Origin: a virus
Reading direction: 5' to 3' (one strand)
DNA length: 56,479 nucleotides
IMG/VR virus record: IMGVR_UViG_3300031688_001404
Span: 1 to 56,479 of that record
A program made the translations under genes and the position numbers. The notes below the pieces were generated by a model, which was not told the DNA's origin, searched no databases, and saw only the letters and a list, made by a program, of their open reading frames with translations. Positions 1-56,479 of this stretch are shown in pieces (within the stretch, counting starts at the first letter, position 1; each line of letters opens with the position of its first letter).

Positions 1-13
1 GAATAGCGCCGCC

Positions 14-131
14 TCTGTTATCGTCAACTCGCATAATTAACATGTATTTGTTACGAGTGTAACGCTATCGTTGTCGTTGTATGTCACGATAACAGAAGCG
101 ATTTCTGTAAATGTATAAGACAAATCTTATA
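14..131 (-). ncRNA. Structured spacer RNA (candidate)
   Basis: An 11-bp perfect inverted repeat pairs 14-24 with 86-96. It encloses a second stem, 27-31 with 54-58. An 8-bp hairpin with a 4-nt loop follows at 112-131. There is no convincing ORF. It lies at the downstream end of the tRNA array and may be a processing signal or a small RNA. Confidence 0.4.
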
Positions 132-147
132 CAAAAATAAATTATAG

Positions 148-225
148 TGGTGGGCCTACTTGGACTTGAACCAAGGATCTTACGATTATGAGTCGTCTGC
201 TTTAAACCAACTAAGCTATAGGCCC
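148..225 (-). tRNA. tRNA-Ile2 (CAT, probably lysidine-modified)
   Basis: Perfect 7-bp acceptor stem (219-225 with 152-158), normal D and T arms, encoded CCA at 148-150 and anticodon loop CTCATAA. The anticodon region (GACGACTCATAATCGT) closely resembles bacterial tRNA-Ile2, so the CAT is more likely read as isoleucine (k2CAU) than methionine. Confidence 0.85.
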
Positions 226-230
226 TAATG

Positions 231-303
231 TGGTAGCGGAAAGAGTAATCGAAACTCAACCTCGCGGGTTATGAGCCCGGAGTGCATACCTTAGCATCCC
301 GCA
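231..303 (-). tRNA. tRNA-Met (CAT), initiator-like
   Basis: Cloverleaf with loop CTCATAA and encoded CCA (231-233). The anticodon stem has three consecutive G-C pairs (GGG/CCC), and position 1 is unpaired with 72 (U.U). Both are initiator hallmarks. The D arm is short and the T stem has 4 pairs. Initiator identity is an inference from these two features. Confidence 0.7.
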
Positions 304-310
304 TTAAAAT

Positions 311-380
311 TGGTATCACCAACTGGAATCGAACCAGTAACGACTACTTCGCCTAACCTTACCAATTGGCAAATGATGAT
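311..380 (-). pseudogene. Degenerate tRNA lacking a normal anticodon arm
   Basis: Acceptor stem (374-380 with 315-321), CCA and a perfect T arm (ACTGG TTCGATT CCAGT) are intact, and the D arm resembles glutamine tRNA. Only about 17 nt lie between D and T arms. The sole possible stem (GGCGA/TCGTT) closes a 5-nt loop AGTAG with no variable loop and no U33-anticodon. It looks like an internal deletion product. Confidence 0.6.
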
Positions 381-390
381 ATAAAAATGT

Positions 391-465
391 GCTTGTCTCA
401 CCCCCTCACCTAATAACATCATGAGGGGCTATGCCTGATGTTACCTGAGTATCTACTTGACAAGC
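391..465 (-). ncRNA. H-type pseudoknot RNA between tRNAs
   Basis: Three perfect pairings nest as a pseudoknot. Outer stem 391-397 with 459-465 (7 bp, tRNA-acceptor-like, followed by unpaired A). Stem one 414-421 with 436-443 (8 bp). Stem two 402-408 with 422-428 (7 bp), whose 3' strand lies in the loop of stem one. Positions 421/422 abut, so the helices could stack. No T loop or anticodon is present. The family is not recognised. Confidence 0.6.
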
Positions 466-490
466 GATGATACTGTACGCTCTTTAAAAT

Positions 491-565
491 TGGTGTCCCA
501 TCAAGGAGTCGAACCCTGATCTATGGAGTAGAAATCCACTGCACTATCCATTATGCTAATGGGAC
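491..565 (-). tRNA. tRNA-Arg (TCT)
   Basis: Complete cloverleaf; acceptor GTCCCAT pairs with its 3' partner, encoded CCA, anticodon loop TTTCTAC in a 5-bp stem, T loop TTCGACT. Confidence 0.9.
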
Positions 566-642
566 AAATTATATTATACATGGTTTATTCCTATAAAATA
601 GTTACATCATCTGACGAACTATCTATTTAGCACTATCTAAAA

Positions 643-733
643 TGGCAGAGAGTGAGAGGTTCGAACTCTCGAAGGGCTATGAACCCTTGCTGGTTTTCAA
701 GACCAGTGCATTCGACCACTCTGCCAACTCTCT
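643..733 (-). tRNA. tRNA-Ser (TGA)
   Basis: Class II tRNA with long variable arm; anticodon loop CTTGAAA in stem CTGGT/ACCAG, discriminator G, encoded CCA, 7-bp acceptor AGAGAGT. Confidence 0.92.
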
Positions 734-780
734 ATAAAACGTTGTTTCAAACTTCTGGTCAAGAAATTTGATCTTAAATG

Positions 781-856
781 TGGCGCCAACGATGGGTTTC
801 GATCCCACTACCTCGACCTTGACAGGGTCGCGCTCTCCCGAGTGAGCTACGTCAGC
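781..856 (-). tRNA. tRNA-Asp (GTC)
   Basis: Complete cloverleaf; anticodon loop CTGTCAA in stem CGACC/GGTCG, discriminator G typical of Asp, encoded CCA. The acceptor has G.U pairs. Confidence 0.9.
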
Positions 857-862
857 AAAAAT

Positions 863-988
863 AATATTAAGAAGTTAGCCGAGTCTACATGCACTTACAG
901 ATGCACATTTCGCTGACTACACATAACTGTAACTATATGCAATGAACCGACTCTCTCTTATGAGCCGCTAGGGTAACTACTTAATACT
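863..988 (-). ncRNA. Long-stem structured spacer RNA (candidate)
   Basis: A 15-position stem pairs 863-877 with 974-988 (one mismatch, one G.U). Inner stems are 881-885 with 949-953 and 895-900 with 927-932. There is no ORF of note. It lies between tRNA-Asp and tRNA-Thr and would be co-transcribed with them. Family unknown. Confidence 0.45.
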
Positions 989-999
989 ACTTTAAAAAA

Positions 1000-1073
1000 T
1001 GGTGCCCAATGATGGAATCGAACCACCAACTAATGCTTACAAGGCAATTGTTATACCACTTAACTAATCGGGC
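1000..1073 (-). tRNA. tRNA-Thr (TGT)
   Basis: Acceptor GCCCGAT, encoded CCA, anticodon loop CTTGTAA, T loop TTCGATT. The anticodon stem has one U.U mismatch. Confidence 0.85.
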
Positions 1074-1083
1074 GCAACCGCAC

Positions 1084-1162
1084 CACATCGTCATTGTTTC
1101 AGATGTGATGCTATCAGTTTTCTTCGTATCTTCTCAGGATATCCTGTAAGAAGGAATAAACT
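1084..1162 (-). ncRNA. Structured spacer (hairpins and 12-bp palindrome)
   Basis: A 6-bp stem pairs 1084-1089 with 1102-1107. A second stem (1117-1121 with 1158-1162, continued by 1120-1124 with 1148-1152) encloses the perfect palindrome CAGGATATCCTG at 1135-1146. There is no ORF. It lies between tRNA-Thr and tRNA-Asn. Confidence 0.35.
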
Positions 1163-1173
1163 AACTATGAAAA

Positions 1174-1249
1174 TGGCTCCTGAAGTTGGGCTCGAACCAA
1201 CGACAAATAGATTAACAGTCTACTGCTCTACCAACTGAGCTATTCAGGA
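1174..1249 (-). tRNA. tRNA-Asn (GTT)
   Basis: Complete cloverleaf; acceptor TCCTGAA, discriminator G, encoded CCA, anticodon loop CTGTTAA in stem TAGA/TCTA. Confidence 0.92.
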
Positions 1250-1305
1250 ATTAAACTTTATTTAAAATAAACTTTAAAATATACTATCGTTTAACTATCG
1301 TTGGT

Positions 1306-1594
1306 TCCAATATACAGGGATTAGTCTGTATACATTAAACCTATTGTCGTTCAGCGATTCCCTTCAAATTTCAGCACGCACCCTTATGCTTACTACGATC
1401 TGGCTCTACCCAATAGCATATATTAAAATACACTTTTGCATACACATTATTTAACAACCGCTTGTCTACGACAGGGATGATTAATCCCACACAGCAAGTC
1501 CCTTGTCATTTAGCGATTCCCTTCAACGTTCAGCACGAATCACCATACCTACTAAAATCAGTATCTACCTAATGTGTATACAAAAGAACACTTT
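1306..1594 (-). ncRNA. Duplicated structured RNA element (two diverged copies)
   Basis: Two related copies of about 75-90 nt, near 1341-1432 and 1498-1594, share blocks such as AGCGATTCCCTTCAA, TTCAGCACG and TCTACC in the same order. Copy 1 has hairpin 1311-1317 with 1326-1332 and stem 1341-1346 with 1411-1416. Copy 2 sits inside a perfect 10-bp stem (1440-1449 with 1570-1579) and holds hairpin 1474-1478 with 1484-1488. No ORF is present. Size, ornate folding and position beside phage tRNAs recall GOLLD/ROOL-type RNAs, but I cannot match either by eye. A sigma70 promoter lies just upstream at 1598-1626. Confidence 0.45.
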
Positions 1595-1597
1595 AAT

Positions 1598-1626
1598 AGT
1601 ATAACAAAGTTTCATAACAATGTCAA
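1598..1626 (-). promoter_or_regulatory. sigma70-type promoter (TTGACA-N17-TATACT)
   Basis: -35 at 1621-1626 and -10 at 1598-1603 with a 17-nt spacer. It fires into the duplicated RNA element and the downstream tRNA block. Confidence 0.7.
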
Positions 1627-1783
1627 TAACTATTTTAATTCATTTTAAAATATATTATTGTTAACTATCGTCAGACACCTTAATGGTTCTACTTCCAACA
1701 TCAAGCCCTACTTTCATCAACAATAATACATATTAAAACAAACTATTTTTAAAGAGCGTGTTGATCTCTCAACTTGTTCTACT
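1627..1783. other. AT-rich non-coding leader between promoters
   Basis: No ORF longer than a few codons on either strand. The only structure seen is a short hairpin GTTGA/TCAAC at 1760-1773 at the start of the transcript expected from the promoter at 1784-1812. Confidence 0.4.
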
Positions 1784-1812
1784 ATTATATCAAACTTATT
1801 AACTATTGTCAA
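1784..1812 (-). promoter_or_regulatory. sigma70-type promoter (TTGACA-N17-TATAAT)
   Basis: Perfect consensus hexamers with -35 at 1807-1812 and -10 at 1784-1789, spacer 17. It is the middle of three promoters stacked within 360 nt ahead of the tRNA block. Confidence 0.75.
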
Positions 1813-1925
1813 CTACTATTTTAAACTATTTTAAACTATTTCTAAATTAGTGACTTGAAATACGTCAGCATAAACTTCTTATTTATTTATCAAAAAACTT
1901 TATGTCTTTCTCAAAACGTTGTGCT

Positions 1926-1954
1926 ATTGTAACGCATTATACTTCTCTTGTCAA
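1926..1954 (-). promoter_or_regulatory. sigma70-type promoter (TTGACA-N17-TACAAT)
   Basis: -35 at 1949-1954, -10 at 1926-1931, spacer 17. It lies just downstream of the IscA-like gene and directs transcription into the tRNA array. Confidence 0.7.
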
Positions 1955-1972
1955 CACTTATTTAATAAAATA

Positions 1973-2296
1973 TTATACAGTGAAACTTTCGCCACAACCG
2001 CATTCGTCTTTTGCGTTTGGATTATTAAATCTGAATCCTTCGTTGAGTCCATCACGTCCATAATCCAACTCAGTACCGTCAAGGTATGTTAAACCTTTAG
2101 GATCTACTACAATACTTATTTCATTTGATACAAAGACTGTATCATTCTCGTCAATATTATCGACAAACTCTACTATGTATGCAAGACCAGAACAACCTGT
2201 TGTTCTTACACCTACACGTACACCGTACGTAGGTCCTCTGTTGATCATGTAATCTGATATGCGCTCTGATGCTTCTTTAGATAATGTAATTGCCAT
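1973..2296 (-). CDS. A-type iron-sulfur carrier protein (IscA/ErpA-like)
   Basis: 107 residues, the usual IscA length. The three cluster-binding cysteines are present: one in TGCSG near residue 35 and two in CGCGESF at the C-terminus. A-type carriers pass Fe-S clusters to apo-enzymes in the cytoplasm. The gene sits inside the tRNA array, with an AGGAG ribosome site and a CATAAATA late promoter 27 nt upstream of the start. Many radical SAM (4Fe-4S) enzymes are encoded in this window, so cluster supply to them is a reasonable inference. The specific subfamily (IscA, ErpA, SufA) cannot be settled by eye. Confidence 0.88.
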   Translation of the reverse strand: MAITLSKEASERISDYMINRGPTYGVRVGVRTTGCSGLAYIVEFVDNIDENDTVFVSNEISIVVDPKGLTYLDGTELDYGRDGLNEGFRFNNPNAKDECGCGESFTV

Positions 2297-2322
2297 TATA
2301 TGGTTTCTCCTATATATGGTTG

Positions 2323-2330
2323 TATTTATG
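2323..2330 (-). promoter_or_regulatory. T4-type late promoter (CATAAATA)
   Basis: Octamer 27 nt upstream of the IscA-like start, matching T4-family late promoters in sequence and spacing. Confidence 0.55.
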
Positions 2331-2331
2331 T

Positions 2332-2409
2332 TGGTACCGCAAGTAGGGATCGAACCTACAACATCTGGTTTCTAAAACCAGCACCTCTACCTATTTGGGT
2401 CACTGCGGC
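2332..2409 (-). tRNA. tRNA-Leu (TAG) with short variable loop
   Basis: Anticodon loop TTTAGAA in a perfect stem CTGGT/ACCAG, T loop TTCGATC, encoded CCA, acceptor GCCGCAG with terminal G.U pairs. The D region resembles bacterial tRNA-Leu(UAG), but the variable loop is only about 5 nt instead of the long class II arm. Confidence 0.8.
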
Positions 2410-2416
2410 TTAAAAG

Positions 2417-2502
2417 TGGTGCAGGATGAAGGAATTGAACCTACTTGCGCATTACACGCTACGGATTTACAATCCGCTGTCTCACCATGAGTCGTATCCT
2501 GC
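2417..2502 (-). tRNA. tRNA-Tyr (GTA)
   Basis: Class II tRNA with long variable arm; anticodon loop TTGTAAA, perfect acceptor GCAGGAT, encoded CCA. Confidence 0.92.
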
Positions 2503-2513
2503 TTAAAAATAAT

Positions 2514-2612
2514 TTATCTTGGTAGGATTTGCACCTACATGCATGGAAACATCATTCTCATAGCATTGACGATGTATGAGGGATTCCACTGCTTTAATTA
2601 AGCAACAAGATA
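2514..2612 (-). tRNA. tRNA-like gene, Gly (CCC), interrupted in the anticodon loop
   Basis: Canonical parts: 7-bp acceptor (2606-2612 with 2515-2521), U8, 4-bp D stem GCTT/AAGC with a 5-nt loop, 5-bp T stem GTAGG/CCTAC with loop TGCAAAT, 4-nt variable loop. The anticodon stem GTGGA (2585-2589) pairs with TCCAT (2543-2547), but the loop is 37 nt rather than 7. It begins A-U33-CCC, predicting anticodon CCC. The roughly 30-nt excess forms its own stem CTCATA/TATGAG. No CCA is encoded, and the D loop lacks the usual GG. It could be an intron, an insertion in a dead tRNA, or a non-tRNA structured RNA. Confidence 0.5.
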
Positions 2613-2616
2613 AAAA

Positions 2617-2719
2617 GGGTGGCAGTAGAGGTCAACACCCTCTTGAGCAGCGAACTATTTGTTCCAATACCAACTCCCCCGTAGGTTTCACGATATGGTT
2701 CTCAACTGCTTAACTACCT
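2617..2719 (-). ncRNA. tRNA-like element with oversized central domain
   Basis: Ends look tRNA-like: GGTAGT (2713-2718) pairs with ACTGCC (2621-2626), U8-A9 follows, and a 5-bp T stem AGAGG/CCTCT closes a 7-nt loop. The only good central stem is AGCAG (2706-2710) with CTGCT (2646-2650), enclosing about 55 nt that start UU-GAG. There is no normal D arm. This may be an interrupted Leu(GAG)-like or degenerate tRNA. Confidence 0.35.
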
Positions 2720-2724
2720 TAATG

Positions 2725-2799
2725 TGGCACACCGACTAGGACTTGAACCTAGAATACGAAGTTTGGAATCTCGCGTGTTTCCATTGACACTACCGATGC
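2725..2799 (-). tRNA. tRNA-Trp (CCA)
   Basis: Discriminator G, encoded CCA, acceptor GCATCGG with G.U pairs, T arm CTAGG TTCAAGT CCTAG. Anticodon loop TTCCAAA gives CCA. The 31:39 pair is mismatched; a shifted reading (TCC, Gly) leaves two stem mismatches, so Trp is preferred. Confidence 0.8.
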
Positions 2800-2812
2800 A
2801 TTAAAAATAATT

Positions 2813-2910
2813 TGTCTTAACAGGATTATGCAATACCTGTATCTCTCGCTGATTGCAAGATTCTATTCTTGAGTATCGTCATACCCAAATGCCATATTAA
2901 ACTATAAGAC
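2813..2910 (-). ncRNA. tRNA-like element, unresolved
   Basis: GTCTTA (2905-2910) pairs with TAAGAC (2814-2819) as an acceptor-like stem. A 5-bp T-like stem ACAGG/CCTGT closes an 11-nt loop. The centre holds hairpins GTAT/ATAC and CAAGA/TCTTG but no identifiable anticodon arm. Similar in size to the interrupted tRNA at 2514-2612. Confidence 0.3.
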
Positions 2911-2915
2911 AAAAA

Positions 2916-2992
2916 TGGTATCCCCACCGGGCGACGATCCCGGTTCGCTAGAGTGAAAGTCTAGTGATTTAACCAACGTAATCTATGGGGAT
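2916..2992 (-). tRNA. tRNA-Glu (TTC)
   Basis: Perfect acceptor ATCCCCA, encoded CCA, anticodon loop CTTTCAC in perfect 5-bp stem CTAGA/TCTAG. Confidence 0.92.
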
Positions 2993-2999
2993 GTAATTC

Positions 3000-3033
3000 T
3001 TCCCGTATGTCCTAACCGATAGACGAACGGAAC
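3000..3033 (-). pseudogene. tRNA remnant: acceptor stem plus D arm only
   Basis: 34 nt. The segment GTTCCGT-TC-GTCTATCGGTTAGGAC reads like the 5' part of a Glu tRNA, and directly afterwards ACGGGAA re-pairs with the acceptor strand (6 bp). Anticodon and T arms are absent. It looks like an internal deletion of a tRNA gene that kept a closed minihelix. Confidence 0.5.
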
Positions 3034-3040
3034 TTAAAAT

Positions 3041-3117
3041 TGGAGCGCGGTATCGGATTTGCACCGATGGTTGTACGGGTTTGCAAGCCGCTCCGTTGGC
3101 TACTCTGGCAACCGCGC
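3041..3117 (-). tRNA. tRNA-Cys (GCA)
   Basis: Acceptor GCGCGGT, discriminator U73 as expected for Cys, encoded CCA, anticodon loop TTGCAAA, T arm ATCGG/CCGAT. Confidence 0.9.
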
Positions 3118-3123
3118 TAAAAG

Positions 3124-3209
3124 TGGCGGAAGAAGTAGGTTACGATCCCAAACCCTTTCGAGCCGATTGACTTAGCAAGTCATCCTAGTCCCAGACTAGA
3201 TCATCTTCC
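3124..3209 (-). tRNA. tRNA-Ser (GCT)
   Basis: Class II with long variable arm; anticodon loop TTGCTAA, discriminator G, encoded CCA. The T stem is weaker than in its neighbours. Confidence 0.85.
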
Positions 3210-3219
3210 ATAAAATAAG

Positions 3220-3297
3220 TGGTGTGATCGCCGGGGTATGATCCCGGATCTACAAGGTTCACAACCTTGGGCATTTGCCAGTTATGCTACGATCACC
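3220..3297 (-). tRNA. tRNA-His (GTG)
   Basis: Perfect acceptor GTGATCG/CGATCAC, anticodon loop TTGTGAA in perfect stem CAAGG/CCTTG, encoded CCA. The extra 5' G typical of His is present (3297). Position 73 is A rather than the usual bacterial C. Confidence 0.9.
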
Positions 3298-3305
3298 ATC
3301 AAAGC

Positions 3306-3440
3306 GGTTTACTATTTGGGAGTCGAACCCTTACGTTGCCTGTAACGCGATACACCAAGCCTTCCTTAATGTATCCGAGGAGTTGAACCTCAATATTTAA
3401 CGTCAGTTTCCGGAAACGTAGACGGCAGCCAGCATAGTAA
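3306..3440 (-). ncRNA. Composite tRNA-like element with long central insert
   Basis: TTACTAT (3434-3440) pairs perfectly with ATAGTAA (3309-3315) like an acceptor stem, followed by unpaired A and CC. A T-like arm GGG TTCGACT CCC sits beside it. Stem TACGT (3416-3420) pairs with ACGTA (3332-3336); the enclosed loop of about 79 nt starts U-U33-CCG, as for Arg(CCG). Inside are another T-like arm (GAGG TTCAACT CCTC) and hairpins GATACA/TGTATC and CGTT/AACG. There is no proper D arm. It could be an interrupted tRNA, or two decayed tRNAs folded together. Confidence 0.35.
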
Positions 3441-3443
3441 ATT

Positions 3444-3516
3444 TGGCACTCCTGGAATGAATCGAACATTCGCAAGTCGGGGTCGAAACCCAACTGCCAG
3501 TTCCACTGGCAAGAGT
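3444..3516 (-). tRNA. tRNA-Arg (TCG)
   Basis: Acceptor ACTCTTG, discriminator G, encoded CCA, anticodon loop TTTCGAC, T loop TTCGATT. Confidence 0.9.
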
Positions 3517-3570
3517 ATTAAATTGTATTTTTATATCTAATAAAAGACACGAGATATACACTATCTCTAA

Positions 3571-3646
3571 TGGTCAGGGAAGAAGGACTTGAACCCTCGT
3601 CTCAGGCATCCAAGGCCCGTGCTAAACCAAACTCAGCTATACCCTG
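3571..3646 (-). tRNA. tRNA-Pro (TGG)
   Basis: C1-G72 acceptor typical of bacterial Pro, discriminator A, encoded CCA, anticodon loop CTTGGAT in stem CGGGC/GCCTG. Confidence 0.9.
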
Positions 3647-3655
3647 TAAAACTTG

Positions 3656-3732
3656 TGGTGGATTGTAATGGATTTGAACCATTGATCTTCACCGTATGAA
3701 GGTGCTGCATTAAGCCACTATGCTAACAATCC
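3656..3732 (-). tRNA. tRNA-Met (CAT), elongator-like
   Basis: Perfect acceptor GGATTGT/ACAATCC including the 1:72 pair, encoded CCA, anticodon loop TTCATAC, T loop TTCAAAT. The paired 1:72 separates it from the initiator-like gene at 231-303. Confidence 0.88.
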
Positions 3733-3779
3733 GTAATTTTATAGTTCACACTTATGGCAGTGAATCTCCAATTTTAAAA

Positions 3780-3853
3780 TGGTACTCAGTGAAGGTAACG
3801 ATCCTTCGTCTATCGCTTATCGAGCGATGGCTCTACCTTTGAGCTAACCGAGC
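3780..3853 (-). tRNA. tRNA-Ile (GAT)
   Basis: Acceptor GCTCGGT with G.U pairs, encoded CCA, anticodon loop TCGATAA in perfect stem ATCGC/GCGAT. Confidence 0.9.
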
Positions 3854-3855
3854 AT

Positions 3856-4018
3856 TATACTGAAAAACACTCTATGAATGCTTTTTAGTATAAAAATATA
3901 CTGTCATAATTTTACTCATTCTAACTAGAACTTTCAATCCTACAACACGCCATTTTAGAGATATTATTTAAAGTGTAATCTCAGCGACCTCGTTCCGCTT
4001 CTACTTTTACACTGTCAT
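3856..4018. other. Non-coding stretch with two hairpins
   Basis: Inverted repeat TATACT...AGTATA, continued by A5/T5, spans about 3857-3893. AGTGTAA pairs with TTACACT around 3974-4014 and encloses AGCG/CGCT. No ORF seen. It separates the terminator at 4019-4052 from the tRNA array. Confidence 0.35.
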
Positions 4019-4052
4019 AAAAAAACCCGCTTTGCTTTCGCTTGGCGGGTTT
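4019..4052 (-). terminator. Rho-independent terminator
   Basis: 8-bp stem AAACCCGC/GCGGGTTT (4023-4030 with 4045-4052) followed on the minus strand by a run of seven T. It ends transcripts from the small genes upstream before the tRNA array. Confidence 0.85.
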
Positions 4053-4078
4053 CTTAGAAATTTATTGGATTTAATGGC

Positions 4079-4192
4079 TTAATATAATCCATCATCCTCG
4101 TCTAAGAAACTCGCGGGCACATTCATAATCTCCGGCTGATACCAGCGTTGACTATCTAGTTTACTATGTAAATTACAGAATGTGTTTAACAT
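4079..4192 (-). CDS. Small hypothetical protein (37 aa)
   Basis: Begins MLNTFCNLH and has an acidic C-terminus (FLDEDDGLY). It lies just downstream of a consensus sigma70 promoter (4242-4270), has an AAGAGAA ribosome-binding stretch, and is followed by a terminator. That arrangement supports a real gene. Function unknown. Confidence 0.5.
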   Translation of the reverse strand: MLNTFCNLHSKLDSQRWYQPEIMNVPASFLDEDDGLY

Positions 4193-4241
4193 CGTTTCGT
4201 TCTCTTGTTTATTACAGTTATCTTTAACTGTTTATGTTATA

Positions 4242-4270
4242 AGTATAACAGACTATTTCTATCTTGTCAA
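4242..4270 (-). promoter_or_regulatory. sigma70-type promoter, copy A of a tandem pair
   Basis: -35 TTGACA at 4265-4270, -10 TATACT at 4242-4247, 17-nt spacer. The spacer shares AAATAGTCTGT with copy B at 4356-4384, so the promoter region is duplicated. Confidence 0.75.
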
Positions 4271-4355
4271 CACTTATTTTAACTTTATTTCTTATGATTC
4301 TATTTATCTTTTTCGGTTCAAAATGCTTAGTTACGCTTCTCAAACCTATGTAATA

Positions 4356-4384
4356 AGTGTAACAGACTATTTCGTTCTTGTCAA
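4356..4384 (-). promoter_or_regulatory. sigma70-type promoter, copy B of a tandem pair
   Basis: -35 TTGACA at 4379-4384, -10 TACACT at 4356-4361, 17-nt spacer. Located immediately after the 67-aa gene. The 85 nt between copies A and B hold no ORF. Confidence 0.7.
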
Positions 4385-4415
4385 CACTTATTTTCAATTA
4401 AATACTTAGTTACAT

Positions 4416-4619
4416 TTAGTCCTGTAACATCTTAAAGTAAACAGTTTCTTCACCCGTTTCTTTGTTAATTGCAGCAATGTACGGATCATTTGCATTTGGT
4501 GCAGTTGACCCAATGTAATGCCACGACATACCATCTGCTTTATTCTTCTCTACCTGATTTAAAAACTCTGCATTGTCTACTGTGAACAATGCCCCAATTA
4601 GTGCTAGTGCTACAATCAT
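4416..4619 (-). CDS. Small exported or membrane-anchored protein (67 aa)
   Basis: The first 13 residues (MIVALALIGALFT) are hydrophobic, like a short signal peptide or anchor, followed by a hydrophilic domain. No known domain recognised. A TATAAATA late promoter lies 28 nt upstream, pointing to late expression. Confidence 0.6.
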   Translation of the reverse strand: MIVALALIGALFTVDNAEFLNQVEKNKADGMSWHYIGSTAPNANDPYIAAINKETGEETVYFKMLQD

Positions 4620-4646
4620 TACTTTTCCCTACGCTTAGTTAAACTA

Positions 4647-4654
4647 TATTTATA
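4647..4654 (-). promoter_or_regulatory. T4-type late promoter (TATAAATA)
   Basis: Exact T4 late consensus 28 nt upstream of the start at 4619. Confidence 0.6.
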
Positions 4655-4670
4655 TTAGACAAAACTCTAA

Positions 4671-4788
4671 CGGAGTTGGAGGGATTCGAACCCACGACCT
4701 TCTATCTATGTAATGCAGGGTATTAGGTAATTAATCTAATGCTACATCACCGAGGATAGACGCTTCTCCCAGACTGCGCTACAACCCA
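4671..4788 (-). tRNA. tRNA-like gene, Pro (CGG), interrupted in the anticodon loop
   Basis: Acceptor TGGGTTG/CAACTCC (6 of 7 pairs), U8-A9, a normal D arm with GGG, T loop TTCGAAT and a 5-nt variable loop are all present and Pro-like. Anticodon stem CTATC (4755-4759) pairs with GATAG (4702-4706). The loop is 48 nt and starts C-U33-CGG. The roughly 41-nt excess folds as a hairpin (TGTA/TACA, GCA/TGC, TTAG/CTAA). No CCA is encoded. The gene is flanked by a 9-bp inverted repeat (4656-4664 with 4794-4802). Confidence 0.55.
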
Positions 4789-4844
4789 AACCCTTTTGTC
4801 TAGAACAAGGTCAGATATACGTTACAGTTCTGTCTAATATAAAC

Positions 4845-5015
4845 TTATGATTCTTCGTTACGTGCTTTCCACATACGCTTGATGAACCATTTGTTCATGT
4901 TAACCCACGTACGAAAACCGTAATCTGGTGGACTACCTTCCCACTCAATCTTTTCGCGCTTATGATCATACCACATGGATTGTACCCAATGCTTAAACTC
5001 ACTAAATCTAGCCAT
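4845..5015 (-). CDS. Small hypothetical protein (56 aa)
   Basis: Starts MARFSEFKHW and is rich in Trp, Lys and Arg; no transmembrane segment. Its ATG overlaps the stop of the upstream gene (TAATG), indicating translational coupling. Function unknown. Confidence 0.6.
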   Translation of the reverse strand: MARFSEFKHWVQSMWYDHKREKIEWEGSPPDYGFRTWVNMNKWFIKRMWKARNEES

Positions 5016-5155
5016 TATAATTCACCTTTCTTAAATAATACCGCACTACCAATCAGCATGATTGGCAATAAACATAATAACAATATTTCAAAATAGCCGC
5101 TCGCTTCAATAACACGTGTCATTGGCAAAACAGTAGTCTCTAAAAAATTTAACAT
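5015..5155 (-). CDS. Small single-span membrane protein (46 aa)
   Basis: One hydrophobic segment (about residues 20-41, rich in L and I) followed by FKKGEL. The second of two nearby ATGs is preferred because AAGGA lies 7 nt before it; the upstream ATG (5161) would add two residues. A perfect sigma70 promoter is at 5191-5219. It could be a holin/antiholin-like or toxin-like membrane peptide, but nothing specific supports that. Confidence 0.55.
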   Translation of the reverse strand: MLNFLETTVLPMTRVIEASGYFEILLLCLLPIMLIGSAVLFKKGEL

Positions 5156-5190
5156 ATTCATTTCCTTGCGCTTTATTAACTTATATAACT

Positions 5191-5219
5191 ATTATACAAC
5201 AATACGGCTTACTTGTCAA
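5191..5219 (-). promoter_or_regulatory. sigma70-type promoter (TTGACA-N17-TATAAT)
   Basis: Perfect consensus: -35 at 5214-5219, -10 at 5191-5196, spacer 17. The -35 overlaps the 3' end of the SPASM-half gene. Confidence 0.8.
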
Positions 5220-5626
5220 CACTTATTACAATTATTAACACACAATATCGCAGGATTATCGCTATTCCATCCTTCAGTCCAGATGTAACTGTGGAATACT
5301 TCGTGCGCTATGATTTCTTCTATAGAGTGATGTTCTAAACTATTCCAATCAGGATCTTCATTTATTATAGTCATCATTCTAGCATCATTCAATAATTCTG
5401 CTGATTCACCATTTACATTATGAAAATCTTCTTCACTAGAATCTTCATCGGGACCCAATTCATCTGCCCTCATCATATGTCGTCTATCCCATGCATTTGC
5501 AAAATAACAACATGGCCACACTCTTCCTTCTGGTGTTACTTCCCATTTTCTTACAGGGAGGTTAGTAAATTCATTTAGAGCTTCGAATGATTGACATTCA
5601 ATATTATATTTACCCTTTGATGTCAT
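5216..5626 (-). CDS. SPASM-domain half of a split radical SAM protein
   Basis: 136 residues with the cysteines expected of a C-terminal SPASM auxiliary-cluster domain: CQS near residue 11, VWPCCYFANAW near 37-47 and CVNNCNKC at the end. The full-length relative at 37687-38775 has the same order (INC, LMPCCWTAG, CSMKC) fused to its radical SAM domain. Here the gene starts inside the end of the radical SAM gene (17-nt overlap, different frame) with AGGAG 9 nt before the ATG, so coupled re-initiation is plausible. An acidic insert follows the CC motif. Likely needs its partner for activity. Confidence 0.65.
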   Translation of the reverse strand: MTSKGKYNIECQSFEALNEFTNLPVRKWEVTPEGRVWPCCYFANAWDRRHMMRADELGPDEDSSEEDFHNVNGESAELLNDARMMTIINEDPDWNSLEHHSIEEIIAHEVFHSYIWTEGWNSDNPAILCVNNCNKC

Positions 5627-6278
5627 CTGGACTCACTCCTATTAATAATTTTTCTGCATCCAATCTAGAATCTGGTGTTATTAATCCAAAATCTCTATTA
5701 TTGAAGCAAAAAATAATTTTAATTCCAATCTCTTTTGCCATTTGACGTGCTAGCGGTATTTCATGCCAATTCCACTCAAATATTAAATATCGCCATTCAC
5801 CATCCCCACCTGATTGAGTGTGAGTTTTCATATTTTCAAAAGCTTTATTAAAATCAACACCTTCTCTATACTTCCAATTGGTGTCATGTGTTGCTCCATC
5901 AATTGCCCAATTTATAAAGACATCGTCTGTGTATTTTTCTGCTATCGTCTTATACCAGTTTGCATTTCTAAGCGCACCATTTGTTGATATTAATATTGAT
6001 GGTGCATATTCTAATGCAGTTTCTATAAATTTGTCAACTTGTGGATGCATCATGGGATCGCCCAACTCGCCACAAAACTCAATTATATTATACTTTATAT
6101 TAGTAGATGCTGCAAGAGTTCGTTTAAACACATCTAGATTCATATGCTTGAGTTCTAACCAATCTTCTTTTTCACCAGTATATTGATTCGTTCTAGCACA
6201 ACTTCTACATCGTGCTTGACAATATGTGGTTAATGCAAAATCTATCTCAGTTAAATATTCCATATTAGTTGATGTCAT
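5610..6278 (-). CDS. Radical SAM domain half of a split SPASM protein
   Basis: 222 residues. The 4Fe-4S motif CQARCRSC is at residues 20-27, followed by a partial TIM-barrel (CGELGDP, ISTNGALR, DDVFINWAIDGA). It closely parallels the N-terminal half of 37687-38775 and stops where that protein continues into its SPASM domain. Reaction unknown; the family includes peptide- and sugar-modifying enzymes. It is the penultimate gene of the 12828-to-5216 island. Confidence 0.75.
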   Translation of the reverse strand: MTSTNMEYLTEIDFALTTYCQARCRSCARTNQYTGEKEDWLELKHMNLDVFKRTLAASTNIKYNIIEFCGELGDPMMHPQVDKFIETALEYAPSILISTNGALRNANWYKTIAEKYTDDVFINWAIDGATHDTNWKYREGVDFNKAFENMKTHTQSGGDGEWRYLIFEWNWHEIPLARQMAKEIGIKIIFCFNNRDFGLITPDSRLDAEKLLIGVSPDDIKG

Positions 6279-6286
6279 TTATTTCC

Positions 6287-7600
6287 TTACTTGTCAAGTT
6301 CTAAATCTGATTTAATTCGGCTAAATTCAGGTGCTACTGACATCACATCATGTCCGCGATGCTTATCATAGTTTTCTGTTACTTGAACATAATCCCTCAT
6401 AAATCCACGATCATACTTGGTTTCTGGATCTTCGCCAAAATGCAATGCTTCCATTAACGGACGTGAATAATCTTCATAATGAGGACTATCTTTTATCTCT
6501 TCTAAAAATTCTAGTATCTGTGATTTCTGTTCATCACGCAACCATTGGGGACTATGCGCCATTGAGTAATATTCAGGTTCTACCAATTGATTCGTACTCA
6601 TGCCGATGGTACGGTCATTAGTCTGTTGATAATCGTGCATAAATCTCCAGAATGGAACCAAATGCAACGCGTTTGTTACTTGATTCACCGTAGTGACACG
6701 TACACGAATGTTCTTTCCTTCTGATGTATTTGAATACTTTACTAACTTATCAAAATTTTCCCATACTGAATCCCACTGCGATGGCGGACGTAAATAATCA
6801 TTCATATCACCCATGCCCTCTAATGAGCAATTTACAACAACTTGCTTAAACTGACTAAATTGCTTCAACCATCTATCTTGCATATTGGTGATGTTCGTGT
6901 AGAACGATAATGTAATATTTTTTGCGTATCCGGATTCAGTTGCTCTGTCTAGCAACTTGAACATATCAGATACAACAGTTGGTTCGCCGCCAATCATTTT
7001 AATCGTCTGTGCATATGGCAGCATCTTATCAAAACTATCCCAATCGATGCCAGGCTGAATTATCGCTTTCTTTTTATTAGCAATATTATTGTCCCAATCA
7101 TATCTATCTAAGTTAGGAGATTTGGGACCCAAATCTGTTGCAATCATATTGGCACGCTCAACACTTACTAAATGCGATGCTTCTTTGTTACACATCTGAC
7201 ATTGTAGATTACACAAATTACCTAATCTAAAATCAAATTGTAGAGGCTGTTCTATATTCCAATCATTTGCACTTGCTAATGCTACAATATCTGGAACCTG
7301 ATCTTTCCATGAATAGTTTTCCCATTGACGAGAACTTATAATATCGTTACGTTCTAATCTTTTACATTCTATACACTCTGGTAGCCATTCGCCCGTAGCC
7401 ATACGCTCACGAACACTACGAATGTAATCATGATTCCATGTTCCATCTATGCCTAGTTCTTCTTGATTAATAAGTTCACTAGGTTCCTTTGCCATACAAC
7501 ATAATCGATAACGACCCCCATTGAATGTACTATATTGTACAAATGGCAGTGCGCAAAACCCATTATCTGTGTCATTGTTCTTTATATCGTCATCGTTCAT
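6287..7600 (-). CDS. Twitch-domain radical SAM protein
   Basis: 437 residues. The N-terminal half-SPASM (twitch) region has FCALPF, LCC and CIECK cysteines. The radical SAM motif CNLQCQMC is at about residues 132-139, followed by MIGGEPT, the glycine-rich SAM-binding strand. Twitch-first radical SAM proteins are common in marine phages, with unknown substrates. The start overlaps the stop of the upstream gene (TAATG). Paralogous to 9710-11143. Confidence 0.8.
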   Translation of the reverse strand: MNDDDIKNNDTDNGFCALPFVQYSTFNGGRYRLCCMAKEPSELINQEELGIDGTWNHDYIRSVRERMATGEWLPECIECKRLERNDIISSRQWENYSWKDQVPDIVALASANDWNIEQPLQFDFRLGNLCNLQCQMCNKEASHLVSVERANMIATDLGPKSPNLDRYDWDNNIANKKKAIIQPGIDWDSFDKMLPYAQTIKMIGGEPTVVSDMFKLLDRATESGYAKNITLSFYTNITNMQDRWLKQFSQFKQVVVNCSLEGMGDMNDYLRPPSQWDSVWENFDKLVKYSNTSEGKNIRVRVTTVNQVTNALHLVPFWRFMHDYQQTNDRTIGMSTNQLVEPEYYSMAHSPQWLRDEQKSQILEFLEEIKDSPHYEDYSRPLMEALHFGEDPETKYDRGFMRDYVQVTENYDKHRGHDVMSVAPEFSRIKSDLELDK

Positions 7601-9165
7601 TACTTGATTCCTATAATCATAAATCTATTATATAACTGTGTGCTTTGTTCACCACTAAATAATACTTCTTTCATTTGGTATTTAGTCATGGCGGTAGACA
7701 GATCTTTAACGCAGTTCATATTATCTGAAAAATCATTTGTCTGTATTACTATCAAAGTATCATCAGTATCTGGTATATTGTCAAACCATGTATCATCCAT
7801 ATGTGCGCAACTAGTGTTTATCAATAAATCAGGCAGAGATGATTCATCCCATATTATATCAGATACATCATTGGTTTGTGCACTGAATAATTCGTCAGAT
7901 TCTGCTATATGATTTAACAAACGAGCATACTCTGTTGTCTTATGATCTATATCCACACTAAGTATAGATTCAATTGTTTCATAATTATTAATTAACATAG
8001 ATGAATGGGTGCATATGTTACCACCCAATATTACAACATCAGATGGTTCCAACGTTGTCTTACTTAATTCTTCAATCATCCAAGACTTGCCTATCATCGA
8101 ATCACGTGTGATAAAATCTACTAGATCAATATTACCATGCGATGGGTCAGACAATTTCATCAATCCATATATAAAATTATCATTAATATTGCGATTAATA
8201 TATTCCAATACTTGATGATCTGGTATTACATAATCATCTATTAATAATGATTGAAGTATTACATTAACATAAAGTTCAGTGTCTTCATTCTTACCTATAT
8301 TTACTTCTTCTAAAATAAGATCGCGAATGCCCCAGTTATCACCGTATACCAGTGCATTCTTTAGTTTAATAAATACTGCATAGTATGATTCTACGGATGA
8401 CAATGTAAAATATTCTTCTAGTCCATGAAACCATGATAAATGAATTGGGTGATGCTGATCTATTGTATGCACTGATGACTTGTCAAATGTAGTGGTTAAC
8501 CAAGTGAAATCGTTTATTTTATCTAGAGTTTTCTTATCATTTTTGTAAAATGCACCGAACTCTCGTCCTTGTCTAGCACCCATTATAGCATATTTTCCAT
8601 GGGCACTGCTATCTCCACGAGTACACCATACATCTAATCTGTATCGATCATCCATATCTGGAGTGGGGTTAGATGCTAGTTTTGTACACTCACGGAATGC
8701 ACTGCGCCATGTACTGAATTCATCTGTATTGAATTCGGTTATATTAGATATTTGTTGCTTCACTACTAATGGTGCATCTATTGTTGTGGTCATATCTATC
8801 TGAAATGATTTCGCATTCAATAACTTATGTCTAGGGAATAACTTTACTCCACCATAACCATAAATCAATCCATTGACTGCATTAACACTCTGCCATACGA
8901 ATACACAACTTGATTCATTCACACCCGGATACGATTCTTTAATGATATCAGGTGTGAATGAGAAATTAAAATGCTCAGATAACACCGCGTCAGCATCTAC
9001 TACATAAAAATTATCAGTAGTTGCCAATTTTGCTGCTGCTTGATGTGCCTCTAAAATCCCGACGACATTATCTACCCTCTTCGCATTGGGTGCTAATTTC
9101 TGTATTCTTTTGAAATTTTGATCAGCGTTTGGTTCACCATACGCCAACATGACAACATCTAACAT
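7600..9165 (-). CDS. Glycosyltransferase-like / methyltransferase-like fusion protein
   Basis: 521 residues. Residues 1-230 resemble a GT-A-like nucleotide-sugar domain (FYVVDADAVL, GYGGVKLFP, FRECTKLAS). The region after about 370 resembles a Rossmann methyltransferase-like domain (VVILGGNICTHSSML, SVDID, DLLINTSCAHM) ending in YNRFMIIGIK. The same two domains occur as separate overlapping genes at 40550-41254 and 39640-40563, so this is the fused form. Substrate unknown; the gene is flanked by a nucleosidase and a radical SAM gene. Confidence 0.6.
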   Translation of the reverse strand: MLDVVMLAYGEPNADQNFKRIQKLAPNAKRVDNVVGILEAHQAAAKLATTDNFYVVDADAVLSEHFNFSFTPDIIKESYPGVNESSCVFVWQSVNAVNGLIYGYGGVKLFPRHKLLNAKSFQIDMTTTIDAPLVVKQQISNITEFNTDEFSTWRSAFRECTKLASNPTPDMDDRYRLDVWCTRGDSSAHGKYAIMGARQGREFGAFYKNDKKTLDKINDFTWLTTTFDKSSVHTIDQHHPIHLSWFHGLEEYFTLSSVESYYAVFIKLKNALVYGDNWGIRDLILEEVNIGKNEDTELYVNVILQSLLIDDYVIPDHQVLEYINRNINDNFIYGLMKLSDPSHGNIDLVDFITRDSMIGKSWMIEELSKTTLEPSDVVILGGNICTHSSMLINNYETIESILSVDIDHKTTEYARLLNHIAESDELFSAQTNDVSDIIWDESSLPDLLINTSCAHMDDTWFDNIPDTDDTLIVIQTNDFSDNMNCVKDLSTAMTKYQMKEVLFSGEQSTQLYNRFMIIGIK

Positions 9166-9168
9166 TAT

Positions 9169-9723
9169 TTACTCGCTACGATTTGATAATATTTTCATGA
9201 ATTCATTTGCACCATCGGAGCAATTCTGTTCCCAGTCTGTAGTTGAATCTTCATCTGCAAAGTCTGATACGTACTTATAGCAATCAAAGATAACTTTATA
9301 CTTTTTGCATACCATTGCAATACCATATGCTTCCATATCAACCAGTGTACTACTCAATGGTGGCTGACTTGTGACAAAGTTATCACCACTAGTCAATGAA
9401 ACACCACTAAGTTTTAGATCTATCCATAATTCACCAGTGAACGGAGTCTGTCCTACTTTCCAACCTAAAGGCGATGCATCCATATCTCGTTGACCTACGG
9501 TACTAACTTCATGTACACCTAGTGCTAAATCAGGATCTAAACTGCCCGCAGTACCCATATTGATAATGGTATGAGGATTGTACTTAAATACTGCTTCCAT
9601 TGCTGCCATTGTCGCTTTGATCTTACCGACACCTGTTACTATTTTAACATATGGTGTCGGTAATTCATAGGGCAATTCCACTTCTAACGCAATTAATACT
9701 GGTATTACATCAGTCACTATCAT
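9169..9723 (-). CDS. MTA/SAH nucleosidase-like protein
   Basis: 184 residues, shorter than the usual ~230. Family signatures: TGVGKIKA, NMGTAGSLDP, DMEAYGIA and the C-terminal YVSDFADE with the catalytic-type Asp. The enzyme hydrolyses methylthioadenosine, SAH and also 5'-deoxyadenosine, the inhibitory by-product of radical SAM catalysis. Placed between two radical SAM genes and overlapping one by 14 nt, it probably clears these by-products. The short length suggests loss of peripheral elements. Confidence 0.75.
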   Translation of the reverse strand: MIVTDVIPVLIALEVELPYELPTPYVKIVTGVGKIKATMAAMEAVFKYNPHTIINMGTAGSLDPDLALGVHEVSTVGQRDMDASPLGWKVGQTPFTGELWIDLKLSGVSLTSGDNFVTSQPPLSSTLVDMEAYGIAMVCKKYKVIFDCYKYVSDFADEDSTTDWEQNCSDGANEFMKILSNRSE

Positions 9724-11143
9724 TGTCCTCTGTAGGCTCGTCTAATAAGTAAGCCATGTCTGCAAATGTTTTTCTGAAATCGGTGCCGCGCATCTCGTCT
9801 AGTTTGTTAATGTATTCTCTAAACTCTGGTAATCGCTGACTCCAATCTTCACTACGAGCAAAACTAATCATACCACGTAAACGCTTGATGCCATATTCAG
9901 CATCTTCCCATTTCTGATAATCTACTTTACCCTTGTGCCAACTTGGAACACCTAGTTCCCAATTCTCTTTCCACCATGCAATGAACTCTTCATACTTCGC
10001 TTCGGTTTTGTCTAAGAACTCATCTGGCAATACCTTGACATTCAAATGTCCTGGCCAGTATACAAAGTGATAGTTAATACCACCAGCGCCAAAGGGCCAC
10101 ATGTTTGTCTTCTTCAAGTCTGATTGCAGTTTCCATTTAAGGAAGTCTGGAATGTAGTGAATGTTTAGTGCGTTAACTGCACACGCGATTGTAATCTCTA
10201 CGTTGTTAGAAGTCTGTGTATCAAGACGCTCAAACATTGCAAGTTGATGTGACCATTCACTTGGGTAACGAATATAATCATTCATTTCACCAATACTGTC
10301 AATACTATAATGGAAACGTACCTTTTGGAAATGCTTCCATTGCTCTAGTAGACGATCAGGCAATTCAATGCCATTACTGTTGTAACGCAACTCAATCTGA
10401 GATGCATAACCCATTTCAATAACTTTATCTAGGATTTCATAATGCTCTTCGATAACCGTCGATTCGCCGCCTGCAAAGTATAGTTGACGCATGAATGGAA
10501 TTTGAGCATAAAATTGTTCCCAAAACTGTGGGTTGTTTTTATGCCAGTTATAATTAGCACCAAACTGCTTGCCTTTATCATCCCAAGACATTGTTTCTTT
10601 TAGTGACTCATTGGTAATCTGTGGATACAACTTATTCCAATCTTTTACCCATCCTGATGAATCGTGTGGACTACACATAACGCAACCAAGTTGGCATTTA
10701 GTACCCATACGGATATCAATGTATCGTAGTTTTGAATCAGTTGAACCGTCTTCATATGTTTCTTTAACAAGTTCATCAACATCAATTCCATCACGCATCC
10801 AGTACTGGGTTTCCCACTGTCGCTTAGATCGATGTCCTGCATCTTCTTCTTTGTAACATTTCAAACAACTAGCAGGCTTTTCTCCTGCAAGCATTTGTTG
10901 ACGTACACCACGCATGTAACTATTGTTCCATGCACTAGACAAGTCACTGTTGTTTAGGTTTGCAGGCTTACCATCATCTGTCTTAACAATGCCAACTCGC
11001 CCACCGTGAACTTTATCATTTGTTGCACCAACACTACTTGCATTTGCTGTACAACATACTCTCATACTGCCGTCTGGGCGAGTACTCAAATGTATCCAAG
11101 GTAGAATACAAAACGTATCTGATGGTAATTTCTTTTCTGTCAT
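9710..11143 (-). CDS. Twitch-domain radical SAM protein
   Basis: 477 residues. The N-terminal twitch cysteines are in FCILPWIHLST, VCC and CLKCYKEE; the cluster motif CQLGCVMC lies near residues 150-157, then YFAGGESTV. Domain order matches 6287-7600 but the C-terminal region is longer and Trp-rich. A TATAAATA late promoter is at 11179-11186. Substrate unknown. Confidence 0.8.
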   Translation of the reverse strand: MTEKKLPSDTFCILPWIHLSTRPDGSMRVCCTANASSVGATNDKVHGGRVGIVKTDDGKPANLNNSDLSSAWNNSYMRGVRQQMLAGEKPASCLKCYKEEDAGHRSKRQWETQYWMRDGIDVDELVKETYEDGSTDSKLRYIDIRMGTKCQLGCVMCSPHDSSGWVKDWNKLYPQITNESLKETMSWDDKGKQFGANYNWHKNNPQFWEQFYAQIPFMRQLYFAGGESTVIEEHYEILDKVIEMGYASQIELRYNSNGIELPDRLLEQWKHFQKVRFHYSIDSIGEMNDYIRYPSEWSHQLAMFERLDTQTSNNVEITIACAVNALNIHYIPDFLKWKLQSDLKKTNMWPFGAGGINYHFVYWPGHLNVKVLPDEFLDKTEAKYEEFIAWWKENWELGVPSWHKGKVDYQKWEDAEYGIKRLRGMISFARSEDWSQRLPEFREYINKLDEMRGTDFRKTFADMAYLLDEPTEDNDSD

Positions 11144-11178
11144 TTTAGTTTCCTTTGTGTCGATTTATGACACTCTTT

Positions 11179-11186
11179 TATTTATA
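11179..11186 (-). promoter_or_regulatory. T4-type late promoter (TATAAATA)
   Basis: 36 nt upstream of the radical SAM start at 11143; overlaps the end of the oxygenase gene. Confidence 0.5.
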
Positions 11187-11886
11187 TGTTATAGATGGTA
11201 TCTGCATTACCGTTACGCACAATATCCCATGTTGATGGTGTTGCTGTACCTGTGATCTGTAAACAAGGACGCTTTGACCAACTACCATTCCATGTTAAAT
11301 GAGGCAATGTACTCCATTCCCATGTAAATATAGTACCTGCTTTCCATTGGGTGTATACTCTATTACCAAACTGAAAGACTTGTCCTGGTTCCCAATCTTC
11401 TAATGTGATCAAGAAGCGTATTTTATTGTCGTTTGAATGCTTGAATTCGGGATTATCTATCACACGCTCTTTACGTGGGTTTCCCGGCAAGTTATCAATA
11501 TGCCACATAAGTTGATCGTTAGGGAACTGCTCATTGAACTTACATGTTAACTTTTCATCTTTATCAAGTTGTAATAAATCTGTGATCGCATTTAATTTTG
11601 GGAACTCGCTAGGGAACTTATCGTAATTAATTTTACGAAACATAGTAGATCCAGGTTTACCATCAGGATTCTCTTTATCTTCTTCTATATGGTTTTTACT
11701 TTTTTTGTTAGCAGCATGTTCATAACGCTGTTCATTATAATTTTGAACATTGAAGTCTTTTGAACGAGCATGATCTATCTCTGTTGTCCAGTCACCATTG
11801 ACTATTCCAACAATCTTAACATACTCACCTTCTTCATCTGTGCGAAATTTATCAAAGTGCCAAGGTGTTTTAAACGGACTTGACAT
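11182..11886 (-). CDS. 2OG-Fe(II) dioxygenase-like protein
   Basis: 234 residues. An HxD metal motif (WHIDN, about residue 120) and a distal His (LPHLTWN) followed by an Arg and LQITG match the double-stranded beta-helix iron/2-oxoglutarate fold. Such phage enzymes hydroxylate proteins, nucleobases or small molecules; the substrate here is unknown. Start overlaps the upstream stop by 1 nt. Confidence 0.65.
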   Translation of the reverse strand: MSSPFKTPWHFDKFRTDEEGEYVKIVGIVNGDWTTEIDHARSKDFNVQNYNEQRYEHAANKKSKNHIEEDKENPDGKPGSTMFRKINYDKFPSEFPKLNAITDLLQLDKDEKLTCKFNEQFPNDQLMWHIDNLPGNPRKERVIDNPEFKHSNDNKIRFLITLEDWEPGQVFQFGNRVYTQWKAGTIFTWEWSTLPHLTWNGSWSKRPCLQITGTATPSTWDIVRNGNADTIYNI

Positions 11887-12542
11887 TATGGTATTCGCTT
11901 TACAGATATATATGTGTCATTGGTCATAATGTCAAGTTTATTAGCCGTTTTCCAAGCAAATCCATCAATTGATTGGAATGCTTGATTGTTATATAGTGAG
12001 AAATTCATATCTTTACGAACTGCGAAGTCTGTTATCTTTGCAGATTCAGTCCACAGCAACTTTCTCATTGTATTATAATCAGTATATCCAGGCGCATAAT
12101 CTGGATAATGTCCCTCGCCAAAATCCATAACTTCTGACCACCATGCAAATGATTTCTGTGGTTCTCTATATACAAGAACTATATAATCACCAGAAAAATT
12201 ATTCCACACGTAATCTAGATTAAATTGTCTAGCCAAGAAATGATCTTTTATTATTTTGTAACCAGTACCAGTGAATACTGTATCTATGTCGTTGATTATT
12301 TTTGATTTATCCATAAAATTGAAGTCTATCCAATCTTCACCACATCCCATTCCTGGTCCCCAATAACTACCACGATGTCCGTTGTTAGTATCGGTTGGTG
12401 AATACGCTCTATGATAACATGTGCGTTCATCTGATTCATCAGTCTGATCACATGGTAACACTTGACGCATATGCATATCTATTCCAGACCATTTAGATCC
12501 GGGTATACCGCACATCCATATTCTGGTTGCACTATCAGTCAT
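11886..12542 (-). CDS. Sulfotransferase-like P-loop protein
   Basis: 218 residues. The N-terminal CGIPGSKWSGI resembles the PAPS-binding loop of sulfotransferases, and LVYREPQKSFAWWSEV resembles their second (3'-phosphate) motif. Overall similarity is weak, so this is a fold-level guess. Overlaps the upstream gene by 8 nt and the oxygenase gene by 1 nt, so it belongs to the same transcription unit. Confidence 0.45.
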   Translation of the reverse strand: MTDSATRIWMCGIPGSKWSGIDMHMRQVLPCDQTDESDERTCYHRAYSPTDTNNGHRGSYWGPGMGCGEDWIDFNFMDKSKIINDIDTVFTGTGYKIIKDHFLARQFNLDYVWNNFSGDYIVLVYREPQKSFAWWSEVMDFGEGHYPDYAPGYTDYNTMRKLLWTESAKITDFAVRKDMNFSLYNNQAFQSIDGFAWKTANKLDIMTNDTYISVKRIP

Positions 12543-12828
12543 GATTGCCGAATAGACCGTCTAGCACGCTCTTCACATCGGTGCTTACATCATATTCGAT
12601 TGCTTCATAATCAAGAGCAATATCAACGTTCATGACATCTTCTCGCTCGATTCCTGCGAATACATCTTCTGCCGATGTAATAGAATCTAGCATTTCATCT
12701 GATATTTCTATCTTCTCACCACCTACTAATGTAAGGATGATTGCTTGTATATATTTGGGAGGTATAGTTTGTATGTCGATCTCATCAAAAATCTTACTAA
12801 ATGATCTATCGTTTTGTTCAATTGCCAT
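12535..12828 (-). CDS. Hypothetical protein (97 aa), first gene of the radical-SAM island
   Basis: Acidic protein without a recognised domain. It overlaps the sulfotransferase-like gene by 8 nt. A CATAAATA octamer is 48 nt upstream (12876-12883), a somewhat long late-promoter spacing. Confidence 0.6.
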   Translation of the reverse strand: MAIEQNDRSFSKIFDEIDIQTIPPKYIQAIILTLVGGEKIEISDEMLDSITSAEDVFAGIEREDVMNVDIALDYEAIEYDVSTDVKSVLDGLFGNHD

Positions 12829-12875
12829 GATTTATTTATTCCAAGTGTACTTGTAAATTGTAAGTATTCTAATTA

Positions 12876-12883
12876 TATTTATG
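12876..12883 (-). promoter_or_regulatory. Possible T4-type late promoter (CATAAATA)
   Basis: Late-promoter octamer in the 59-nt gap upstream of the 97-aa gene. The distance to the start is 48 nt, longer than at the other sites. Confidence 0.35.
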
Positions 12884-12887
12884 CTAT

Positions 12888-13631
12888 TTAATAACATAAT
12901 CCTTGCTTAGATAGTTCCTGTAGTAGATTCCATGTATGTTCCCATCCCTCTACTGTAAAGCACTTATCACTTGTGTTTCTTCTGCCAATGATGGCTTGTT
13001 TAAGAGGAGCATCATTGCCACCTTCTTCCATCCTATCACCAAAGAAATAAATAGTTTGTTCGTCAAAATCATGAATGATCTGACCTTTGTCTTTCCCATT
13101 GGGTAGTATATCAAGACCCGTCTCACCTGCAACATGTGCAGTTATCCCAGACTCTTTAAATTTAAAGTTGAACGCTTCAGCAATTAGTTTACGCTCTTTA
13201 TGTACAAATTCATATTCTACATAGGCTGCGCGATCTTCCACTGTTGCACCTCTACCCACTATACTGAAATTCGCCATTCCTGGACGATCTTCAATATGCA
13301 TTCCTGTCTTAATACTAAATTCAGATTCCTCTAATTTAGCGTTTAGGAATTCTCTCTCTTCGTCACCAAGTACCCATTCATTGCATTCGATTTCTACATC
13401 TTTGATCCACACATTATTACCACTACATTGATATACTTTAACTATAAGATCATATAATGTACCGTGTATTTGCTCTAATGTTTTTGTACGATCACTTCCA
13501 GTGACAATATATACATCATTATGAGTACAAAAATCCACAAACCATGCTTCGAATACTGGGTCAATTAAAGAACGACTGGGAGTAAGTGTGCCATCTACAT
13601 CAAATATAAATGCGGTAGGCTCATCGTTCAT
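12888..13631 (-). CDS. Phosphomannomutase-like HAD phosphatase (eukaryotic PMM type)
   Basis: 247 residues, matching eukaryotic-type PMM length. HAD motif I FDVDGTLTPSR near residue 9, TGSDRTKTLEQ, CSGNNVW, the cap region EDRPGMANFSIVGRGA and the acidic motif GDRMEEGGNDAPL are all present and PMM-like. PMM interconverts mannose-6-P and mannose-1-P. With the sugar dehydrogenase at 36720 and cytidylyltransferase at 26314 it suggests nucleotide-sugar chemistry. A sugar-phosphatase role cannot be excluded. Confidence 0.78.
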   Translation of the reverse strand: MNDEPTAFIFDVDGTLTPSRSLIDPVFEAWFVDFCTHNDVYIVTGSDRTKTLEQIHGTLYDLIVKVYQCSGNNVWIKDVEIECNEWVLGDEEREFLNAKLEESEFSIKTGMHIEDRPGMANFSIVGRGATVEDRAAYVEYEFVHKERKLIAEAFNFKFKESGITAHVAGETGLDILPNGKDKGQIIHDFDEQTIYFFGDRMEEGGNDAPLKQAIIGRRNTSDKCFTVEGWEHTWNLLQELSKQGLCY

Positions 13632-13658
13632 TATTATTACTCCCAGTCATAATCTAAT

Positions 13659-14255
13659 TTACGCAGTTGCTGTCTTTTTAGCAGCCGGTCGACCACGTTT
13701 TGGTTTCAGTTCAGGAGACAATGCATATGCATTTTCACGCAATGTTGCTGCTTCCTCTTCAAATTGCTTTGCTTGTGCAATCATGTTAGATGCAATCGCA
13801 ATATCATCGATAACTTCATTGCCAGTCGACTCGGTTGACGGAGTTGACAGTGACTCAGGAGTTTCAACAGGTTGCTTATGAATGGTGTCCTGTCCAGACT
13901 GCTCGCGAATGATTTTATTCAATTCGTCTAAACGGATCTGAGTTTCACGATTTGGTGTCATCATCACATTTGACGCTTTTTGCTTTTGCAAAAAACCTTT
14001 TGCGTGCAATGATTGCAGCATGTTAGTGCCATCTGTCATTACTCTACGCTGTGCAAATTCAGAGAAATCCACTGATGCTTGAGCGCCAGGAGATTCTACT
14101 GCATTAATAACATCATCGTGCATCCAATCTACCAATGCATCGGTGTCCACTACTAGACAATTACTTTCATCATCTGGAATTTCACGAAACATGATAACAC
14201 ATCTACGTTGTGTGTTGATCAATTGACCTACATGTTTTAGATTATTTGTAGACAT
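13659..14255 (-). CDS. Hypothetical phage protein with basic C-terminus
   Basis: About 198 residues from the preferred start MSTNNLKHVG (14255, preceded by GGCGAGG and directly after the upstream stop). An N-terminal globular region (QRRCVIMFREIPDD, VVDTDALVDWMHD) is followed by a Ser/Thr/Glu-rich linker and an AT-hook-like end KPKRGRPAAKK. The tail suggests DNA or RNA contact. Function unknown. Confidence 0.65.
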   Translation of the reverse strand: MSTNNLKHVGQLINTQRRCVIMFREIPDDESNCLVVDTDALVDWMHDDVINAVESPGAQASVDFSEFAQRRVMTDGTNMLQSLHAKGFLQKQKASNVMMTPNRETQIRLDELNKIIREQSGQDTIHKQPVETPESLSTPSTESTGNEVIDDIAIASNMIAQAKQFEEEAATLRENAYALSPELKPKRGRPAAKKTATA

Positions 14256-14259
14256 GAGA

Positions 14260-14469
14260 TTAAACCTCGCCTTCTGTTTCCGTAGCAGATTCGTCAGTTG
14301 GTGGTGCAATTGATTTGATAATCGCAACTAAACGATTGAACATTTGTCCAACTTGTTCTGCTTCTGCGCCTTTAAATGCGCCACGTTGTACTGACAAATC
14401 GATAATATTCGCTGTCAATGTTAAGTCCTGCAATGTTAGTGTTGGTACTTCTTGTGTTGCTTCAGTCAT
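14260..14469 (-). CDS. Small hypothetical protein (69 aa)
   Basis: Acidic helical protein, no domain recognised. Four nt separate its stop from the next gene. A GATAAATA late-promoter-like octamer (14502-14509) lies 33 nt upstream. Confidence 0.6.
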   Translation of the reverse strand: MTEATQEVPTLTLQDLTLTANIIDLSVQRGAFKGAEAEQVGQMFNRLVAIIKSIAPPTDESATETEGEV

Positions 14470-14501
14470 TTTACTTCCTTTATTTAATTAACTACTATGT
14501 T

Positions 14502-14509
14502 TATTTATC
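14502..14509 (-). promoter_or_regulatory. T4-type late promoter-like site (GATAAATA)
   Basis: 33 nt upstream of the start at 14469, with the spacing seen at the other late-type sites. Confidence 0.4.
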
Positions 14510-14536
14510 TATATTATTACAGATAAATGATGATTA

Positions 14537-14836
14537 CTATTCGTAAACATTTCCGGCGATCTTCGCCATTGCTAAATTCTTTTCAAACTGGGTCAAGTCT
14601 ACTGGAGTCTCAAACCATAATTGAAATAAATTACTATTGTGATCGATTGTTCTAATATAGTACAATCCCGTCATATCTTCTGTTAATCTGCTCCAATCAC
14701 ATACTTGTTTCTTTTCAACTAGAATAAGTATACGATTTCGCAACATCGACAGAATAATATCTGTTCCTGCAAGCAGTACTAAGTCACTTTCACTTAGACT
14801 GCCTGCATTATTTATAATCTTTACATTATGCATCAT
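14537..14836 (-). CDS. Hypothetical protein (~99 aa)
   Basis: Start placed at MMHNVKII (14836), overlapping the end of the VWA gene (ATGATGCATAA). No known domain; mixed alpha/beta composition. Probably translated by coupling to the VWA gene. Confidence 0.5.
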   Translation of the reverse strand: MMHNVKIINNAGSLSESDLVLLAGTDIILSMLRNRILILVEKKQVCDWSRLTEDMTGLYYIRTIDHNSNLFQLWFETPVDLTQFEKNLAMAKIAGNVYE

Positions 14837-16103
14837 AATGAATTGTAACTCCAAATGGTGATTCAATGCGATGCTCAGTATCACCGTGAATTACAAACAA
14901 TGTATCACAATAATCTTCATCACCCCATGAACCAAATGGATAACCATCAGTGAACATAATTAACTGATCAGGCTCCATGTCGTTTTCTTTCATGTAATTC
15001 CATACTGCATCGAATTCTGTACCACCACCACCGCGAATATCATACTCAGAGATATCCTCGCCGCCGTCTGCGGTAAATACTTCAACACCATATACACCAG
15101 TGTCAAACTGCATCATAGTCACCTCGTAATCTTGATACTGATCCATGATACCTTGCACTTCACTTACGAAGTCACGCAACATCTCTGTACTAATACTACC
15201 AGATGTATCGATAGCAACTGTCACTTTCAATTCTTCATCTCGTGACATGCCTGGGAAGATAACCTCACCAGAACGCTTACTAGGACGCATGAATGTGAAA
15301 TCACGCTTCAATGAACTTTCCAATTGAGTGCGCAACACATCACGCCAATCCATCTTAGGCGATGTCAATTCACCAATCATTCGCTTGATATCATCAGGTA
15401 CTTCGTCGCCCGCTGATTGTGCTGCATTGATCACTGCTTGCTTGATTTCATCTTGTAATGCCTTACGTTCATCTGCTGACATACCATCAACTGGGTTCCC
15501 GTTAGCATCATTGCCATTTTCATCACCTTGTGAAGGCTCTAAATGAACGTCCATGCCACTAATATTGCCAACTACATTGCCATCTTCATCAGTGATAGTA
15601 CCGTCTGCATTAACAGTGTAACTCTTTCCATCGTAATCTTCCATCAACTTTTCATAAATCTCATAACTACCCATATCACGATACTTAGTATCATAACAAG
15701 GTTCACCACCATCTAATTTATCAGAACCAATAATAGTACCAATCTTGTTATCAACTAGTGTGAGGTTTATATTGTAATCACATGCAGCATTATATACTTG
15801 AGGATTACGATCACCACGTGCCGCCATATGATCGTACACACAATGTAATACTTCGTGAGCAACCAAAAAGTCAAGTTCTGAATCTGACAATTTATTTACA
15901 AACTCAACATTGTACAACAAACGACGCCCGTCGGTTGCAGCCGTAGGCATATAATTAGCCTCAGTAAGAACTAATCGTGATGCAAGTGTTCCATAGAACG
16001 GTTTAGTTAATAGAAATCGAACACGTGATTTAGTCATGCGCTCACGTACAGTCGCTGACATCTTAGGACATACTTCTAACTTCTCTGCTACTGCTGTAGA
16101 CAT
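14826..16103 (-). CDS. VWA-like metallopeptidase-domain protein (DUF2201 type)
   Basis: 425 residues. The zinc-peptidase-like helix HEVLH is near residue 84. A linker rich in Asp and Gly follows, then a VWA domain with MIDAS motif DTSGS near residue 300 plus GGGGT and FTDG. The arrangement matches the putative metallopeptidase/VWA proteins found beside MoxR ATPases and in marine myophages; no MoxR is seen here. Transcribed from the sigma70 promoter at 16136-16164, implying early expression. Whether it cleaves peptides is unknown. Confidence 0.8.
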   Translation of the reverse strand: MSTAVAEKLEVCPKMSATVRERMTKSRVRFLLTKPFYGTLASRLVLTEANYMPTAATDGRRLLYNVEFVNKLSDSELDFLVAHEVLHCVYDHMAARGDRNPQVYNAACDYNINLTLVDNKIGTIIGSDKLDGGEPCYDTKYRDMGSYEIYEKLMEDYDGKSYTVNADGTITDEDGNVVGNISGMDVHLEPSQGDENGNDANGNPVDGMSADERKALQDEIKQAVINAAQSAGDEVPDDIKRMIGELTSPKMDWRDVLRTQLESSLKRDFTFMRPSKRSGEVIFPGMSRDEELKVTVAIDTSGSISTEMLRDFVSEVQGIMDQYQDYEVTMMQFDTGVYGVEVFTADGGEDISEYDIRGGGGTEFDAVWNYMKENDMEPDQLIMFTDGYPFGSWGDEDYCDTLFVIHGDTEHRIESPFGVTIHYDA

Positions 16104-16135
16104 ATCATTTACCTATAAAATTAACTTATGTATTA

Positions 16136-16164
16136 ATTATACTATACATCTAATACGTTGTCAA
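16136..16164 (-). promoter_or_regulatory. sigma70-type promoter (TTGACA-N17-TATAAT)
   Basis: Perfect hexamers (-35 at 16159-16164, -10 at 16136-16141), spacer 17; drives the VWA gene. Confidence 0.8.
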
Positions 16165-16168
16165 CAGT

Positions 16169-16315
16169 TTATTTGATTTCTGATTCATTATTTTTTACTT
16201 GTAAATACATGTCCCAGTAATACTTAAATTTAATTGGCTCATGTGTATAACTTGGTAACTCATCGCCATACATCTCATCAAATTCTTCTATCTGCTCTAT
16301 TGTAATTTCATTCAT
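16169..16315 (-). CDS. Small hypothetical protein (48 aa)
   Basis: Begins MNEITIEQIEEF; acidic with aromatic residues (YYWDMY). No recognised domain. It fills the gap between dCMP deaminase and the VWA promoter. Confidence 0.45.
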   Translation of the reverse strand: MNEITIEQIEEFDEMYGDELPSYTHEPIKFKYYWDMYLQVKNNESEIK

Positions 16316-16386
16316 CAATGTATATTGTTTCCTATTTGTTTAATTTCATCCCAATCCATGACCATGACCTACGACAATTATTGTCT

Positions 16387-16893
16387 TCATAAAGAACTAT
16401 CCTCAATTTTCTCGACTAATACACCACATTCTTCTAGAAAGCGTACACCTGCTGGATCACGATATTCAGCACCATAATATACTGCGGTAATACCAGATTG
16501 ATATATGATCTTAGCACAATGAATACATGGTTGATGCGTTACAAACATTGTTGCACCGTCTGCTGATTCAGTAGTTTTTGCAATCTTTGAAATCGCATTC
16601 ATCTCTGCGTGCAATACCTCTTGCTTAGTAGTCAAACGATAACGACCCTTATCATCTTCGTATGGCCACTGATCTATATTATCTTCTGCATCTAACCAAT
16701 TACGCGAGGATGCACTCTGATATTCTCGGTGTTCACAATTATTATCCCAGTTCTTGGGAGTTCCATTGAATCCGATTGATATGATTCTATCATCTTTAAC
16801 AATGATTGATCCTACTTTCAATCTTATCGCATGACTCAATTCAGCGAATCGCTTCGCTGTATCCATGTATGCTTCTTTAAACTTTTGCTTCAT
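16387..16893 (-). CDS. Deoxycytidylate (dCMP) deaminase
   Basis: 168 residues. Zinc/catalytic motifs HAEMNAI (His and Glu) and PCIHC (two Cys) are present in the right order, with the N-terminal GFNGTPK seen in dCMP deaminases. It converts dCMP to dUMP to supply dTTP synthesis during phage replication. A consensus early promoter (16923-16951) is directly upstream. Confidence 0.92.
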   Translation of the reverse strand: MKQKFKEAYMDTAKRFAELSHAIRLKVGSIIVKDDRIISIGFNGTPKNWDNNCEHREYQSASSRNWLDAEDNIDQWPYEDDKGRYRLTTKQEVLHAEMNAISKIAKTTESADGATMFVTHQPCIHCAKIIYQSGITAVYYGAEYRDPAGVRFLEECGVLVEKIEDSSL

Positions 16894-16922
16894 TGCGTAT
16901 CACTCTCTATCGTCATCTATCT

Positions 16923-16951
16923 AGTATACATTAAATATCTATACATGTCAA
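16923..16951 (-). promoter_or_regulatory. sigma70-type promoter (TTGACA-N17-TATACT)
   Basis: -35 at 16946-16951, -10 at 16923-16928, spacer 17; drives dCMP deaminase. Confidence 0.75.
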
Positions 16952-16955
16952 GCAC

Positions 16956-17549
16956 TTACTGTGCTAACGGATTATCTAATGCGCGTTGTAACCGCTTGTT
17001 TAGCCTAGCCTCAAGTTCTTTTAACTTTCGCTCAGTATCTTTACGAATGCTATCTGCTTTCTGTTCATAGTCTGACTGTAGTTGACTTCGTTTATTTTCA
17101 AATCTACCATCTGCAATGCTGATTAACTTACGAACATCTTCTTCGGTTTTTTGCACTTCATCTTCTACTTTATCAATAATCTTTTCTTGACGATTTATAT
17201 CATCGCGCATAGTTTGTTTTAGATCCTTCAGTGATTGATAATGTTCATCATTAATTTCTTTGATCATGCCTATTTCTTCTTTAAATAATGCAATCTCTTT
17301 ACTGACGAATTCCATGTGTGCATCAACAATAGCGAACCTTTCACGCTGTACTGCTAAATCCTTGTCAAACCCACTTAGATCGGGTGCTTTATAACTTTCA
17401 ATCTTAGCCTTCATATTTCTATAGTCGTTGTAGAATTCAAATCCACCCCACGCTGCACCACCCATTGTGCTTAATACTGTTAGTAACAGGAATATCTTTC
17501 CACCTGTAAACTTAACTCCACCTACTTCTACTGTTGTTTTCTCACTCAT
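16956..17549 (-). CDS. Membrane-anchored coiled-coil protein
   Basis: 197 residues. A short polar start is followed by one transmembrane segment (about 18-40, KIFLLLTVLSTMGGAAWGG). The long charged, heptad-like region from about 45 to 190 predicts a coiled coil. Likely anchored in the inner membrane. No family function is known to me. It forms a close cluster with the three exported proteins upstream. Confidence 0.65.
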   Translation of the reverse strand: MSEKTTVEVGGVKFTGGKIFLLLTVLSTMGGAAWGGFEFYNDYRNMKAKIESYKAPDLSGFDKDLAVQRERFAIVDAHMEFVSKEIALFKEEIGMIKEINDEHYQSLKDLKQTMRDDINRQEKIIDKVEDEVQKTEEDVRKLISIADGRFENKRSQLQSDYEQKADSIRKDTERKLKELEARLNKRLQRALDNPLAQ

Positions 17550-17560
17550 TGTTACTCTCC

Positions 17561-17890
17561 TTAAAAATTATATTGTAGGCCAATCGCCAAGCCTGTTTTA
17601 CCGTTGTCCAGTGCTGGCATTAAAAATAGGTTTTTATAATTAACCCTAACTGTTGGTGTAACATCATATTCGTATCCTGATGCTACTCCTAGTTCTATTG
17701 ATGTGTGATAGTTAATATCATATTCATATCCTACAAATAAACTTACCCTATCAACACTGTTGTAATATGCTCCTGCTATTACATTACTTTCTGTTTTTGC
17801 TTTACAATATGGATGAAAAGAATTATATTGATATTCTTCATTAAGTCCCATATGCAATGTTAAGACTATGCCACATATTGTACTAAACAT
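17561..17890 (-). CDS. Small exported beta-barrel-like protein
   Basis: 109 residues. A hydrophobic start is followed by alternating-hydrophobicity strands rich in Tyr and Gly (GAYYNSVDRVSLFVGYEYD), and the protein ends in Phe (GLQYNF), like outer-membrane barrels. Small proteins of this style recur in T4-like phages. Start overlaps the upstream stop by 1 nt. Confidence 0.5.
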   Translation of the reverse strand: MFSTICGIVLTLHMGLNEEYQYNSFHPYCKAKTESNVIAGAYYNSVDRVSLFVGYEYDINYHTSIELGVASGYEYDVTPTVRVNYKNLFLMPALDNGKTGLAIGLQYNF

Positions 17891-20304
17891 TAATTCATAT
17901 CCTTATATTGTTCATCTACCATCTTCTCATGAAGTATTTGACTTGCAAGACCATTTAATAATCCTCTTTGGTTCTCAGGGACTTTTTTATCTTTGTAAAT
18001 ACCACCCGATGTGTAAAAATCAGTGCCGGGTATTACTCGTTGTCCGTACGCACTAAAGCCTGGGACAAAGTTAATCAATGCACTTATTTGTGCTTGTAAT
18101 GCTTTCTGATCGGACAATGATTGGGCTTGGCCCATTACAATTGCTAGTTTTGCTAACTTGTTTTTAATAATCTCTTTCATCTTCTTCACTTTGGCTTTTT
18201 GCTTTTCTTCCTTGGTGATCTCCTTAACTATCGGCTTGATTTCTTCAACTACCTCTTCTGTAACCTCTTCTGTAACCTCTTCTGTAACCTCTTCTGTAAC
18301 CTCTTCTGTAACCTCTTCTGTAACCTCTTCTGTAACCTCTTCTGTAACCTCTTCTGTTGTTTCATCAGTTACTTCTTCTGTTACTTCTTCTGTTGTTTCT
18401 TCCACTGGTTCTAATTCTGCTTCAATCTCAGTCGCAATCTCTGCTTCAACTTGCGCTTCTATTACTTCAACAAGTTCAGGAATTATTTCTATTTCAACTT
18501 CCACCACTGATATAATTTCAACTGGTGCGGGTTCTGGTGCCGACGGTTGTGGTAATATGATAAATGCCTGTGGCAACGGTGCCGCAATAATTTCTTCTAT
18601 TGTGATAACATCTGCTACAACAGGCGCTATATAACCAGAGCATTGATTATCGTATTGAGGATTATATGAGCATTGTTGATTAAAGTATGCTGTTTCATAT
18701 CCTACACATTGTGCATTATATAACGTATTAGCATCACATTGTGCATCAAAATGTCCATCACATGCGCTATCATATAGCGGATCAGCACTACATTGATAAC
18801 TGTAATATGCAGCATTGTAACCAGGACATGTGCTATCATAAAGTGCATTAGCACTACACTGCTGACTCATATAAGCCGCATCATATCCTGTACATCCACT
18901 GTCATATAAAGGATCAGCATTGCATTGATAGTTGTAATATGCAGCATCATATCCTGTACATCCACTGTCATATAAAGGATCAGCATTGCATTGATAGTTG
19001 TAATATGCAGCATCATATCCCGTACATCCACTGTCATATAAAGGATCAGCATTACATTGATAGTTATAGTATGCAGTATCATACCCAGCACAGCCGCTAT
19101 CATATAAAGGATCTGCGCTACATTGTTGATTGTAATATGCAGTATCATACCCAGCACAGCCGCTATCATATAAAGGATCTGCGCTACATTGTTGATTGTA
19201 ATATGCGTTTGCATATCCATCGCAACTACTATCGTATAATGGGTCTGCCTCACATTGTTGAGTAAAGTGTGCGTTATCATATCCAGGGCATCCACTATCG
19301 TACAACGGATCTGCTTCGCATTGCTGGTCATAATATGCTGTGGCATATCCTGGACAACCTGTATCGTATGTCGCATCTGCTGCACAAGCGTTGTCGTACT
19401 GTTGTTGATTGTACGCCGCTTGATATCCTGGACAACCAGGATCATATAATGCGTCTGCACTACAGTTATTATCATATTCTGCGGTTGCATATGCGTCAGC
19501 GTATCCATCACAACTTGGATCGTATAATGCTGTTTGCGCACATGGGTTAGCACGATATGTAAACCAGATTTGTCCGTCTTTGAACACCGGACCATAATGT
19601 CCTTCCCATGCAGCTCCGTCCTTGGTTGCTACTCTAAAATTAGCACTACCAAGACTGTCTGGTGTGTATATACTACCAACACCCGTAGTATGATCATATA
19701 ACTGAATGAAATCTTCTTCTACTTGAAAATATGCACCAGTTTCCGCATCAAACTCTTCATTCTCACTGTATGAGTTTGGCTTTTTCCAATCATACCAAGT
19801 ATCATAGTCGTATACCCGTGTTTCAATTACCTCACCTGCTGCATTTGTAATTTCAACGGTTACTGTTATATAATCAAATTGTTCTGCATATTCAGTATCA
19901 AGTATTTCACCAGTTTCTAGATCAACGCGGTTGCCAATATTGTCAGTACACCAATCCTTTGCGTGTCCAGTTTCAGGGTCAGTTGTATTGTAACAACCGT
20001 TTAGATATTTCCAACTATAGTGAACTTTGTCTACACTAATGCCTTCTTGTCGTAACATATCATTGATGGTATATGATAAAGCAAACGTATCGTAACACTG
20101 ACCAAACATTATTTCAGTGTTGTTTATTTGCATGGCACTGGTTTGTCCAGGCTGACATTGACTGGTAATAATTCCGTCTTCTGGTTTGGAGGTAATAGGA
20201 TCAGTAGTGTAACTACCGTCCCCATTGGTTGTATCGGCTAGTGCAAGACTAGAGAAGAATAAGCAGAAACAAAAGAAGGCCGCCAATTGTTTTAAATTTA
20301 TCAT
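17890..20304 (-). CDS. Large secreted cysteine-repeat protein
   Basis: 804 residues. Signal peptide (about 1-23, ending SLALA), an N-terminal domain of ~240 residues, then about 13 tandem 22-residue repeats of the form C-x-ADPLYDSGC-x-GY-x2-AYY. Next comes an acidic EVTEEVTEE tract encoded by eight perfect 12-bp repeats, then a C-terminal helical region. Each repeat has two cysteines, suggesting disulfide-stapled modules outside the cytoplasm. It could be an adhesin, fibre-associated or superinfection-exclusion protein; nothing decides between these. The start lies within the upstream gene. Confidence 0.7.
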   Translation of the reverse strand: MINLKQLAAFFCFCLFFSSLALADTTNGDGSYTTDPITSKPEDGIITSQCQPGQTSAMQINNTEIMFGQCYDTFALSYTINDMLRQEGISVDKVHYSWKYLNGCYNTTDPETGHAKDWCTDNIGNRVDLETGEILDTEYAEQFDYITVTVEITNAAGEVIETRVYDYDTWYDWKKPNSYSENEEFDAETGAYFQVEEDFIQLYDHTTGVGSIYTPDSLGSANFRVATKDGAAWEGHYGPVFKDGQIWFTYRANPCAQTALYDPSCDGYADAYATAEYDNNCSADALYDPGCPGYQAAYNQQQYDNACAADATYDTGCPGYATAYYDQQCEADPLYDSGCPGYDNAHFTQQCEADPLYDSSCDGYANAYYNQQCSADPLYDSGCAGYDTAYYNQQCSADPLYDSGCAGYDTAYYNYQCNADPLYDSGCTGYDAAYYNYQCNADPLYDSGCTGYDAAYYNYQCNADPLYDSGCTGYDAAYMSQQCSANALYDSTCPGYNAAYYSYQCSADPLYDSACDGHFDAQCDANTLYNAQCVGYETAYFNQQCSYNPQYDNQCSGYIAPVVADVITIEEIIAAPLPQAFIILPQPSAPEPAPVEIISVVEVEIEIIPELVEVIEAQVEAEIATEIEAELEPVEETTEEVTEEVTDETTEEVTEEVTEEVTEEVTEEVTEEVTEEVTEEVTEEVVEEIKPIVKEITKEEKQKAKVKKMKEIIKNKLAKLAIVMGQAQSLSDQKALQAQISALINFVPGFSAYGQRVIPGTDFYTSGGIYKDKKVPENQRGLLNGLASQILHEKMVDEQYKDMN
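18260..18355 (-). repeat. 12-bp tandem repeat (8 perfect copies)
   Basis: Plus-strand unit GTAACCTCTTCT repeated eight times without change, encoding the EVTE tract of the 804-aa protein. Perfect identity implies recent expansion or slippage. Confidence 0.9.
18640..19545 (-). repeat. 66-bp tandem coding repeats
   Basis: Repeat units start every 66 bp (for example 18941, 19007, 19073, 19139, 19205), encoding the 22-residue cysteine modules. Central copies are nearly identical and outer copies diverge, the usual pattern of unequal-crossover growth. Confidence 0.85.
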
Positions 20305-20803
20305 CTTTTTCGGTTTCCTCTATTTGCGCTGGTTGCATTTCTGTATTATCATCCCACTGCGTCTGAGCCTCTGCGCCAATTGTACCCAAATATGGACAAG
20401 GTGTTCCTGCCATTTTCATAGCATTGAATATTCTGGTATCTTGACACATAACACTTACTGCGGCAACTTTCATGCCCATGTCATATATTGTTTTGGATAA
20501 TTTTAAACGTTCACAGTTCATATCTCGCACTGTGCTTCCACCACTAATACCTAGTATCTGCGTTTGCACTGCACCTGATATTCCCACTGTACATAAATCA
20601 CTGTTACTAGCGTTGATACTAGGACTGATTGCACTCGGAGGTGGACTTTTTACTGTTGTTGTATTTGTACCATTGGTTGTAACGGTACTGTTACTTGTTG
20701 ATTCTGTTTCAATTACTGATGCGTATGTAACCGAAGTAAATTGTGCTAATCCTAATAATACTACTAAAGTAATTTTAAATACGATTTTATATAATAAGTT
20801 CAT
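20249..20803 (-). CDS. Exported protein with C-terminal membrane anchor
   Basis: 184 residues. Signal peptide (about 1-28, ending VTYAS), a Ser/Thr/Asn-rich stretch with VKSPPPSAISPS, a cysteine-containing middle and a C-terminal hydrophobic helix (GGLLLFLLILL). It overlaps the start of the repeat protein by 56 nt. A CATAAATA late promoter is 28 nt upstream. Probably displayed in the periplasm or on the virion; no function known. Confidence 0.65.
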   Translation of the reverse strand: MNLLYKIVFKITLVVLLGLAQFTSVTYASVIETESTSNSTVTTNGTNTTTVKSPPPSAISPSINASNSDLCTVGISGAVQTQILGISGGSTVRDMNCERLKLSKTIYDMGMKVAAVSVMCQDTRIFNAMKMAGTPCPYLGTIGAEAQTQWDDNTEMQPAQIEETEKDDKFKTIGGLLLFLLILL

Positions 20804-20830
20804 AATAAATATCTTCTCCTTAACTACTTC

Positions 20831-20838
20831 TATTTATG
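20831..20838 (-). promoter_or_regulatory. T4-type late promoter (CATAAATA)
   Basis: 28 nt upstream of the exported-protein gene (start 20803), just after the terminator at 20878-20901. Confidence 0.5.
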
Positions 20839-20877
20839 AATTAACCACCAATATTACTAATAATATATTTAGCCCAC

Positions 20878-20901
20878 AAAAAAGCCCGTACATATCGGGC
20901 T
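20878..20901 (-). terminator. Rho-independent terminator
   Basis: Stem AGCCCG/CGGGCT (20883-20888 with 20896-20901) followed on the minus strand by six T. It ends the transcript of 21237-20905. Confidence 0.85.
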
Positions 20902-20904
20902 GTG

Positions 20905-21237
20905 TTAAGTTGATTTTCCTTCTAACCATCCATCTATGCCTGCTAACTTTACCATGAATGCATCTTCTTCTGAAAACAGGATTAATTTAGTAGTGCTTAG
21001 ATAATATGGATAACTCATCTTTCTGAATAGATCAATGAGTTGTCCAGATTTGATTTTTGATTCTAATTGAAATTCCCAGTTGTCATATAGTTTTATGAAT
21101 CTAGTTTTCCCATTAGTGGTTAAACGAATTGTAAATTTATTATAGAAGATGTCTTCAGTGGTTATTTCAACCGAAGACATATTATTTAGTGTAGTAACTA
21201 TTTGAGTTTGAATTGACTCAACTCTTGTCATTTCCAC
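20905..21237 (-). CDS. Hypothetical protein (110 aa)
   Basis: No domain recognised. It overlaps the preceding gene by 20 nt and is followed directly by a terminator. Confidence 0.6.
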   Translation of the reverse strand: MEMTRVESIQTQIVTTLNNMSSVEITTEDIFYNKFTIRLTTNGKTRFIKLYDNWEFQLESKIKSGQLIDLFRKMSYPYYLSTTKLILFSEEDAFMVKLAGIDGWLEGKST

Positions 21238-21517
21238 GAGTAATAACTTCTCCTTCTATTAATTTAACAACTGTAAATAAGTCTGTTTTAAATAATTTAT
21301 TCATACGATCAGATAGATTGAATGCATGACCACTATTTTGGAAACTCGACTTCTTATATTTCGGACCTGGATAATCAATCAATGTATTCAATGATCTTAG
21401 ATTGATAGGTGATCCGTCATAGTATACTGCATACACCGCTTCTGCTCTCAATATCTGTTCTGCGTTGTAATTTCTATCTACGTATTCTATTATTATTGTA
21501 GGTTTAGGTCTTGCCAT
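21218..21517 (-). CDS. Hypothetical protein (99 aa)
   Basis: Begins MARPKPTIIIEYVDR; basic, mixed alpha/beta. No recognised domain. Pairs with the overlapping 110-aa gene in a two-gene unit ended by the terminator at 20878. Confidence 0.6.
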   Translation of the reverse strand: MARPKPTIIIEYVDRNYNAEQILRAEAVYAVYYDGSPINLRSLNTLIDYPGPKYKKSSFQNSGHAFNLSDRMNKLFKTDLFTVVKLIEGEVITRGNDKS

Positions 21518-21609
21518 TTCTGTTAAGTGTCTCCATATATATACATTATTCTGTATTATATACTTATTTAGCGTAAACTATAAAAATGAAACACCTAACA
21601 GAATGGATT

Positions 21610-22599
21610 CTACTTATATGCTGCTGTCAAATAGATAGCATGAGTCGTTGCATCTTGTCCAATACGTTCAAGATCCCATTGACCACAGAATCTCATAAAA
21701 TGTAATCCCACTTGACCAATAGCGGGCTTCTGCACTTGTTCTACAATAGAAGTATCTAATGCTTCTTTAATATTATCAGGTTGTGCAGTCAGATCAATTA
21801 ATGCCAGATTGCGCGTATAATCATCAAGTACACGATGTTCATCGCCATTATGATCTGTCCAACGCTGCAACATAAAGTTATTCCAATTGAAACCTTGGGT
21901 TTCTTTATCAGCAAATGCTTCTTCTAGACCAATCTTATTCTTACTACCTTTCTTACGTACACCAGGATATGCACTAAAGATGTTGTCTGCGGTATCACCA
22001 CGTACACATTTTTCAAACAACAACCATTTAGGATCACCCGGCATCTTCTGTTCATTAGTCTTCTTGTCTTTAACAGGACGACCATTGCCATCCACGATGC
22101 CATCTAACTTGATTAAGTTATCAGTGATACCATTATATTGAGTAACATTAGGTGCGAGTAATTGATAGAAATCTGAGTCTCCACTTACAATTACATGCTT
22201 ATCATCGGGATGATTCTGAATAAAACGAGCGACAAAATCATCAGCCTCACATTCTTCATGACGAAGACAAGTCATATTTGTTTTGTTAGTTACGAAATCT
22301 TGAAAATGTTCATATGCTTCAAAGAACTCACTATCGTCACGTTGTTCTTGTACCGACTTCTTTGCACGTAGTTCAGCACGATTGCGCTTGTACGGCTCAT
22401 AGAAGTCTTTACGCCAACTGCGACCCTCTAAGCACATTACCACGTGTGTACCGTTCTGCTCACGCCACACTTTGTTGATACTATTGAACATGATATGGAA
22501 TGCCATGCCAATTTTCATGCTCATGTCATCACCACGTACTACGTGCTTTGCGCGGTGAAACATATGCATCGCGTCTACTAACAGATATGTATTACTCAT
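21610..22599 (-). CDS. 5'-3' exonuclease / T4-type RNase H (FEN family)
   Basis: 329 residues. Flap-nuclease metal ligands are visible: LLVDAMHM at the N-terminus, EECEADDFVA, GDSDFYQL and CVRGDTADNIF. T4 RNase H removes lagging-strand RNA primers and flaps. Driven by a consensus early promoter at 22637-22665, as expected for a replication gene. Confidence 0.85.
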   Translation of the reverse strand: MSNTYLLVDAMHMFHRAKHVVRGDDMSMKIGMAFHIMFNSINKVWREQNGTHVVMCLEGRSWRKDFYEPYKRNRAELRAKKSVQEQRDDSEFFEAYEHFQDFVTNKTNMTCLRHEECEADDFVARFIQNHPDDKHVIVSGDSDFYQLLAPNVTQYNGITDNLIKLDGIVDGNGRPVKDKKTNEQKMPGDPKWLLFEKCVRGDTADNIFSAYPGVRKKGSKNKIGLEEAFADKETQGFNWNNFMLQRWTDHNGDEHRVLDDYTRNLALIDLTAQPDNIKEALDTSIVEQVQKPAIGQVGLHFMRFCGQWDLERIGQDATTHAIYLTAAYK

Positions 22600-22636
22600 T
22601 TCTTGTCTTCTCTTTATGATTAAATTGTATGTAATG

Positions 22637-22665
22637 ATTATACATTATTATCATGGGGTTGTCAA
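22637..22665 (-). promoter_or_regulatory. sigma70-type promoter (TTGACA-N17-TATAAT)
   Basis: Perfect hexamers (-35 at 22660-22665, -10 at 22637-22642), spacer 17; drives the exonuclease gene. Confidence 0.8.
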
Positions 22666-22677
22666 GCGATTTTGATA

Positions 22678-22953
22678 TTAATATTCTGCTTCTGATACAC
22701 TACCACATAGGGCAGTAAACCATTGATCAATGATCGCTTCTTCATTATCACCAGAATAACCAGCATCCATCAATTGACGAATGAATACTTGATTCCATTC
22801 TAATTCAAAATATCCATCAGATGGATTATCTTTGTCAATATTTACTTTCACCACATTTACATACGGTTCATTACGTGCGGTTGCTTTCTCTTTAGTCGTT
22901 ACACCAGAATTGTCTGATGAAAAACCTAACAGTTTTTTTAATCTTTTAAACAT
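22678..22953 (-). CDS. Hypothetical phage protein (91 aa)
   Basis: Basic start (MFKRLKKLLG) and a conserved-looking core YFELEWNQVFIRQLMDAGYSG...DQWF. I recall similar proteins in marine T4-like phages, without known function. Confidence 0.6.
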   Translation of the reverse strand: MFKRLKKLLGFSSDNSGVTTKEKATARNEPYVNVVKVNIDKDNPSDGYFELEWNQVFIRQLMDAGYSGDNEEAIIDQWFTALCGSVSEAEY

Positions 22954-22983
22954 TACTACCTCTTTTTATATTATTGGTCGGAA

Positions 22984-24081
22984 CTATTCCCAACCAATCT
23001 TTTCCCACGGAACATCTTTGTTTCCAAAATGACCATACACGCAGTTGGTGCTATAGTCAGTAAAGTTAAATAAATCAAACCTATCAATAATAGCCTTCGG
23101 TGTTAAATCAATATTATCACGAATGAATGACTCAATCTCACTGTTACTACCATCACTATCAATGTAGATACTAGTAGGCTCTTTAACACCAATAGCATAA
23201 CTCAATTGAATCTGACACCATGTAGCCATCTTACTTGCTACTACATTCTTTGCCAACCATCGTGCCATATACGCTGCACTACGATCTACCTTAGTAGGAT
23301 CTTTACCACTAAATGCACCACCACCATGCGGTGCAAAACCACCATATGTATCTACAATGATCTTACGACCAGTAACACCAGTATCGCCATCAGGTCCTCC
23401 AATAACAAAATTACCCGTAGGATTGATATGCCACACAGTATCGTTGTCAATTAAACCTTTCAATACAATTTCTGCTGCATTCCTAGCAAGAATGCATGCT
23501 TCTATGTAACGACCTTCTTTATGCTGTGTTGAAATAACTACTTGGTCAATACGCGATACTTTGCCATCTTTGTATTCTACTGATACTTGCGACTTTGCAT
23601 CTGGTCCCAATATGGGATCAATTGATTCTGATGATTTTACTCTCTGTAATGCTTTTAGAACTTCATGTGCGTAGTAAATTGGTGCTGGTAGATATGCATC
23701 ATTGTCATTGCATGCGTAACCAAACATGATGCCCTGATCACCTGCACCAAAGTCATCTGTGCCTAATGCAATATCATCACTTTGCGTATGTATAACATTA
23801 TGTATCTCTATAACTTCCCAATGAAAACCATCTTGTTCATAACCAATTCTACGAACCGTATCACGAATTATTTGCTCTACTTCTTGATTTGTTACAAAGA
23901 AGTTTTTAACCTCTCCTGCAACTGTAACCATATTGGTAGTAACTAATGTCTCAATTGCGACACGTGTGGTTTCATTGCCGACTTTAAATCCTGCATCAAC
24001 AAGCGCATCAGATATTTGATCTGCTACTTTGTCGGGATGTCCTTCGCTAACACTTTCACTTGTAAAAATATAATTATTCAT
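22984..24081 (-). CDS. metK: S-adenosylmethionine synthetase
   Basis: 365 residues from the preferred start MNNYIFTSESVSEGHPDK (24081); an upstream in-frame ATG (24135) would add 18 non-homologous residues and overlap the late promoter. Full-length with signature GAGDQGIMFGYA, the glycine-rich GGGAFSGKDPTKVDRSAAY and intact catalytic regions. It makes SAM from methionine and ATP. The window holds several radical SAM enzymes, SAM-dependent methyltransferase-like proteins and an MTA/SAH nucleosidase, so a dedicated SAM supply makes sense. Confidence 0.93.
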   Translation of the reverse strand: MNNYIFTSESVSEGHPDKVADQISDALVDAGFKVGNETTRVAIETLVTTNMVTVAGEVKNFFVTNQEVEQIIRDTVRRIGYEQDGFHWEVIEIHNVIHTQSDDIALGTDDFGAGDQGIMFGYACNDNDAYLPAPIYYAHEVLKALQRVKSSESIDPILGPDAKSQVSVEYKDGKVSRIDQVVISTQHKEGRYIEACILARNAAEIVLKGLIDNDTVWHINPTGNFVIGGPDGDTGVTGRKIIVDTYGGFAPHGGGAFSGKDPTKVDRSAAYMARWLAKNVVASKMATWCQIQLSYAIGVKEPTSIYIDSDGSNSEIESFIRDNIDLTPKAIIDRFDLFNFTDYSTNCVYGHFGNKDVPWEKIGWE

Positions 24082-24119
24082 AATTTGTTTTGTAAATCTC
24101 CATTTTATATTGCTTGTAC

Positions 24120-24127
24120 TATTTATG
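24120..24127 (-). promoter_or_regulatory. T4-type late promoter (CATAAATA)
   Basis: 39 nt upstream of the preferred metK start; overlaps the end of queE. Confidence 0.45.
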
Positions 24128-25010
24128 TACCCCAATTATTACCATATAAATCTATGTGCAATCTTGGGCTAAATCTATAACCTTTTTCTAATGCCAACTG
24201 TGCAATATCTCTTACTGATAAATCGTACTCTTCTGAGCGACCACCTATTGGCATAAGATATACAGGACATTCAATACCAAAATTACGATACTCTGTCACT
24301 ACCTCATCTACTTCTGCTACATCTGCCGCATTAGATACAACAAATTTAAGATATAAATTATTACCAGTAACTAGACGATACTGAACAGCAACACCAGGCT
24401 TAATCGCATCTTCATGAGATTCGCCACTAACCAATAGTTTAGGTGAACAACTCCACGTTACTGTGATTGTATCTTTATTATCTAGATATTCAAATAACTC
24501 GTCATGTAATGACTGAGTTGTGTTTGTTTCAAATGTAACATTTCTTAAATCACTCATACGAGGATGTTCAAATATATCCACATACATACGTTGCCATGCC
24601 AATAAAGGTTCGCCACCAGTAATCACTAAGTGAATATCTTGACCATTATCCATCATCCACTTACCGTTTGGCGTAAGCGATAACAAGTGATCAACTACTT
24701 CATCTACAGTACGATCAAACATCAAGTGCTTGAACTCTGGGTAGATACTCGCGTATGTATCACAGCCTGTATGAATGATAGGTAAGTCTTCCAATAGCGT
24801 AGCATTTATATGTACACCATCATCAATCAATTTCTTTACTTCTGGATTGTATCGTTCGTCTTTGATAGATTCACGTTCTTCACTCGACATTGAAAATGAT
24901 TTGCAGCGAAAATTGCAACCGAAAGTACGCAAGAATACACTAGGCACACCTACAAATTTACCTTCACCTTGAAGCGAATAGAATGCTTCACTGTATCTAA
25001 GTTTCATCAA
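24123..25010 (-). CDS. queE: 7-carboxy-7-deazaguanine synthase (QueE-like radical SAM)
   Basis: 295 residues. N-terminal SLQGEGKFVGVPSVFLRTFGCN is the QueE signature. The cluster cysteines are C32 and C36, but the third is displaced to C83 (GCDTY) by an insertion of about 46 residues, as in marine phage QueE-like proteins. VITGGEPLL follows. QueE makes CDG from carboxy-tetrahydropterin in the preQ0 route. With FolE (30484) and DpdA (31813) it points to DNA 7-deazaguanine modification; QueD and QueC are not in this window. Confidence 0.8.
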   Translation of the reverse strand: MMKLRYSEAFYSLQGEGKFVGVPSVFLRTFGCNFRCKSFSMSSEERESIKDERYNPEVKKLIDDGVHINATLLEDLPIIHTGCDTYASIYPEFKHLMFDRTVDEVVDHLLSLTPNGKWMMDNGQDIHLVITGGEPLLAWQRMYVDIFEHPRMSDLRNVTFETNTTQSLHDELFEYLDNKDTITVTWSCSPKLLVSGESHEDAIKPGVAVQYRLVTGNNLYLKFVVSNAADVAEVDEVVTEYRNFGIECPVYLMPIGGRSEEYDLSVRDIAQLALEKGYRFSPRLHIDLYGNNWGT

Positions 25011-25272
25011 ATAAACTACTCCACTCTTTTAATTTTCGTTTCTTATAATCTATTCTATCATTTAATTCTTGTTCTGTCAATAGATCATTATCAACCATTA
25101 TAGAAATCATCGCCATAACATCACCTGCTTCCTCAAGTAATCGCTGTTTGTTTGAACCATTTTCATATATGCTGTCTATATCCCAGCGATATATCTTACA
25201 ACATGCTTGCGTCAATTCACCACATTCTTCTGCTGTGATAACCATCAATTCTTTTATTTTTTCTTTATTCAT
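24997..25272 (-). CDS. MazG-like nucleotide pyrophosphohydrolase
   Basis: About 91 residues from start MNKEKIKELM (25272); an alternative ATG at 25302 adds ten. Core EECGELTQACCKIY and LLEEAGDVMAMISIM match the metal-binding helices of all-alpha NTP pyrophosphohydrolases. These hydrolyse (d)NTPs or lower alarmone levels during infection. Overlaps queE by 14 nt. Confidence 0.75.
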   Translation of the reverse strand: MNKEKIKELMVITAEECGELTQACCKIYRWDIDSIYENGSNKQRLLEEAGDVMAMISIMVDNDLLTEQELNDRIDYKKRKLKEWSSLFDET

Positions 25273-25303
25273 AATTATCGCTTCTATACGCCCATTGTTC
25301 ATA

Positions 25304-25981
25304 TTAATCCCAAAGGCACTCAAAATAAACCCCAAACAATCTAAACCCATTAGACATTCTCGCTTGATGCTTCTCACGACCTTCATTGTCTTCCCACACC
25401 AGTTTAATACCTAGTCTTTCGCTAAAGTCTTCTGATTTTTCATCTACTGGAATATCTTCATATTTATAATACTGTTGTTCCCACCCATCATCGCCTAACT
25501 TTTGTTCAAATGCCCAAATCATTTCGCCCATGATCCAATCCCAACGTTCAAAGTGCTTGTCATCGACATCGCCCTTTTCATTGTATGCGTTACTTTGCTT
25601 CTTACTCGGACGTAATCTTTTAGGCACATCTGTAAATGATACATTAGGTGCACCATGATTGGTTGCGTTAAGTTGTATTAGCATTGGATGGATGATAGGG
25701 GCTAATGTAGAATCCATGCTCCATGTATCCCATTTATCAATATGAACCTTTACAGTTTGTGTTTGACGATCTGCTATCAAGTTAACTGACCAGTTGTATA
25801 AAGTTTGCAAGCAATCTTCAAGCACCTCAACTGAGTTATCAAACCGTGTAGGAACAACTGGCTCTTTGTCGTTCAGTTCCTTGTCGTTCATTTCCCATAG
25901 GAAACCATACTTCTTTTCCATGTGGTTAGTATGTACTCTGCTAATCCAACGATCAGGATATTTGCCAATTTTTATCTTCAT
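25304..25981 (-). CDS. Hypothetical phage protein (225 aa)
   Basis: Trp-rich with KWDTWSMD, a Lys/Arg-rich loop (KRLRPSKKQSNAYN) and WDWIMGEMIWAFEQK. I recall similar proteins in marine T4-like phages as uncharacterised. It is not QueD: no His-triad of that family is present. Confidence 0.65.
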   Translation of the reverse strand: MKIKIGKYPDRWISRVHTNHMEKKYGFLWEMNDKELNDKEPVVPTRFDNSVEVLEDCLQTLYNWSVNLIADRQTQTVKVHIDKWDTWSMDSTLAPIIHPMLIQLNATNHGAPNVSFTDVPKRLRPSKKQSNAYNEKGDVDDKHFERWDWIMGEMIWAFEQKLGDDGWEQQYYKYEDIPVDEKSEDFSERLGIKLVWEDNEGREKHQARMSNGFRLFGVYFECLWD

Positions 25982-25996
25982 AATGTATTCCTCTAC

Positions 25997-26317
25997 CTAC
26001 GCCTGTAATTTCTGTAAAAAACGATGCTCTTCCCACAACCTATTTTCATTAGGTGTCATTTCTGCAATAATAGCAAATCTTGATTCTCTTAGGTTATCAT
26101 CTCTTGTATGTTCAACACGTAACGACACACCCATCTCTAATAAGAAGTTACTAGGTGCTTGATTGTCGGTAAGAAACATAAGCATTATATCACGACAACT
26201 ATGATTCTGGTTGGTGCGCTTGTTAGCTGTAAACATTTTATGGTTATGTGACACCCAATTTCCATCAATCGTCATTTCCGATTCTAAGTAATTCCATACC
26301 CTATATTCTTGTTTCAT
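25997..26317 (-). CDS. Hypothetical protein (106 aa)
   Basis: No recognised domain. ATG overlaps the stop of the cytidylyltransferase gene, indicating coupling. C-terminal half is charged and helical. Confidence 0.55.
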   Translation of the reverse strand: MKQEYRVWNYLESEMTIDGNWVSHNHKMFTANKRTNQNHSCRDIMLMFLTDNQAPSNFLLEMGVSLRVEHTRDDNLRESRFAIIAEMTPNENRLWEEHRFLQKLQA

Positions 26318-26757
26318 TTTATTTCTTCTTTGTGCTTTTGACTATCTGCTATACGCTTACGTAAATCACTGCTAGAAAAACGATGATCACGATTGTTAAA
26401 AAATAACTGTATGCTACGGCGACTACATATATCTTTGCCTGTGAATTCTTTGTTTCTATATTCTTCACCTAAGATACGGACATTAATATTATACATTTCT
26501 AGTATATCTTTTAGGTCTTCCTCAGTCGCATACGGAATGATTTCATCTACGTACTTAACTGCTTGTAACTGATTATATCGTTCAACCACTGTCTGTATGG
26601 GTGCGTTCTTCTCTGATCTATCAATGGTAGGATCAATTTGCAATCCACATATTAAATAGTCACAGTGTTCTTTTGCATCACGTAACATCTGTATGTGACC
26701 AGAGTGTAGCAAATCAAATGTACTACAGGTGAATCCTACTACTTGTTTATTATTCAT
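26314..26757 (-). CDS. Cytidylyltransferase-like nucleotidyltransferase
   Basis: 147 residues. STFDLLHSGHIQML is the HxGH-type CTP-binding motif, and FSSSDLRKRI corresponds to the ISTTxI motif of glycerol-3-phosphate/cholinephosphate cytidylyltransferases. It would activate a small phosphorylated alcohol or sugar as a CDP derivative; the substrate cannot be read from the sequence. Start lies 17 nt beyond a hairpin (26774-26792). Confidence 0.8.
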   Translation of the reverse strand: MNNKQVVGFTCSTFDLLHSGHIQMLRDAKEHCDYLICGLQIDPTIDRSEKNAPIQTVVERYNQLQAVKYVDEIIPYATEEDLKDILEMYNINVRILGEEYRNKEFTGKDICSRRSIQLFFNNRDHRFSSSDLRKRIADSQKHKEEIK

Positions 26758-26773
26758 TGTTTCTTTCTCATGA

Positions 26774-26792
26774 CTAAGGGACGCATTGCGTC
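26774..26792 (-). terminator. Hairpin between protease and cytidylyltransferase genes
   Basis: Perfect 8-bp stem AGGGACGC/GCGTCCCT with a 3-nt loop. On the minus strand it is followed by TTAGTC rather than a T run, so it may attenuate, stabilise or weakly terminate the long protease transcript. Confidence 0.4.
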
Positions 26793-26813
26793 CCTATTTG
26801 TTATTGTTATATT

Positions 26814-29573
26814 TTAGAATGTTCCAGTTAACGTCACACCTGCTTCCATTGCAAGTAATCCTGCTGTACCTGTATAGTTATTACGTGCTTCTGCAAACAT
26901 TTCAATGTCTACGTTATCAGTAATAGCGGTATCATAGAACATGCCAAGATTATACTCACGCGTCTGTGATGACAATGAACTTGTCATATGGTTCGTGGTA
27001 ATATCACCCACTGACGATACCGATGCTGCTACATCAAATTTAGCATCACCTTGGGCGATCGCTACTGGTAGTGCTGCAACAAATCCGAATGTACCATGTG
27101 CAGTTTTAAACTTAGCACCAAGTGTGGCAGAGTTACTTACTAATGAACTTGCAGATTTCATCATTGCATTATCACCAACATTCAATGATGTTAAACCAAT
27201 ATTTGCACCTCCGAAATAAGTCACACCATTAGTTTCATATTCTTTATTGTAACCCATGTATAATGTATTGGCACCGTTAACATCGATCAGCATACTATCT
27301 GCATAATTACCTAAGAATGTGTTGCTCTCTACTACTGCACCGATCGTAATGTCGTTAAGTGTAGTAGCAATATGTGCACCTTCATCACTGACACTATAAT
27401 CAATTCCCTGTGCAGATAATCGAATACCAGTAGAGAAGCCTGCATACTGATCTGCTGCTATACCACTTTGTGCTGCATGAGTTGTATGTACTGTACGAGT
27501 ATCAATACTTTGAATTAAATCATTGCCGTTTACATAGAAGTCACGATCATAATCATCAACTACCATCATTGATGACAATGCTGAAATATTAACACCCGAT
27601 ACACTAGCAGTGCCCGAATTCGTAACTGAAGTCTTACCACCTTCTACGCGACCCGTGGTAGGTATACCAACAACACCTTGTGGTGTAGTTGCTTCTGCCA
27701 AATCAAGTAGCCCTTGTCCGTGAACATTTACATCATAATTAGGAATATCTTTATCACCAGTATTCAATAATAACTTAGCAAGATTCTCACCTTTCATGTG
27801 TGGCCACATCTGCTTGACCACTGCGACTGCACCAGCGATCATAGGTGCCGCCATTGATGTACCAGTATTTAAACGATACTCCCCATTGCTATCAGTAGAT
27901 GCTACATATGAGCCAGGTGCCATCAAAAAGTAATCACTTACACGGTGATCAGTATTGCACATGTCTGCTGTTTCATCATAATCAAAACATACAGTACCAG
28001 CCTTGTTACTCCATCTAGAAATTTGCTCACTACGCAAGTCATAAGAACCCGCTACAATAACACGCCCGTCTAATGCCAATGTACCATCATCGTTTTCAAG
28101 TACTGCATAATGCGCAGGGAATGTACTAAAATCTAAACCCTGATTACCAGCGGCTGCAACTAAAACAGATTCATGACCTTCCATCGCTGCTTTCATATCT
28201 TCTGGCAACCAATCTGTCTGTAAGAACGAATACCCATTCGTTTCATAAGTTTTTCCATCACGACCACGTTGATCAGTTGAACGATAGAATCCATCACCGA
28301 TCTCTAGAATGCTATTTTTGTATGTTGTATCTACATTATAGTTTGCACTCAAGTTAATGACATCAGCACCATTCGCTGCTGCCCAAGCAATACCCTTTGC
28401 TGCGGCTTTTAAATCAAACGATCCGTAGGTGCCTGTGCTTGCCTTTGCAATCAATAACTTTGCATCTGGTGCTACGCCTGTGGTACCTACACCATCTAAA
28501 CTTGCAGATGCGATGCCTGCAACGTGCGTTCCATGACTAACCTTCGTGATATCGTGCACTGTTTCATAACCAAGATCACACGCTCGTGTGAAACATTTTG
28601 CATCGATAATCTTACCAGCAAATTCACTATGATCTAGATCAATGCCAGAATCTACAATACCAATGATAGATCCCTTGCCTGTCCAACCACGTGCCCATGC
28701 TTCTGGTGCACCAATGGCATCTAATGATCTAGCATAAGGCGCCAAACCACTCTCTCGCTCGATGAAATCTGCGTTAGTGCGTGAATTAGTATTCCATGCT
28801 GCTTGACGATATGTGTCTGTCTGTGAATAATCAACATCATCACGAGCAAGATATTCTTCAACCGTCATTGCATCGACTGTCTTTATACCTGTTTCGCCTT
28901 CTGCTACTTGTACAGGCGATTCATCCACAATAACAGGAACAGGATAACTACGAATCAATTCACGATCACGAGTTGTTTCACGATTTGGTGTGTTTGTAGT
29001 GTCTAGTAGTTTTGCTGTGCGCTTTGAATCATTTGTACCATCACTGTACGATGTATCAATAATAGTCATTTCAAATGTACGAACAGTAGTGATGATTTCA
29101 GACACCAGTGTCAAAACTGCATATTCAGAAATCATACCAGCATCAGTTTCTTTTTCAACCGTGTCAGTAGACGAGATCAATACTGGCTTGCTATTTGTAG
29201 TTTGTACATATGGTTCAACACGAGTAGAAGAAGAAACTATCGTGACTGATGTGTCTTGAATGGAATTTAATAATTGTGTGTAACGCGCTACTTCTGTTTC
29301 ATAGAATGCGTGGCGTTGAATGATAGGACGGAACCAAGAGTAATGACCATACTTAGCGCCATATTTGCTGATAAGATTACCATATACTTTAACAGTGCGA
29401 GTATAACTTCTTAACATAGTGGTTACGAAATTAATTTGTGAACGTTGGCGTTTGATGCTAGACGCGTAATCATAGTATGACTTATACGCTGCTTCTGCCT
29501 GAATAGGTACTGCTGTGAAACCCATTGCCAATGCAATTGATAATGCAGTAATTGTCTTTTTAAATTTAATCAT
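26814..29573 (-). CDS. Secreted S8 (subtilisin) protease with autotransporter-like C-terminus
   Basis: 919 residues. Signal peptide (1-28, ending IQAEA), an N-terminal region to about 270, then an S8 domain with catalytic Asp (GIVDSGIDL, ~307), His (SHGTHVAG, ~348) and Ser (TGTSMAAPM, ~572). The last ~270 residues are Gly/Asn-rich strands (MGYNKEYETNGVTYFGGANIG) ending in Phe (LTGTF), as in beta-barrels. This architecture is typical of bacterial autotransporters and very unusual in a phage. It probably acts at the cell surface. A strong early-type promoter (29607-29635) drives it. It may have been acquired from a Gram-negative host. Confidence 0.85.
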   Translation of the reverse strand: MIKFKKTITALSIALAMGFTAVPIQAEAAYKSYYDYASSIKRQRSQINFVTTMLRSYTRTVKVYGNLISKYGAKYGHYSWFRPIIQRHAFYETEVARYTQLLNSIQDTSVTIVSSSTRVEPYVQTTNSKPVLISSTDTVEKETDAGMISEYAVLTLVSEIITTVRTFEMTIIDTSYSDGTNDSKRTAKLLDTTNTPNRETTRDRELIRSYPVPVIVDESPVQVAEGETGIKTVDAMTVEEYLARDDVDYSQTDTYRQAAWNTNSRTNADFIERESGLAPYARSLDAIGAPEAWARGWTGKGSIIGIVDSGIDLDHSEFAGKIIDAKCFTRACDLGYETVHDITKVSHGTHVAGIASASLDGVGTTGVAPDAKLLIAKASTGTYGSFDLKAAAKGIAWAAANGADVINLSANYNVDTTYKNSILEIGDGFYRSTDQRGRDGKTYETNGYSFLQTDWLPEDMKAAMEGHESVLVAAAGNQGLDFSTFPAHYAVLENDDGTLALDGRVIVAGSYDLRSEQISRWSNKAGTVCFDYDETADMCNTDHRVSDYFLMAPGSYVASTDSNGEYRLNTGTSMAAPMIAGAVAVVKQMWPHMKGENLAKLLLNTGDKDIPNYDVNVHGQGLLDLAEATTPQGVVGIPTTGRVEGGKTSVTNSGTASVSGVNISALSSMMVVDDYDRDFYVNGNDLIQSIDTRTVHTTHAAQSGIAADQYAGFSTGIRLSAQGIDYSVSDEGAHIATTLNDITIGAVVESNTFLGNYADSMLIDVNGANTLYMGYNKEYETNGVTYFGGANIGLTSLNVGDNAMMKSASSLVSNSATLGAKFKTAHGTFGFVAALPVAIAQGDAKFDVAASVSSVGDITTNHMTSSLSSQTREYNLGMFYDTAITDNVDIEMFAEARNNYTGTAGLLAMEAGVTLTGTF

Positions 29574-29606
29574 AATGTTCTCACTGTTTAATTAACTTAT
29601 ATATTA

Positions 29607-29635
29607 AGTATACAGCAAGAATCATTACTTGTCAA
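29607..29635 (-). promoter_or_regulatory. sigma70-type promoter (TTGACA-N17-TATACT)
   Basis: -35 at 29630-29635, -10 at 29607-29612, spacer 17; immediately upstream of the S8 protease gene. Confidence 0.75.
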
Positions 29636-29637
29636 CC

Positions 29638-29949
29638 TTATTTGGCTAACTTATTCATCATTTTTTGCTGATCTAATAATTCCTCAATAGATTGTGCACT
29701 AGTGATGCTAGGATTCTCTTTGATGAGATTATTCAATAAGGTAGTCATAACACCTAGTAACATATTGGATTCATTTAATGATTCTACTAGATCAATAGTA
29801 TTACCATCTGGTGTATTTATGATAACACTATTACGCATATCTGACGTTAGTCTGCCAACAGCATAACTCGGATGTATGAAGTCAGTTGTTATAGATGAAC
29901 CATCTATTGTGTCTACACATACATCTGATTGGTTATTATAAGTTGCCAT
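29638..29949 (-). CDS. Hypothetical protein (103 aa)
   Basis: Start MATYNNQSDV (29949) overlaps the end of the phosphoribosyltransferase gene by 14 nt. No recognised domain. Confidence 0.6.
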   Translation of the reverse strand: MATYNNQSDVCVDTIDGSSITTDFIHPSYAVGRLTSDMRNSVIINTPDGNTIDLVESLNESNMLLGVMTTLLNNLIKENPSITSAQSIEELLDQQKMMNKLAK

Positions 29950-30481
29950 AATCGCGTTCTGCTTCCCAAGGGAATACACACCATACAGGCTTGTCGATCT
30001 TATTCATCTCGATTGCTGCATAATCAACATCTGTGAATAAACTTGCTTCATTGTCTACCAATGATGCAAATCTAACATTTCCATGCCAGATATCATCCCA
30101 TGCAAAGTCAGGTTGAGCCGATGTACTTTTCCAATCAGACTTTAGCCAATTAAAAGATTTACCAGAATGATTGATATCATCGATAACAAGAATGTTAGAT
30201 CTATTATTAGGATGGTTTACATCTGGAACGATAGCATCACCGTCATTAGTAGTGTCTTCCCATCCCACTGCATCTTCTGACATCCACGCATTGGTGTCAT
30301 CTTTACCTAGTGCATGCATTTTAATGCCAGTCAAGTTGCTCAACATAACTGCTGGTACCAGACCGCCACGTGTCATACCTACAATGTAGTCTGGGCGCCA
30401 ACCATCGGCTGCCATTTCATTATTGATTGTCGCAAGCATATGCTCAACGTCTTCCCAACTGTAATATACTCTTTTATTCAT
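29936..30481 (-). CDS. Phosphoribosyltransferase-domain protein
   Basis: 181 residues. The PRPP-binding loop reads NILVIDDINHSGKS (residues ~101-114), with the N-terminal YIVGMTRGGLVPAVMLS typical of type I PRTases. It probably salvages a purine or modifies a base using PRPP; exact base unknown. Lies directly downstream of folE with a 2-nt gap. Confidence 0.8.
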   Translation of the reverse strand: MNKRVYYSWEDVEHMLATINNEMAADGWRPDYIVGMTRGGLVPAVMLSNLTGIKMHALGKDDTNAWMSEDAVGWEDTTNDGDAIVPDVNHPNNRSNILVIDDINHSGKSFNWLKSDWKSTSAQPDFAWDDIWHGNVRFASLVDNEASLFTDVDYAAIEMNKIDKPVWCVFPWEAERDYGNL

Positions 30482-30483
30482 AA

Positions 30484-31170
30484 TTACCTCGGTGCAAATG
30501 ATTGTTGCATTTTAATATTATCAAAGAACTCTTCTTTAACAGAAGCCTTAACGAAGAAATTACCTCTAAGTACAGTAGTTTGTGTTAACGAACTATGTGC
30601 CATAATGCCTCGATTAGTGCAACAGCCATGCTCGGCTTGAATATACACTGCAAGATGCTTACTATCGGTAGCCTTCTCAATTTCACGAGCAATATCATTT
30701 GCAAGTTCTTCTTGAAGCGTTCCACGCCTTGCACACCATTGTGCAATACGCGTGTACTTACTTAATCCAATTACTTTATCTTCCGGTAAGATGCCAATAT
30801 AAACAACACCAGTTACAGGTTGATGATGATGTGAACACATTGATTTGATTTCAGATCTAACTACCAACATACCTTTAAACGGATCACTGCTATTGTTTGG
30901 AAATGCAGTAGCAGAAGGAGCAGGATAATAACGCCCACTCATTAATTCTGTCACATACATTTTAGCAAGTCGTCGTCCAGTATCTTGCGAATTGGGATCA
31001 TTGACTGTATCAATTATTAAACTATTAAGAACACCTTCGAACTTTTCAGTAAGTTCTACAATAAGTTCATCGTGTTCACCATCCATGATATATTCTGAAA
31101 TATTATCCCCTGCCCAATGTCGATGATCGGCATCAGTGAGGCGCTGTTTAATTTTACTTGATACTGACAT
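30484..31170 (-). CDS. folE: GTP cyclohydrolase I
   Basis: 228 residues, the family's normal length. Zinc ligands C112 and H114 (CSHHH), the catalytic His in this stretch, and C183 in AEHGCC are present, with GLSKYTRIAQWCARRGTLQEEL. It converts GTP to dihydroneopterin triphosphate, the entry step to folate and to preQ0/queuosine. In phages it commonly accompanies preQ0 DNA modification, consistent with queE and dpdA nearby. Confidence 0.93.
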   Translation of the reverse strand: MSVSSKIKQRLTDADHRHWAGDNISEYIMDGEHDELIVELTEKFEGVLNSLIIDTVNDPNSQDTGRRLAKMYVTELMSGRYYPAPSATAFPNNSSDPFKGMLVVRSEIKSMCSHHHQPVTGVVYIGILPEDKVIGLSKYTRIAQWCARRGTLQEELANDIAREIEKATDSKHLAVYIQAEHGCCTNRGIMAHSSLTQTTVLRGNFFVKASVKEEFFDNIKMQQSFAPR

Positions 31171-31179
31171 CTTATACTC

Positions 31180-31551
31180 CTAAGAGTGAGTTGGAGATAC
31201 GTAGTTCAAACGACCTACGTGGATTTTCAATTTCTTTACTGCACGATCTTTGTGAATCTTTACTGTTACATCAAATGTAATAGCATTATCCTTCACGGTA
31301 GTATAGATATTGTATTCACGCAACTTGTATGCACGACGAAGATCACTCAAAAAGTTATTAAACAATCCACGAACATGTTCGGTATCTTTGCGATTAAACA
31401 TATAACCATCGTATGGCTCAATGATCTTCAACAAATCAAACTTAATATCGTGTAAGGTGTAATACCCACTAATGTATAGTGATGGTAGACGAGGCGCCGA
31501 GGGCTTATACTGGGATGCTGGTGCTGCTGGTGCTGCTGTATCTGTGGTCAT
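31180..31551 (-). CDS. Hypothetical protein (123 aa)
   Basis: An Ala/Pro-rich N-terminus is followed by a mixed alpha/beta region (VRGLFNNFLSDLRRAYKLREYNIYTTVKDN). The helix-strand pattern faintly recalls C-terminal parts of tail sheath proteins, too weak to name. No domain assigned. Confidence 0.5.
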   Translation of the reverse strand: MTTDTAAPAAPASQYKPSAPRLPSLYISGYYTLHDIKFDLLKIIEPYDGYMFNRKDTEHVRGLFNNFLSDLRRAYKLREYNIYTTVKDNAITFDVTVKIHKDRAVKKLKIHVGRLNYVSPTHS

Positions 31552-31581
31552 AATAATATACCAATTAGTTAATAGTTAAAG

Positions 31582-31788
31582 TTATGTTTCATCTTCGGTT
31601 GCTTCGAATTTACGAGTGAATTTTAACAACTCCCATAATTTCCAATCAATCGCTTCTGCAAGTTTCATAAGTGTTGCAGCGTCTTCTTTTGTAAATGCTG
31701 TATCAATCATATCACCCTTCGGTGCTTCTGTCAATGATAATGAATCATTATTTTCTACATCGTCAATAAGTCTAATTTTCTTAGCCAT
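31582..31788 (-). CDS. Small hypothetical protein (68 aa)
   Basis: Acidic, with a helical C-terminal half (EAIDWKLWELLKFTRKFEA). Lies between dpdA and the 123-aa gene. No function recognised. Confidence 0.55.
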   Translation of the reverse strand: MAKKIRLIDDVENNDSLSLTEAPKGDMIDTAFTKEDAATLMKLAEAIDWKLWELLKFTRKFEATEDET

Positions 31789-31812
31789 GTTGATTTCTCC
31801 GTTTAGTTTAAG

Positions 31813-33306
31813 TTAAGTTAATGTTTCTAAAAATTCTTCTGAGATATCTTGTTCGATTTCCTCATCAGAGTCTACAGTTGCATCATCACCCATCTGAAAT
31901 AGATTAGAAAATAATACGTCACTGTTCTTTACTGATTTCTGTCTACTGAACTTAGCAAACAAACTTTCAGCCTCATTAATCATTGTCATAGGAGTTTCAC
32001 TCTTAAACAATTTCTCAATGAAATTGATCATATAAACCACTTCTACTGGAATATGATCATCAATCTGTCGGGCTTTGCCCTTACCACTTACTTGTGACCA
32101 TAAGTTATGATCTGTATTAATTAATGGCATGGTAGCATCTGCAAAGCGATTTGCTCGTTGAATAGATTCAATATGAGAATACGTGTTGTGACCTTGCATC
32201 AACATATAAGTCAATGAATCCCAACTTGTCTTTGATACATCTCCGTTCTTATCAAGCGCACCTACTCCTTGATAACACATATCGCCCATCGTTAAACGAT
32301 CTGCAATAGGTGAACGATAAGGCAACCGTACTGTACTACCCTTTAATGATTTATCATTAATGAATCGATCAGTCTGTAACCTAAATGATTCACTCTTATA
32401 TATTGATTCAGCGTAGATTTCACCCTTCGATGCACCAATGAATGGCGATGCTGCGTCAAATGTAAATTCCATATCAGAATTTACATGCTCGCGCAACGCT
32501 CGTTTTATTGCAGTATAAACTACAGCAAGTTCGAGTTTGCCTACACCTAGCACATGAACTAAATCTCGTTCGCCTCGCTCAAGTAATTTGTCATCACGCA
32601 TCTGAATTAGTCTGCGTAATAAGATATCAATTTTGTTTGACTTACAAGCACCAGAAAATGCCCAACCCTCAAATGGATAATGCTTAACTGCATCATACCA
32701 TACACGAGATTCTTGCTCATTCATACCTTGCATAACATTTAAGTATTTAGTTTCAAACTTTCTGTTCTTTACAAAGAAGTCAGCATTAAACTTAGTATAA
32801 TCAAGACACTGTTGGAAATCTTTGATACCACTAGTCGCTGAATACTGCGGCAATGTGGCAAGCGTGGGAACATCAAGAATCATACTATAATCTGCGGTGT
32901 GTTCAAGCCAATTCAACACTTGATGACGTAAACTATCATCTGTCTTGAAATTCTTCCAATCACACTTGATAACACCAGTTACGATTTGATAACCACCAGA
33001 ATCACCCATGATAAAAGTCTTACTTCTATCACGTGTTTGAATGATCATGTCACGCTTATCAGTCTTAGTGATATCTCGCTGAGCATGTCCAACCGAATAT
33101 AATCCCCATTTATATTGAAAATATGAATCATCTTCTTTTAAGAAATTACAACCTGCTAAACCATGTTCAAGTCCCACGGGTATACGCTCAGGAGGAAAAT
33201 AACCATCCCCCTGATGGTGATACCGTGTAATGATATTATTATAGAAATTGCTGATGCTAGGTAGCCATACAGCGTAATCTTCATTAGTATCAGTCAAATT
33301 CGCCAT
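31813..33306 (-). CDS. dpdA: DpdA-like DNA 7-deazaguanine transglycosylase
   Basis: 497 residues. A TGT-like TIM-barrel shows DSGGYQIVTG (102-111), LDVPT (~144-148), LNVMQGM, AFSGACKS, HVLGVG and FDAASPF, corresponding to the base-binding and catalytic Asp regions of tRNA-guanine transglycosylases. DpdA-family members exchange guanine in DNA for preQ0-type bases, protecting against restriction. FolE and QueE lie just upstream in the transcription order and the clamp gene is 3 nt away. Which deazaguanine is inserted cannot be told. Confidence 0.82.
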   Translation of the reverse strand: MANLTDTNEDYAVWLPSISNFYNNIITRYHHQGDGYFPPERIPVGLEHGLAGCNFLKEDDSYFQYKWGLYSVGHAQRDITKTDKRDMIIQTRDRSKTFIMGDSGGYQIVTGVIKCDWKNFKTDDSLRHQVLNWLEHTADYSMILDVPTLATLPQYSATSGIKDFQQCLDYTKFNADFFVKNRKFETKYLNVMQGMNEQESRVWYDAVKHYPFEGWAFSGACKSNKIDILLRRLIQMRDDKLLERGERDLVHVLGVGKLELAVVYTAIKRALREHVNSDMEFTFDAASPFIGASKGEIYAESIYKSESFRLQTDRFINDKSLKGSTVRLPYRSPIADRLTMGDMCYQGVGALDKNGDVSKTSWDSLTYMLMQGHNTYSHIESIQRANRFADATMPLINTDHNLWSQVSGKGKARQIDDHIPVEVVYMINFIEKLFKSETPMTMINEAESLFAKFSRQKSVKNSDVLFSNLFQMGDDATVDSDEEIEQDISEEFLETLT

Positions 33307-33309
33307 ACA

Positions 33310-34065
33310 TTACACCGTTAGAGCAGGAAGGATATAGTCATACTTAGCAATGCCAGAATCTACTGAAATCTGTAGAGCGCCGCGTGCTGAAATTTGCATT
33401 ACACATGAACTAGACATACCCAATTTTAGGATAGCCAATACTTGCGATAGAGGCCATGCATAGCCTTGTGATAATGTACCATTTACATTGGTTGCAAAGA
33501 TACGCTTACCTGTATAAGAACCATCTGCTGCACCAACAGTAACAACCAAGTTACCATCTTCTGTCTTAACAGTAAAGTTAGGTTCAATGTCACCATAGAT
33601 TGCTGCGACTTGTTGCAATTCTGTTACTTTCGCTTTGGTAGGTTCAAATGCGATATCCCATTCAACACCTTTGAATGTAACAGTTTTTAATGTTTGATCT
33701 ATAATCTCTTTACTCATAAAGCGATACTGATCTTTATTACCATCACCATCTTTGAATAACAAATGATCAGGCGTATCAACACCATTGCGATCTCGTGTTA
33801 CTACTGTGACAGTAGCATTCTCTGATTGAGTTGAATATGCACCAAGACCAGAAACTCCTGCTAAGAAGCCTAGATTACCCATACCGATTTCACCTTGAAA
33901 CTCAGGTGCAGCGTTATGAAGTTTACCCTTCAAGATAACTGTACGATCTGCGTTCATCGCGTCAAGTGTTGTTTCTGTATCAGAACTTGTTAATTTAACT
34001 GCTGTAAATCCAGCGGGACCTGCTGTGTGTTTTACAATATCTTGTATTACGTCACGTGTATTCAT
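33310..34065 (-). CDS. DNA polymerase sliding clamp-like protein (gp45 type)
   Basis: 251 residues, close to T4 gp45 (228). Alternating strands, a GFLAGVSGLG segment like the gp45 N-terminal domain, MKILKLG-like AILKLGMSSS, and a C-terminal YDYILPALTV resemble phage processivity clamps, but identity is low. Early promoter with 16-nt spacer at 34111-34138. Alternative: another beta-rich replication accessory. Confidence 0.6.
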   Translation of the reverse strand: MNTRDVIQDIVKHTAGPAGFTAVKLTSSDTETTLDAMNADRTVILKGKLHNAAPEFQGEIGMGNLGFLAGVSGLGAYSTQSENATVTVVTRDRNGVDTPDHLLFKDGDGNKDQYRFMSKEIIDQTLKTVTFKGVEWDIAFEPTKAKVTELQQVAAIYGDIEPNFTVKTEDGNLVVTVGAADGSYTGKRIFATNVNGTLSQGYAWPLSQVLAILKLGMSSSCVMQISARGALQISVDSGIAKYDYILPALTV

Positions 34066-34110
34066 TTACTTCTCCAATTTTAATTAATATTATTATCAAT
34101 TAGTGTTATT

Positions 34111-34138
34111 ATTATACATCATAAATTATATTTGTCAA
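34111..34138 (-). promoter_or_regulatory. sigma70-type promoter (TTGACA-N16-TATAAT)
   Basis: -35 at 34133-34138, -10 at 34111-34116; drives the clamp-dpdA block. Confidence 0.7.
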
Positions 34139-34169
34139 GGTAAACTTTACATTTACCCTGACTTTTATA

Positions 34170-36320
34170 TTATCCAATGATATACCCATAATCCTTAACT
34201 GCTGCCTTTAACTTATCATCTAGTTCAGTACCATACTTACTCGTACCTAACTCAGTTACTAAGTACGTTTTGAAGAATCGTTCTAGCATTTCATCTATCG
34301 TCATAGCAACTTGTGTCGGCTTATTCATATTACTTAACATAAGATTATTAGTAAATTGCTGCATCCTAACATTCTTACAGTAAATAGCGAAGGCTTGGAA
34401 TGGTGCATTCTCTATGAACAATGCCCCTTCTGCCGCCTCTACATAATTGCCAATTCCATATTCACGTAGTACCATACTTAGTATGCCCGAAGAGAACTCA
34501 GTAGCATCTGATAACTTACTTATTTTGCTAACCACTGTTGGACACGCGCTCAAAGATGCGTTTACCGTTTGAGGCAGAATACACATGTTTGCAAGTGTAT
34601 TATTGGTATCTTTAACGAAGGCAGACAATCCTCTATGATCGACATAACCTGTTGATCGCTGATTAATCAACACGTCAAAGGCATTCTTCGCAACAACCTG
34701 TTGGGATACAATGTGTTCAAGTTGTGTATCAGGCTTTCTTTGATTACCATCTGTAAATACAGATAGTGCAACATATGCAGCGTCATGTTTGATACTTTGC
34801 ATAAAGTTTGGTACTGCACCTACCTCTACGAACAACGTCTGATCAATAGCATTGTAACCAATTTCTGAACCTGTCCATGTTAACGGCTTAAATACCTTAC
34901 CAATTTCAACTTCATCATCACGCTTAACACCATAAACCATTGCCCTTGCTGCATCCGAAATCATACGGAACCGATTGGCTTTCTCTTGCTTATTCACATT
35001 TTGTGCTAGTACATTCAGCGACCTGTGTCGTGAAAACATATATAGCATTTGATCTAATTTAGGTCCAGACATTTTACTACTTAACATGTTTGCATTATTT
35101 TTTGACGCTTCATATGCCATTACAATAAATAATGTTAGTGTTGCAACAATTGCTTCATCATTATTTACATACGCAAATTGATCTGCAATAGATGAACGTA
35201 ATACACCATTTGATTTTAATTCATTGTCTATACGTGATAACATATCATCTAGACGACCAATAAAATCAAGATAACAATGCTCATACTTTCCAAATGGGTC
35301 TTTACCCTCTCCTAACCGAGTCACGTGATCATTCATTTTTGAGTGCTTTGGGCTACATGTTACAATCATTAACCGCAATGCGAAATCTCTTGAAACTTTA
35401 GCATCTGACACGCCATAAGACATAAAGAATTTGCCCAATCGCTCAGACAATTGATTCATTTCATCATAATATTTTTCTGATAACGCATTGTAACACAAAT
35501 CAATATCAGTTACATCCGTGCTTGTCGAATTTGGCGTTACAAATAGTTCTGTTCTTTCGGCTGCACTAGGGTTTGAGTAATATTTAAGCGTCAATAATTC
35601 TCTATCAAAGATTGCATCATGCATCTGATCAATGATAGTTAGAAGTTTCTCTCGTTCATCGTCAGTGTTTGATTGCAATTCCAATTCATTGTAAATATCT
35701 TCGCTGGTGAAATTCTCAAATTCACGCATACGTGAAATACATATAGAGTTAACAGGTGCATCAGCAGCAGACGAATAAAATGCAAAATCACTTTTATTGA
35801 ACTCAATTGCACCATCTTCATCTACATTTACATCATCTAATTTTAGGTACATAATATCACCATTATATGATCCATTGAAGGCAACTGATAGTGAAATAGT
35901 ACGCTGTTGTCCATCAATAAGATCAAGGATGAAATCAATATTCTTCTTAATATACGTCATATTTTTACGATTTAACAGTGTTGCATTCTCGCCTTTAGTA
36001 ATGATGTGCGGTGGAATCTCTAAAGACGTTTTAATGGTATCCTCATAATGTTGAATAGAGTGACGTGCACATGTTAATTCTGGAATTGACATTCCATTAA
36101 ATATGCTAGACACCAAATGCATCATTTTCAATGGGCCATATACAGGAGAACGCTGTCCATGTGCGATTGCAAGTTGCTGACCATCATGACCACCCAACAT
36201 TTTTAAATATTCGGCTACACTATAATGCGTGTATCTCGCTTTGCTATATTTGAATGTTGATTTTGTATTGGTTACTCTGACTGCTGCCTTAATTACTTTT
36301 GCCAACTGTAATGAACCCAT
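34170..36320 (-). CDS. DUF262 + DUF1524 protein (GmrSD/ParB-like nuclease superfamily)
   Basis: 716 residues. The DUF262 signature DLIDGQQRTISL is at 134-144. A C-terminal HNH-like DUF1524 region has LEHIVSQQ (~534) and NTLANMCILPQTVN. This pairing is that of GmrSD-type type IV restriction proteins that act on modified DNA. The DGQQR motif is also shared with DndB/DpdB proteins, partners of DNA-modification enzymes. Only one gene lies between it and dpdA, so it may help modify phage DNA or attack competing phages. Driven by its own promoter (36358-36386). Confidence 0.75.
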   Translation of the reverse strand: MGSLQLAKVIKAAVRVTNTKSTFKYSKARYTHYSVAEYLKMLGGHDGQQLAIAHGQRSPVYGPLKMMHLVSSIFNGMSIPELTCARHSIQHYEDTIKTSLEIPPHIITKGENATLLNRKNMTYIKKNIDFILDLIDGQQRTISLSVAFNGSYNGDIMYLKLDDVNVDEDGAIEFNKSDFAFYSSAADAPVNSICISRMREFENFTSEDIYNELELQSNTDDEREKLLTIIDQMHDAIFDRELLTLKYYSNPSAAERTELFVTPNSTSTDVTDIDLCYNALSEKYYDEMNQLSERLGKFFMSYGVSDAKVSRDFALRLMIVTCSPKHSKMNDHVTRLGEGKDPFGKYEHCYLDFIGRLDDMLSRIDNELKSNGVLRSSIADQFAYVNNDEAIVATLTLFIVMAYEASKNNANMLSSKMSGPKLDQMLYMFSRHRSLNVLAQNVNKQEKANRFRMISDAARAMVYGVKRDDEVEIGKVFKPLTWTGSEIGYNAIDQTLFVEVGAVPNFMQSIKHDAAYVALSVFTDGNQRKPDTQLEHIVSQQVVAKNAFDVLINQRSTGYVDHRGLSAFVKDTNNTLANMCILPQTVNASLSACPTVVSKISKLSDATEFSSGILSMVLREYGIGNYVEAAEGALFIENAPFQAFAIYCKNVRMQQFTNNLMLSNMNKPTQVAMTIDEMLERFFKTYLVTELGTSKYGTELDDKLKAAVKDYGYIIG

Positions 36321-36357
36321 GTGTACTTCCTTTCTTGATTGATTAACTTACTTAACT

Positions 36358-36386
36358 ATTGTATAACAATAGTTCTTACTTGTCAA
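36358..36386 (-). promoter_or_regulatory. sigma70-type promoter (TTGACA-N17-TACAAT)
   Basis: -35 at 36381-36386, -10 at 36358-36363, spacer 17; drives the DUF262/DUF1524 gene. Confidence 0.7.
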
Positions 36387-36413
36387 CCCTTATTATAAAT
36401 TATTTCACTTATT

Positions 36414-36485
36414 TCATCCCACGGGGTGGTATGCACGATATCCCTCTGCATCAAATATCATACTATTGTTATTTTCTATCTTCAT
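36414..36485 (-). CDS. Tiny putative protein (23 aa)
   Basis: ATG-started reading frame (MKIENNNSMIFDAEGYRAYHPVG) 3 nt after the preceding tiny gene and before the promoter at 36358. Very short; expression uncertain. Confidence 0.3.
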   Translation of the reverse strand: MKIENNNSMIFDAEGYRAYHPVG

Positions 36486-36488
36486 TTT

Positions 36489-36596
36489 TTATTCCATCAT
36501 TTCTTGTAGTTCTACTAACTTTTGAATAATTTCTTCAATAGTATTTCGATCTTGCTCGTTATCTGTATCGATTTCTATCTCTAGTTTGATCTTCAT
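36489..36596 (-). CDS. Tiny putative acidic protein (35 aa)
   Basis: Starts MKIKLEIEIDTDNEQDR and is one amphipathic helix-like stretch (NTIEEIIQKLVELQEMME). Sits 2 nt after the CxxC mini-gene stop, with no other ORF in the gap. Probably real but unproven. Confidence 0.4.
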   Translation of the reverse strand: MKIKLEIEIDTDNEQDRNTIEEIIQKLVELQEMME

Positions 36597-36598
36597 TT

Positions 36599-36697
36599 TT
36601 ATTCCTCATGGTGACAACAAGCCACGCACATATTTGGTGGTGTGTCACTATTCCAATTTTCTTGTGATATATGGTTAGTGAAAAAATCATGTTCCAT
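36599..36697 (-). CDS. Tiny putative CxxCC protein (32 aa)
   Basis: Begins MEHDFFTNH and ends with MCVACCHHEE, a Cys/His cluster able to bind a metal. Lies just downstream of the sugar dehydrogenase gene. Function unknown. Confidence 0.4.
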   Translation of the reverse strand: MEHDFFTNHISQENWNSDTPPNMCVACCHHEE

Positions 36698-36719
36698 GAT
36701 ATCAGATACATCACGTACA

Positions 36720-37676
36720 TCACAATTTTAACAATTCATTATTCGTATCAATCACTTGTTTCAATATATTACTACCAGTAAATTTCTGGAATGCTAATGT
36801 GTCTTTAGGGAAACAATAACCAGAAAATCCTAATGTACCTTTGCAATTTTGTGCTTGCATATGACTAGGTCCTATGTTCTCAAACGTTGCCAATATATTA
36901 ATCATATGATTATAATCGTAATCAAAATCTTTTGTCTTATCATAAACTTCATGAAAAAATGCTACCTTTGTAGCGAGCCATGTGTTGTGAACATATTTTA
37001 TCATGCTTGCTGTATTTCTATCAGTAATCATAAACTTTGTTGGATTCAGTGGACCGAGTAACATTTTTTCCCAGTAATACCCTTCTGTTGCTGATTTATC
37101 TGCCACACCAATGATTAGTGTTTTCTGATTATCAAAATCTTCCTTAGCAGTTTCAGCACGTAGGAATTCTGGACAATAAGTAACATTGTCTGGATACTTA
37201 GACATCATATCTGGCGATACCGTACTCTTTAATAAAATATGAATATCGTTATTAAGTGTCATCAATTCATCAATTACAGATCGCACAATACTATCATCAC
37301 ATTCACCATTATCTAACGACGGTGTAGGTACTGCTACTATCGCACAGGTAGCAGTTTTGTAATCTTCTATGTGATTATTCGGATACACGACAGGATCAAT
37401 GCGTGATACCTTAACTTTGCTTGTTTTTTCAATATAATCAGCGAATGTATTGCCAACAAATCCACAACCTACCACTAGCATATGCTGGGTTTCATAAAAC
37501 TCATCATGTTCCGATTCTTGAATCTGCAATTTCCAATGATTCGACTGATCTATGTAACTATACATTTGATCCCTAAAACCCTTGTAACCAGATCGCATCC
37601 AATGTTCTTGGGCAATATTGGCATTGTTATCTAAATTACGAATAATACCCTTCAACTTTGTTCTTAATCCCATCAT
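36720..37676 (-). CDS. UDP-glucose/GDP-mannose dehydrogenase-like protein, C-terminally short
   Basis: 318 residues from start MMGLRTKL (37676, AGGAG just upstream). NAD-binding VVGCGFVGNT, VAVPTPS, KSTVSP, a YCPEFLR segment, and the catalytic cysteine in GYCFPKD are present. The usual C-terminal UDP-binding domain is absent (full enzymes are ~400-440 residues), so substrate binding or oligomer form must differ. Expected product class: uronic acid nucleotide sugar. Overlaps the radical SAM/SPASM gene upstream unless the later start is used. Confidence 0.78.
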   Translation of the reverse strand: MMGLRTKLKGIIRNLDNNANIAQEHWMRSGYKGFRDQMYSYIDQSNHWKLQIQESEHDEFYETQHMLVVGCGFVGNTFADYIEKTSKVKVSRIDPVVYPNNHIEDYKTATCAIVAVPTPSLDNGECDDSIVRSVIDELMTLNNDIHILLKSTVSPDMMSKYPDNVTYCPEFLRAETAKEDFDNQKTLIIGVADKSATEGYYWEKMLLGPLNPTKFMITDRNTASMIKYVHNTWLATKVAFFHEVYDKTKDFDYDYNHMINILATFENIGPSHMQAQNCKGTLGFSGYCFPKDTLAFQKFTGSNILKQVIDTNNELLKL

Positions 37677-37686
37677 AATTCTCCTG

Positions 37687-38775
37687 TTACTTAAATTGTG
37701 CTGCAAACGGATCAAACTCTGCGCCGCATTTCATTGAACATACGCCCAACTTGCCATCTTCTATACTATTCTTTGCCCAACTGTCTTGTATATCCTTCAT
37801 TACGCCAGTATTGAATACACCTTCAATGCCATGTAGTTTCACACTCAGCGCATCTTTACCACCCGCGTTATCAATGAAATCCCAGATCTGTTCTACTTTA
37901 GGATCATCATGCCACCACTTGTACATTCTTCCTGCTGTCCAACAGCATGGCATCAAAATGCCCTCTGCTGTTACAAATATATTCTTATCTTTTGCTACTT
38001 TGCAATTAATCTTAGCAGTGTCATAGTATTGTTTCATTGAACCATATGTTTTTTCTATCTCTGCTTGCTTCAATAATTCCAAATTCTGATGCTCTGCTTT
38101 CTTAGGCTTCGCGAGTACTTGTGTTACTGCTCCTTTACGATTCGTACCTTGATGTGTTTCTTTCTTTTCACTAGTTGCACTAATGAATCTACCTGTTTTC
38201 TTCTTGATGAATTTCTCAACACCCCATTCTTTCGCTAGTTGTTCTGCACGATCTACATCACATTCACTATGCTCAAAGATTAGATAATCCCATCTTGCTC
38301 TGCCGCCAGCAGCGATAAATGCTTTCATGTTTCTCTCAACAATCTCCCACTTAACGCCCTGTCTGTACAAATGATTCGTATTTTCTAATCCATCAACACT
38401 AAATATCACTGCGCCGTTTTTACCAATGACCTGTGCCAATTGTGTCCACCATTCCGCAGATCTTGCACCTGCATTGGTATTCATGCTCAACCACATTTCA
38501 TCGTTACATGCACGAAACCATTCAAATATTTCCAATGCATCTGATGCGGAAATGGGATCACCCAAATTACCACACATATACATCGTATCTAATTGCGAAA
38601 TGAAATCAGGCGGGAACATATCAATGCAATCATCTAGCGTCAACTCAGCCAGATTGTCTTTGATATGTTTGTTGACTGCACCACCATTTTCATTACGATC
38701 ACACATAGTACATGACGCATTACATCGCTGGGTCACTTCTAAGTGTAATTGTTTTATATCTTTATACTTATACAT
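37687..38775 (-). CDS. Radical SAM/SPASM protein (full length)
   Basis: 362 residues. Cluster motif CNASCTMC at residues 18-25, GDP-containing strand MCGNLGDP, then SPASM cysteines INC, LMPCCWTAG and CSMKCG in the last 110 residues. It is the unsplit relative of the gene pair 5610-6278 and 5216-5626. Substrate unknown; adjacent sugar dehydrogenase and glycosyltransferase-like genes suggest a carbohydrate or surface-modification context. Confidence 0.82.
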   Translation of the reverse strand: MYKYKDIKQLHLEVTQRCNASCTMCDRNENGGAVNKHIKDNLAELTLDDCIDMFPPDFISQLDTMYMCGNLGDPISASDALEIFEWFRACNDEMWLSMNTNAGARSAEWWTQLAQVIGKNGAVIFSVDGLENTNHLYRQGVKWEIVERNMKAFIAAGGRARWDYLIFEHSECDVDRAEQLAKEWGVEKFIKKKTGRFISATSEKKETHQGTNRKGAVTQVLAKPKKAEHQNLELLKQAEIEKTYGSMKQYYDTAKINCKVAKDKNIFVTAEGILMPCCWTAGRMYKWWHDDPKVEQIWDFIDNAGGKDALSVKLHGIEGVFNTGVMKDIQDSWAKNSIEDGKLGVCSMKCGAEFDPFAAQFK

Positions 38776-38797
38776 TGTTATCTATTTCCTAGTTTCT

Positions 38798-39151
38798 TCA
38801 ATACACTTGATTAAAGATAAAATAATCTACTACGAAGGTCATCTCCGCACCAATAAATACTGCAACATAATAATTGTTGGTTACATTCCATAATTGTTTT
38901 ATAACAAACCAAGCAATCAATACTCTTAATGTATAAAGTATATCAGCCACAATTAATTCTGCAAATACTGGTAATTTCTGAGCATTAAATAGTAATGCAA
39001 ACAATCCATTATCATACATGAAACTCAATTGTGCTGCAATCAGTACAGCGACATAATAGTTTACATATCTATTAAAAAACTTGATTACGTGTGCTGTTAT
39101 GATTAATCTATATGCAACGTATACTACGTTTGCGTAAAATAACTCAATCAT
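38798..39151 (-). CDS. Small multi-span membrane protein with internal duplication
   Basis: 117 residues with about four hydrophobic helices. The halves repeat: NYYVAVLIAAQLSFMYD near residue 31-47 and NYYVAVFIGAEMTFVVDY near 92-109. This is an internal gene duplication giving a pseudo-symmetric membrane protein. Overlaps the next gene by 8 nt. Function unknown. Confidence 0.6.
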   Translation of the reverse strand: MIELFYANVVYVAYRLIITAHVIKFFNRYVNYYVAVLIAAQLSFMYDNGLFALLFNAQKLPVFAELIVADILYTLRVLIAWFVIKQLWNVTNNYYVAVFIGAEMTFVVDYFIFNQVY

Positions 39152-39389
39152 CTAGTATCAACTTCACATCAACGCCCGGTCCAATCTGACTAGGCAACCC
39201 ACCATGCTCTTCCATATAATATTTAATCACTGCACGATACCATAACTGACTGTTATGCTGTGCTACTTTATTAAATTTATAGATTGAGTCATTATCTGCT
39301 TTCATAGTGCTAATAGCACGTGCGGATTCTCTTTGTAATTCTCTTAGATCGTATCCGTCTAAGATTAAATCCCACAATTCATTATCCAT
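39144..39389 (-). CDS. Hypothetical protein (81 aa)
   Basis: Helical N-terminal half (LWDLILDGYDLRELQRESARA). No domain recognised. Abuts the 82-aa gene and overlaps the membrane-protein gene. Confidence 0.55.
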   Translation of the reverse strand: MDNELWDLILDGYDLRELQRESARAISTMKADNDSIYKFNKVAQHNSQLWYRAVIKYYMEEHGGLPSQIGPGVDVKLILDD

Positions 39390-39638
39390 TTAATTCTCTA
39401 TTCCTTGTATCCTAACTAACATTGCATCTTCTGCTTTCTTAAATCTATATTCAAATATACGATGACCCGTAGATCGCATTCCACTTGAATCAAATGTAAA
39501 ATCTTCTTCGTACTTGAATCCCATATTACAAATTCTACCAGTAATTCTATTTGCAACTACGAGATACATATACATTCCATCTGAATATTCACTTGGATAT
39601 ATGAAATCTTCCACAACGAATGTAACTATCTCGTCCAT
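39390..39638 (-). CDS. Hypothetical protein (82 aa)
   Basis: Beta-rich with FEYRFKKAEDAML, ending in IQGIEN. No domain recognised. One nt separates it from the methyltransferase-like gene. Confidence 0.55.
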   Translation of the reverse strand: MDEIVTFVVEDFIYPSEYSDGMYMYLVVANRITGRICNMGFKYEEDFTFDSSGMRSTGHRIFEYRFKKAEDAMLVRIQGIEN

Positions 39639-39639
39639 T

Positions 39640-40563
39640 TTACTTTACTCCTATGATCATAAATCTATCATACAACTCAGTTTTTAATGTACCCTTGTAT
39701 AGAATATTTGACATTTTATATTTATCGAGTGCATCATTTAATGTCTTGACGCAATTACTATGCTGTATATTGTCAAAGTAATTATTAGTCTGTAGTAAAA
39801 CAATTGTGCCTGTGGGTAGATTATTAAACCAATCATCTGACATATGTTCACAACTAGTGTTAATCACAAGATCTATGTCGTTGCAATGCGTTGCACCTGC
39901 GTCTGTATTTACTACTATATCATTATTAAACCATTTAATAGTCGATGCATCTAATGTGATTGGAACTAATTGACCACTGTTGATTTGATTTCTCATCATT
40001 TTTTTAATATGGTGAATAACATCTCCATCTATATCAATCGAATACATCTTATCTATATTAAATTTCTCAAACAACATGTGTGCAATGAAGTTATACCATG
40101 CACCAAATACTGCTACATTTCCTAATACATTCTGATCAACTACTTTGCTTAATTCTTCAACTAACCACTTCTTGCTAGCAATTTGCCCACGACTGTAGAA
40201 ATCATTAAAGTCGGGCACCAAGTCTTCATCGAATGAACGTATGAATCTGTATGCAGCGGGCGTGTAATCATCTTTAACAAAATGCTTCACTAAACCGATT
40301 AGTTTGGACTGTGTCACATCATAGTCAGGCAAGTCTTTATGCATTATACAATTATAAAAACTGCACATTTTTTGCTCGTCAAACTCTATAGCAGAATTAT
40401 CCATATGCGAAAGTCGTATCAATAGATCACGTTTACGATAACCATTATCATGCATCAATGCCTTGAATAGTAAATCAAAATCTGCTGCATACGCTGTACC
40501 AATAAAGTATTCTTGCAACCCATACAACCATGCATGTCTATTAATAAAATCAGACTGATTCAT
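39640..40563 (-). CDS. Methyltransferase-like half of a split GT/MTase pair
   Basis: 307 residues. The C-terminal half matches the end of 7600-9165: NVAVFGAWYNF, SIDIDGDVIHH, DLVINTSCEHM, VLLQTNNYFD and YDRFMIIGVK. The start overlaps the glycosyltransferase-like gene by 14 nt in another frame. The fused paralogue has the same junction sequence within a single chain, so the two products probably work together. Confidence 0.55.
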   Translation of the reverse strand: MNQSDFINRHAWLYGLQEYFIGTAYAADFDLLFKALMHDNGYRKRDLLIRLSHMDNSAIEFDEQKMCSFYNCIMHKDLPDYDVTQSKLIGLVKHFVKDDYTPAAYRFIRSFDEDLVPDFNDFYSRGQIASKKWLVEELSKVVDQNVLGNVAVFGAWYNFIAHMLFEKFNIDKMYSIDIDGDVIHHIKKMMRNQINSGQLVPITLDASTIKWFNNDIVVNTDAGATHCNDIDLVINTSCEHMSDDWFNNLPTGTIVLLQTNNYFDNIQHSNCVKTLNDALDKYKMSNILYKGTLKTELYDRFMIIGVK

Positions 40564-41254
40564 TGAACACTTTCTTCAACCATTCCCAATCATTGATCTT
40601 CTTTAATGCATCAGGATTGTCTTTGTAATCTTCACCAAACCCTTTACCTTGCTCTGCACCAATCAATGCATACTCACCGAATGGTCTATTTTCACCACGC
40701 GATGTCCACACTGCTAAACGATATGCATCGTCTATTTGCTTATTGTGATCTATGATGTTACTCGCTAGTTTTGTACATTCACGAAACGCACTGCGCCATG
40801 TATTGAAAGGATCTGTATTGAACGCAGTGATGTTAGCGATCTCATATAATGGTTTAAATATTGCACCAATACTAGTAGTCATATCTACTTTGAACTCGGT
40901 AGTTGCCAATAGTTTTTTCTTAGGGAATAACTTCACTCCACCATAACCATAAACCAAATCATTAATAGGATTATGACTACGGTACGTGAACACACACTCT
41001 GTCTCTGGTACGCCAGGATATGCATCACGATTCGCACTAGGTTCAAATTTGAACGCAAAATTCTGACTGATGATAGCGTCGGCATCAACCACATAGAAAT
41101 AATCAGTAGATGATAGGTTCGCTGCTGCCTGATGTGCATTCAACAATCCATCAACCCTATCTACACGCTGTGCATGAGGTGCTATCTTTTTTAAATTTTC
41201 GAAGTTTTCGTCGGCAGATGGTTCGCCATACGAAAGCATTATTACATCTAACAT
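40550..41254 (-). CDS. Glycosyltransferase-like half of a split GT/MTase pair
   Basis: 234 residues aligning along its length with residues 1-230 of 7600-9165: MLDVIMLSYGEP, AHQAAANLSST, FYVVDADAII, YGYGGVKLFP, FRECTKLAS. The DxD-like VDADA is a candidate nucleotide-sugar metal site. Sugar and acceptor unknown. Early promoter at 41279-41307. Confidence 0.6.
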   Translation of the reverse strand: MLDVIMLSYGEPSADENFENLKKIAPHAQRVDRVDGLLNAHQAAANLSSTDYFYVVDADAIISQNFAFKFEPSANRDAYPGVPETECVFTYRSHNPINDLVYGYGGVKLFPKKKLLATTEFKVDMTTSIGAIFKPLYEIANITAFNTDPFNTWRSAFRECTKLASNIIDHNKQIDDAYRLAVWTSRGENRPFGEYALIGAEQGKGFGEDYKDNPDALKKINDWEWLKKVFNESV

Positions 41255-41278
41255 ATACTATCCTTATGATTAGTAATT

Positions 41279-41307
41279 ATTATATAATATTTTTACTGTT
41301 TTGTCAA
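41279..41307 (-). promoter_or_regulatory. sigma70-type promoter (TTGACA-N17-TATAAT)
   Basis: Perfect hexamers (-35 at 41302-41307, -10 at 41279-41284), spacer 17; drives the split GT/MTase genes. Confidence 0.8.
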
Positions 41308-41308
41308 G

Positions 41309-42754
41309 TTAAAAAATACTTGCAATCTCTTTCATATTACGATATCCTTGATATACTCCACTTGGAGTATCACCAGTTACGAACAAATCTTTATTATTAG
41401 ATAACACTTCATTAATCAGATTAATGTACGCTGCTTGTGCTTGGAAATGTGTTGTATTGACATAATTAATTTCATATTGCCAAATATTACTCACTTGTAG
41501 AAATACTGTATTATCATTACCAATCGCATCAACTAATCTTTTCCATTCAGTTACCATATTAATTTTCATAAAAGTATGATCTAAACTTTTAATATGAGCC
41601 CAATCATCTAACCAAGTGTCACCTACTTCTTCCATGAAACCATGAATTAAATCTTCATCATATAATATAGTATCGTCGTCAATATCATAGACATCATGAA
41701 TATGATGTTTATGTGCTTTATAGAATCCAATGAAATCAGTTCCATCCCAATTTGTTAACAAGAATTCAACCCACCATAGCCCTGCTTCACTGAAATCCGT
41801 CCATATGACTTTCTCTAAGGTATCTCTTGCGTTTATCATATGCATAAACTGATGCAATCCGCTGGCAGGACAAGTCATGACATTATGACTATATTTGATA
41901 GCACCTTTTTTTGGAACTGATTCAGTATTTGTTATATATAATATCATCTTATCCATATACTTATATCCAAACAGTTCTTCTTTATCTTCACTAATTCTAT
42001 CTGCTATTTTTCTAATTTGTGATAGCGATTTGGTTGAGAAATCCATATTTAACCATTCTTTTGTTTCTTCAATATCATCTGCGGGATAACAACAATACTT
42101 CTCATCTCGGATACTATATGACAAATTGTGTATATACATATCATTGCTCAATGCTATATGAATTAATGCATCTATATAACCATTACCTTGTTCTTTTGCT
42201 TCGCTAAATTTTCCAGTAGGTTTAAGATACATTGGAGTATAATCATCATGTATATGTTCTTCGCTACTTTCATATACAGGCGATTGTAACGGCTGTCGTT
42301 TCATCAATCTAGGATAATCCAACGATTTTAATGCTTTAAGATTGATAATAACACATTGCGAATCAAACGTAGCCATCTCTGTGTTTGGACGACGATCTAT
42401 GATGTGACCAGCAGCCAACCAATCTGTCTTTGACCATTCATTATCATATGCACTTAATAATTCATCTTCAAAATCATTTGATAAGACCCATGATCCCTCA
42501 AACCAAATTACTGCCATCTCAAAATTCATTTCAGTGACTGATATTAAATTTGATCTCAATTTATTGTGATTAAGATTATCTAGACTAGATAAAATACTAT
42601 GATCACATGAATTTGTCATTGATATTTCAGCAATTTTTCTTAGTTTTGTGACATATTCAGCGTGCGACGATAGTTCATCTATCATAGCTCCATTTGAAAT
42701 AAAATGTACTATACGTCTTCCTTGGTTGAGTCTTAAATTTGATTTGTTATTCAT
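41309..42754 (-). CDS. Large uncharacterised protein, possibly sugar- or SAM-related
   Basis: 481 residues, no family recognised with confidence. The N-terminal part has GRRIVHFISNGAM and MAVIWFEGSW; the C-terminal part has VIWTDFSEAGLWWVEFLLTNWDG and NDNTVFLQVSNIWQYE, faintly like the methyltransferase-like domain of the neighbouring GT/MTase proteins (LLQTNN...). Position next to those genes suggests the same pathway. Confidence 0.5.
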   Translation of the reverse strand: MNNKSNLRLNQGRRIVHFISNGAMIDELSSHAEYVTKLRKIAEISMTNSCDHSILSSLDNLNHNKLRSNLISVTEMNFEMAVIWFEGSWVLSNDFEDELLSAYDNEWSKTDWLAAGHIIDRRPNTEMATFDSQCVIINLKALKSLDYPRLMKRQPLQSPVYESSEEHIHDDYTPMYLKPTGKFSEAKEQGNGYIDALIHIALSNDMYIHNLSYSIRDEKYCCYPADDIEETKEWLNMDFSTKSLSQIRKIADRISEDKEELFGYKYMDKMILYITNTESVPKKGAIKYSHNVMTCPASGLHQFMHMINARDTLEKVIWTDFSEAGLWWVEFLLTNWDGTDFIGFYKAHKHHIHDVYDIDDDTILYDEDLIHGFMEEVGDTWLDDWAHIKSLDHTFMKINMVTEWKRLVDAIGNDNTVFLQVSNIWQYEINYVNTTHFQAQAAYINLINEVLSNNKDLFVTGDTPSGVYQGYRNMKEIASIF

Positions 42755-42790
42755 TTGTTACCTATGTGTGGGGTCTGATATCAATCAGAA

Positions 42791-43240
42791 TTATTCTGAT
42801 TTGTTGTTTAGTTGGGTAGTTAATTTTTCAATATCTTTTCTATTGCTGTCTATTTGATCTGATTGTGCTAAATCTAGCAATGCTTGCATACGTCTGCCTC
42901 TTTCTGCATCGGTGTCAAGATGTAAGTTCTTGTTTACTATTTTTTCAAGTTTAAGTAAGTGTAGTCTATCGTTTTGTACATAGCGCCAAGTATATCCTTT
43001 TTTACTGTACACACCGAACACTGACTCACCCCAACCTATTTTAACAATAATAGCATCTTCGTCATTTAATACAACCGCATCACCTTCATTGAATGAGGGA
43101 TTCATTTTGAACTTTATACCATATATTAAATTGGTAGTGAAATCTTTAAACCATAATGCAGCCGAAATGGATACTAAGACAGCAATCCATGGCCCTATGA
43201 TGTCAACAAATTCCATGCCAAGTGTATCAAATACGTCCAT
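42791..43240 (-). CDS. MscS-like mechanosensitive channel domain protein
   Basis: 149 residues. One N-terminal hydrophobic segment (WIAVLVSISAALWF) is followed by KDFTTNLIYGIKFKMNPSFNEGDAVVLND and IVKIGWGESVFGV, resembling the pore-lining helix end and beta domain of MscS. The last 50 residues are a charged helix. Much shorter than MscS (286). It could modulate host osmotic channels or lysis. Late promoter 43276-43283 upstream. Confidence 0.6.
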   Translation of the reverse strand: MDVFDTLGMEFVDIIGPWIAVLVSISAALWFKDFTTNLIYGIKFKMNPSFNEGDAVVLNDEDAIIVKIGWGESVFGVYSKKGYTWRYVQNDRLHLLKLEKIVNKNLHLDTDAERGRRMQALLDLAQSDQIDSNRKDIEKLTTQLNNKSE

Positions 43241-43275
43241 TATTGCTTACCTCCTAATATAATCACAACTACATG

Positions 43276-43283
43276 TATTTATA
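43276..43283 (-). promoter_or_regulatory. T4-type late promoter (TATAAATA)
   Basis: 36 nt upstream of the MscS-like gene start (43240), in the short gap after the 79-aa gene. Confidence 0.55.
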
Positions 43284-43523
43284 CTAAGCCCACATTAGTT
43301 TTGCTTGCATTGCTAACGCTTCAAAATCTCGTTTAAATCTAATACTCAGGTTGTCCTTTGATGCATCATCATTGATCAGACCCCAATCCCAATCAACTCC
43401 CTGTTTCCCTACATGATCTTCCATCCAAGGACGGTAATGTTCATTGGGGTCAGATGATTCAGGACTACGTGGCCACCTCACTACTATAACAATAGTGGCT
43501 GGATCGTGTGTTCTAATTTTCAT
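43284..43523 (-). CDS. Hypothetical protein (79 aa)
   Basis: Trp/Asp-rich (RPWMEDHVGKQGVDWDWG). ATG overlaps the stop of the P-loop gene by 4 nt. No recognised domain. Confidence 0.5.
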   Translation of the reverse strand: MKIRTHDPATIVIVVRWPRSPESSDPNEHYRPWMEDHVGKQGVDWDWGLINDDASKDNLSIRFKRDFEALAMQAKLMWA

Positions 43524-44140
43524 TTATTGTCACACGCTTTTCTTACTTCTTCATCTAACCAATGTGATATCACTGGTTCTATATATTTTGCATTTGCATT
43601 GACTTTTAATATGTCGTTGAATAGCAATGTTCCATTCGTTAAAGGTAAACCGATATAACTCTCTATTGAATTTAAATACGATTGACCATACAAATATAAT
43701 AACTCTTGTGAAACAAACATAGGATTTAATGGTAATAGATTACCAATTGCTTGCTGAAATACAGGGGTAGTCTCTTTACCTCGTACTCGGATTTGCTGAT
43801 GATTCAATATATTAACATCACGACCAATAACTAATATCTTTACATCAACATACTTACTTGCTTCATTTATAAAATCATCGTAATTAGGTTGTAACTCAAT
43901 GCCTTTATAAATGAAAGGACAACTAATACTAGTAACAAACACATCTGACATATCCCAATCAAACTCACTTAACTTAGTTGGATTAATCCAATACTCTGCA
44001 AATGGTTCTTGATCATGACCTTCCCAATAAGTATCAAGTAGGTTGTTCCAACCAAATACCGATGGGTTTGTTGCCAATGCCTTACTGAACAGATGATTGC
44101 CTGCTCCTTGTGGACCTGTCATAATAACAAGTGTCTTCAT
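43520..44140 (-). CDS. P-loop protein, sulfotransferase- or kinase-like
   Basis: 206 residues. N-terminal LVIMTGPQGAGNHLFSKAL is a phosphate-binding loop with the AGNH variation seen in sulfotransferase-like proteins, and VKILVIGRDVNIL resembles a second motif. Substrate not identifiable. Downstream of tctC and its terminator-like hairpin. Confidence 0.55.
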   Translation of the reverse strand: MKTLVIMTGPQGAGNHLFSKALATNPSVFGWNNLLDTYWEGHDQEPFAEYWINPTKLSEFDWDMSDVFVTSISCPFIYKGIELQPNYDDFINEASKYVDVKILVIGRDVNILNHQQIRVRGKETTPVFQQAIGNLLPLNPMFVSQELLYLYGQSYLNSIESYIGLPLTNGTLLFNDILKVNANAKYIEPVISHWLDEEVRKACDNK

Positions 44141-44160
44141 ACTGTTGTCCTTGCTGAATA

Positions 44161-44189
44161 AGAACTAGCAGACATTGTCCACTAGTTCT
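44161..44189 (-). terminator. Terminator-like hairpin after tctC
   Basis: Perfect 8-bp stem AGAACTAG/CTAGTTCT with 13-nt loop, followed on the minus strand by TTATTC. Weak T run, so termination is probable but not certain. Confidence 0.5.
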
Positions 44190-44198
44190 AAAATCATA

Positions 44199-45260
44199 TT
44201 ACTTGATTAAATCTTCTTTAAGAATCGCTGGCTTACCAGTGACTTGTAAGAAACTTACAAGATTGCGTAGTGTGGTTGGCTTAATTTGCTCACGCAGAAT
44301 ATCTAACGCATCTACCATATCTTCACCGATAATCCAATCATACTTGCCTGTCTTTTCGTAAATCTTCGCCATTGATACAGGATCTGCTGCCATTGCTCGG
44401 AACGCTGCGCGTAAACGATCTGTCTCAGGGCTACCCTTCTTAATCCATAATGCTTTCTGCATCACGTCACGGAAGTTACGTACAAGTTCAAATGCTTCCC
44501 AGAATTCACCTTGTGGTGCAACACCCCATTTCGCTTCAAATACTTCATGAATTGAAAGGTTAGGCCAGTTAGGATCAGCATCAATTTCGCCTGTCTCTAG
44601 GTTAAATACACCTTGTGAGAACCATACTTTAGAAAATTCCTTACCATTGTAATACTTATTGTATGCTGCTGTAGACTCACGAGTTACGTTAAGTTCACCG
44701 CCACGCTGAAAACTAAGTCTACGATCACCACCTGACATACCTTTGATGTACTTGTACTGACTAGCAAAAATCTCTTCTGCCTGTGCCATAGTAAGATCAG
44801 GTCCACCTTTCAATAAGATGTGTGCCATCATATCTGGGTTCATACCAGAACCAGCACTGAATTTAATAACACCTGTGTATGGATTAAAACCAGGAGAGTG
44901 TCCGTTGATAATAGTCAAGTTCATCATACCGATTGGGTCATACTGGTAATAGTCATAGTCAACTGGGTCTACCAAATACGACACTCCGTTACCACCATGC
45001 GACACCATAACAGTCTTGTCGTCATGCTGTAGATCATTGTGGAATTTGTTAAAGCCTGGGATATCATTCGCTCCTGGGATATTAACGATCTTGATCTTCT
45101 CACCTAAATGCTTCTCTAATTCACCAGCAACGATTGCTGTCCATACCGATGTGCCTGAACCTGGCTTCTGCGGTACGATGAATGTGAAATCTGCCATAGC
45201 AGGCAGTGATGATACTGTCATTCCTAGTGCAACTAACGTTGCGATTACTAACTTCTTCAT
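44199..45260 (-). CDS. tctC: Tripartite tricarboxylate transporter binding protein (TctC-like)
   Basis: 353 residues. Signal peptide (1-23, ending LPAMA), then FIVPQKPGSGTSVWTAIVAGELEKHLGEKIKIVNIPGAN, the characteristic ligand-anchor region of TctC/Bug periplasmic proteins. It would bind a carboxylate in the periplasm and deliver it to the TctA permease encoded immediately upstream (12-nt gap). The C-terminal half is longer and more divergent than typical Bug proteins. Confidence 0.85.
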   Translation of the reverse strand: MKKLVIATLVALGMTVSSLPAMADFTFIVPQKPGSGTSVWTAIVAGELEKHLGEKIKIVNIPGANDIPGFNKFHNDLQHDDKTVMVSHGGNGVSYLVDPVDYDYYQYDPIGMMNLTIINGHSPGFNPYTGVIKFSAGSGMNPDMMAHILLKGGPDLTMAQAEEIFASQYKYIKGMSGGDRRLSFQRGGELNVTRESTAAYNKYYNGKEFSKVWFSQGVFNLETGEIDADPNWPNLSIHEVFEAKWGVAPQGEFWEAFELVRNFRDVMQKALWIKKGSPETDRLRAAFRAMAADPVSMAKIYEKTGKYDWIIGEDMVDALDILREQIKPTTLRNLVSFLQVTGKPAILKEDLIK

Positions 45261-45272
45261 TTGTTATTTCTC

Positions 45273-46718
45273 CTAAACAAAATCAATGCGTGCATTGTTT
45301 TTAAAAGCGCCCCAATATGCAGCTAATGCTGCTAATAATAAAAATATGATTGCTAATGGGTTACTTAGCAAATCACCCCACTCGTATAATCCAGTAAATT
45401 GCAAATAACTAGATTCTATTCTTGCTGATAAGATAAATCCTATCAAAAAACTTACTCTACTAAACTTCAAGTACTTTAACACCATGCCTGCAACACAACA
45501 TATCGCAAGCATCATATAATCTTCTTTTAATCCTGTGTACTGCGTACTAGACCAAATCAAACTCGCTAAGATTGGCCAGAAGTACCACTGAAACGGAATA
45601 TTGGTTATCTTAACTGCATACTTGATAAACATATATGAAATAGGTAATATGATTAACAGACTCCACATATAACTGCTCAACAATGCATCAAAGAATCTTG
45701 TATCAGCCAACACTGCTGGCGTGCCTAACTCCAAACCAACATACATAAGCAATCCCATTATGATCACTTCAAATGGTGCGCCAGGAATACCAAACAATAT
45801 AGTAGGAACATAACTAGTTGCCTTCTGTGCATTGTTTGCACCTTCGCATCCAATTACCCCTCGTACATGTCCGTTTCCTACTTTCTCATCATCATTCTTT
45901 GTTGCTGCAACTGTCTGACTATATGCAAACCAATCTGCTATGTTACCACCAATGCCCGGGATCAATCCAATGAAACCGCCGATGAAACCGCCTCGCAAAC
46001 CATCCCATTTATATTTCCAACTATCTTTAATACCTTGAATCAATTGTGATTTAATCTTTGCATTGTCTAGGAATATCTTTTCCGCTTTCATACGATATGC
46101 ACTTATTAGTTCTGGGAACGCTAAAACACCAGCCATAACAGGTATCATCTGTATACCATCACCAAGATATTCCCAACCCATTGTCCAACGTGGCGCTGCT
46201 GTTTGTGGGTCCATTCCAATGTGACCAACTACAAAACCACCTATTAACGCAATGAATCCTCTAACATAATATTTGCTACTTATGAATATAACACAAGTCA
46301 TTGAAAAAATCAAGAAGGTAAACATCTCTTGTGTACCAAAATACAAAACAATCTTTGAATAATATGGTAAAAACAAAAATACTAACAATCCCCATATTAA
46401 TCCATTCGCCCATGATGTAGATATTGCCGCACTTAATGCTCTTGCTGCTTCACCTTTACGACTCATAGGAAATCCATCAATCATGGTCGCTGCTGCACCA
46501 CCTGCTCCTGGGATATTCATAACGACACCACAGAAACTATCACCAATACTAGACGATACAACTATCGCAGTCGTAAACACAACCAACATATACGGATCAT
46601 CAAAATACCCAACGAATGAGTAGATGGCGATTAATCCAACTGTTGCTCCTGCTACTGGAATTAAACCTACGATAAATCCGTAAGCAATACCAGCCATTAG
46701 TATAGTAAAATATTCCAT
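45273..46718 (-). CDS. tctA: Tripartite tricarboxylate transporter permease (TctA-like)
   Basis: 481 residues, about 12 hydrophobic segments. TctA hallmarks: GLIPVAGATVGL and GVVMNIPGAGGAAATMIDGFPMSRKGEAARAL-type first repeat, and IGLIPGIGGNIADWFAYSQ with VIGCEGANNAQKATSYVPTILFGIPGAP in the second. No TctB small subunit is encoded nearby. Strong early promoter at 46899-46904 with a ~150-nt leader. An auxiliary metabolic role in carboxylate uptake is inferred. Confidence 0.9.
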   Translation of the reverse strand: MEYFTILMAGIAYGFIVGLIPVAGATVGLIAIYSFVGYFDDPYMLVVFTTAIVVSSSIGDSFCGVVMNIPGAGGAAATMIDGFPMSRKGEAARALSAAISTSWANGLIWGLLVFLFLPYYSKIVLYFGTQEMFTFLIFSMTCVIFISSKYYVRGFIALIGGFVVGHIGMDPQTAAPRWTMGWEYLGDGIQMIPVMAGVLAFPELISAYRMKAEKIFLDNAKIKSQLIQGIKDSWKYKWDGLRGGFIGGFIGLIPGIGGNIADWFAYSQTVAATKNDDEKVGNGHVRGVIGCEGANNAQKATSYVPTILFGIPGAPFEVIIMGLLMYVGLELGTPAVLADTRFFDALLSSYMWSLLIILPISYMFIKYAVKITNIPFQWYFWPILASLIWSSTQYTGLKEDYMMLAICCVAGMVLKYLKFSRVSFLIGFILSARIESSYLQFTGLYEWGDLLSNPLAIIFLLLAALAAYWGAFKNNARIDFV

Positions 46719-46875
46719 TTATGTTCTCTTAAATTAAGCATGCGAAAGACACACATATAGCGTGACGGTTTTTAGAAATTTGATTTATAATATGAACATC
46801 GCCGCTCGGCTATTGTTATACTATGCTGTGAAATGAAGTAGTACAAATCTGCACTACTCTTTTATTTATGTAGTT
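46719..46875 (-). promoter_or_regulatory. Leader region of the tct operon
   Basis: About 157 nt between the -10 box and the tctA start, with no ORF. It contains no clear riboswitch fold or terminator by eye. The length would allow leader-based control. Confidence 0.3.
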
Positions 46876-46904
46876 ATTATACACTGCATGACAACAGATG
46901 TCAA
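46876..46904 (-). promoter_or_regulatory. sigma70-type promoter (TTGACA-N17-TATAAT)
   Basis: Perfect hexamers (-35 at 46899-46904, -10 at 46876-46881), spacer 17; drives tctA-tctC early. Confidence 0.8.
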
Positions 46905-46938
46905 GTATATAATTAACTATAGTTTTATTTATCTTTTT

Positions 46939-47502
46939 TTATCTTTTCATGAAGATAACAACACGCGGATCATTTGGATGCACTTTCTCATTATCGTCTA
47001 CGTACGAACTTACGCCATTCTGAATCGAATATGGTTGTCCAGGTTCACCATCATTCATACTCTTGTCAATGCTAAATCCATGACGAGAATACAAGCTGTA
47101 CAATCCACCTTCAATAGATACATCTTCTTTTCTAATAGCAAAACAATCTAGACGAGAAGCACCATTCTTTATCGCATCTTGCATGATAGCACTACCCGAT
47201 GATCCCTGTGAACTAAACACAGAAACTAATTCATCACCATGTGCAATCGCATAACCACTTGAGTTGTTCTTACCAATGAAACAATTCATACCATTGTATT
47301 CATTTGCTGGGTATACATGCAAAGTTTCAAGACCCTTCGCTGCATCACCTCTTGCTAAGTCGTTCTGCTTTATACGTGATACCGCTTGAGCGAATACTCT
47401 GCCAGGAACTTGTTGAAAATTATCATCATCTTCTTGTGATAGTCGTTGTCCAAATTCACTAGGTGAATCGCCTATTGCTTCTATAATTTCGTTAATTTTC
47501 AT
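46939..47502 (-). CDS. GNAT-like hypothetical protein
   Basis: 187 residues. The segment SSGSAIMQDAIKNGASRLDCFA...LYSRHGF resembles the acceptor side of an acetyltransferase fold (YxxxGF). The N-terminal ~60 residues are helical and unrelated. Assignment is weak. Confidence 0.45.
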   Translation of the reverse strand: MKINEIIEAIGDSPSEFGQRLSQEDDDNFQQVPGRVFAQAVSRIKQNDLARGDAAKGLETLHVYPANEYNGMNCFIGKNNSSGYAIAHGDELVSVFSSQGSSGSAIMQDAIKNGASRLDCFAIRKEDVSIEGGLYSLYSRHGFSIDKSMNDGEPGQPYSIQNGVSSYVDDNEKVHPNDPRVVIFMKR

Positions 47503-47513
47503 AATAATCCCTT

Positions 47514-48209
47514 TTAATACTTATTGATAATATTTATCAAATTGGTGATTATTCCTTTCATCTTTGCATATTCAGAACTGTTCTTCATATACAATGATCT
47601 ATTAACTTCAATCATTATTGATTTCACATTATCATTTGTATGATAATACTCCATCGGTACAATTGTACCAGCAAATGGTTCGTTCACTACGCTAGTGTAA
47701 CCAAGTATCTTCAATTCTTCCTGCAATCTTACAATCAATGACACTGGTGTATGATACGAATCAGTACCTATACAAAAATCAGGTCGTTCACCAGATGGTT
47801 CATGAGGTAATTGCTCATTAGAAAAACTATGACAGTCTACAATCATGACTTGTCCATTTTCTTCTAATTCATCTCTTACAGACTCGTACAATTTCGCATG
47901 ATGCGGAATGTAATATTGATTTACAATACGATCTTTCTCTTCATCTGACACTGCCCTTAACGGTGCACCAAACGAATCAGTCGTATAACATATTCCCATA
48001 CCCACTGCATCCATTTCTTCATTCTCAATGAAGCGTTCAACATCGCATATCAATCGACTAACTTCTAATTTAACAATAGTATGCTCACAATCAAATAAAT
48101 CATCAGTGTGCCAATCAGTCATTCGCTGAATATCATCACTTACATCTTTTTTATCAAATTCTATATCCAATGGAATATAGGTAGATGAATGTGGTATATG
48201 TAAAATCAT
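47514..48209 (-). CDS. N-formylglutamate amidohydrolase-like protein
   Basis: 231 residues. LHIPHSSTYIP at the N-terminus, DWHTDDLFD, the metal motif VDCHSFS, and C-terminal IMIEVNRSLYM match the N-formylglutamate amidohydrolase family. In bacteria it releases formate and glutamate at the end of histidine degradation; relatives hydrolyse other N-acyl bonds. Starts at the stop of the methyltransferase gene. Confidence 0.82.
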   Translation of the reverse strand: MILHIPHSSTYIPLDIEFDKKDVSDDIQRMTDWHTDDLFDCEHTIVKLEVSRLICDVERFIENEEMDAVGMGICYTTDSFGAPLRAVSDEEKDRIVNQYYIPHHAKLYESVRDELEENGQVMIVDCHSFSNEQLPHEPSGERPDFCIGTDSYHTPVSLIVRLQEELKILGYTSVVNEPFAGTIVPMEYYHTNDNVKSIMIEVNRSLYMKNSSEYAKMKGIITNLINIINKY

Positions 48210-48883
48210 TATCGCTTCTTCATTACAAAGTACAATCGATTCAAGTCTTGACGCAATGTTAACAACTCACAGTCTAAATGTTGTGCTATATTCGATACGA
48301 ATACTGGGTCCCAATCGTAGAAATTAATCCACTTGCTTTCTGGTGCTTCGTGCTGTGTTCCCGGATTCACTCTGAAATATAACAACCCACCATCGGTAAC
48401 TAGATTGACCGCCGATGCCAATTCAGCAATTATTTTATCTGAACTACCAAAATTAATACTACCTAAACAGATAGCAACATCAAACTTTTCACTAGTCTTA
48501 TAACCTAAAATAGATGAAGTAATATCTGCTTTTTTATTATACGGATCAACTCCAATCAAGTTGTCAATCTTACCTTTGAATTCATTATATCCACACCCCA
48601 AGTCAATCACCTTACGAGGCTTCAATGCATTAACTTCATCAATGATACTTAATCCACTGTACTTGTATTTCTTTGTTTCTGCTTGCCAAACATTGGAAAA
48701 GTAATTGTGTAGCACAGCATCATCAATCGTATCTGCCAACTTATAGACATTGCTCCCATCGACTGATGCTAATGAGATATTAAATACCCCATTAATAACT
48801 TGACACAAACTCTGATCGTTTGAAACCAATGTTGGATTGTTTTTTAGTATTCTATCTAACTCGTTTAGTATTTTCAAATTCAT
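48209..48883 (-). CDS. Class I SAM-dependent methyltransferase
   Basis: 224 residues. SAM-binding motif I VIDLGCGYNEFKGK near residue 90, GVDPYNKKADI, and FDVAICLGSINFG. Substrate unknown. Overlaps SGNH and amidohydrolase genes by 4 and 1 nt, implying a joint operon. Confidence 0.75.
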   Translation of the reverse strand: MNLKILNELDRILKNNPTLVSNDQSLCQVINGVFNISLASVDGSNVYKLADTIDDAVLHNYFSNVWQAETKKYKYSGLSIIDEVNALKPRKVIDLGCGYNEFKGKIDNLIGVDPYNKKADITSSILGYKTSEKFDVAICLGSINFGSSDKIIAELASAVNLVTDGGLLYFRVNPGTQHEAPESKWINFYDWDPVFVSNIAQHLDCELLTLRQDLNRLYFVMKKR

Positions 48884-49863
48884 AGTTCATATCCTAGTTC
48901 AATTATCTGTTTATGTACCATGTTACTCACCCAATTATTTACTACTTCGCTAAAATGACCACAATTACATTGCTCTCCATATAATGCATCTTCGCCAAAT
49001 CTTAGTTCATATTCATCTACTACGCCAAGTTCCAATTTTGATATGCGAGCATCAAATATAGTCGAAGTCTCTGTATATATTTTTTCACATAAAGCAACTT
49101 CTTCATCGTCTAGTATGTTTTGACTATCAAAACAAAACCACATAAACGGTATATTTGCCATACTTGCAAATTGCTTCATTGTTCGGATATTCTCATAGTC
49201 CCTCAGTAGGGAAGAAATTGAAATAGCAGAAGTACGCGTATGATGATCTATATAGTTTGTCACATTCTTTAGTACAGATGGCGGCGGTATATCATCTTCA
49301 TAGTGTCCCACATTTCCTATTAATCGTCGTGCATAATCTTCTGTCGTCATATTCTGACTGGCTGGGTTAGTAAACTGCGCGTACACATTAGTTTCCCATA
49401 TGTATTGCTTTTTGTTCAACACATTAAATGCATAACTATTTGTGAGTACTTGATTTAACTCTTTTACAGATACATCAAGTTCTTCAATCACATCGGTACA
49501 CATAATACCAGCGGTATCACCCACTCGTGGTTCTGCGATTATTAATTTACAACGTGAAATTACTTCTTTTGGTAATTCAAAAAAGTCTGTCATCTGACGT
49601 ACCATATTAATATTGTAATTGCCAGGCATAGATACGTTAAATACTTCTATTCCCAACTTCTTACCTAATGAAAACACCCACATACCGTCTTCATCTAATA
49701 AATCTCCATCTCTGCCATCTTCGCCACGGTCACATAATCCATATGTATGACTTGTGCCAAATACAGCAATGTAATCACCTTTAGGTACTTTATTAATTAT
49801 GTCTTGCTGATCGAGTCGCTTGTAGAAGTACTTAATGTCATCTTGTTTCGGTATTTTTCTCAT
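48880..49863 (-). CDS. SGNH/GDSL-hydrolase-like protein
   Basis: 327 residues. Block I Ser in IAVFGTSHTYGL (~residue 32), VSMPGNYNINM as block II/III, IIAEPRVGD, and a C-terminal NCGHFSEVVNNW giving the catalytic-type His. SGNH enzymes cleave esters such as O-acetyl groups on sugars. Driven by promoter 49889-49917. Confidence 0.65.
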   Translation of the reverse strand: MRKIPKQDDIKYFYKRLDQQDIINKVPKGDYIAVFGTSHTYGLCDRGEDGRDGDLLDEDGMWVFSLGKKLGIEVFNVSMPGNYNINMVRQMTDFFELPKEVISRCKLIIAEPRVGDTAGIMCTDVIEELDVSVKELNQVLTNSYAFNVLNKKQYIWETNVYAQFTNPASQNMTTEDYARRLIGNVGHYEDDIPPPSVLKNVTNYIDHHTRTSAISISSLLRDYENIRTMKQFASMANIPFMWFCFDSQNILDDEEVALCEKIYTETSTIFDARISKLELGVVDEYELRFGEDALYGEQCNCGHFSEVVNNWVSNMVHKQIIELGYEL

Positions 49864-49888
49864 GTATAATCTCTGTCATCTCTCAATT

Positions 49889-49917
49889 ATTATATCATTA
49901 TTTTATGATTTATGCAA
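49889..49917 (-). promoter_or_regulatory. sigma70-type promoter (TTGCAT-N17-TATAAT)
   Basis: Perfect -10 at 49889-49894, weaker -35 TTGCAT at 49912-49917, spacer 17; upstream of the SGNH gene. Confidence 0.5.
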
Positions 49918-49923
49918 GATGTT

Positions 49924-50346
49924 TTATTTGGTTTTAATTACCACTTTCTTAACAACTGCTTTCTTTACTGGTGCTTTCTTAACAACTGCTTTCTTTACTG
50001 GTGCTTTCTTAACAACTGCTTTCTTTGCAACTGCTTTCTTTACTGGTGCTTTTTTAACTACCGCTTTTTTAACTACCGCTTTCTTAACTGTTGCTTTCTT
50101 AACTGTCGCTTTTTTAACTACCGCTTTTTTAACTACCGCTTTCTTAACTGTTGCTTTCTTAACTGGTGGTTTCTTAATAACGATTAGTTCTTCTTGGAAT
50201 GTTAAAATACCAAATGCAAGACCATAACGACCTTGATCAGTTACCAACGTATGTCCATTAAAATCAACAACTATCTCTGACTTTGATTTTACTAGATAAT
50301 CACGGAAGTCTATCAACGAATTCCAACGCTTGATTCTATACTTCAA
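49924..50346 (-). CDS. Histone H1-like Lys/Ala-rich protein
   Basis: 140 residues. The first ~58 form a small globular region ([17 protein letters not shown]). The rest is 15 tandem pentapeptides of the form (P/V/T)VKKA, a strongly basic tail like bacterial and eukaryotic H1 C-terminal domains. It probably binds DNA non-specifically, for example in packaging, host nucleoid takeover or protection. Overlaps the upstream gene by 4 nt. Confidence 0.75.
49934..50172 (-). repeat. 15-bp coding tandem repeats
   Basis: About fifteen 15-bp units (plus strand GCTTTCTTAAC-type) encode the KKA tail. Higher-order 30-bp and 75-bp periodicities show successive duplications. Confidence 0.8.
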
Positions 50347-50594
50347 AGACTTCCTTCTTCGCGCATCTTAGCACGGATCTTCGTAGCACTAATGTCATGC
50401 ATCTCTGCACCCAAGTCATGCTGTGTGAATGTATAACCAACACCTCGTCCGTAACTAATGTCTACGATGTTTGGCATCCATTGTATCATATATTCTTCAT
50501 CAATTGTATAACCTGCAACAGACAATGCTTCAATGATATTCTTGTTGACTGTTGACTTGCCACTTCCGGGCAAGCCACATATTAATATTTTGAT
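50343..50594 (-). CDS. Short P-loop / nucleotidyltransferase-tail protein, start uncertain
   Basis: About 83 residues. [14 protein letters not shown] is a full Walker A, but no ATG precedes it in frame: the frame opens after ATC at 50594 (preceded by AGGTAAG), while the first start-like codon, TTG at 50573, would cut into the P-loop. The C-terminal end [13 protein letters not shown] resembles the ISxTxxR motif of adenylyl/cytidylyltransferases. It looks like a fusion or internal deletion joining a kinase start to a nucleotidyltransferase end. Confidence 0.45.
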
Positions 50595-50605
50595 TGTCTT
50601 ACCTA

Positions 50606-50719
50606 TTAGTCGTATATATACGGATCTTGCTCTTGCAATTTCTTTAACTTCGCTTCCATACGCTTCTTATACTTACGCTCTGCTAGTTTTCTTTTTACCC
50701 ACTTAACTGGATTAAACAT
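50606..50719 (-). CDS. Small basic protein (37 aa)
   Basis: MFNPVKWVKRKLAERKYKKRM..., ending QDPYIYD. The ATG overlaps the carbamoyltransferase stop by 8 nt (ATGTTTAA), a coupling arrangement. I recall similar KxDPxIY-ended mini-proteins in marine T4-like phages. Function unknown. Confidence 0.55.
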   Translation of the reverse strand: MFNPVKWVKRKLAERKYKKRMEAKLKKLQEQDPYIYD

Positions 50720-52238
50720 CTTTCGTTACCACCTTTACATTATACTTTTCAGTCCAACGCAATGCGTCAGTTTCGGTGTCAACCATTGGTTCACCTTTAA
50801 TATTCAAACTTGTATTCAACAACATCGGGCATCCTGTCTCTTCATACCATTTTTCTAACAATGAATACAATCCCGGATGCTGCTCTCGTGTCACTGTCTG
50901 TACTCTACTAGTATTATCATAATGTGATATAGCAGGAAACAAATCTGGGCGCTTACACACACCAACGAATTGCATATACGGACTCGTGTTACAGCCTTGT
51001 GGCATTTCAAAGTAATCATGCAAATGCTCTTCCATAATCACAGGTGCAAATGGTCTGAATGCCTGTCGCTGCTTCACTGTGTTAACCAAATCTTGCATTT
51101 CACTTCCACGAGGATCTGCTAACAAACTTCTATTACCCAATGCTCTAGGACCGAACTCTGCTCTACCACTCGCTACGCCAACCATACCAATCGTTGTCAA
51201 TTCTTTCATCGCTGCTTTCACTGGGTAATCACCAGCAATATTATATCCCAAGTAAGGACTATTCCATTCAACATGTGTACGCAAATGATCTAATACACAA
51301 CCAATAGCACTACCTGCATCACCCGGATTAGGCATTATCCATACACCATCATAAAACTTATGTGCAATACTATTAGCAACGCAATTTAATGCACAGCCAC
51401 CCATAAGCACAATGTTATCTGATTTAATCAACAGCGATGTCTCAACCAATAAATGTTTGAATACATGCTCATACACTGCCTGCGTTGATGCGGCTATGTC
51501 TGCGTAATCTTGTACTGTATTTAAGTCAGGACGCCACTGTCGACAACCTCTATGTAAGTTCTGTTTGAATTTTATATTCAACGAACCATACTCTAACGGC
51601 TCAAAGAAGTCATTCAATATATCATAAAAGTATTTGGCTGAGTCACCAATTGCTGCCCATCCCATTAAGATATACTCATCTTCGTTTGGCTTTAAACCAA
51701 TTCTCTGAGTCATTGCGCTATACCATAATCCAATACTATTTGGATATGATTGACTAAATTTCTTTGTTAATTTATCACCTTCGCCATGCCAAACTGTTAG
51801 TGTCTCAAATTCACCAATAGAATCAATTACTAATACAGCAGCATCATCATAAGGAGAGGTGTAATAGCCTGCGGCTGCGTGACTTCTGTGATGTGGATGA
51901 TAGGTCATTGTGCGAGTAGTGAACGGATCTACGTTGGGGAATAATGTAGTATCGATACCTAAATCGCGCAGAGTTGTTATCGGGGTTTCTTTAGTGAATG
52001 CAGTCTTGTACTGACCCGCTTTGATCTGACGTAATCGCTTGGTAAAATCGTTCTCATACCAATGAACTTCTTTCGGATCACCTAACAATAATGCTTGACT
52101 GATTATTTCATCATTCAATAGTTTGTCGTTCTTGATACCACTTGATCGCTCACTGTGTGCTGCGAATAGTAATTTTGTTCCGTCAAATACAGCCAAAGCA
52201 GCATCATGACTCCCTGCACAAATCCCCCATCTAATCAT
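50712..52238 (-). CDS. Carbamoyltransferase (NodU/CmcH/TobZ family)
   Basis: 508 residues, near full length. N-terminal Kae1-like domain with ICAGSHDAALAVF, HHRSHAAAGYY, VIDSIGE and LMGGCALNCVAN; C-terminal YrdC-like domain with GRAEFGPRALGNRSLLADPR, FRPFAPVI and LLNTSLNIKGEP. These enzymes transfer a carbamoyl group from carbamoyl phosphate, via carbamoyl-AMP, to hydroxyls of sugars, antibiotics or bases. Target here unknown. Late promoter at 52260-52267. Confidence 0.92.
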   Translation of the reverse strand: MIRWGICAGSHDAALAVFDGTKLLFAAHSERSSGIKNDKLLNDEIISQALLLGDPKEVHWYENDFTKRLRQIKAGQYKTAFTKETPITTLRDLGIDTTLFPNVDPFTTRTMTYHPHHRSHAAAGYYTSPYDDAAVLVIDSIGEFETLTVWHGEGDKLTKKFSQSYPNSIGLWYSAMTQRIGLKPNEDEYILMGWAAIGDSAKYFYDILNDFFEPLEYGSLNIKFKQNLHRGCRQWRPDLNTVQDYADIAASTQAVYEHVFKHLLVETSLLIKSDNIVLMGGCALNCVANSIAHKFYDGVWIMPNPGDAGSAIGCVLDHLRTHVEWNSPYLGYNIAGDYPVKAAMKELTTIGMVGVASGRAEFGPRALGNRSLLADPRGSEMQDLVNTVKQRQAFRPFAPVIMEEHLHDYFEMPQGCNTSPYMQFVGVCKRPDLFPAISHYDNTSRVQTVTREQHPGLYSLLEKWYEETGCPMLLNTSLNIKGEPMVDTETDALRWTEKYNVKVVTKDV

Positions 52239-52259
52239 TATTAATTCCTCGTATGCGAC

Positions 52260-52267
52260 TATTTATA
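52260..52267 (-). promoter_or_regulatory. T4-type late promoter (TATAAATA)
   Basis: Exact consensus 22 nt upstream of the carbamoyltransferase start. Confidence 0.6.
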
Positions 52268-52954
52268 TTACGCATCTTTTCGTCCAATATAATACATTAT
52301 TCCATCTACTACTTTGACCAGGTCTCCAGTGTGAAACCATCCGTCATGAATGCACGCATTGCTTTTTACTACTAATTCATCGTCGCTTACAAAGTATTCG
52401 CAATTAAACGTATCACCTAATACAGTTAGTCCATTGTAATCTTCTGCAATGTCGCCTGGGCGATATGTCTTGTTAATGACCACTGGACCAATTTCCGTCA
52501 TTCCCCAATTAACAATAAATGTTGCACCTTTTTCAGTAAACGCATTTACAGTACTAGCAGGCACTCTGTCGCTTCCGCATACAATAATCTTTCCATACAA
52601 ATCTACTGCTTTCCACTGCTTTGTCTTTGTCAGCACTCTTGCCATTTTAGGGGTCAAATGACTGTGTGTAAATGTTTCCATTTTGTCACACCATGTTCGT
52701 GCGTTAAACGTTTCAAACTCTACGTACGCACCTATTTCGTGTGCTGGAAGTGTTTGCGCTAGTAACCCACCCGCATGTTCTAACTTGCATACAGTATATA
52801 TTCTACTTTTATAGTCAATACTTTGTGTATTTCTGGCTAGTACATTAGATATGCTAATCTTTCGCGGACTTTGCCACAACTTCTTTGGTGGACCAGTTGA
52901 TCCACTGCTAAACATCATATATCCTTCGTGTAAGCATCTGTCAAAGTCAATCAT
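52268..52954 (-). CDS. Miniature ANL-superfamily adenylation domain
   Basis: 228 residues, under half the usual 500+. Core ANL motifs are retained: FSSGSTGPPKKL (A3, residues 15-26), NWGMTEIGP (A5), and DGWFHTGDLVKVVDG...YYIGRKD (A7-A8 hinge). The N-terminal subdomain and the mobile C-terminal domain with the A10 lysine are missing. It may bind ATP and an acid but might not complete adenylation unaided. Grouped with halogenase and carbamoyltransferase genes. Confidence 0.82.
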   Translation of the reverse strand: MIDFDRCLHEGYMMFSSGSTGPPKKLWQSPRKISISNVLARNTQSIDYKSRIYTVCKLEHAGGLLAQTLPAHEIGAYVEFETFNARTWCDKMETFTHSHLTPKMARVLTKTKQWKAVDLYGKIIVCGSDRVPASTVNAFTEKGATFIVNWGMTEIGPVVINKTYRPGDIAEDYNGLTVLGDTFNCEYFVSDDELVVKSNACIHDGWFHTGDLVKVVDGIMYYIGRKDA

Positions 52955-52978
52955 CTTTTAATTCGTCTCGTACAACCT

Positions 52979-53296
52979 TCATTTAGTATCTGAATCAAGT
53001 TCATCTTTTAGTTTTTTCCAAAGTGGGTGGTTCGGTAGGAATCTATGTAGTCCAATTGTTTGATCGATAACTACTTCAAGTAGTTTAAAATCAAATAATG
53101 GAGGGAATATTGCATGTATGATACTAGCACATGCCATAAGCAACTGCTTACCCGCCTCTCTAAATCCAGTATACATATGTTTAAAATAAAGTACTACGCC
53201 ATTTTTACGCAATCCTCCATTATAATATTCTGCCATTCTTAAATGATTCCAACTAAACCAACCTTTCATAGCATGTTCTCTTTCAGTAAATTCCAA
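52979..53296 (-). CDS. DUF6356-like small protein
   Basis: 105 residues. Pattern W-x-H...YYNGGL...YFKHMYTGFREAGKQLLMACASIIHAIFPPLFDF resembles the family of small proteins with a hydrophobic centre annotated DUF6356. Overlaps the halogenase-like gene by 31 nt. Function unknown; possibly a lipid- or membrane-associated accessory. Confidence 0.5.
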   Translation of the reverse strand: MEFTEREHAMKGWFSWNHLRMAEYYNGGLRKNGVVLYFKHMYTGFREAGKQLLMACASIIHAIFPPLFDFKLLEVVIDQTIGLHRFLPNHPLWKKLKDELDSDTK

Positions 53297-54348
53297 CTGT
53301 GCTTGCCCATCAAACCTTGATGTCCTTCCTCGCTGTAAAAATCTATATCCTTTATTGCTTGTTCGCGATTAGTTTTATAATAATCCCAATATTCTCCAGT
53401 GCATGTATTACAACTATATAATGCTTTAATCCATTTGTGTATACCATTATATGTTTTGTTAATCAATCTATTATAAATTGCTGGGTTATCTTCTAGTAGT
53501 AAAAAGTTTTTTATTCCACTTTGTGCTGCAAAGTTTGCTGTAGCATTCAATGGTTCAATAAATCCTGCACTGAGTCCTAAGAACAATACATTATCTTTCC
53601 ATGCTTGTTCTGGAATGCGGGTCTCAAAATTTATTACAGTTTCATGCTTTATACCTGTGTACTTTTCGAACTCTGCAATAGCATCTTCAACCGTTTGATA
53701 TTGTGAACTAAATACATACCCATGACTCATTCGCGACTGTAAACTAATACTCCATAACCACCCGTTGCTCATTGTCTGTGAATGTGTATAAGGCACGTAA
53801 CTTGTTTTGTCGTTTCCTATTACAGCATAATCATTTATTAGGAAATCACTTGTATTATGCACAATCCCAACTTGTTCTGATAGCACTCCATTTTGTCCAG
53901 TTGCATCAATATAAAATTCTTCTTTAGTATACTGATCTTTTGTAAACTTAGAATTTATAATTCTAAAATTATCTTGTTGCTCACACCATTCTTGTAGCAC
54001 TTCGCAGAATCCAGGTGCGTCTATGTGATATGCATATGTTTGATGTCTATCAGTTGTTGTACTGTCTGGCTCATTGGCAAAAAAATACATCCAACTGTTC
54101 GCATCTTTCCATCCACTAAACATTGTTCCGTATTTGAAATAACCATTTACTCTATTTAAGAATTCCTGATCACTCATGCCCATAAGACGAGGTATTTCAT
54201 TTATTGTAGGTACTGTGCTTTCACCAACCTTGCGAATATCTACGCTAGGATCTTTATAGAGAGTAACTGGTTTATCTGCTTTTAACAAGTATAAACATGC
54301 AATCCATCCTGTTGTTCCTGCGCCTATTACGTTATACATGTTATGCAT
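53266..54348 (-). CDS. Tryptophan-halogenase-like flavoprotein
   Basis: 360 residues (PrnA is ~540). FAD-binding VIGAGTTGWIA (7-17), family motif VGESTVPTINE (~41-51) and GWLWSISL, a variant of the WxWxIP motif of flavin-dependent halogenases, followed by GLSAGFIEPLNATAN. Members halogenate tryptophan or tailor natural products; phage homologues have no proven substrate. Possibly starts at M4. Overlaps both neighbours. Confidence 0.82.
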   Translation of the reverse strand: MHNMYNVIGAGTTGWIACLYLLKADKPVTLYKDPSVDIRKVGESTVPTINEIPRLMGMSDQEFLNRVNGYFKYGTMFSGWKDANSWMYFFANEPDSTTTDRHQTYAYHIDAPGFCEVLQEWCEQQDNFRIINSKFTKDQYTKEEFYIDATGQNGVLSEQVGIVHNTSDFLINDYAVIGNDKTSYVPYTHSQTMSNGWLWSISLQSRMSHGYVFSSQYQTVEDAIAEFEKYTGIKHETVINFETRIPEQAWKDNVLFLGLSAGFIEPLNATANFAAQSGIKNFLLLEDNPAIYNRLINKTYNGIHKWIKALYSCNTCTGEYWDYYKTNREQAIKDIDFYSEEGHQGLMGKHSWNLLKENML

Positions 54349-54862
54349 ATCTACTCCTTATTTCAAAATATTTATCGTTGTTTAGTTTCCAAACACTTTG
54401 TTTCACATAAAATAGTTCTTCATCACCCACGTATTCAACCATGTCGCCTTTAGCCATCACTGCAAAACTCTTATGTATTCTATTCATTCTTCCACTTTCA
54501 TCGTTGCTTACATTGGTAGTGATATATATAGGTTTACCGTTTGCAAATTGTATCTGCAATGGTAAATGATCATATATTCCCCAACTTTGCATTTGGTATC
54601 TGCTAAGTCCCTTGATTGGACGAGACTGTAGTTGTGCACCTCTAAACAACGCACGATATCCATCTTTGAATGGATGAATGCCACTAACACTTATAATTTC
54701 ACCATTGGTATCGTGTGTAGCATACCACTGACCACCTTGATCTATGCACCATTCAAATTTCATATGCTTTAAAGATATATTGTTTTTATAGTCTCTGTCG
54801 ACGCATTGTTTTATGAAATTAATTAATTCAGGTGAACATGTTGATATTTCTTTTGTAATCAT
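54341..54862 (-). CDS. GNAT-like hypothetical protein
   Basis: 173 residues. WYATHDTNGEIISVSGIHPF followed by YRALFRGAQLQSRP resembles the central strands of an acetyltransferase fold, and NRIHKSFAVMAK a C-terminal helix. Acetyl-CoA motif not clear. Exact TATAAATA late promoter at 54888-54895. Confidence 0.45.
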   Translation of the reverse strand: MITKEISTCSPELINFIKQCVDRDYKNNISLKHMKFEWCIDQGGQWYATHDTNGEIISVSGIHPFKDGYRALFRGAQLQSRPIKGLSRYQMQSWGIYDHLPLQIQFANGKPIYITTNVSNDESGRMNRIHKSFAVMAKGDMVEYVGDEELFYVKQSVWKLNNDKYFEIRSRYA

Positions 54863-54887
54863 TATTAAGCTCTTCCTTGTATACGAC

Positions 54888-54895
54888 TATTTATA
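54888..54895 (-). promoter_or_regulatory. T4-type late promoter (TATAAATA)
   Basis: 26 nt upstream of the start at 54862; heads the GNAT-like/halogenase/ANL block. Confidence 0.6.
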
Positions 54896-54900
54896 CTCTC

Positions 54901-55311
54901 TTAAATATGAGGACTCCAACGATACCAAGTTGGCTTCTCGCTAATACGATATGCAATGCGCTCACGTATAATGTCTAGCGCATCTGGTGTAGGTGTGTAA
55001 GACTTGTATAGTTCGGTTGGGAACTGCCATGATTTAAATACTCTAGCAGGATCAGGATTCATTCCACGCAAAATCATTTCTACACGAATATCATCGTACC
55101 TATCTGATAGATACTTACCCTTATCATAAAAGAACTTGACATGACCTGTATTCAAAGTGAATATCTTAGGCAGTGTTACTTTAGTTGTTGTCCAATTCTT
55201 ACTAACGATTGAACGCTGTAACGATGAACCGACCATAAAGATTTCTCTATACTCTGCAACTAAATGCTGATCGGCTAACTCACTAGGTGGTACAAGATTA
55301 ATACGCGTCAT
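54901..55311 (-). CDS. denV: Pyrimidine dimer DNA glycosylase/AP lyase (T4 endonuclease V)
   Basis: 136 residues from start MTRINLVPPSELADQHLVAEYRE (55311), the T4 start; two upstream codons are dispensable. The catalytic N-terminal Thr after Met, the Glu in AEYRE, GHVKFFYDKGKYL and C-terminal RPTWYK-like KPTWYRW all match T4 endonuclease V. It nicks DNA at UV-induced cyclobutane dimers, useful for a sunlit marine phage. Early promoter at 55341-55370. Confidence 0.93.
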   Translation of the reverse strand: MTRINLVPPSELADQHLVAEYREIFMVGSSLQRSIVSKNWTTTKVTLPKIFTLNTGHVKFFYDKGKYLSDRYDDIRVEMILRGMNPDPARVFKSWQFPTELYKSYTPTPDALDIIRERIAYRISEKPTWYRWSPHI

Positions 55312-55340
55312 TATCATTCCAATAATTAATTTATAAAACT

Positions 55341-55370
55341 ATTATACCACCAATATACCTTACTTGTCAA
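55341..55370 (-). promoter_or_regulatory. sigma70-type promoter (TTGACA-N18-TATAAT)
   Basis: -35 at 55365-55370, -10 at 55341-55346, spacer 18; drives denV. Confidence 0.7.
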
Positions 55371-55387
55371 TAGTTAATTTAAGATCA

Positions 55388-55570
55388 CTAAAACATTCCA
55401 TGATCACGGCGTTGATTTAAACACCACTCTTTATAATCCAATAACTTGTCTTTGTTCTTTTTCCTTTTACAATACTCTTGATATTCTTTATCATTTTCAG
55501 CAATAGGAAGACTTTTATGTTTACCTTTATAGAATTGACTACCACCATTCCACGGATTACTATATCTCAT
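55388..55570 (-). CDS. Small basic hypothetical protein (60 aa)
   Basis: MRYSNPWNGGSQFYKGKHKS..., Lys-rich with YCKRKKNKDK. Six nt from the ligase stop. No function recognised. Confidence 0.5.
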   Translation of the reverse strand: MRYSNPWNGGSQFYKGKHKSLPIAENDKEYQEYCKRKKNKDKLLDYKEWCLNQRRDHGMF

Positions 55571-55576
55571 ATTACC

Positions 55577-56479
55577 TCAATCTTTTCTTTCGCCAAAGCC
55601 ATGATCAATCATTACACCAAAACGCAACTTACCATCTGGTGTGAACCCAAAGTATCTAATCGTTGCCCAATCAGGCTTATCACCATTCAATAACGTTGCC
55701 ATCTGTGCTTGGGTCCCACGACAACCCGCTTCGGATGTAGTACCATCTGACAATGCAATTACAATCTTCTTTGCACAACCAGACCAATTACCTTTTCCTT
55801 CAAGTACTTCTACTACATCAAATTCATCTGTAACAAACTCTTTACGCTTCAATAAATTCTTTGACCGCTTGTTCTCATATTGACCATCAAGACGAACCAT
55901 CTGACCTTCATACCCATTCTCTAGGTAGTCACCATAGGTATCATTCAATTGATCTTGTGTATCAATAATAGTAGTAGGCACTGCTTGAATGCACTGATCG
56001 TTAATCAAGATGTTAACAACATCATGATATGACCTCGTCCTAGATTCAAATGTATCTTCTTCATATATATCATATACATGATACTGAACTAACTTCTTTG
56101 ATTCTACTAAATCATCTGCACTCGGCTTTGCTTTGCGTACCAATGAAACAATCTTATTGAAATCATCTTTGAGTTCATGGTTGTATAACTCACCATCTAA
56201 TACTAGATCAGGCGTCTCTTCAAATAATGGCGCTAATGCTTCCCAGATATGAGGTATGGAAATATGCTGTTTACCTGATCGTGACCACAAACCATCTCTG
56301 CGTGCGATACAACGAATACCATCTAACTTAGGTTGCGAGTATACTGGGAACTGTACGGGCTTCTTTAACTTAGCATAATCAGCAGCAAGCATAGGTTTAA
56401 ACAAATGAAAATTATCAATATCTTCTATGTTAGTGAAATACTCTTTCTCTAATTGTTTATTATGTTTTGCAAGTGCTTC
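55577..56479 (-). CDS. ATP-dependent DNA ligase (partial at window edge)
   Basis: At least 300 residues. The adenylation motif QPKLDGIRC, LDGELYNH (motif III), YEGQMVRLDG (motif IV-like) and LLKRKEF (motif V, Lys) are present, ending with an OB-fold like region to FGERKD. The frame is open to the right edge without a stop (…LEKEYFTNIEDID precedes the FKPMLA segment), so the true N-terminus lies outside the window; the internal ATG at 56404 is probably not the start. It seals nicks in phage replication and repair. Confidence 0.88.
   Translation of the reverse strand, partial: EALAKHNKQLEKEYFTNIEDIDNFHLFKPMLAADYAKLKKPVQFPVYSQPKLDGIRCIARRDGLWSRSGKQHISIPHIWEALAPLFEETPDLVLDGELYNHELKDDFNKIVSLVRKAKPSADDLVESKKLVQYHVYDIYEEDTFESRTRSYHDVVNILINDQCIQAVPTTIIDTQDQLNDTYGDYLENGYEGQMVRLDGQYENKRSKNLLKRKEFVTDEFDVVEVLEGKGNWSGCAKKIVIALSDGTTSEAGCRGTQAQMATLLNGDKPDWATIRYFGFTPDGKLRFGVMIDHGFGERKD

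Follow-up and report, generated by a model that had tools for sequence, protein, structure and literature searches.

A conserved gene cassette, recurrent in dozens of uncultivated marine viruses and apparently undescribed, was identified in a 56,479-nucleotide stretch of viral DNA (IMG/VR record IMGVR_UViG_3300031688_001404; hereafter, the window). Its recurrent partners are a GNAT-fold protein, a truncated adenylation domain of the ANL type ("mini-ANL"), a DUF6356 protein and a P-loop protein; a halogenase-like flavoprotein is an optional member. The conservation of the cassette is solid; its chemistry we infer. A literature search gave no paper describing the module, and searches of 50,697 phage records returned neither of its two core proteins (the mini-ANL and the GNAT). 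The source virus is a T4-like marine phage. A 192-kb sister contig carries the gene for a Gp23 capsid protein of T4 type, which is most similar to Gp23 from large phages that infect several different hosts.

An earlier note on this DNA had described a single late tailoring block of five contiguous genes with promoters at 54888 and 52260. All five open reading frames were found, contiguous and on the minus strand, where that note had placed them (Table 1). The motif TATAAATA was present exactly at both proposed promoters, and the two sites have a longer block, TATAAATAGTCGYATACRAGGAA, in common. Across the window, the motif occurs 7 times, with 9.3 expected (i.e. no excess over chance); all seven copies share the strand of the genes, and four of them are followed by a listed start within 50 nt (such upstream zones comprise 5% of positions). 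The last 8 nt of the GNAT gene are shared with the flavoprotein gene, and the true start of the DUF6356 gene is likely the ATG at 53269, which makes an ATGA overlap with the flavoprotein stop. The five genes constitute two units. The conserved one, GNAT–flavoprotein–DUF6356–mini-ANL, runs from 54862 to 52268; the carbamoyltransferase is a separate unit, because the second promoter motif precedes it. The single block of the earlier note does not extend to the carbamoyltransferase, which has its own promoter motif and was absent from the cassettes of relatives (L003–L012). The carbamoyltransferase, which lies outside the conserved cassette, matches phrog_1601 (E = 1e-95) and 138 phage records, and is a common cyanophage gene.

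Table 1. Features of the cassette and its neighbor in the window (position 1 is the first letter of the window)
Feature	Coordinates	Strand	Basis or remark
Late-promoter motif, T4-type, TATAAATA	54888..54895	-	~25 nt upstream of GNAT start
GNAT-fold protein, 173 aa, first cassette gene	54341..54862	-	AlphaFold and Foldseek, family alignment
Trp-halogenase-like flavoprotein, 360 aa	53266..54348	-	PF04820, alignment to PrnA
DUF6356 small hydrophobic protein	52979..53296	-	PF19883, family alignments
mini-ANL, 228 aa	52268..52954	-	PF00501, family alignment, motif counts, AlphaFold/Foldseek
Second late-promoter motif, TATAAATA	52260..52267	-	Between carbamoyltransferase and cassette
NodU/Nol-like carbamoyltransferase, 508 aa	50712..52238	-	PF02543 and PF16861; neighbor outside conserved cassette

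Conservation was surveyed at 46 dereplicated viral loci centered on the mini-ANL, with neighbors counted within three genes. A GNAT, always of the same family, was found near the mini-ANL at 41 of the 46 loci (on the same strand at 40), the P-loop protein at 38, DUF6356 at 27 and a flavoprotein at only 4. Reciprocally, loci centered on the GNAT contained the mini-ANL in 26 of 29 cases and DUF6356 in 24 of 29. Contigs were scanned with alignment A4, as the GNAT-family alignment A5 proved too diverse for this. Gene order varied, with the GNAT before or after its partners, and proximity was nonetheless kept; the arrangement is inverted in L005, and the GNAT is fused to the P-loop protein in L052 and L063. 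The earlier note had named, as its refutation, a gene order kept in no relative; that refutation fails because the cassette is a conserved unit. The P-loop protein is missing from the window. It has no Pfam match, and both the name given to it and its likeness to sulfotransferases were judged by eye only.

Pairs of DUF6356 and mini-ANL genes were also found in contigs of SAR11 and other marine bacteria, with no GNAT of the cassette type within 8 kb. The mini-ANL has been exchanged repeatedly between viruses and marine bacteria, and the bacterial copies suggest a role in cellular metabolism.

The mini-ANL matches positions 166–358 of the 384 in PF00501 (57.5 bits), and it keeps the ATP-binding core of the ANL fold (motifs A3, A4-like, A5 and A7 and the hinge arginine). 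Motifs were counted in 77 dereplicated viral and bacterial homologues. These begin a median of 19 residues before A3, without the N-terminal subdomain (A1–A2 region), and end a median of 2 residues past the hinge arginine, without the C-terminal domain or the A10 lysine. The ATP-site residues are nearly invariant: G18 and E154 were present in all 77 sequences, S17, T209, D211 and R225 in 76 each, and K24 in 71. The sequences H60-AGG and THxHLTP, which surround what is presumed to be the acid pocket, are likewise retained. The AlphaFold model is compact and confident (pLDDT 95.4), and a Foldseek search with it returned S. aureus MenE (3ipl, E = 5e-14) and also the compact ANL protein 4gs5. Among close relatives, dN/dS was ~0.05–0.15, indicating purifying selection; the window's own mini-ANL sits on a long branch. 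Frameshift or assembly damage was considered as the origin of the short form and rejected, as the same two cut points recur across the 77 homologues. Neither another PF00501 match, which might have supplied the missing parts, nor a carrier protein was found in the sister contig (possibly incomplete). Ordinary ANL enzymes adenylate their substrates using the A10 lysine and the C-terminal domain; since both are missing here, catalysis by the mini-ANL is not assured.

The GNAT-like protein of the earlier note has no Pfam or PHROGs family match, and the call is correct by predicted fold: the AlphaFold model (pLDDT 94.2) matched GNAT acetyltransferases in Foldseek (HP0935, E = 3e-6). What did not hold is the consensus acyl-CoA P-loop (Q/R-x-x-G-x-G/A), which occurred in 0 of 38 family members; active GNATs with atypical CoA loops are also known (PMC4964394). 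Here, too, dN/dS among close relatives was ~0.05–0.15, a sign of purifying selection. The DUF6356 protein passes the curated PF19883 cut-off (27.2 bits vs. 24.4), and its hydrophobic helix suggests a membrane location. In Alphaproteobacteria, an Lrp-like gene was adjacent to DUF6356 in 11 of 20 neighborhoods, which gave no further functional clue.

Taken as a whole, the cassette is tentatively read, at somewhat less than an even chance, as a late operon with translational coupling whose products would make up a small acyl-transfer module, membrane-associated and probably amide-forming. The mini-ANL would bind ATP and a carboxylate and form or hold an acyl-adenylate. The GNAT-fold partner would then pass the acyl group on to an amine, taking it from acyl-AMP itself or by way of CoA, and DUF6356 would tie the reaction to the membrane. 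The halogenase-like flavoprotein of this virus group may oxidize the product or the substrate, a monooxygenase role being more likely than halogenation. Amide formation by an ANL enzyme and a GNAT-fold enzyme has a precedent in ACSM2B/GLYAT (PMC8003330). Counting against this reading, besides the missing A10 lysine and C-terminal domain, are the atypical CoA loop of the GNAT family, the GNAT-free bacterial pairs, the long branch of the window's mini-ANL and the missing P-loop partner. A bolder and rather unlikely version posits a new minimal adenylate-forming class, common to marine viruses and to marine bacteria, SAR11 among them. In it, an ANL core reduced to its nucleotide-binding half would deliver the acyl-adenylate directly to a GNAT-fold protein dedicated to it, with neither CoA nor a carrier protein in between. 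An active mini-ANL would set a new size minimum for adenylate-forming enzymes and bring to light an unprecedented way for viruses to make acyl amides or modified lipids.

The same truncation admits another reading, which we regard as possible but somewhat unlikely: the mini-ANL may be a non-catalytic sensor or regulator that binds AMP or acyl-AMP, or a decoy directed at the host's acyl-CoA synthetases; the proteins modified by the GNAT would then belong to host or phage. The loss of the A10 lysine and both flanking regions with the nucleotide pocket kept is in line with this, and Pat/AcuA-type GNATs are known to acylate acyl-CoA synthetases and control their activity. However, the conserved motifs at the presumed acid pocket extend beyond the ATP site, and the bacterial pairs occur without the GNAT.

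In a reading that follows the earlier note, the whole block, carbamoyltransferase included, would act late in infection to decorate a glycan or some part of the virion or envelope. The late-promoter motifs upstream of both units, the NodU/Nol type of the carbamoyltransferase, and the sulfotransferase-like, SGNH-like and aspartyl-hydroxylase-like genes near the cassettes of relatives are compatible with such a role, but the separation of the carbamoyltransferase makes it improbable. Moreover, the SAR11 pairs adjoin short-chain dehydrogenase, sorbosone-dehydrogenase and photolyase-related genes with no obvious surface-sugar cluster, and no tie of the cassette to virion or envelope was found.

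Decidedly improbable is a halogenated small-molecule pathway in which the flavoprotein would halogenate an aryl acid or tryptophan activated by the mini-ANL. The flavoprotein matches PF04820 (199 bits) and keeps the FAD motif GxGxxG (GAGTTG, residues 9–14) and, in the alignment to PrnA, the equivalent of K79 (K72 in NGYFK). Iodination of substrates by a viral halogenase has been described (PMC6875430, cited in PMC10452541), and cassette variants L019, L165, L203, L207 and L214 retain the catalytic glutamate. In the window and all close relatives, however, that residue (PrnA E346) is an asparagine (N268 in EPLNAT), and the Pro of WxWxIP is likewise replaced by Ser in the window (WLWSIS) and close relatives. 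Halogen chemistry, as the earlier note would have it, is therefore doubtful, judging from these residues. The E346Q variant of PrnA is two orders of magnitude less active (PMC5727139), and WxWxIP is believed to keep such enzymes from acting as monooxygenases (PMC5945002). At 360 aa vs. 538 aa for PrnA, the protein also lacks the C-terminal part, and most cassettes have no flavoprotein. It is under strong purifying selection among close relatives (dN/dS ~0.03). The Glu-to-Asn change cautions against equating every "viral tryptophan halogenase" annotation with halogenation.

That the five are unrelated auxiliary genes of the kind that T4-like marine phages accumulate, PrnA and carbamoyltransferase among them (PMC3037559), and are neighbors by chance is hardly credible, being contradicted for the GNAT/mini-ANL/DUF6356 core by reciprocal linkage that withstands changed order, inversion and fusion, although it holds for the carbamoyltransferase.

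Compared with known systems, the carbamoyltransferase is an ordinary NodU/Nol member with both domains, like those of cyanophages and Pelagibacter phage HTVC008M, but this copy is no part of the conserved cassette. The flavoprotein shares its FAD motif, Lys79 equivalent and PF04820 homology with Trp halogenases (PrnA, RebH, viral VirX1 and the cyanophage PrnA-like proteins); it differs from PrnA in having Asn for Glu346, WxWxIS for WxWxIP and no C-terminal region, and is about 23–28% identical to the cyanophage copies. The DUF6356 protein shares the YFxH...IHAIFPxLF core of PF19883, but cassette members are divergent, scoring 27–33 bits vs. about 100 bits for alphaproteobacterial ones. The GNAT-fold protein shares the predicted fold of GNAT acyltransferases and differs in its lack of a family match and consensus P-loop. 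Like ACSM2B/GLYAT, the cassette pairs an ANL enzyme with a GNAT-fold acyltransferase; there the ANL enzyme is full-length and acyl-CoA is used, whereas here the ANL protein is truncated and the CoA loop atypical. The mini-ANL resembles ANL acyl-CoA synthetases (MenE, PF00501) in A3, A5, A7, the hinge arginine and fold; it lacks the N-terminal ~165 positions of that domain model as well as the entire C-terminal domain, to which the A10 lysine belongs, and constitutes a defined family of about 225–250 aa.

The five ORFs proposed in the earlier note as one tailoring block were borne out on the minus strand. Pfam and PHROGs backed the carbamoyltransferase, ANL (adenylation) fragment, DUF6356 and tryptophan-halogenase assignments. 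The GNAT ORF had no family match by sequence comparison, and that call was upheld instead by its confident predicted structure (pLDDT 94), which matches GNAT enzymes. The GNAT and flavoprotein ORFs share 8 nt, and the flavoprotein stop overlaps the likely DUF6356 start (ATGA); these genes were therefore taken to form a single translationally coupled unit, and the cut-down ANL enzyme (“mini-ANL”, 228 aa) follows 24 nt later. The motif TATAAATA occurs ca. 25 nt before GNAT and ca. 20 nt before the carbamoyltransferase, and these two sites have 23 nt in common. Its count in the window (7, with 9.3 expected) is no higher than chance; every copy lies on the gene strand, however, and four of the seven are within 50 nt of a start. 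A 192-kb sister contig, whose block proteins are identical to those of the window, encodes a T4-type Gp23, in line with T4-like late promoters.

The order GNAT–flavoprotein–DUF6356–mini-ANL is kept in relatives (identity of 80% for the flavoprotein and 53% for mini-ANL), and the carbamoyltransferase is absent from these same-order cassettes. The block thus holds for four genes, more strongly than was known when it was proposed, but not for the carbamoyltransferase, and the original interpretation was half right overall. A wider scan yielded 102 viral relatives of mini-ANL, of which 80 were kept; relatives were detected via conserved peptides in the linkage scans, and the loci counted were dereplicated but not phylogenetically independent. 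Within three genes of mini-ANL were found the GNAT family (41/46 viral loci), a P-loop protein missing from the window (38/46), DUF6356 (27/46) and the flavoprotein (4/46). Counted from the GNAT side within 5 kb, mini-ANL was present at 26 of 29 loci, DUF6356 at 24 and a halogenase-family flavoprotein at eight. Gene order changes, one locus (L005) shows an inversion, and GNAT and the P-loop protein are fused into a single 417-aa ORF in two others; proximity therefore survives rearrangement. In some relatives, aminotransferase class IV, 2OG-oxygenase-like, flavoprotein and IMPDH/GMP-reductase-like genes intervene between DUF6356 and mini-ANL. At one locus (L214), a far more divergent short ANL (72 bits) adjoins the same GNAT family, which suggests that the ANL–GNAT pairing predates the mini-ANL clade analyzed. 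TctA lies within ca. 10 kb of mini-ANL at 13 of the 46 viral loci.

Features of the window and of related viral loci
Feature	Location	Remark
GNAT	window 54341-54862 (-)	
Flavoprotein	window 53266-54348 (-)	Trp-halogenase-like, 360 aa
DUF6356	window 52979-53296 (-)	
Mini-ANL	window 52268-52954 (-)	
Carbamoyltransferase	window 50712-52238 (-)	
TctA-family tripartite tricarboxylate transporter permease and adjacent TctC-like signal-peptide protein	window 44199-46718	
N-formylglutamate amidohydrolase	window 47514-48209	PF05013, 158 bits
KKAV/KKAT/KKAP repeat protein, HC2 histone-like	window 49924-50346	PF07382 barely above cut-off
Radical-SAM proteins (several, one QueE-like)	window 5610-11143, 24123-25010, 37687-38775	possible additional modification pathways
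tRNA genes	window 148-3853	13 in 3.7 kb
GNAT–P-loop fusion	L052 10733-11983; L063 10732-11982	
Expanded series	L203 5494-10255; L207 5500-10477	DUF6356, aminotransferase class IV, 2OG-oxygenase-like, halogenase-family flavoprotein, IMPDH/GMP-reductase-like, mini-ANL
Divergent short ANL with GNAT	L214 3286-4540	

The N-formylglutamate amidohydrolase is unusual for a phage and is apparently frameshifted in the sister contig (L002), in which the match to the repeat protein spans just 128 of 140 residues.

In a set of 77 dereplicated members, viral as well as bacterial, the start of mini-ANL lies a median of 19 residues ahead of motif A3 and its end a median of 2 residues past the hinge arginine. 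The protein therefore lacks the N-terminal subdomain as well as the C-terminal domain that bears the A10 lysine. In the same members, S17, G18, K24, E154, T209, D211 and R225 are near-invariant. The predicted structure is compact and of high confidence (pLDDT 95), and dN/dS indicates purifying selection; mini-ANL is a defined minimal form rather than debris. The model most resembles MenE-type acyl-CoA synthetases. Mini-ANL is the only PF00501 match in the sister contig, and no carrier protein was found there.

A genome scan returned ca. 50 close bacterial homologues of mini-ANL, the majority from SAR11 single cells and others from Gammaproteobacteria, Methylophilaceae and SAR116. DUF6356 directly precedes mini-ANL on the contigs from SAR11 and on several more, where a short-chain dehydrogenase lies upstream, and sorbosone dehydrogenase and a metallo-beta-lactamase-fold protein lie downstream; GNAT is not near the pair. 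Mini-ANL was present in 4 of 197 sampled genomes from the order of one SAR11 genome (that genome counted). The mini-ANL tree requires about eight virus/bacterium changes, at least six of them forced by supported branches, and the gene has thus moved repeatedly between phages and bacteria. A few “bacterial” contigs (L139, L144, L150) have phage-like neighbors and may be viral.

The flavoprotein retains its FAD motif, along with the lysine that corresponds to K79 of PrnA. In the window and close relatives, the position of PrnA E346 is occupied by asparagine (N268), and WxWxIP is replaced by WLWSIS; cassette variants have Glu (L019, L165, L203, L207, L214) or Ser (L176, L182-L184) at the former position. 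In PrnA, the E346Q change lowers the rate by two orders of magnitude (PMC5727139). The WxWxIP motif is thought to stop halogenases from working as monooxygenases (PMC5945002). Purifying selection on the gene is strong (dN/dS ca. 0.03), which means that the change is not decay; the protein was therefore not classed as a halogenase.

Gene linkage, motif conservation, predicted folds and selection are shown, and the simplest model consistent with this anatomy is acid activation and acyl transfer near a membrane. Mini-ANL would use ATP to activate an acid as acyl-AMP, the GNAT-fold partner would pass the acyl group to an amine, and the substrate would be oxidized. The main rival holds that mini-ANL is non-catalytic and regulatory. 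As to the acyl-transfer model, the GNAT CoA loop is off consensus in all 38 family members, which fits an unusual donor but also an active GNAT with an atypical loop, of which examples are known (PMC4964394).

Cyanophages have long been known to carry PrnA-like and carbamoyltransferase genes (PMC3037559). The viral cassette is made up of variants of known enzyme families and is apparently undescribed. It has the pairing of an ANL enzyme and a GNAT-fold partner in common with the systems that activate an acid and transfer its acyl group in glycine conjugation, but in those the ANL enzyme is full-length (PMC8003330).
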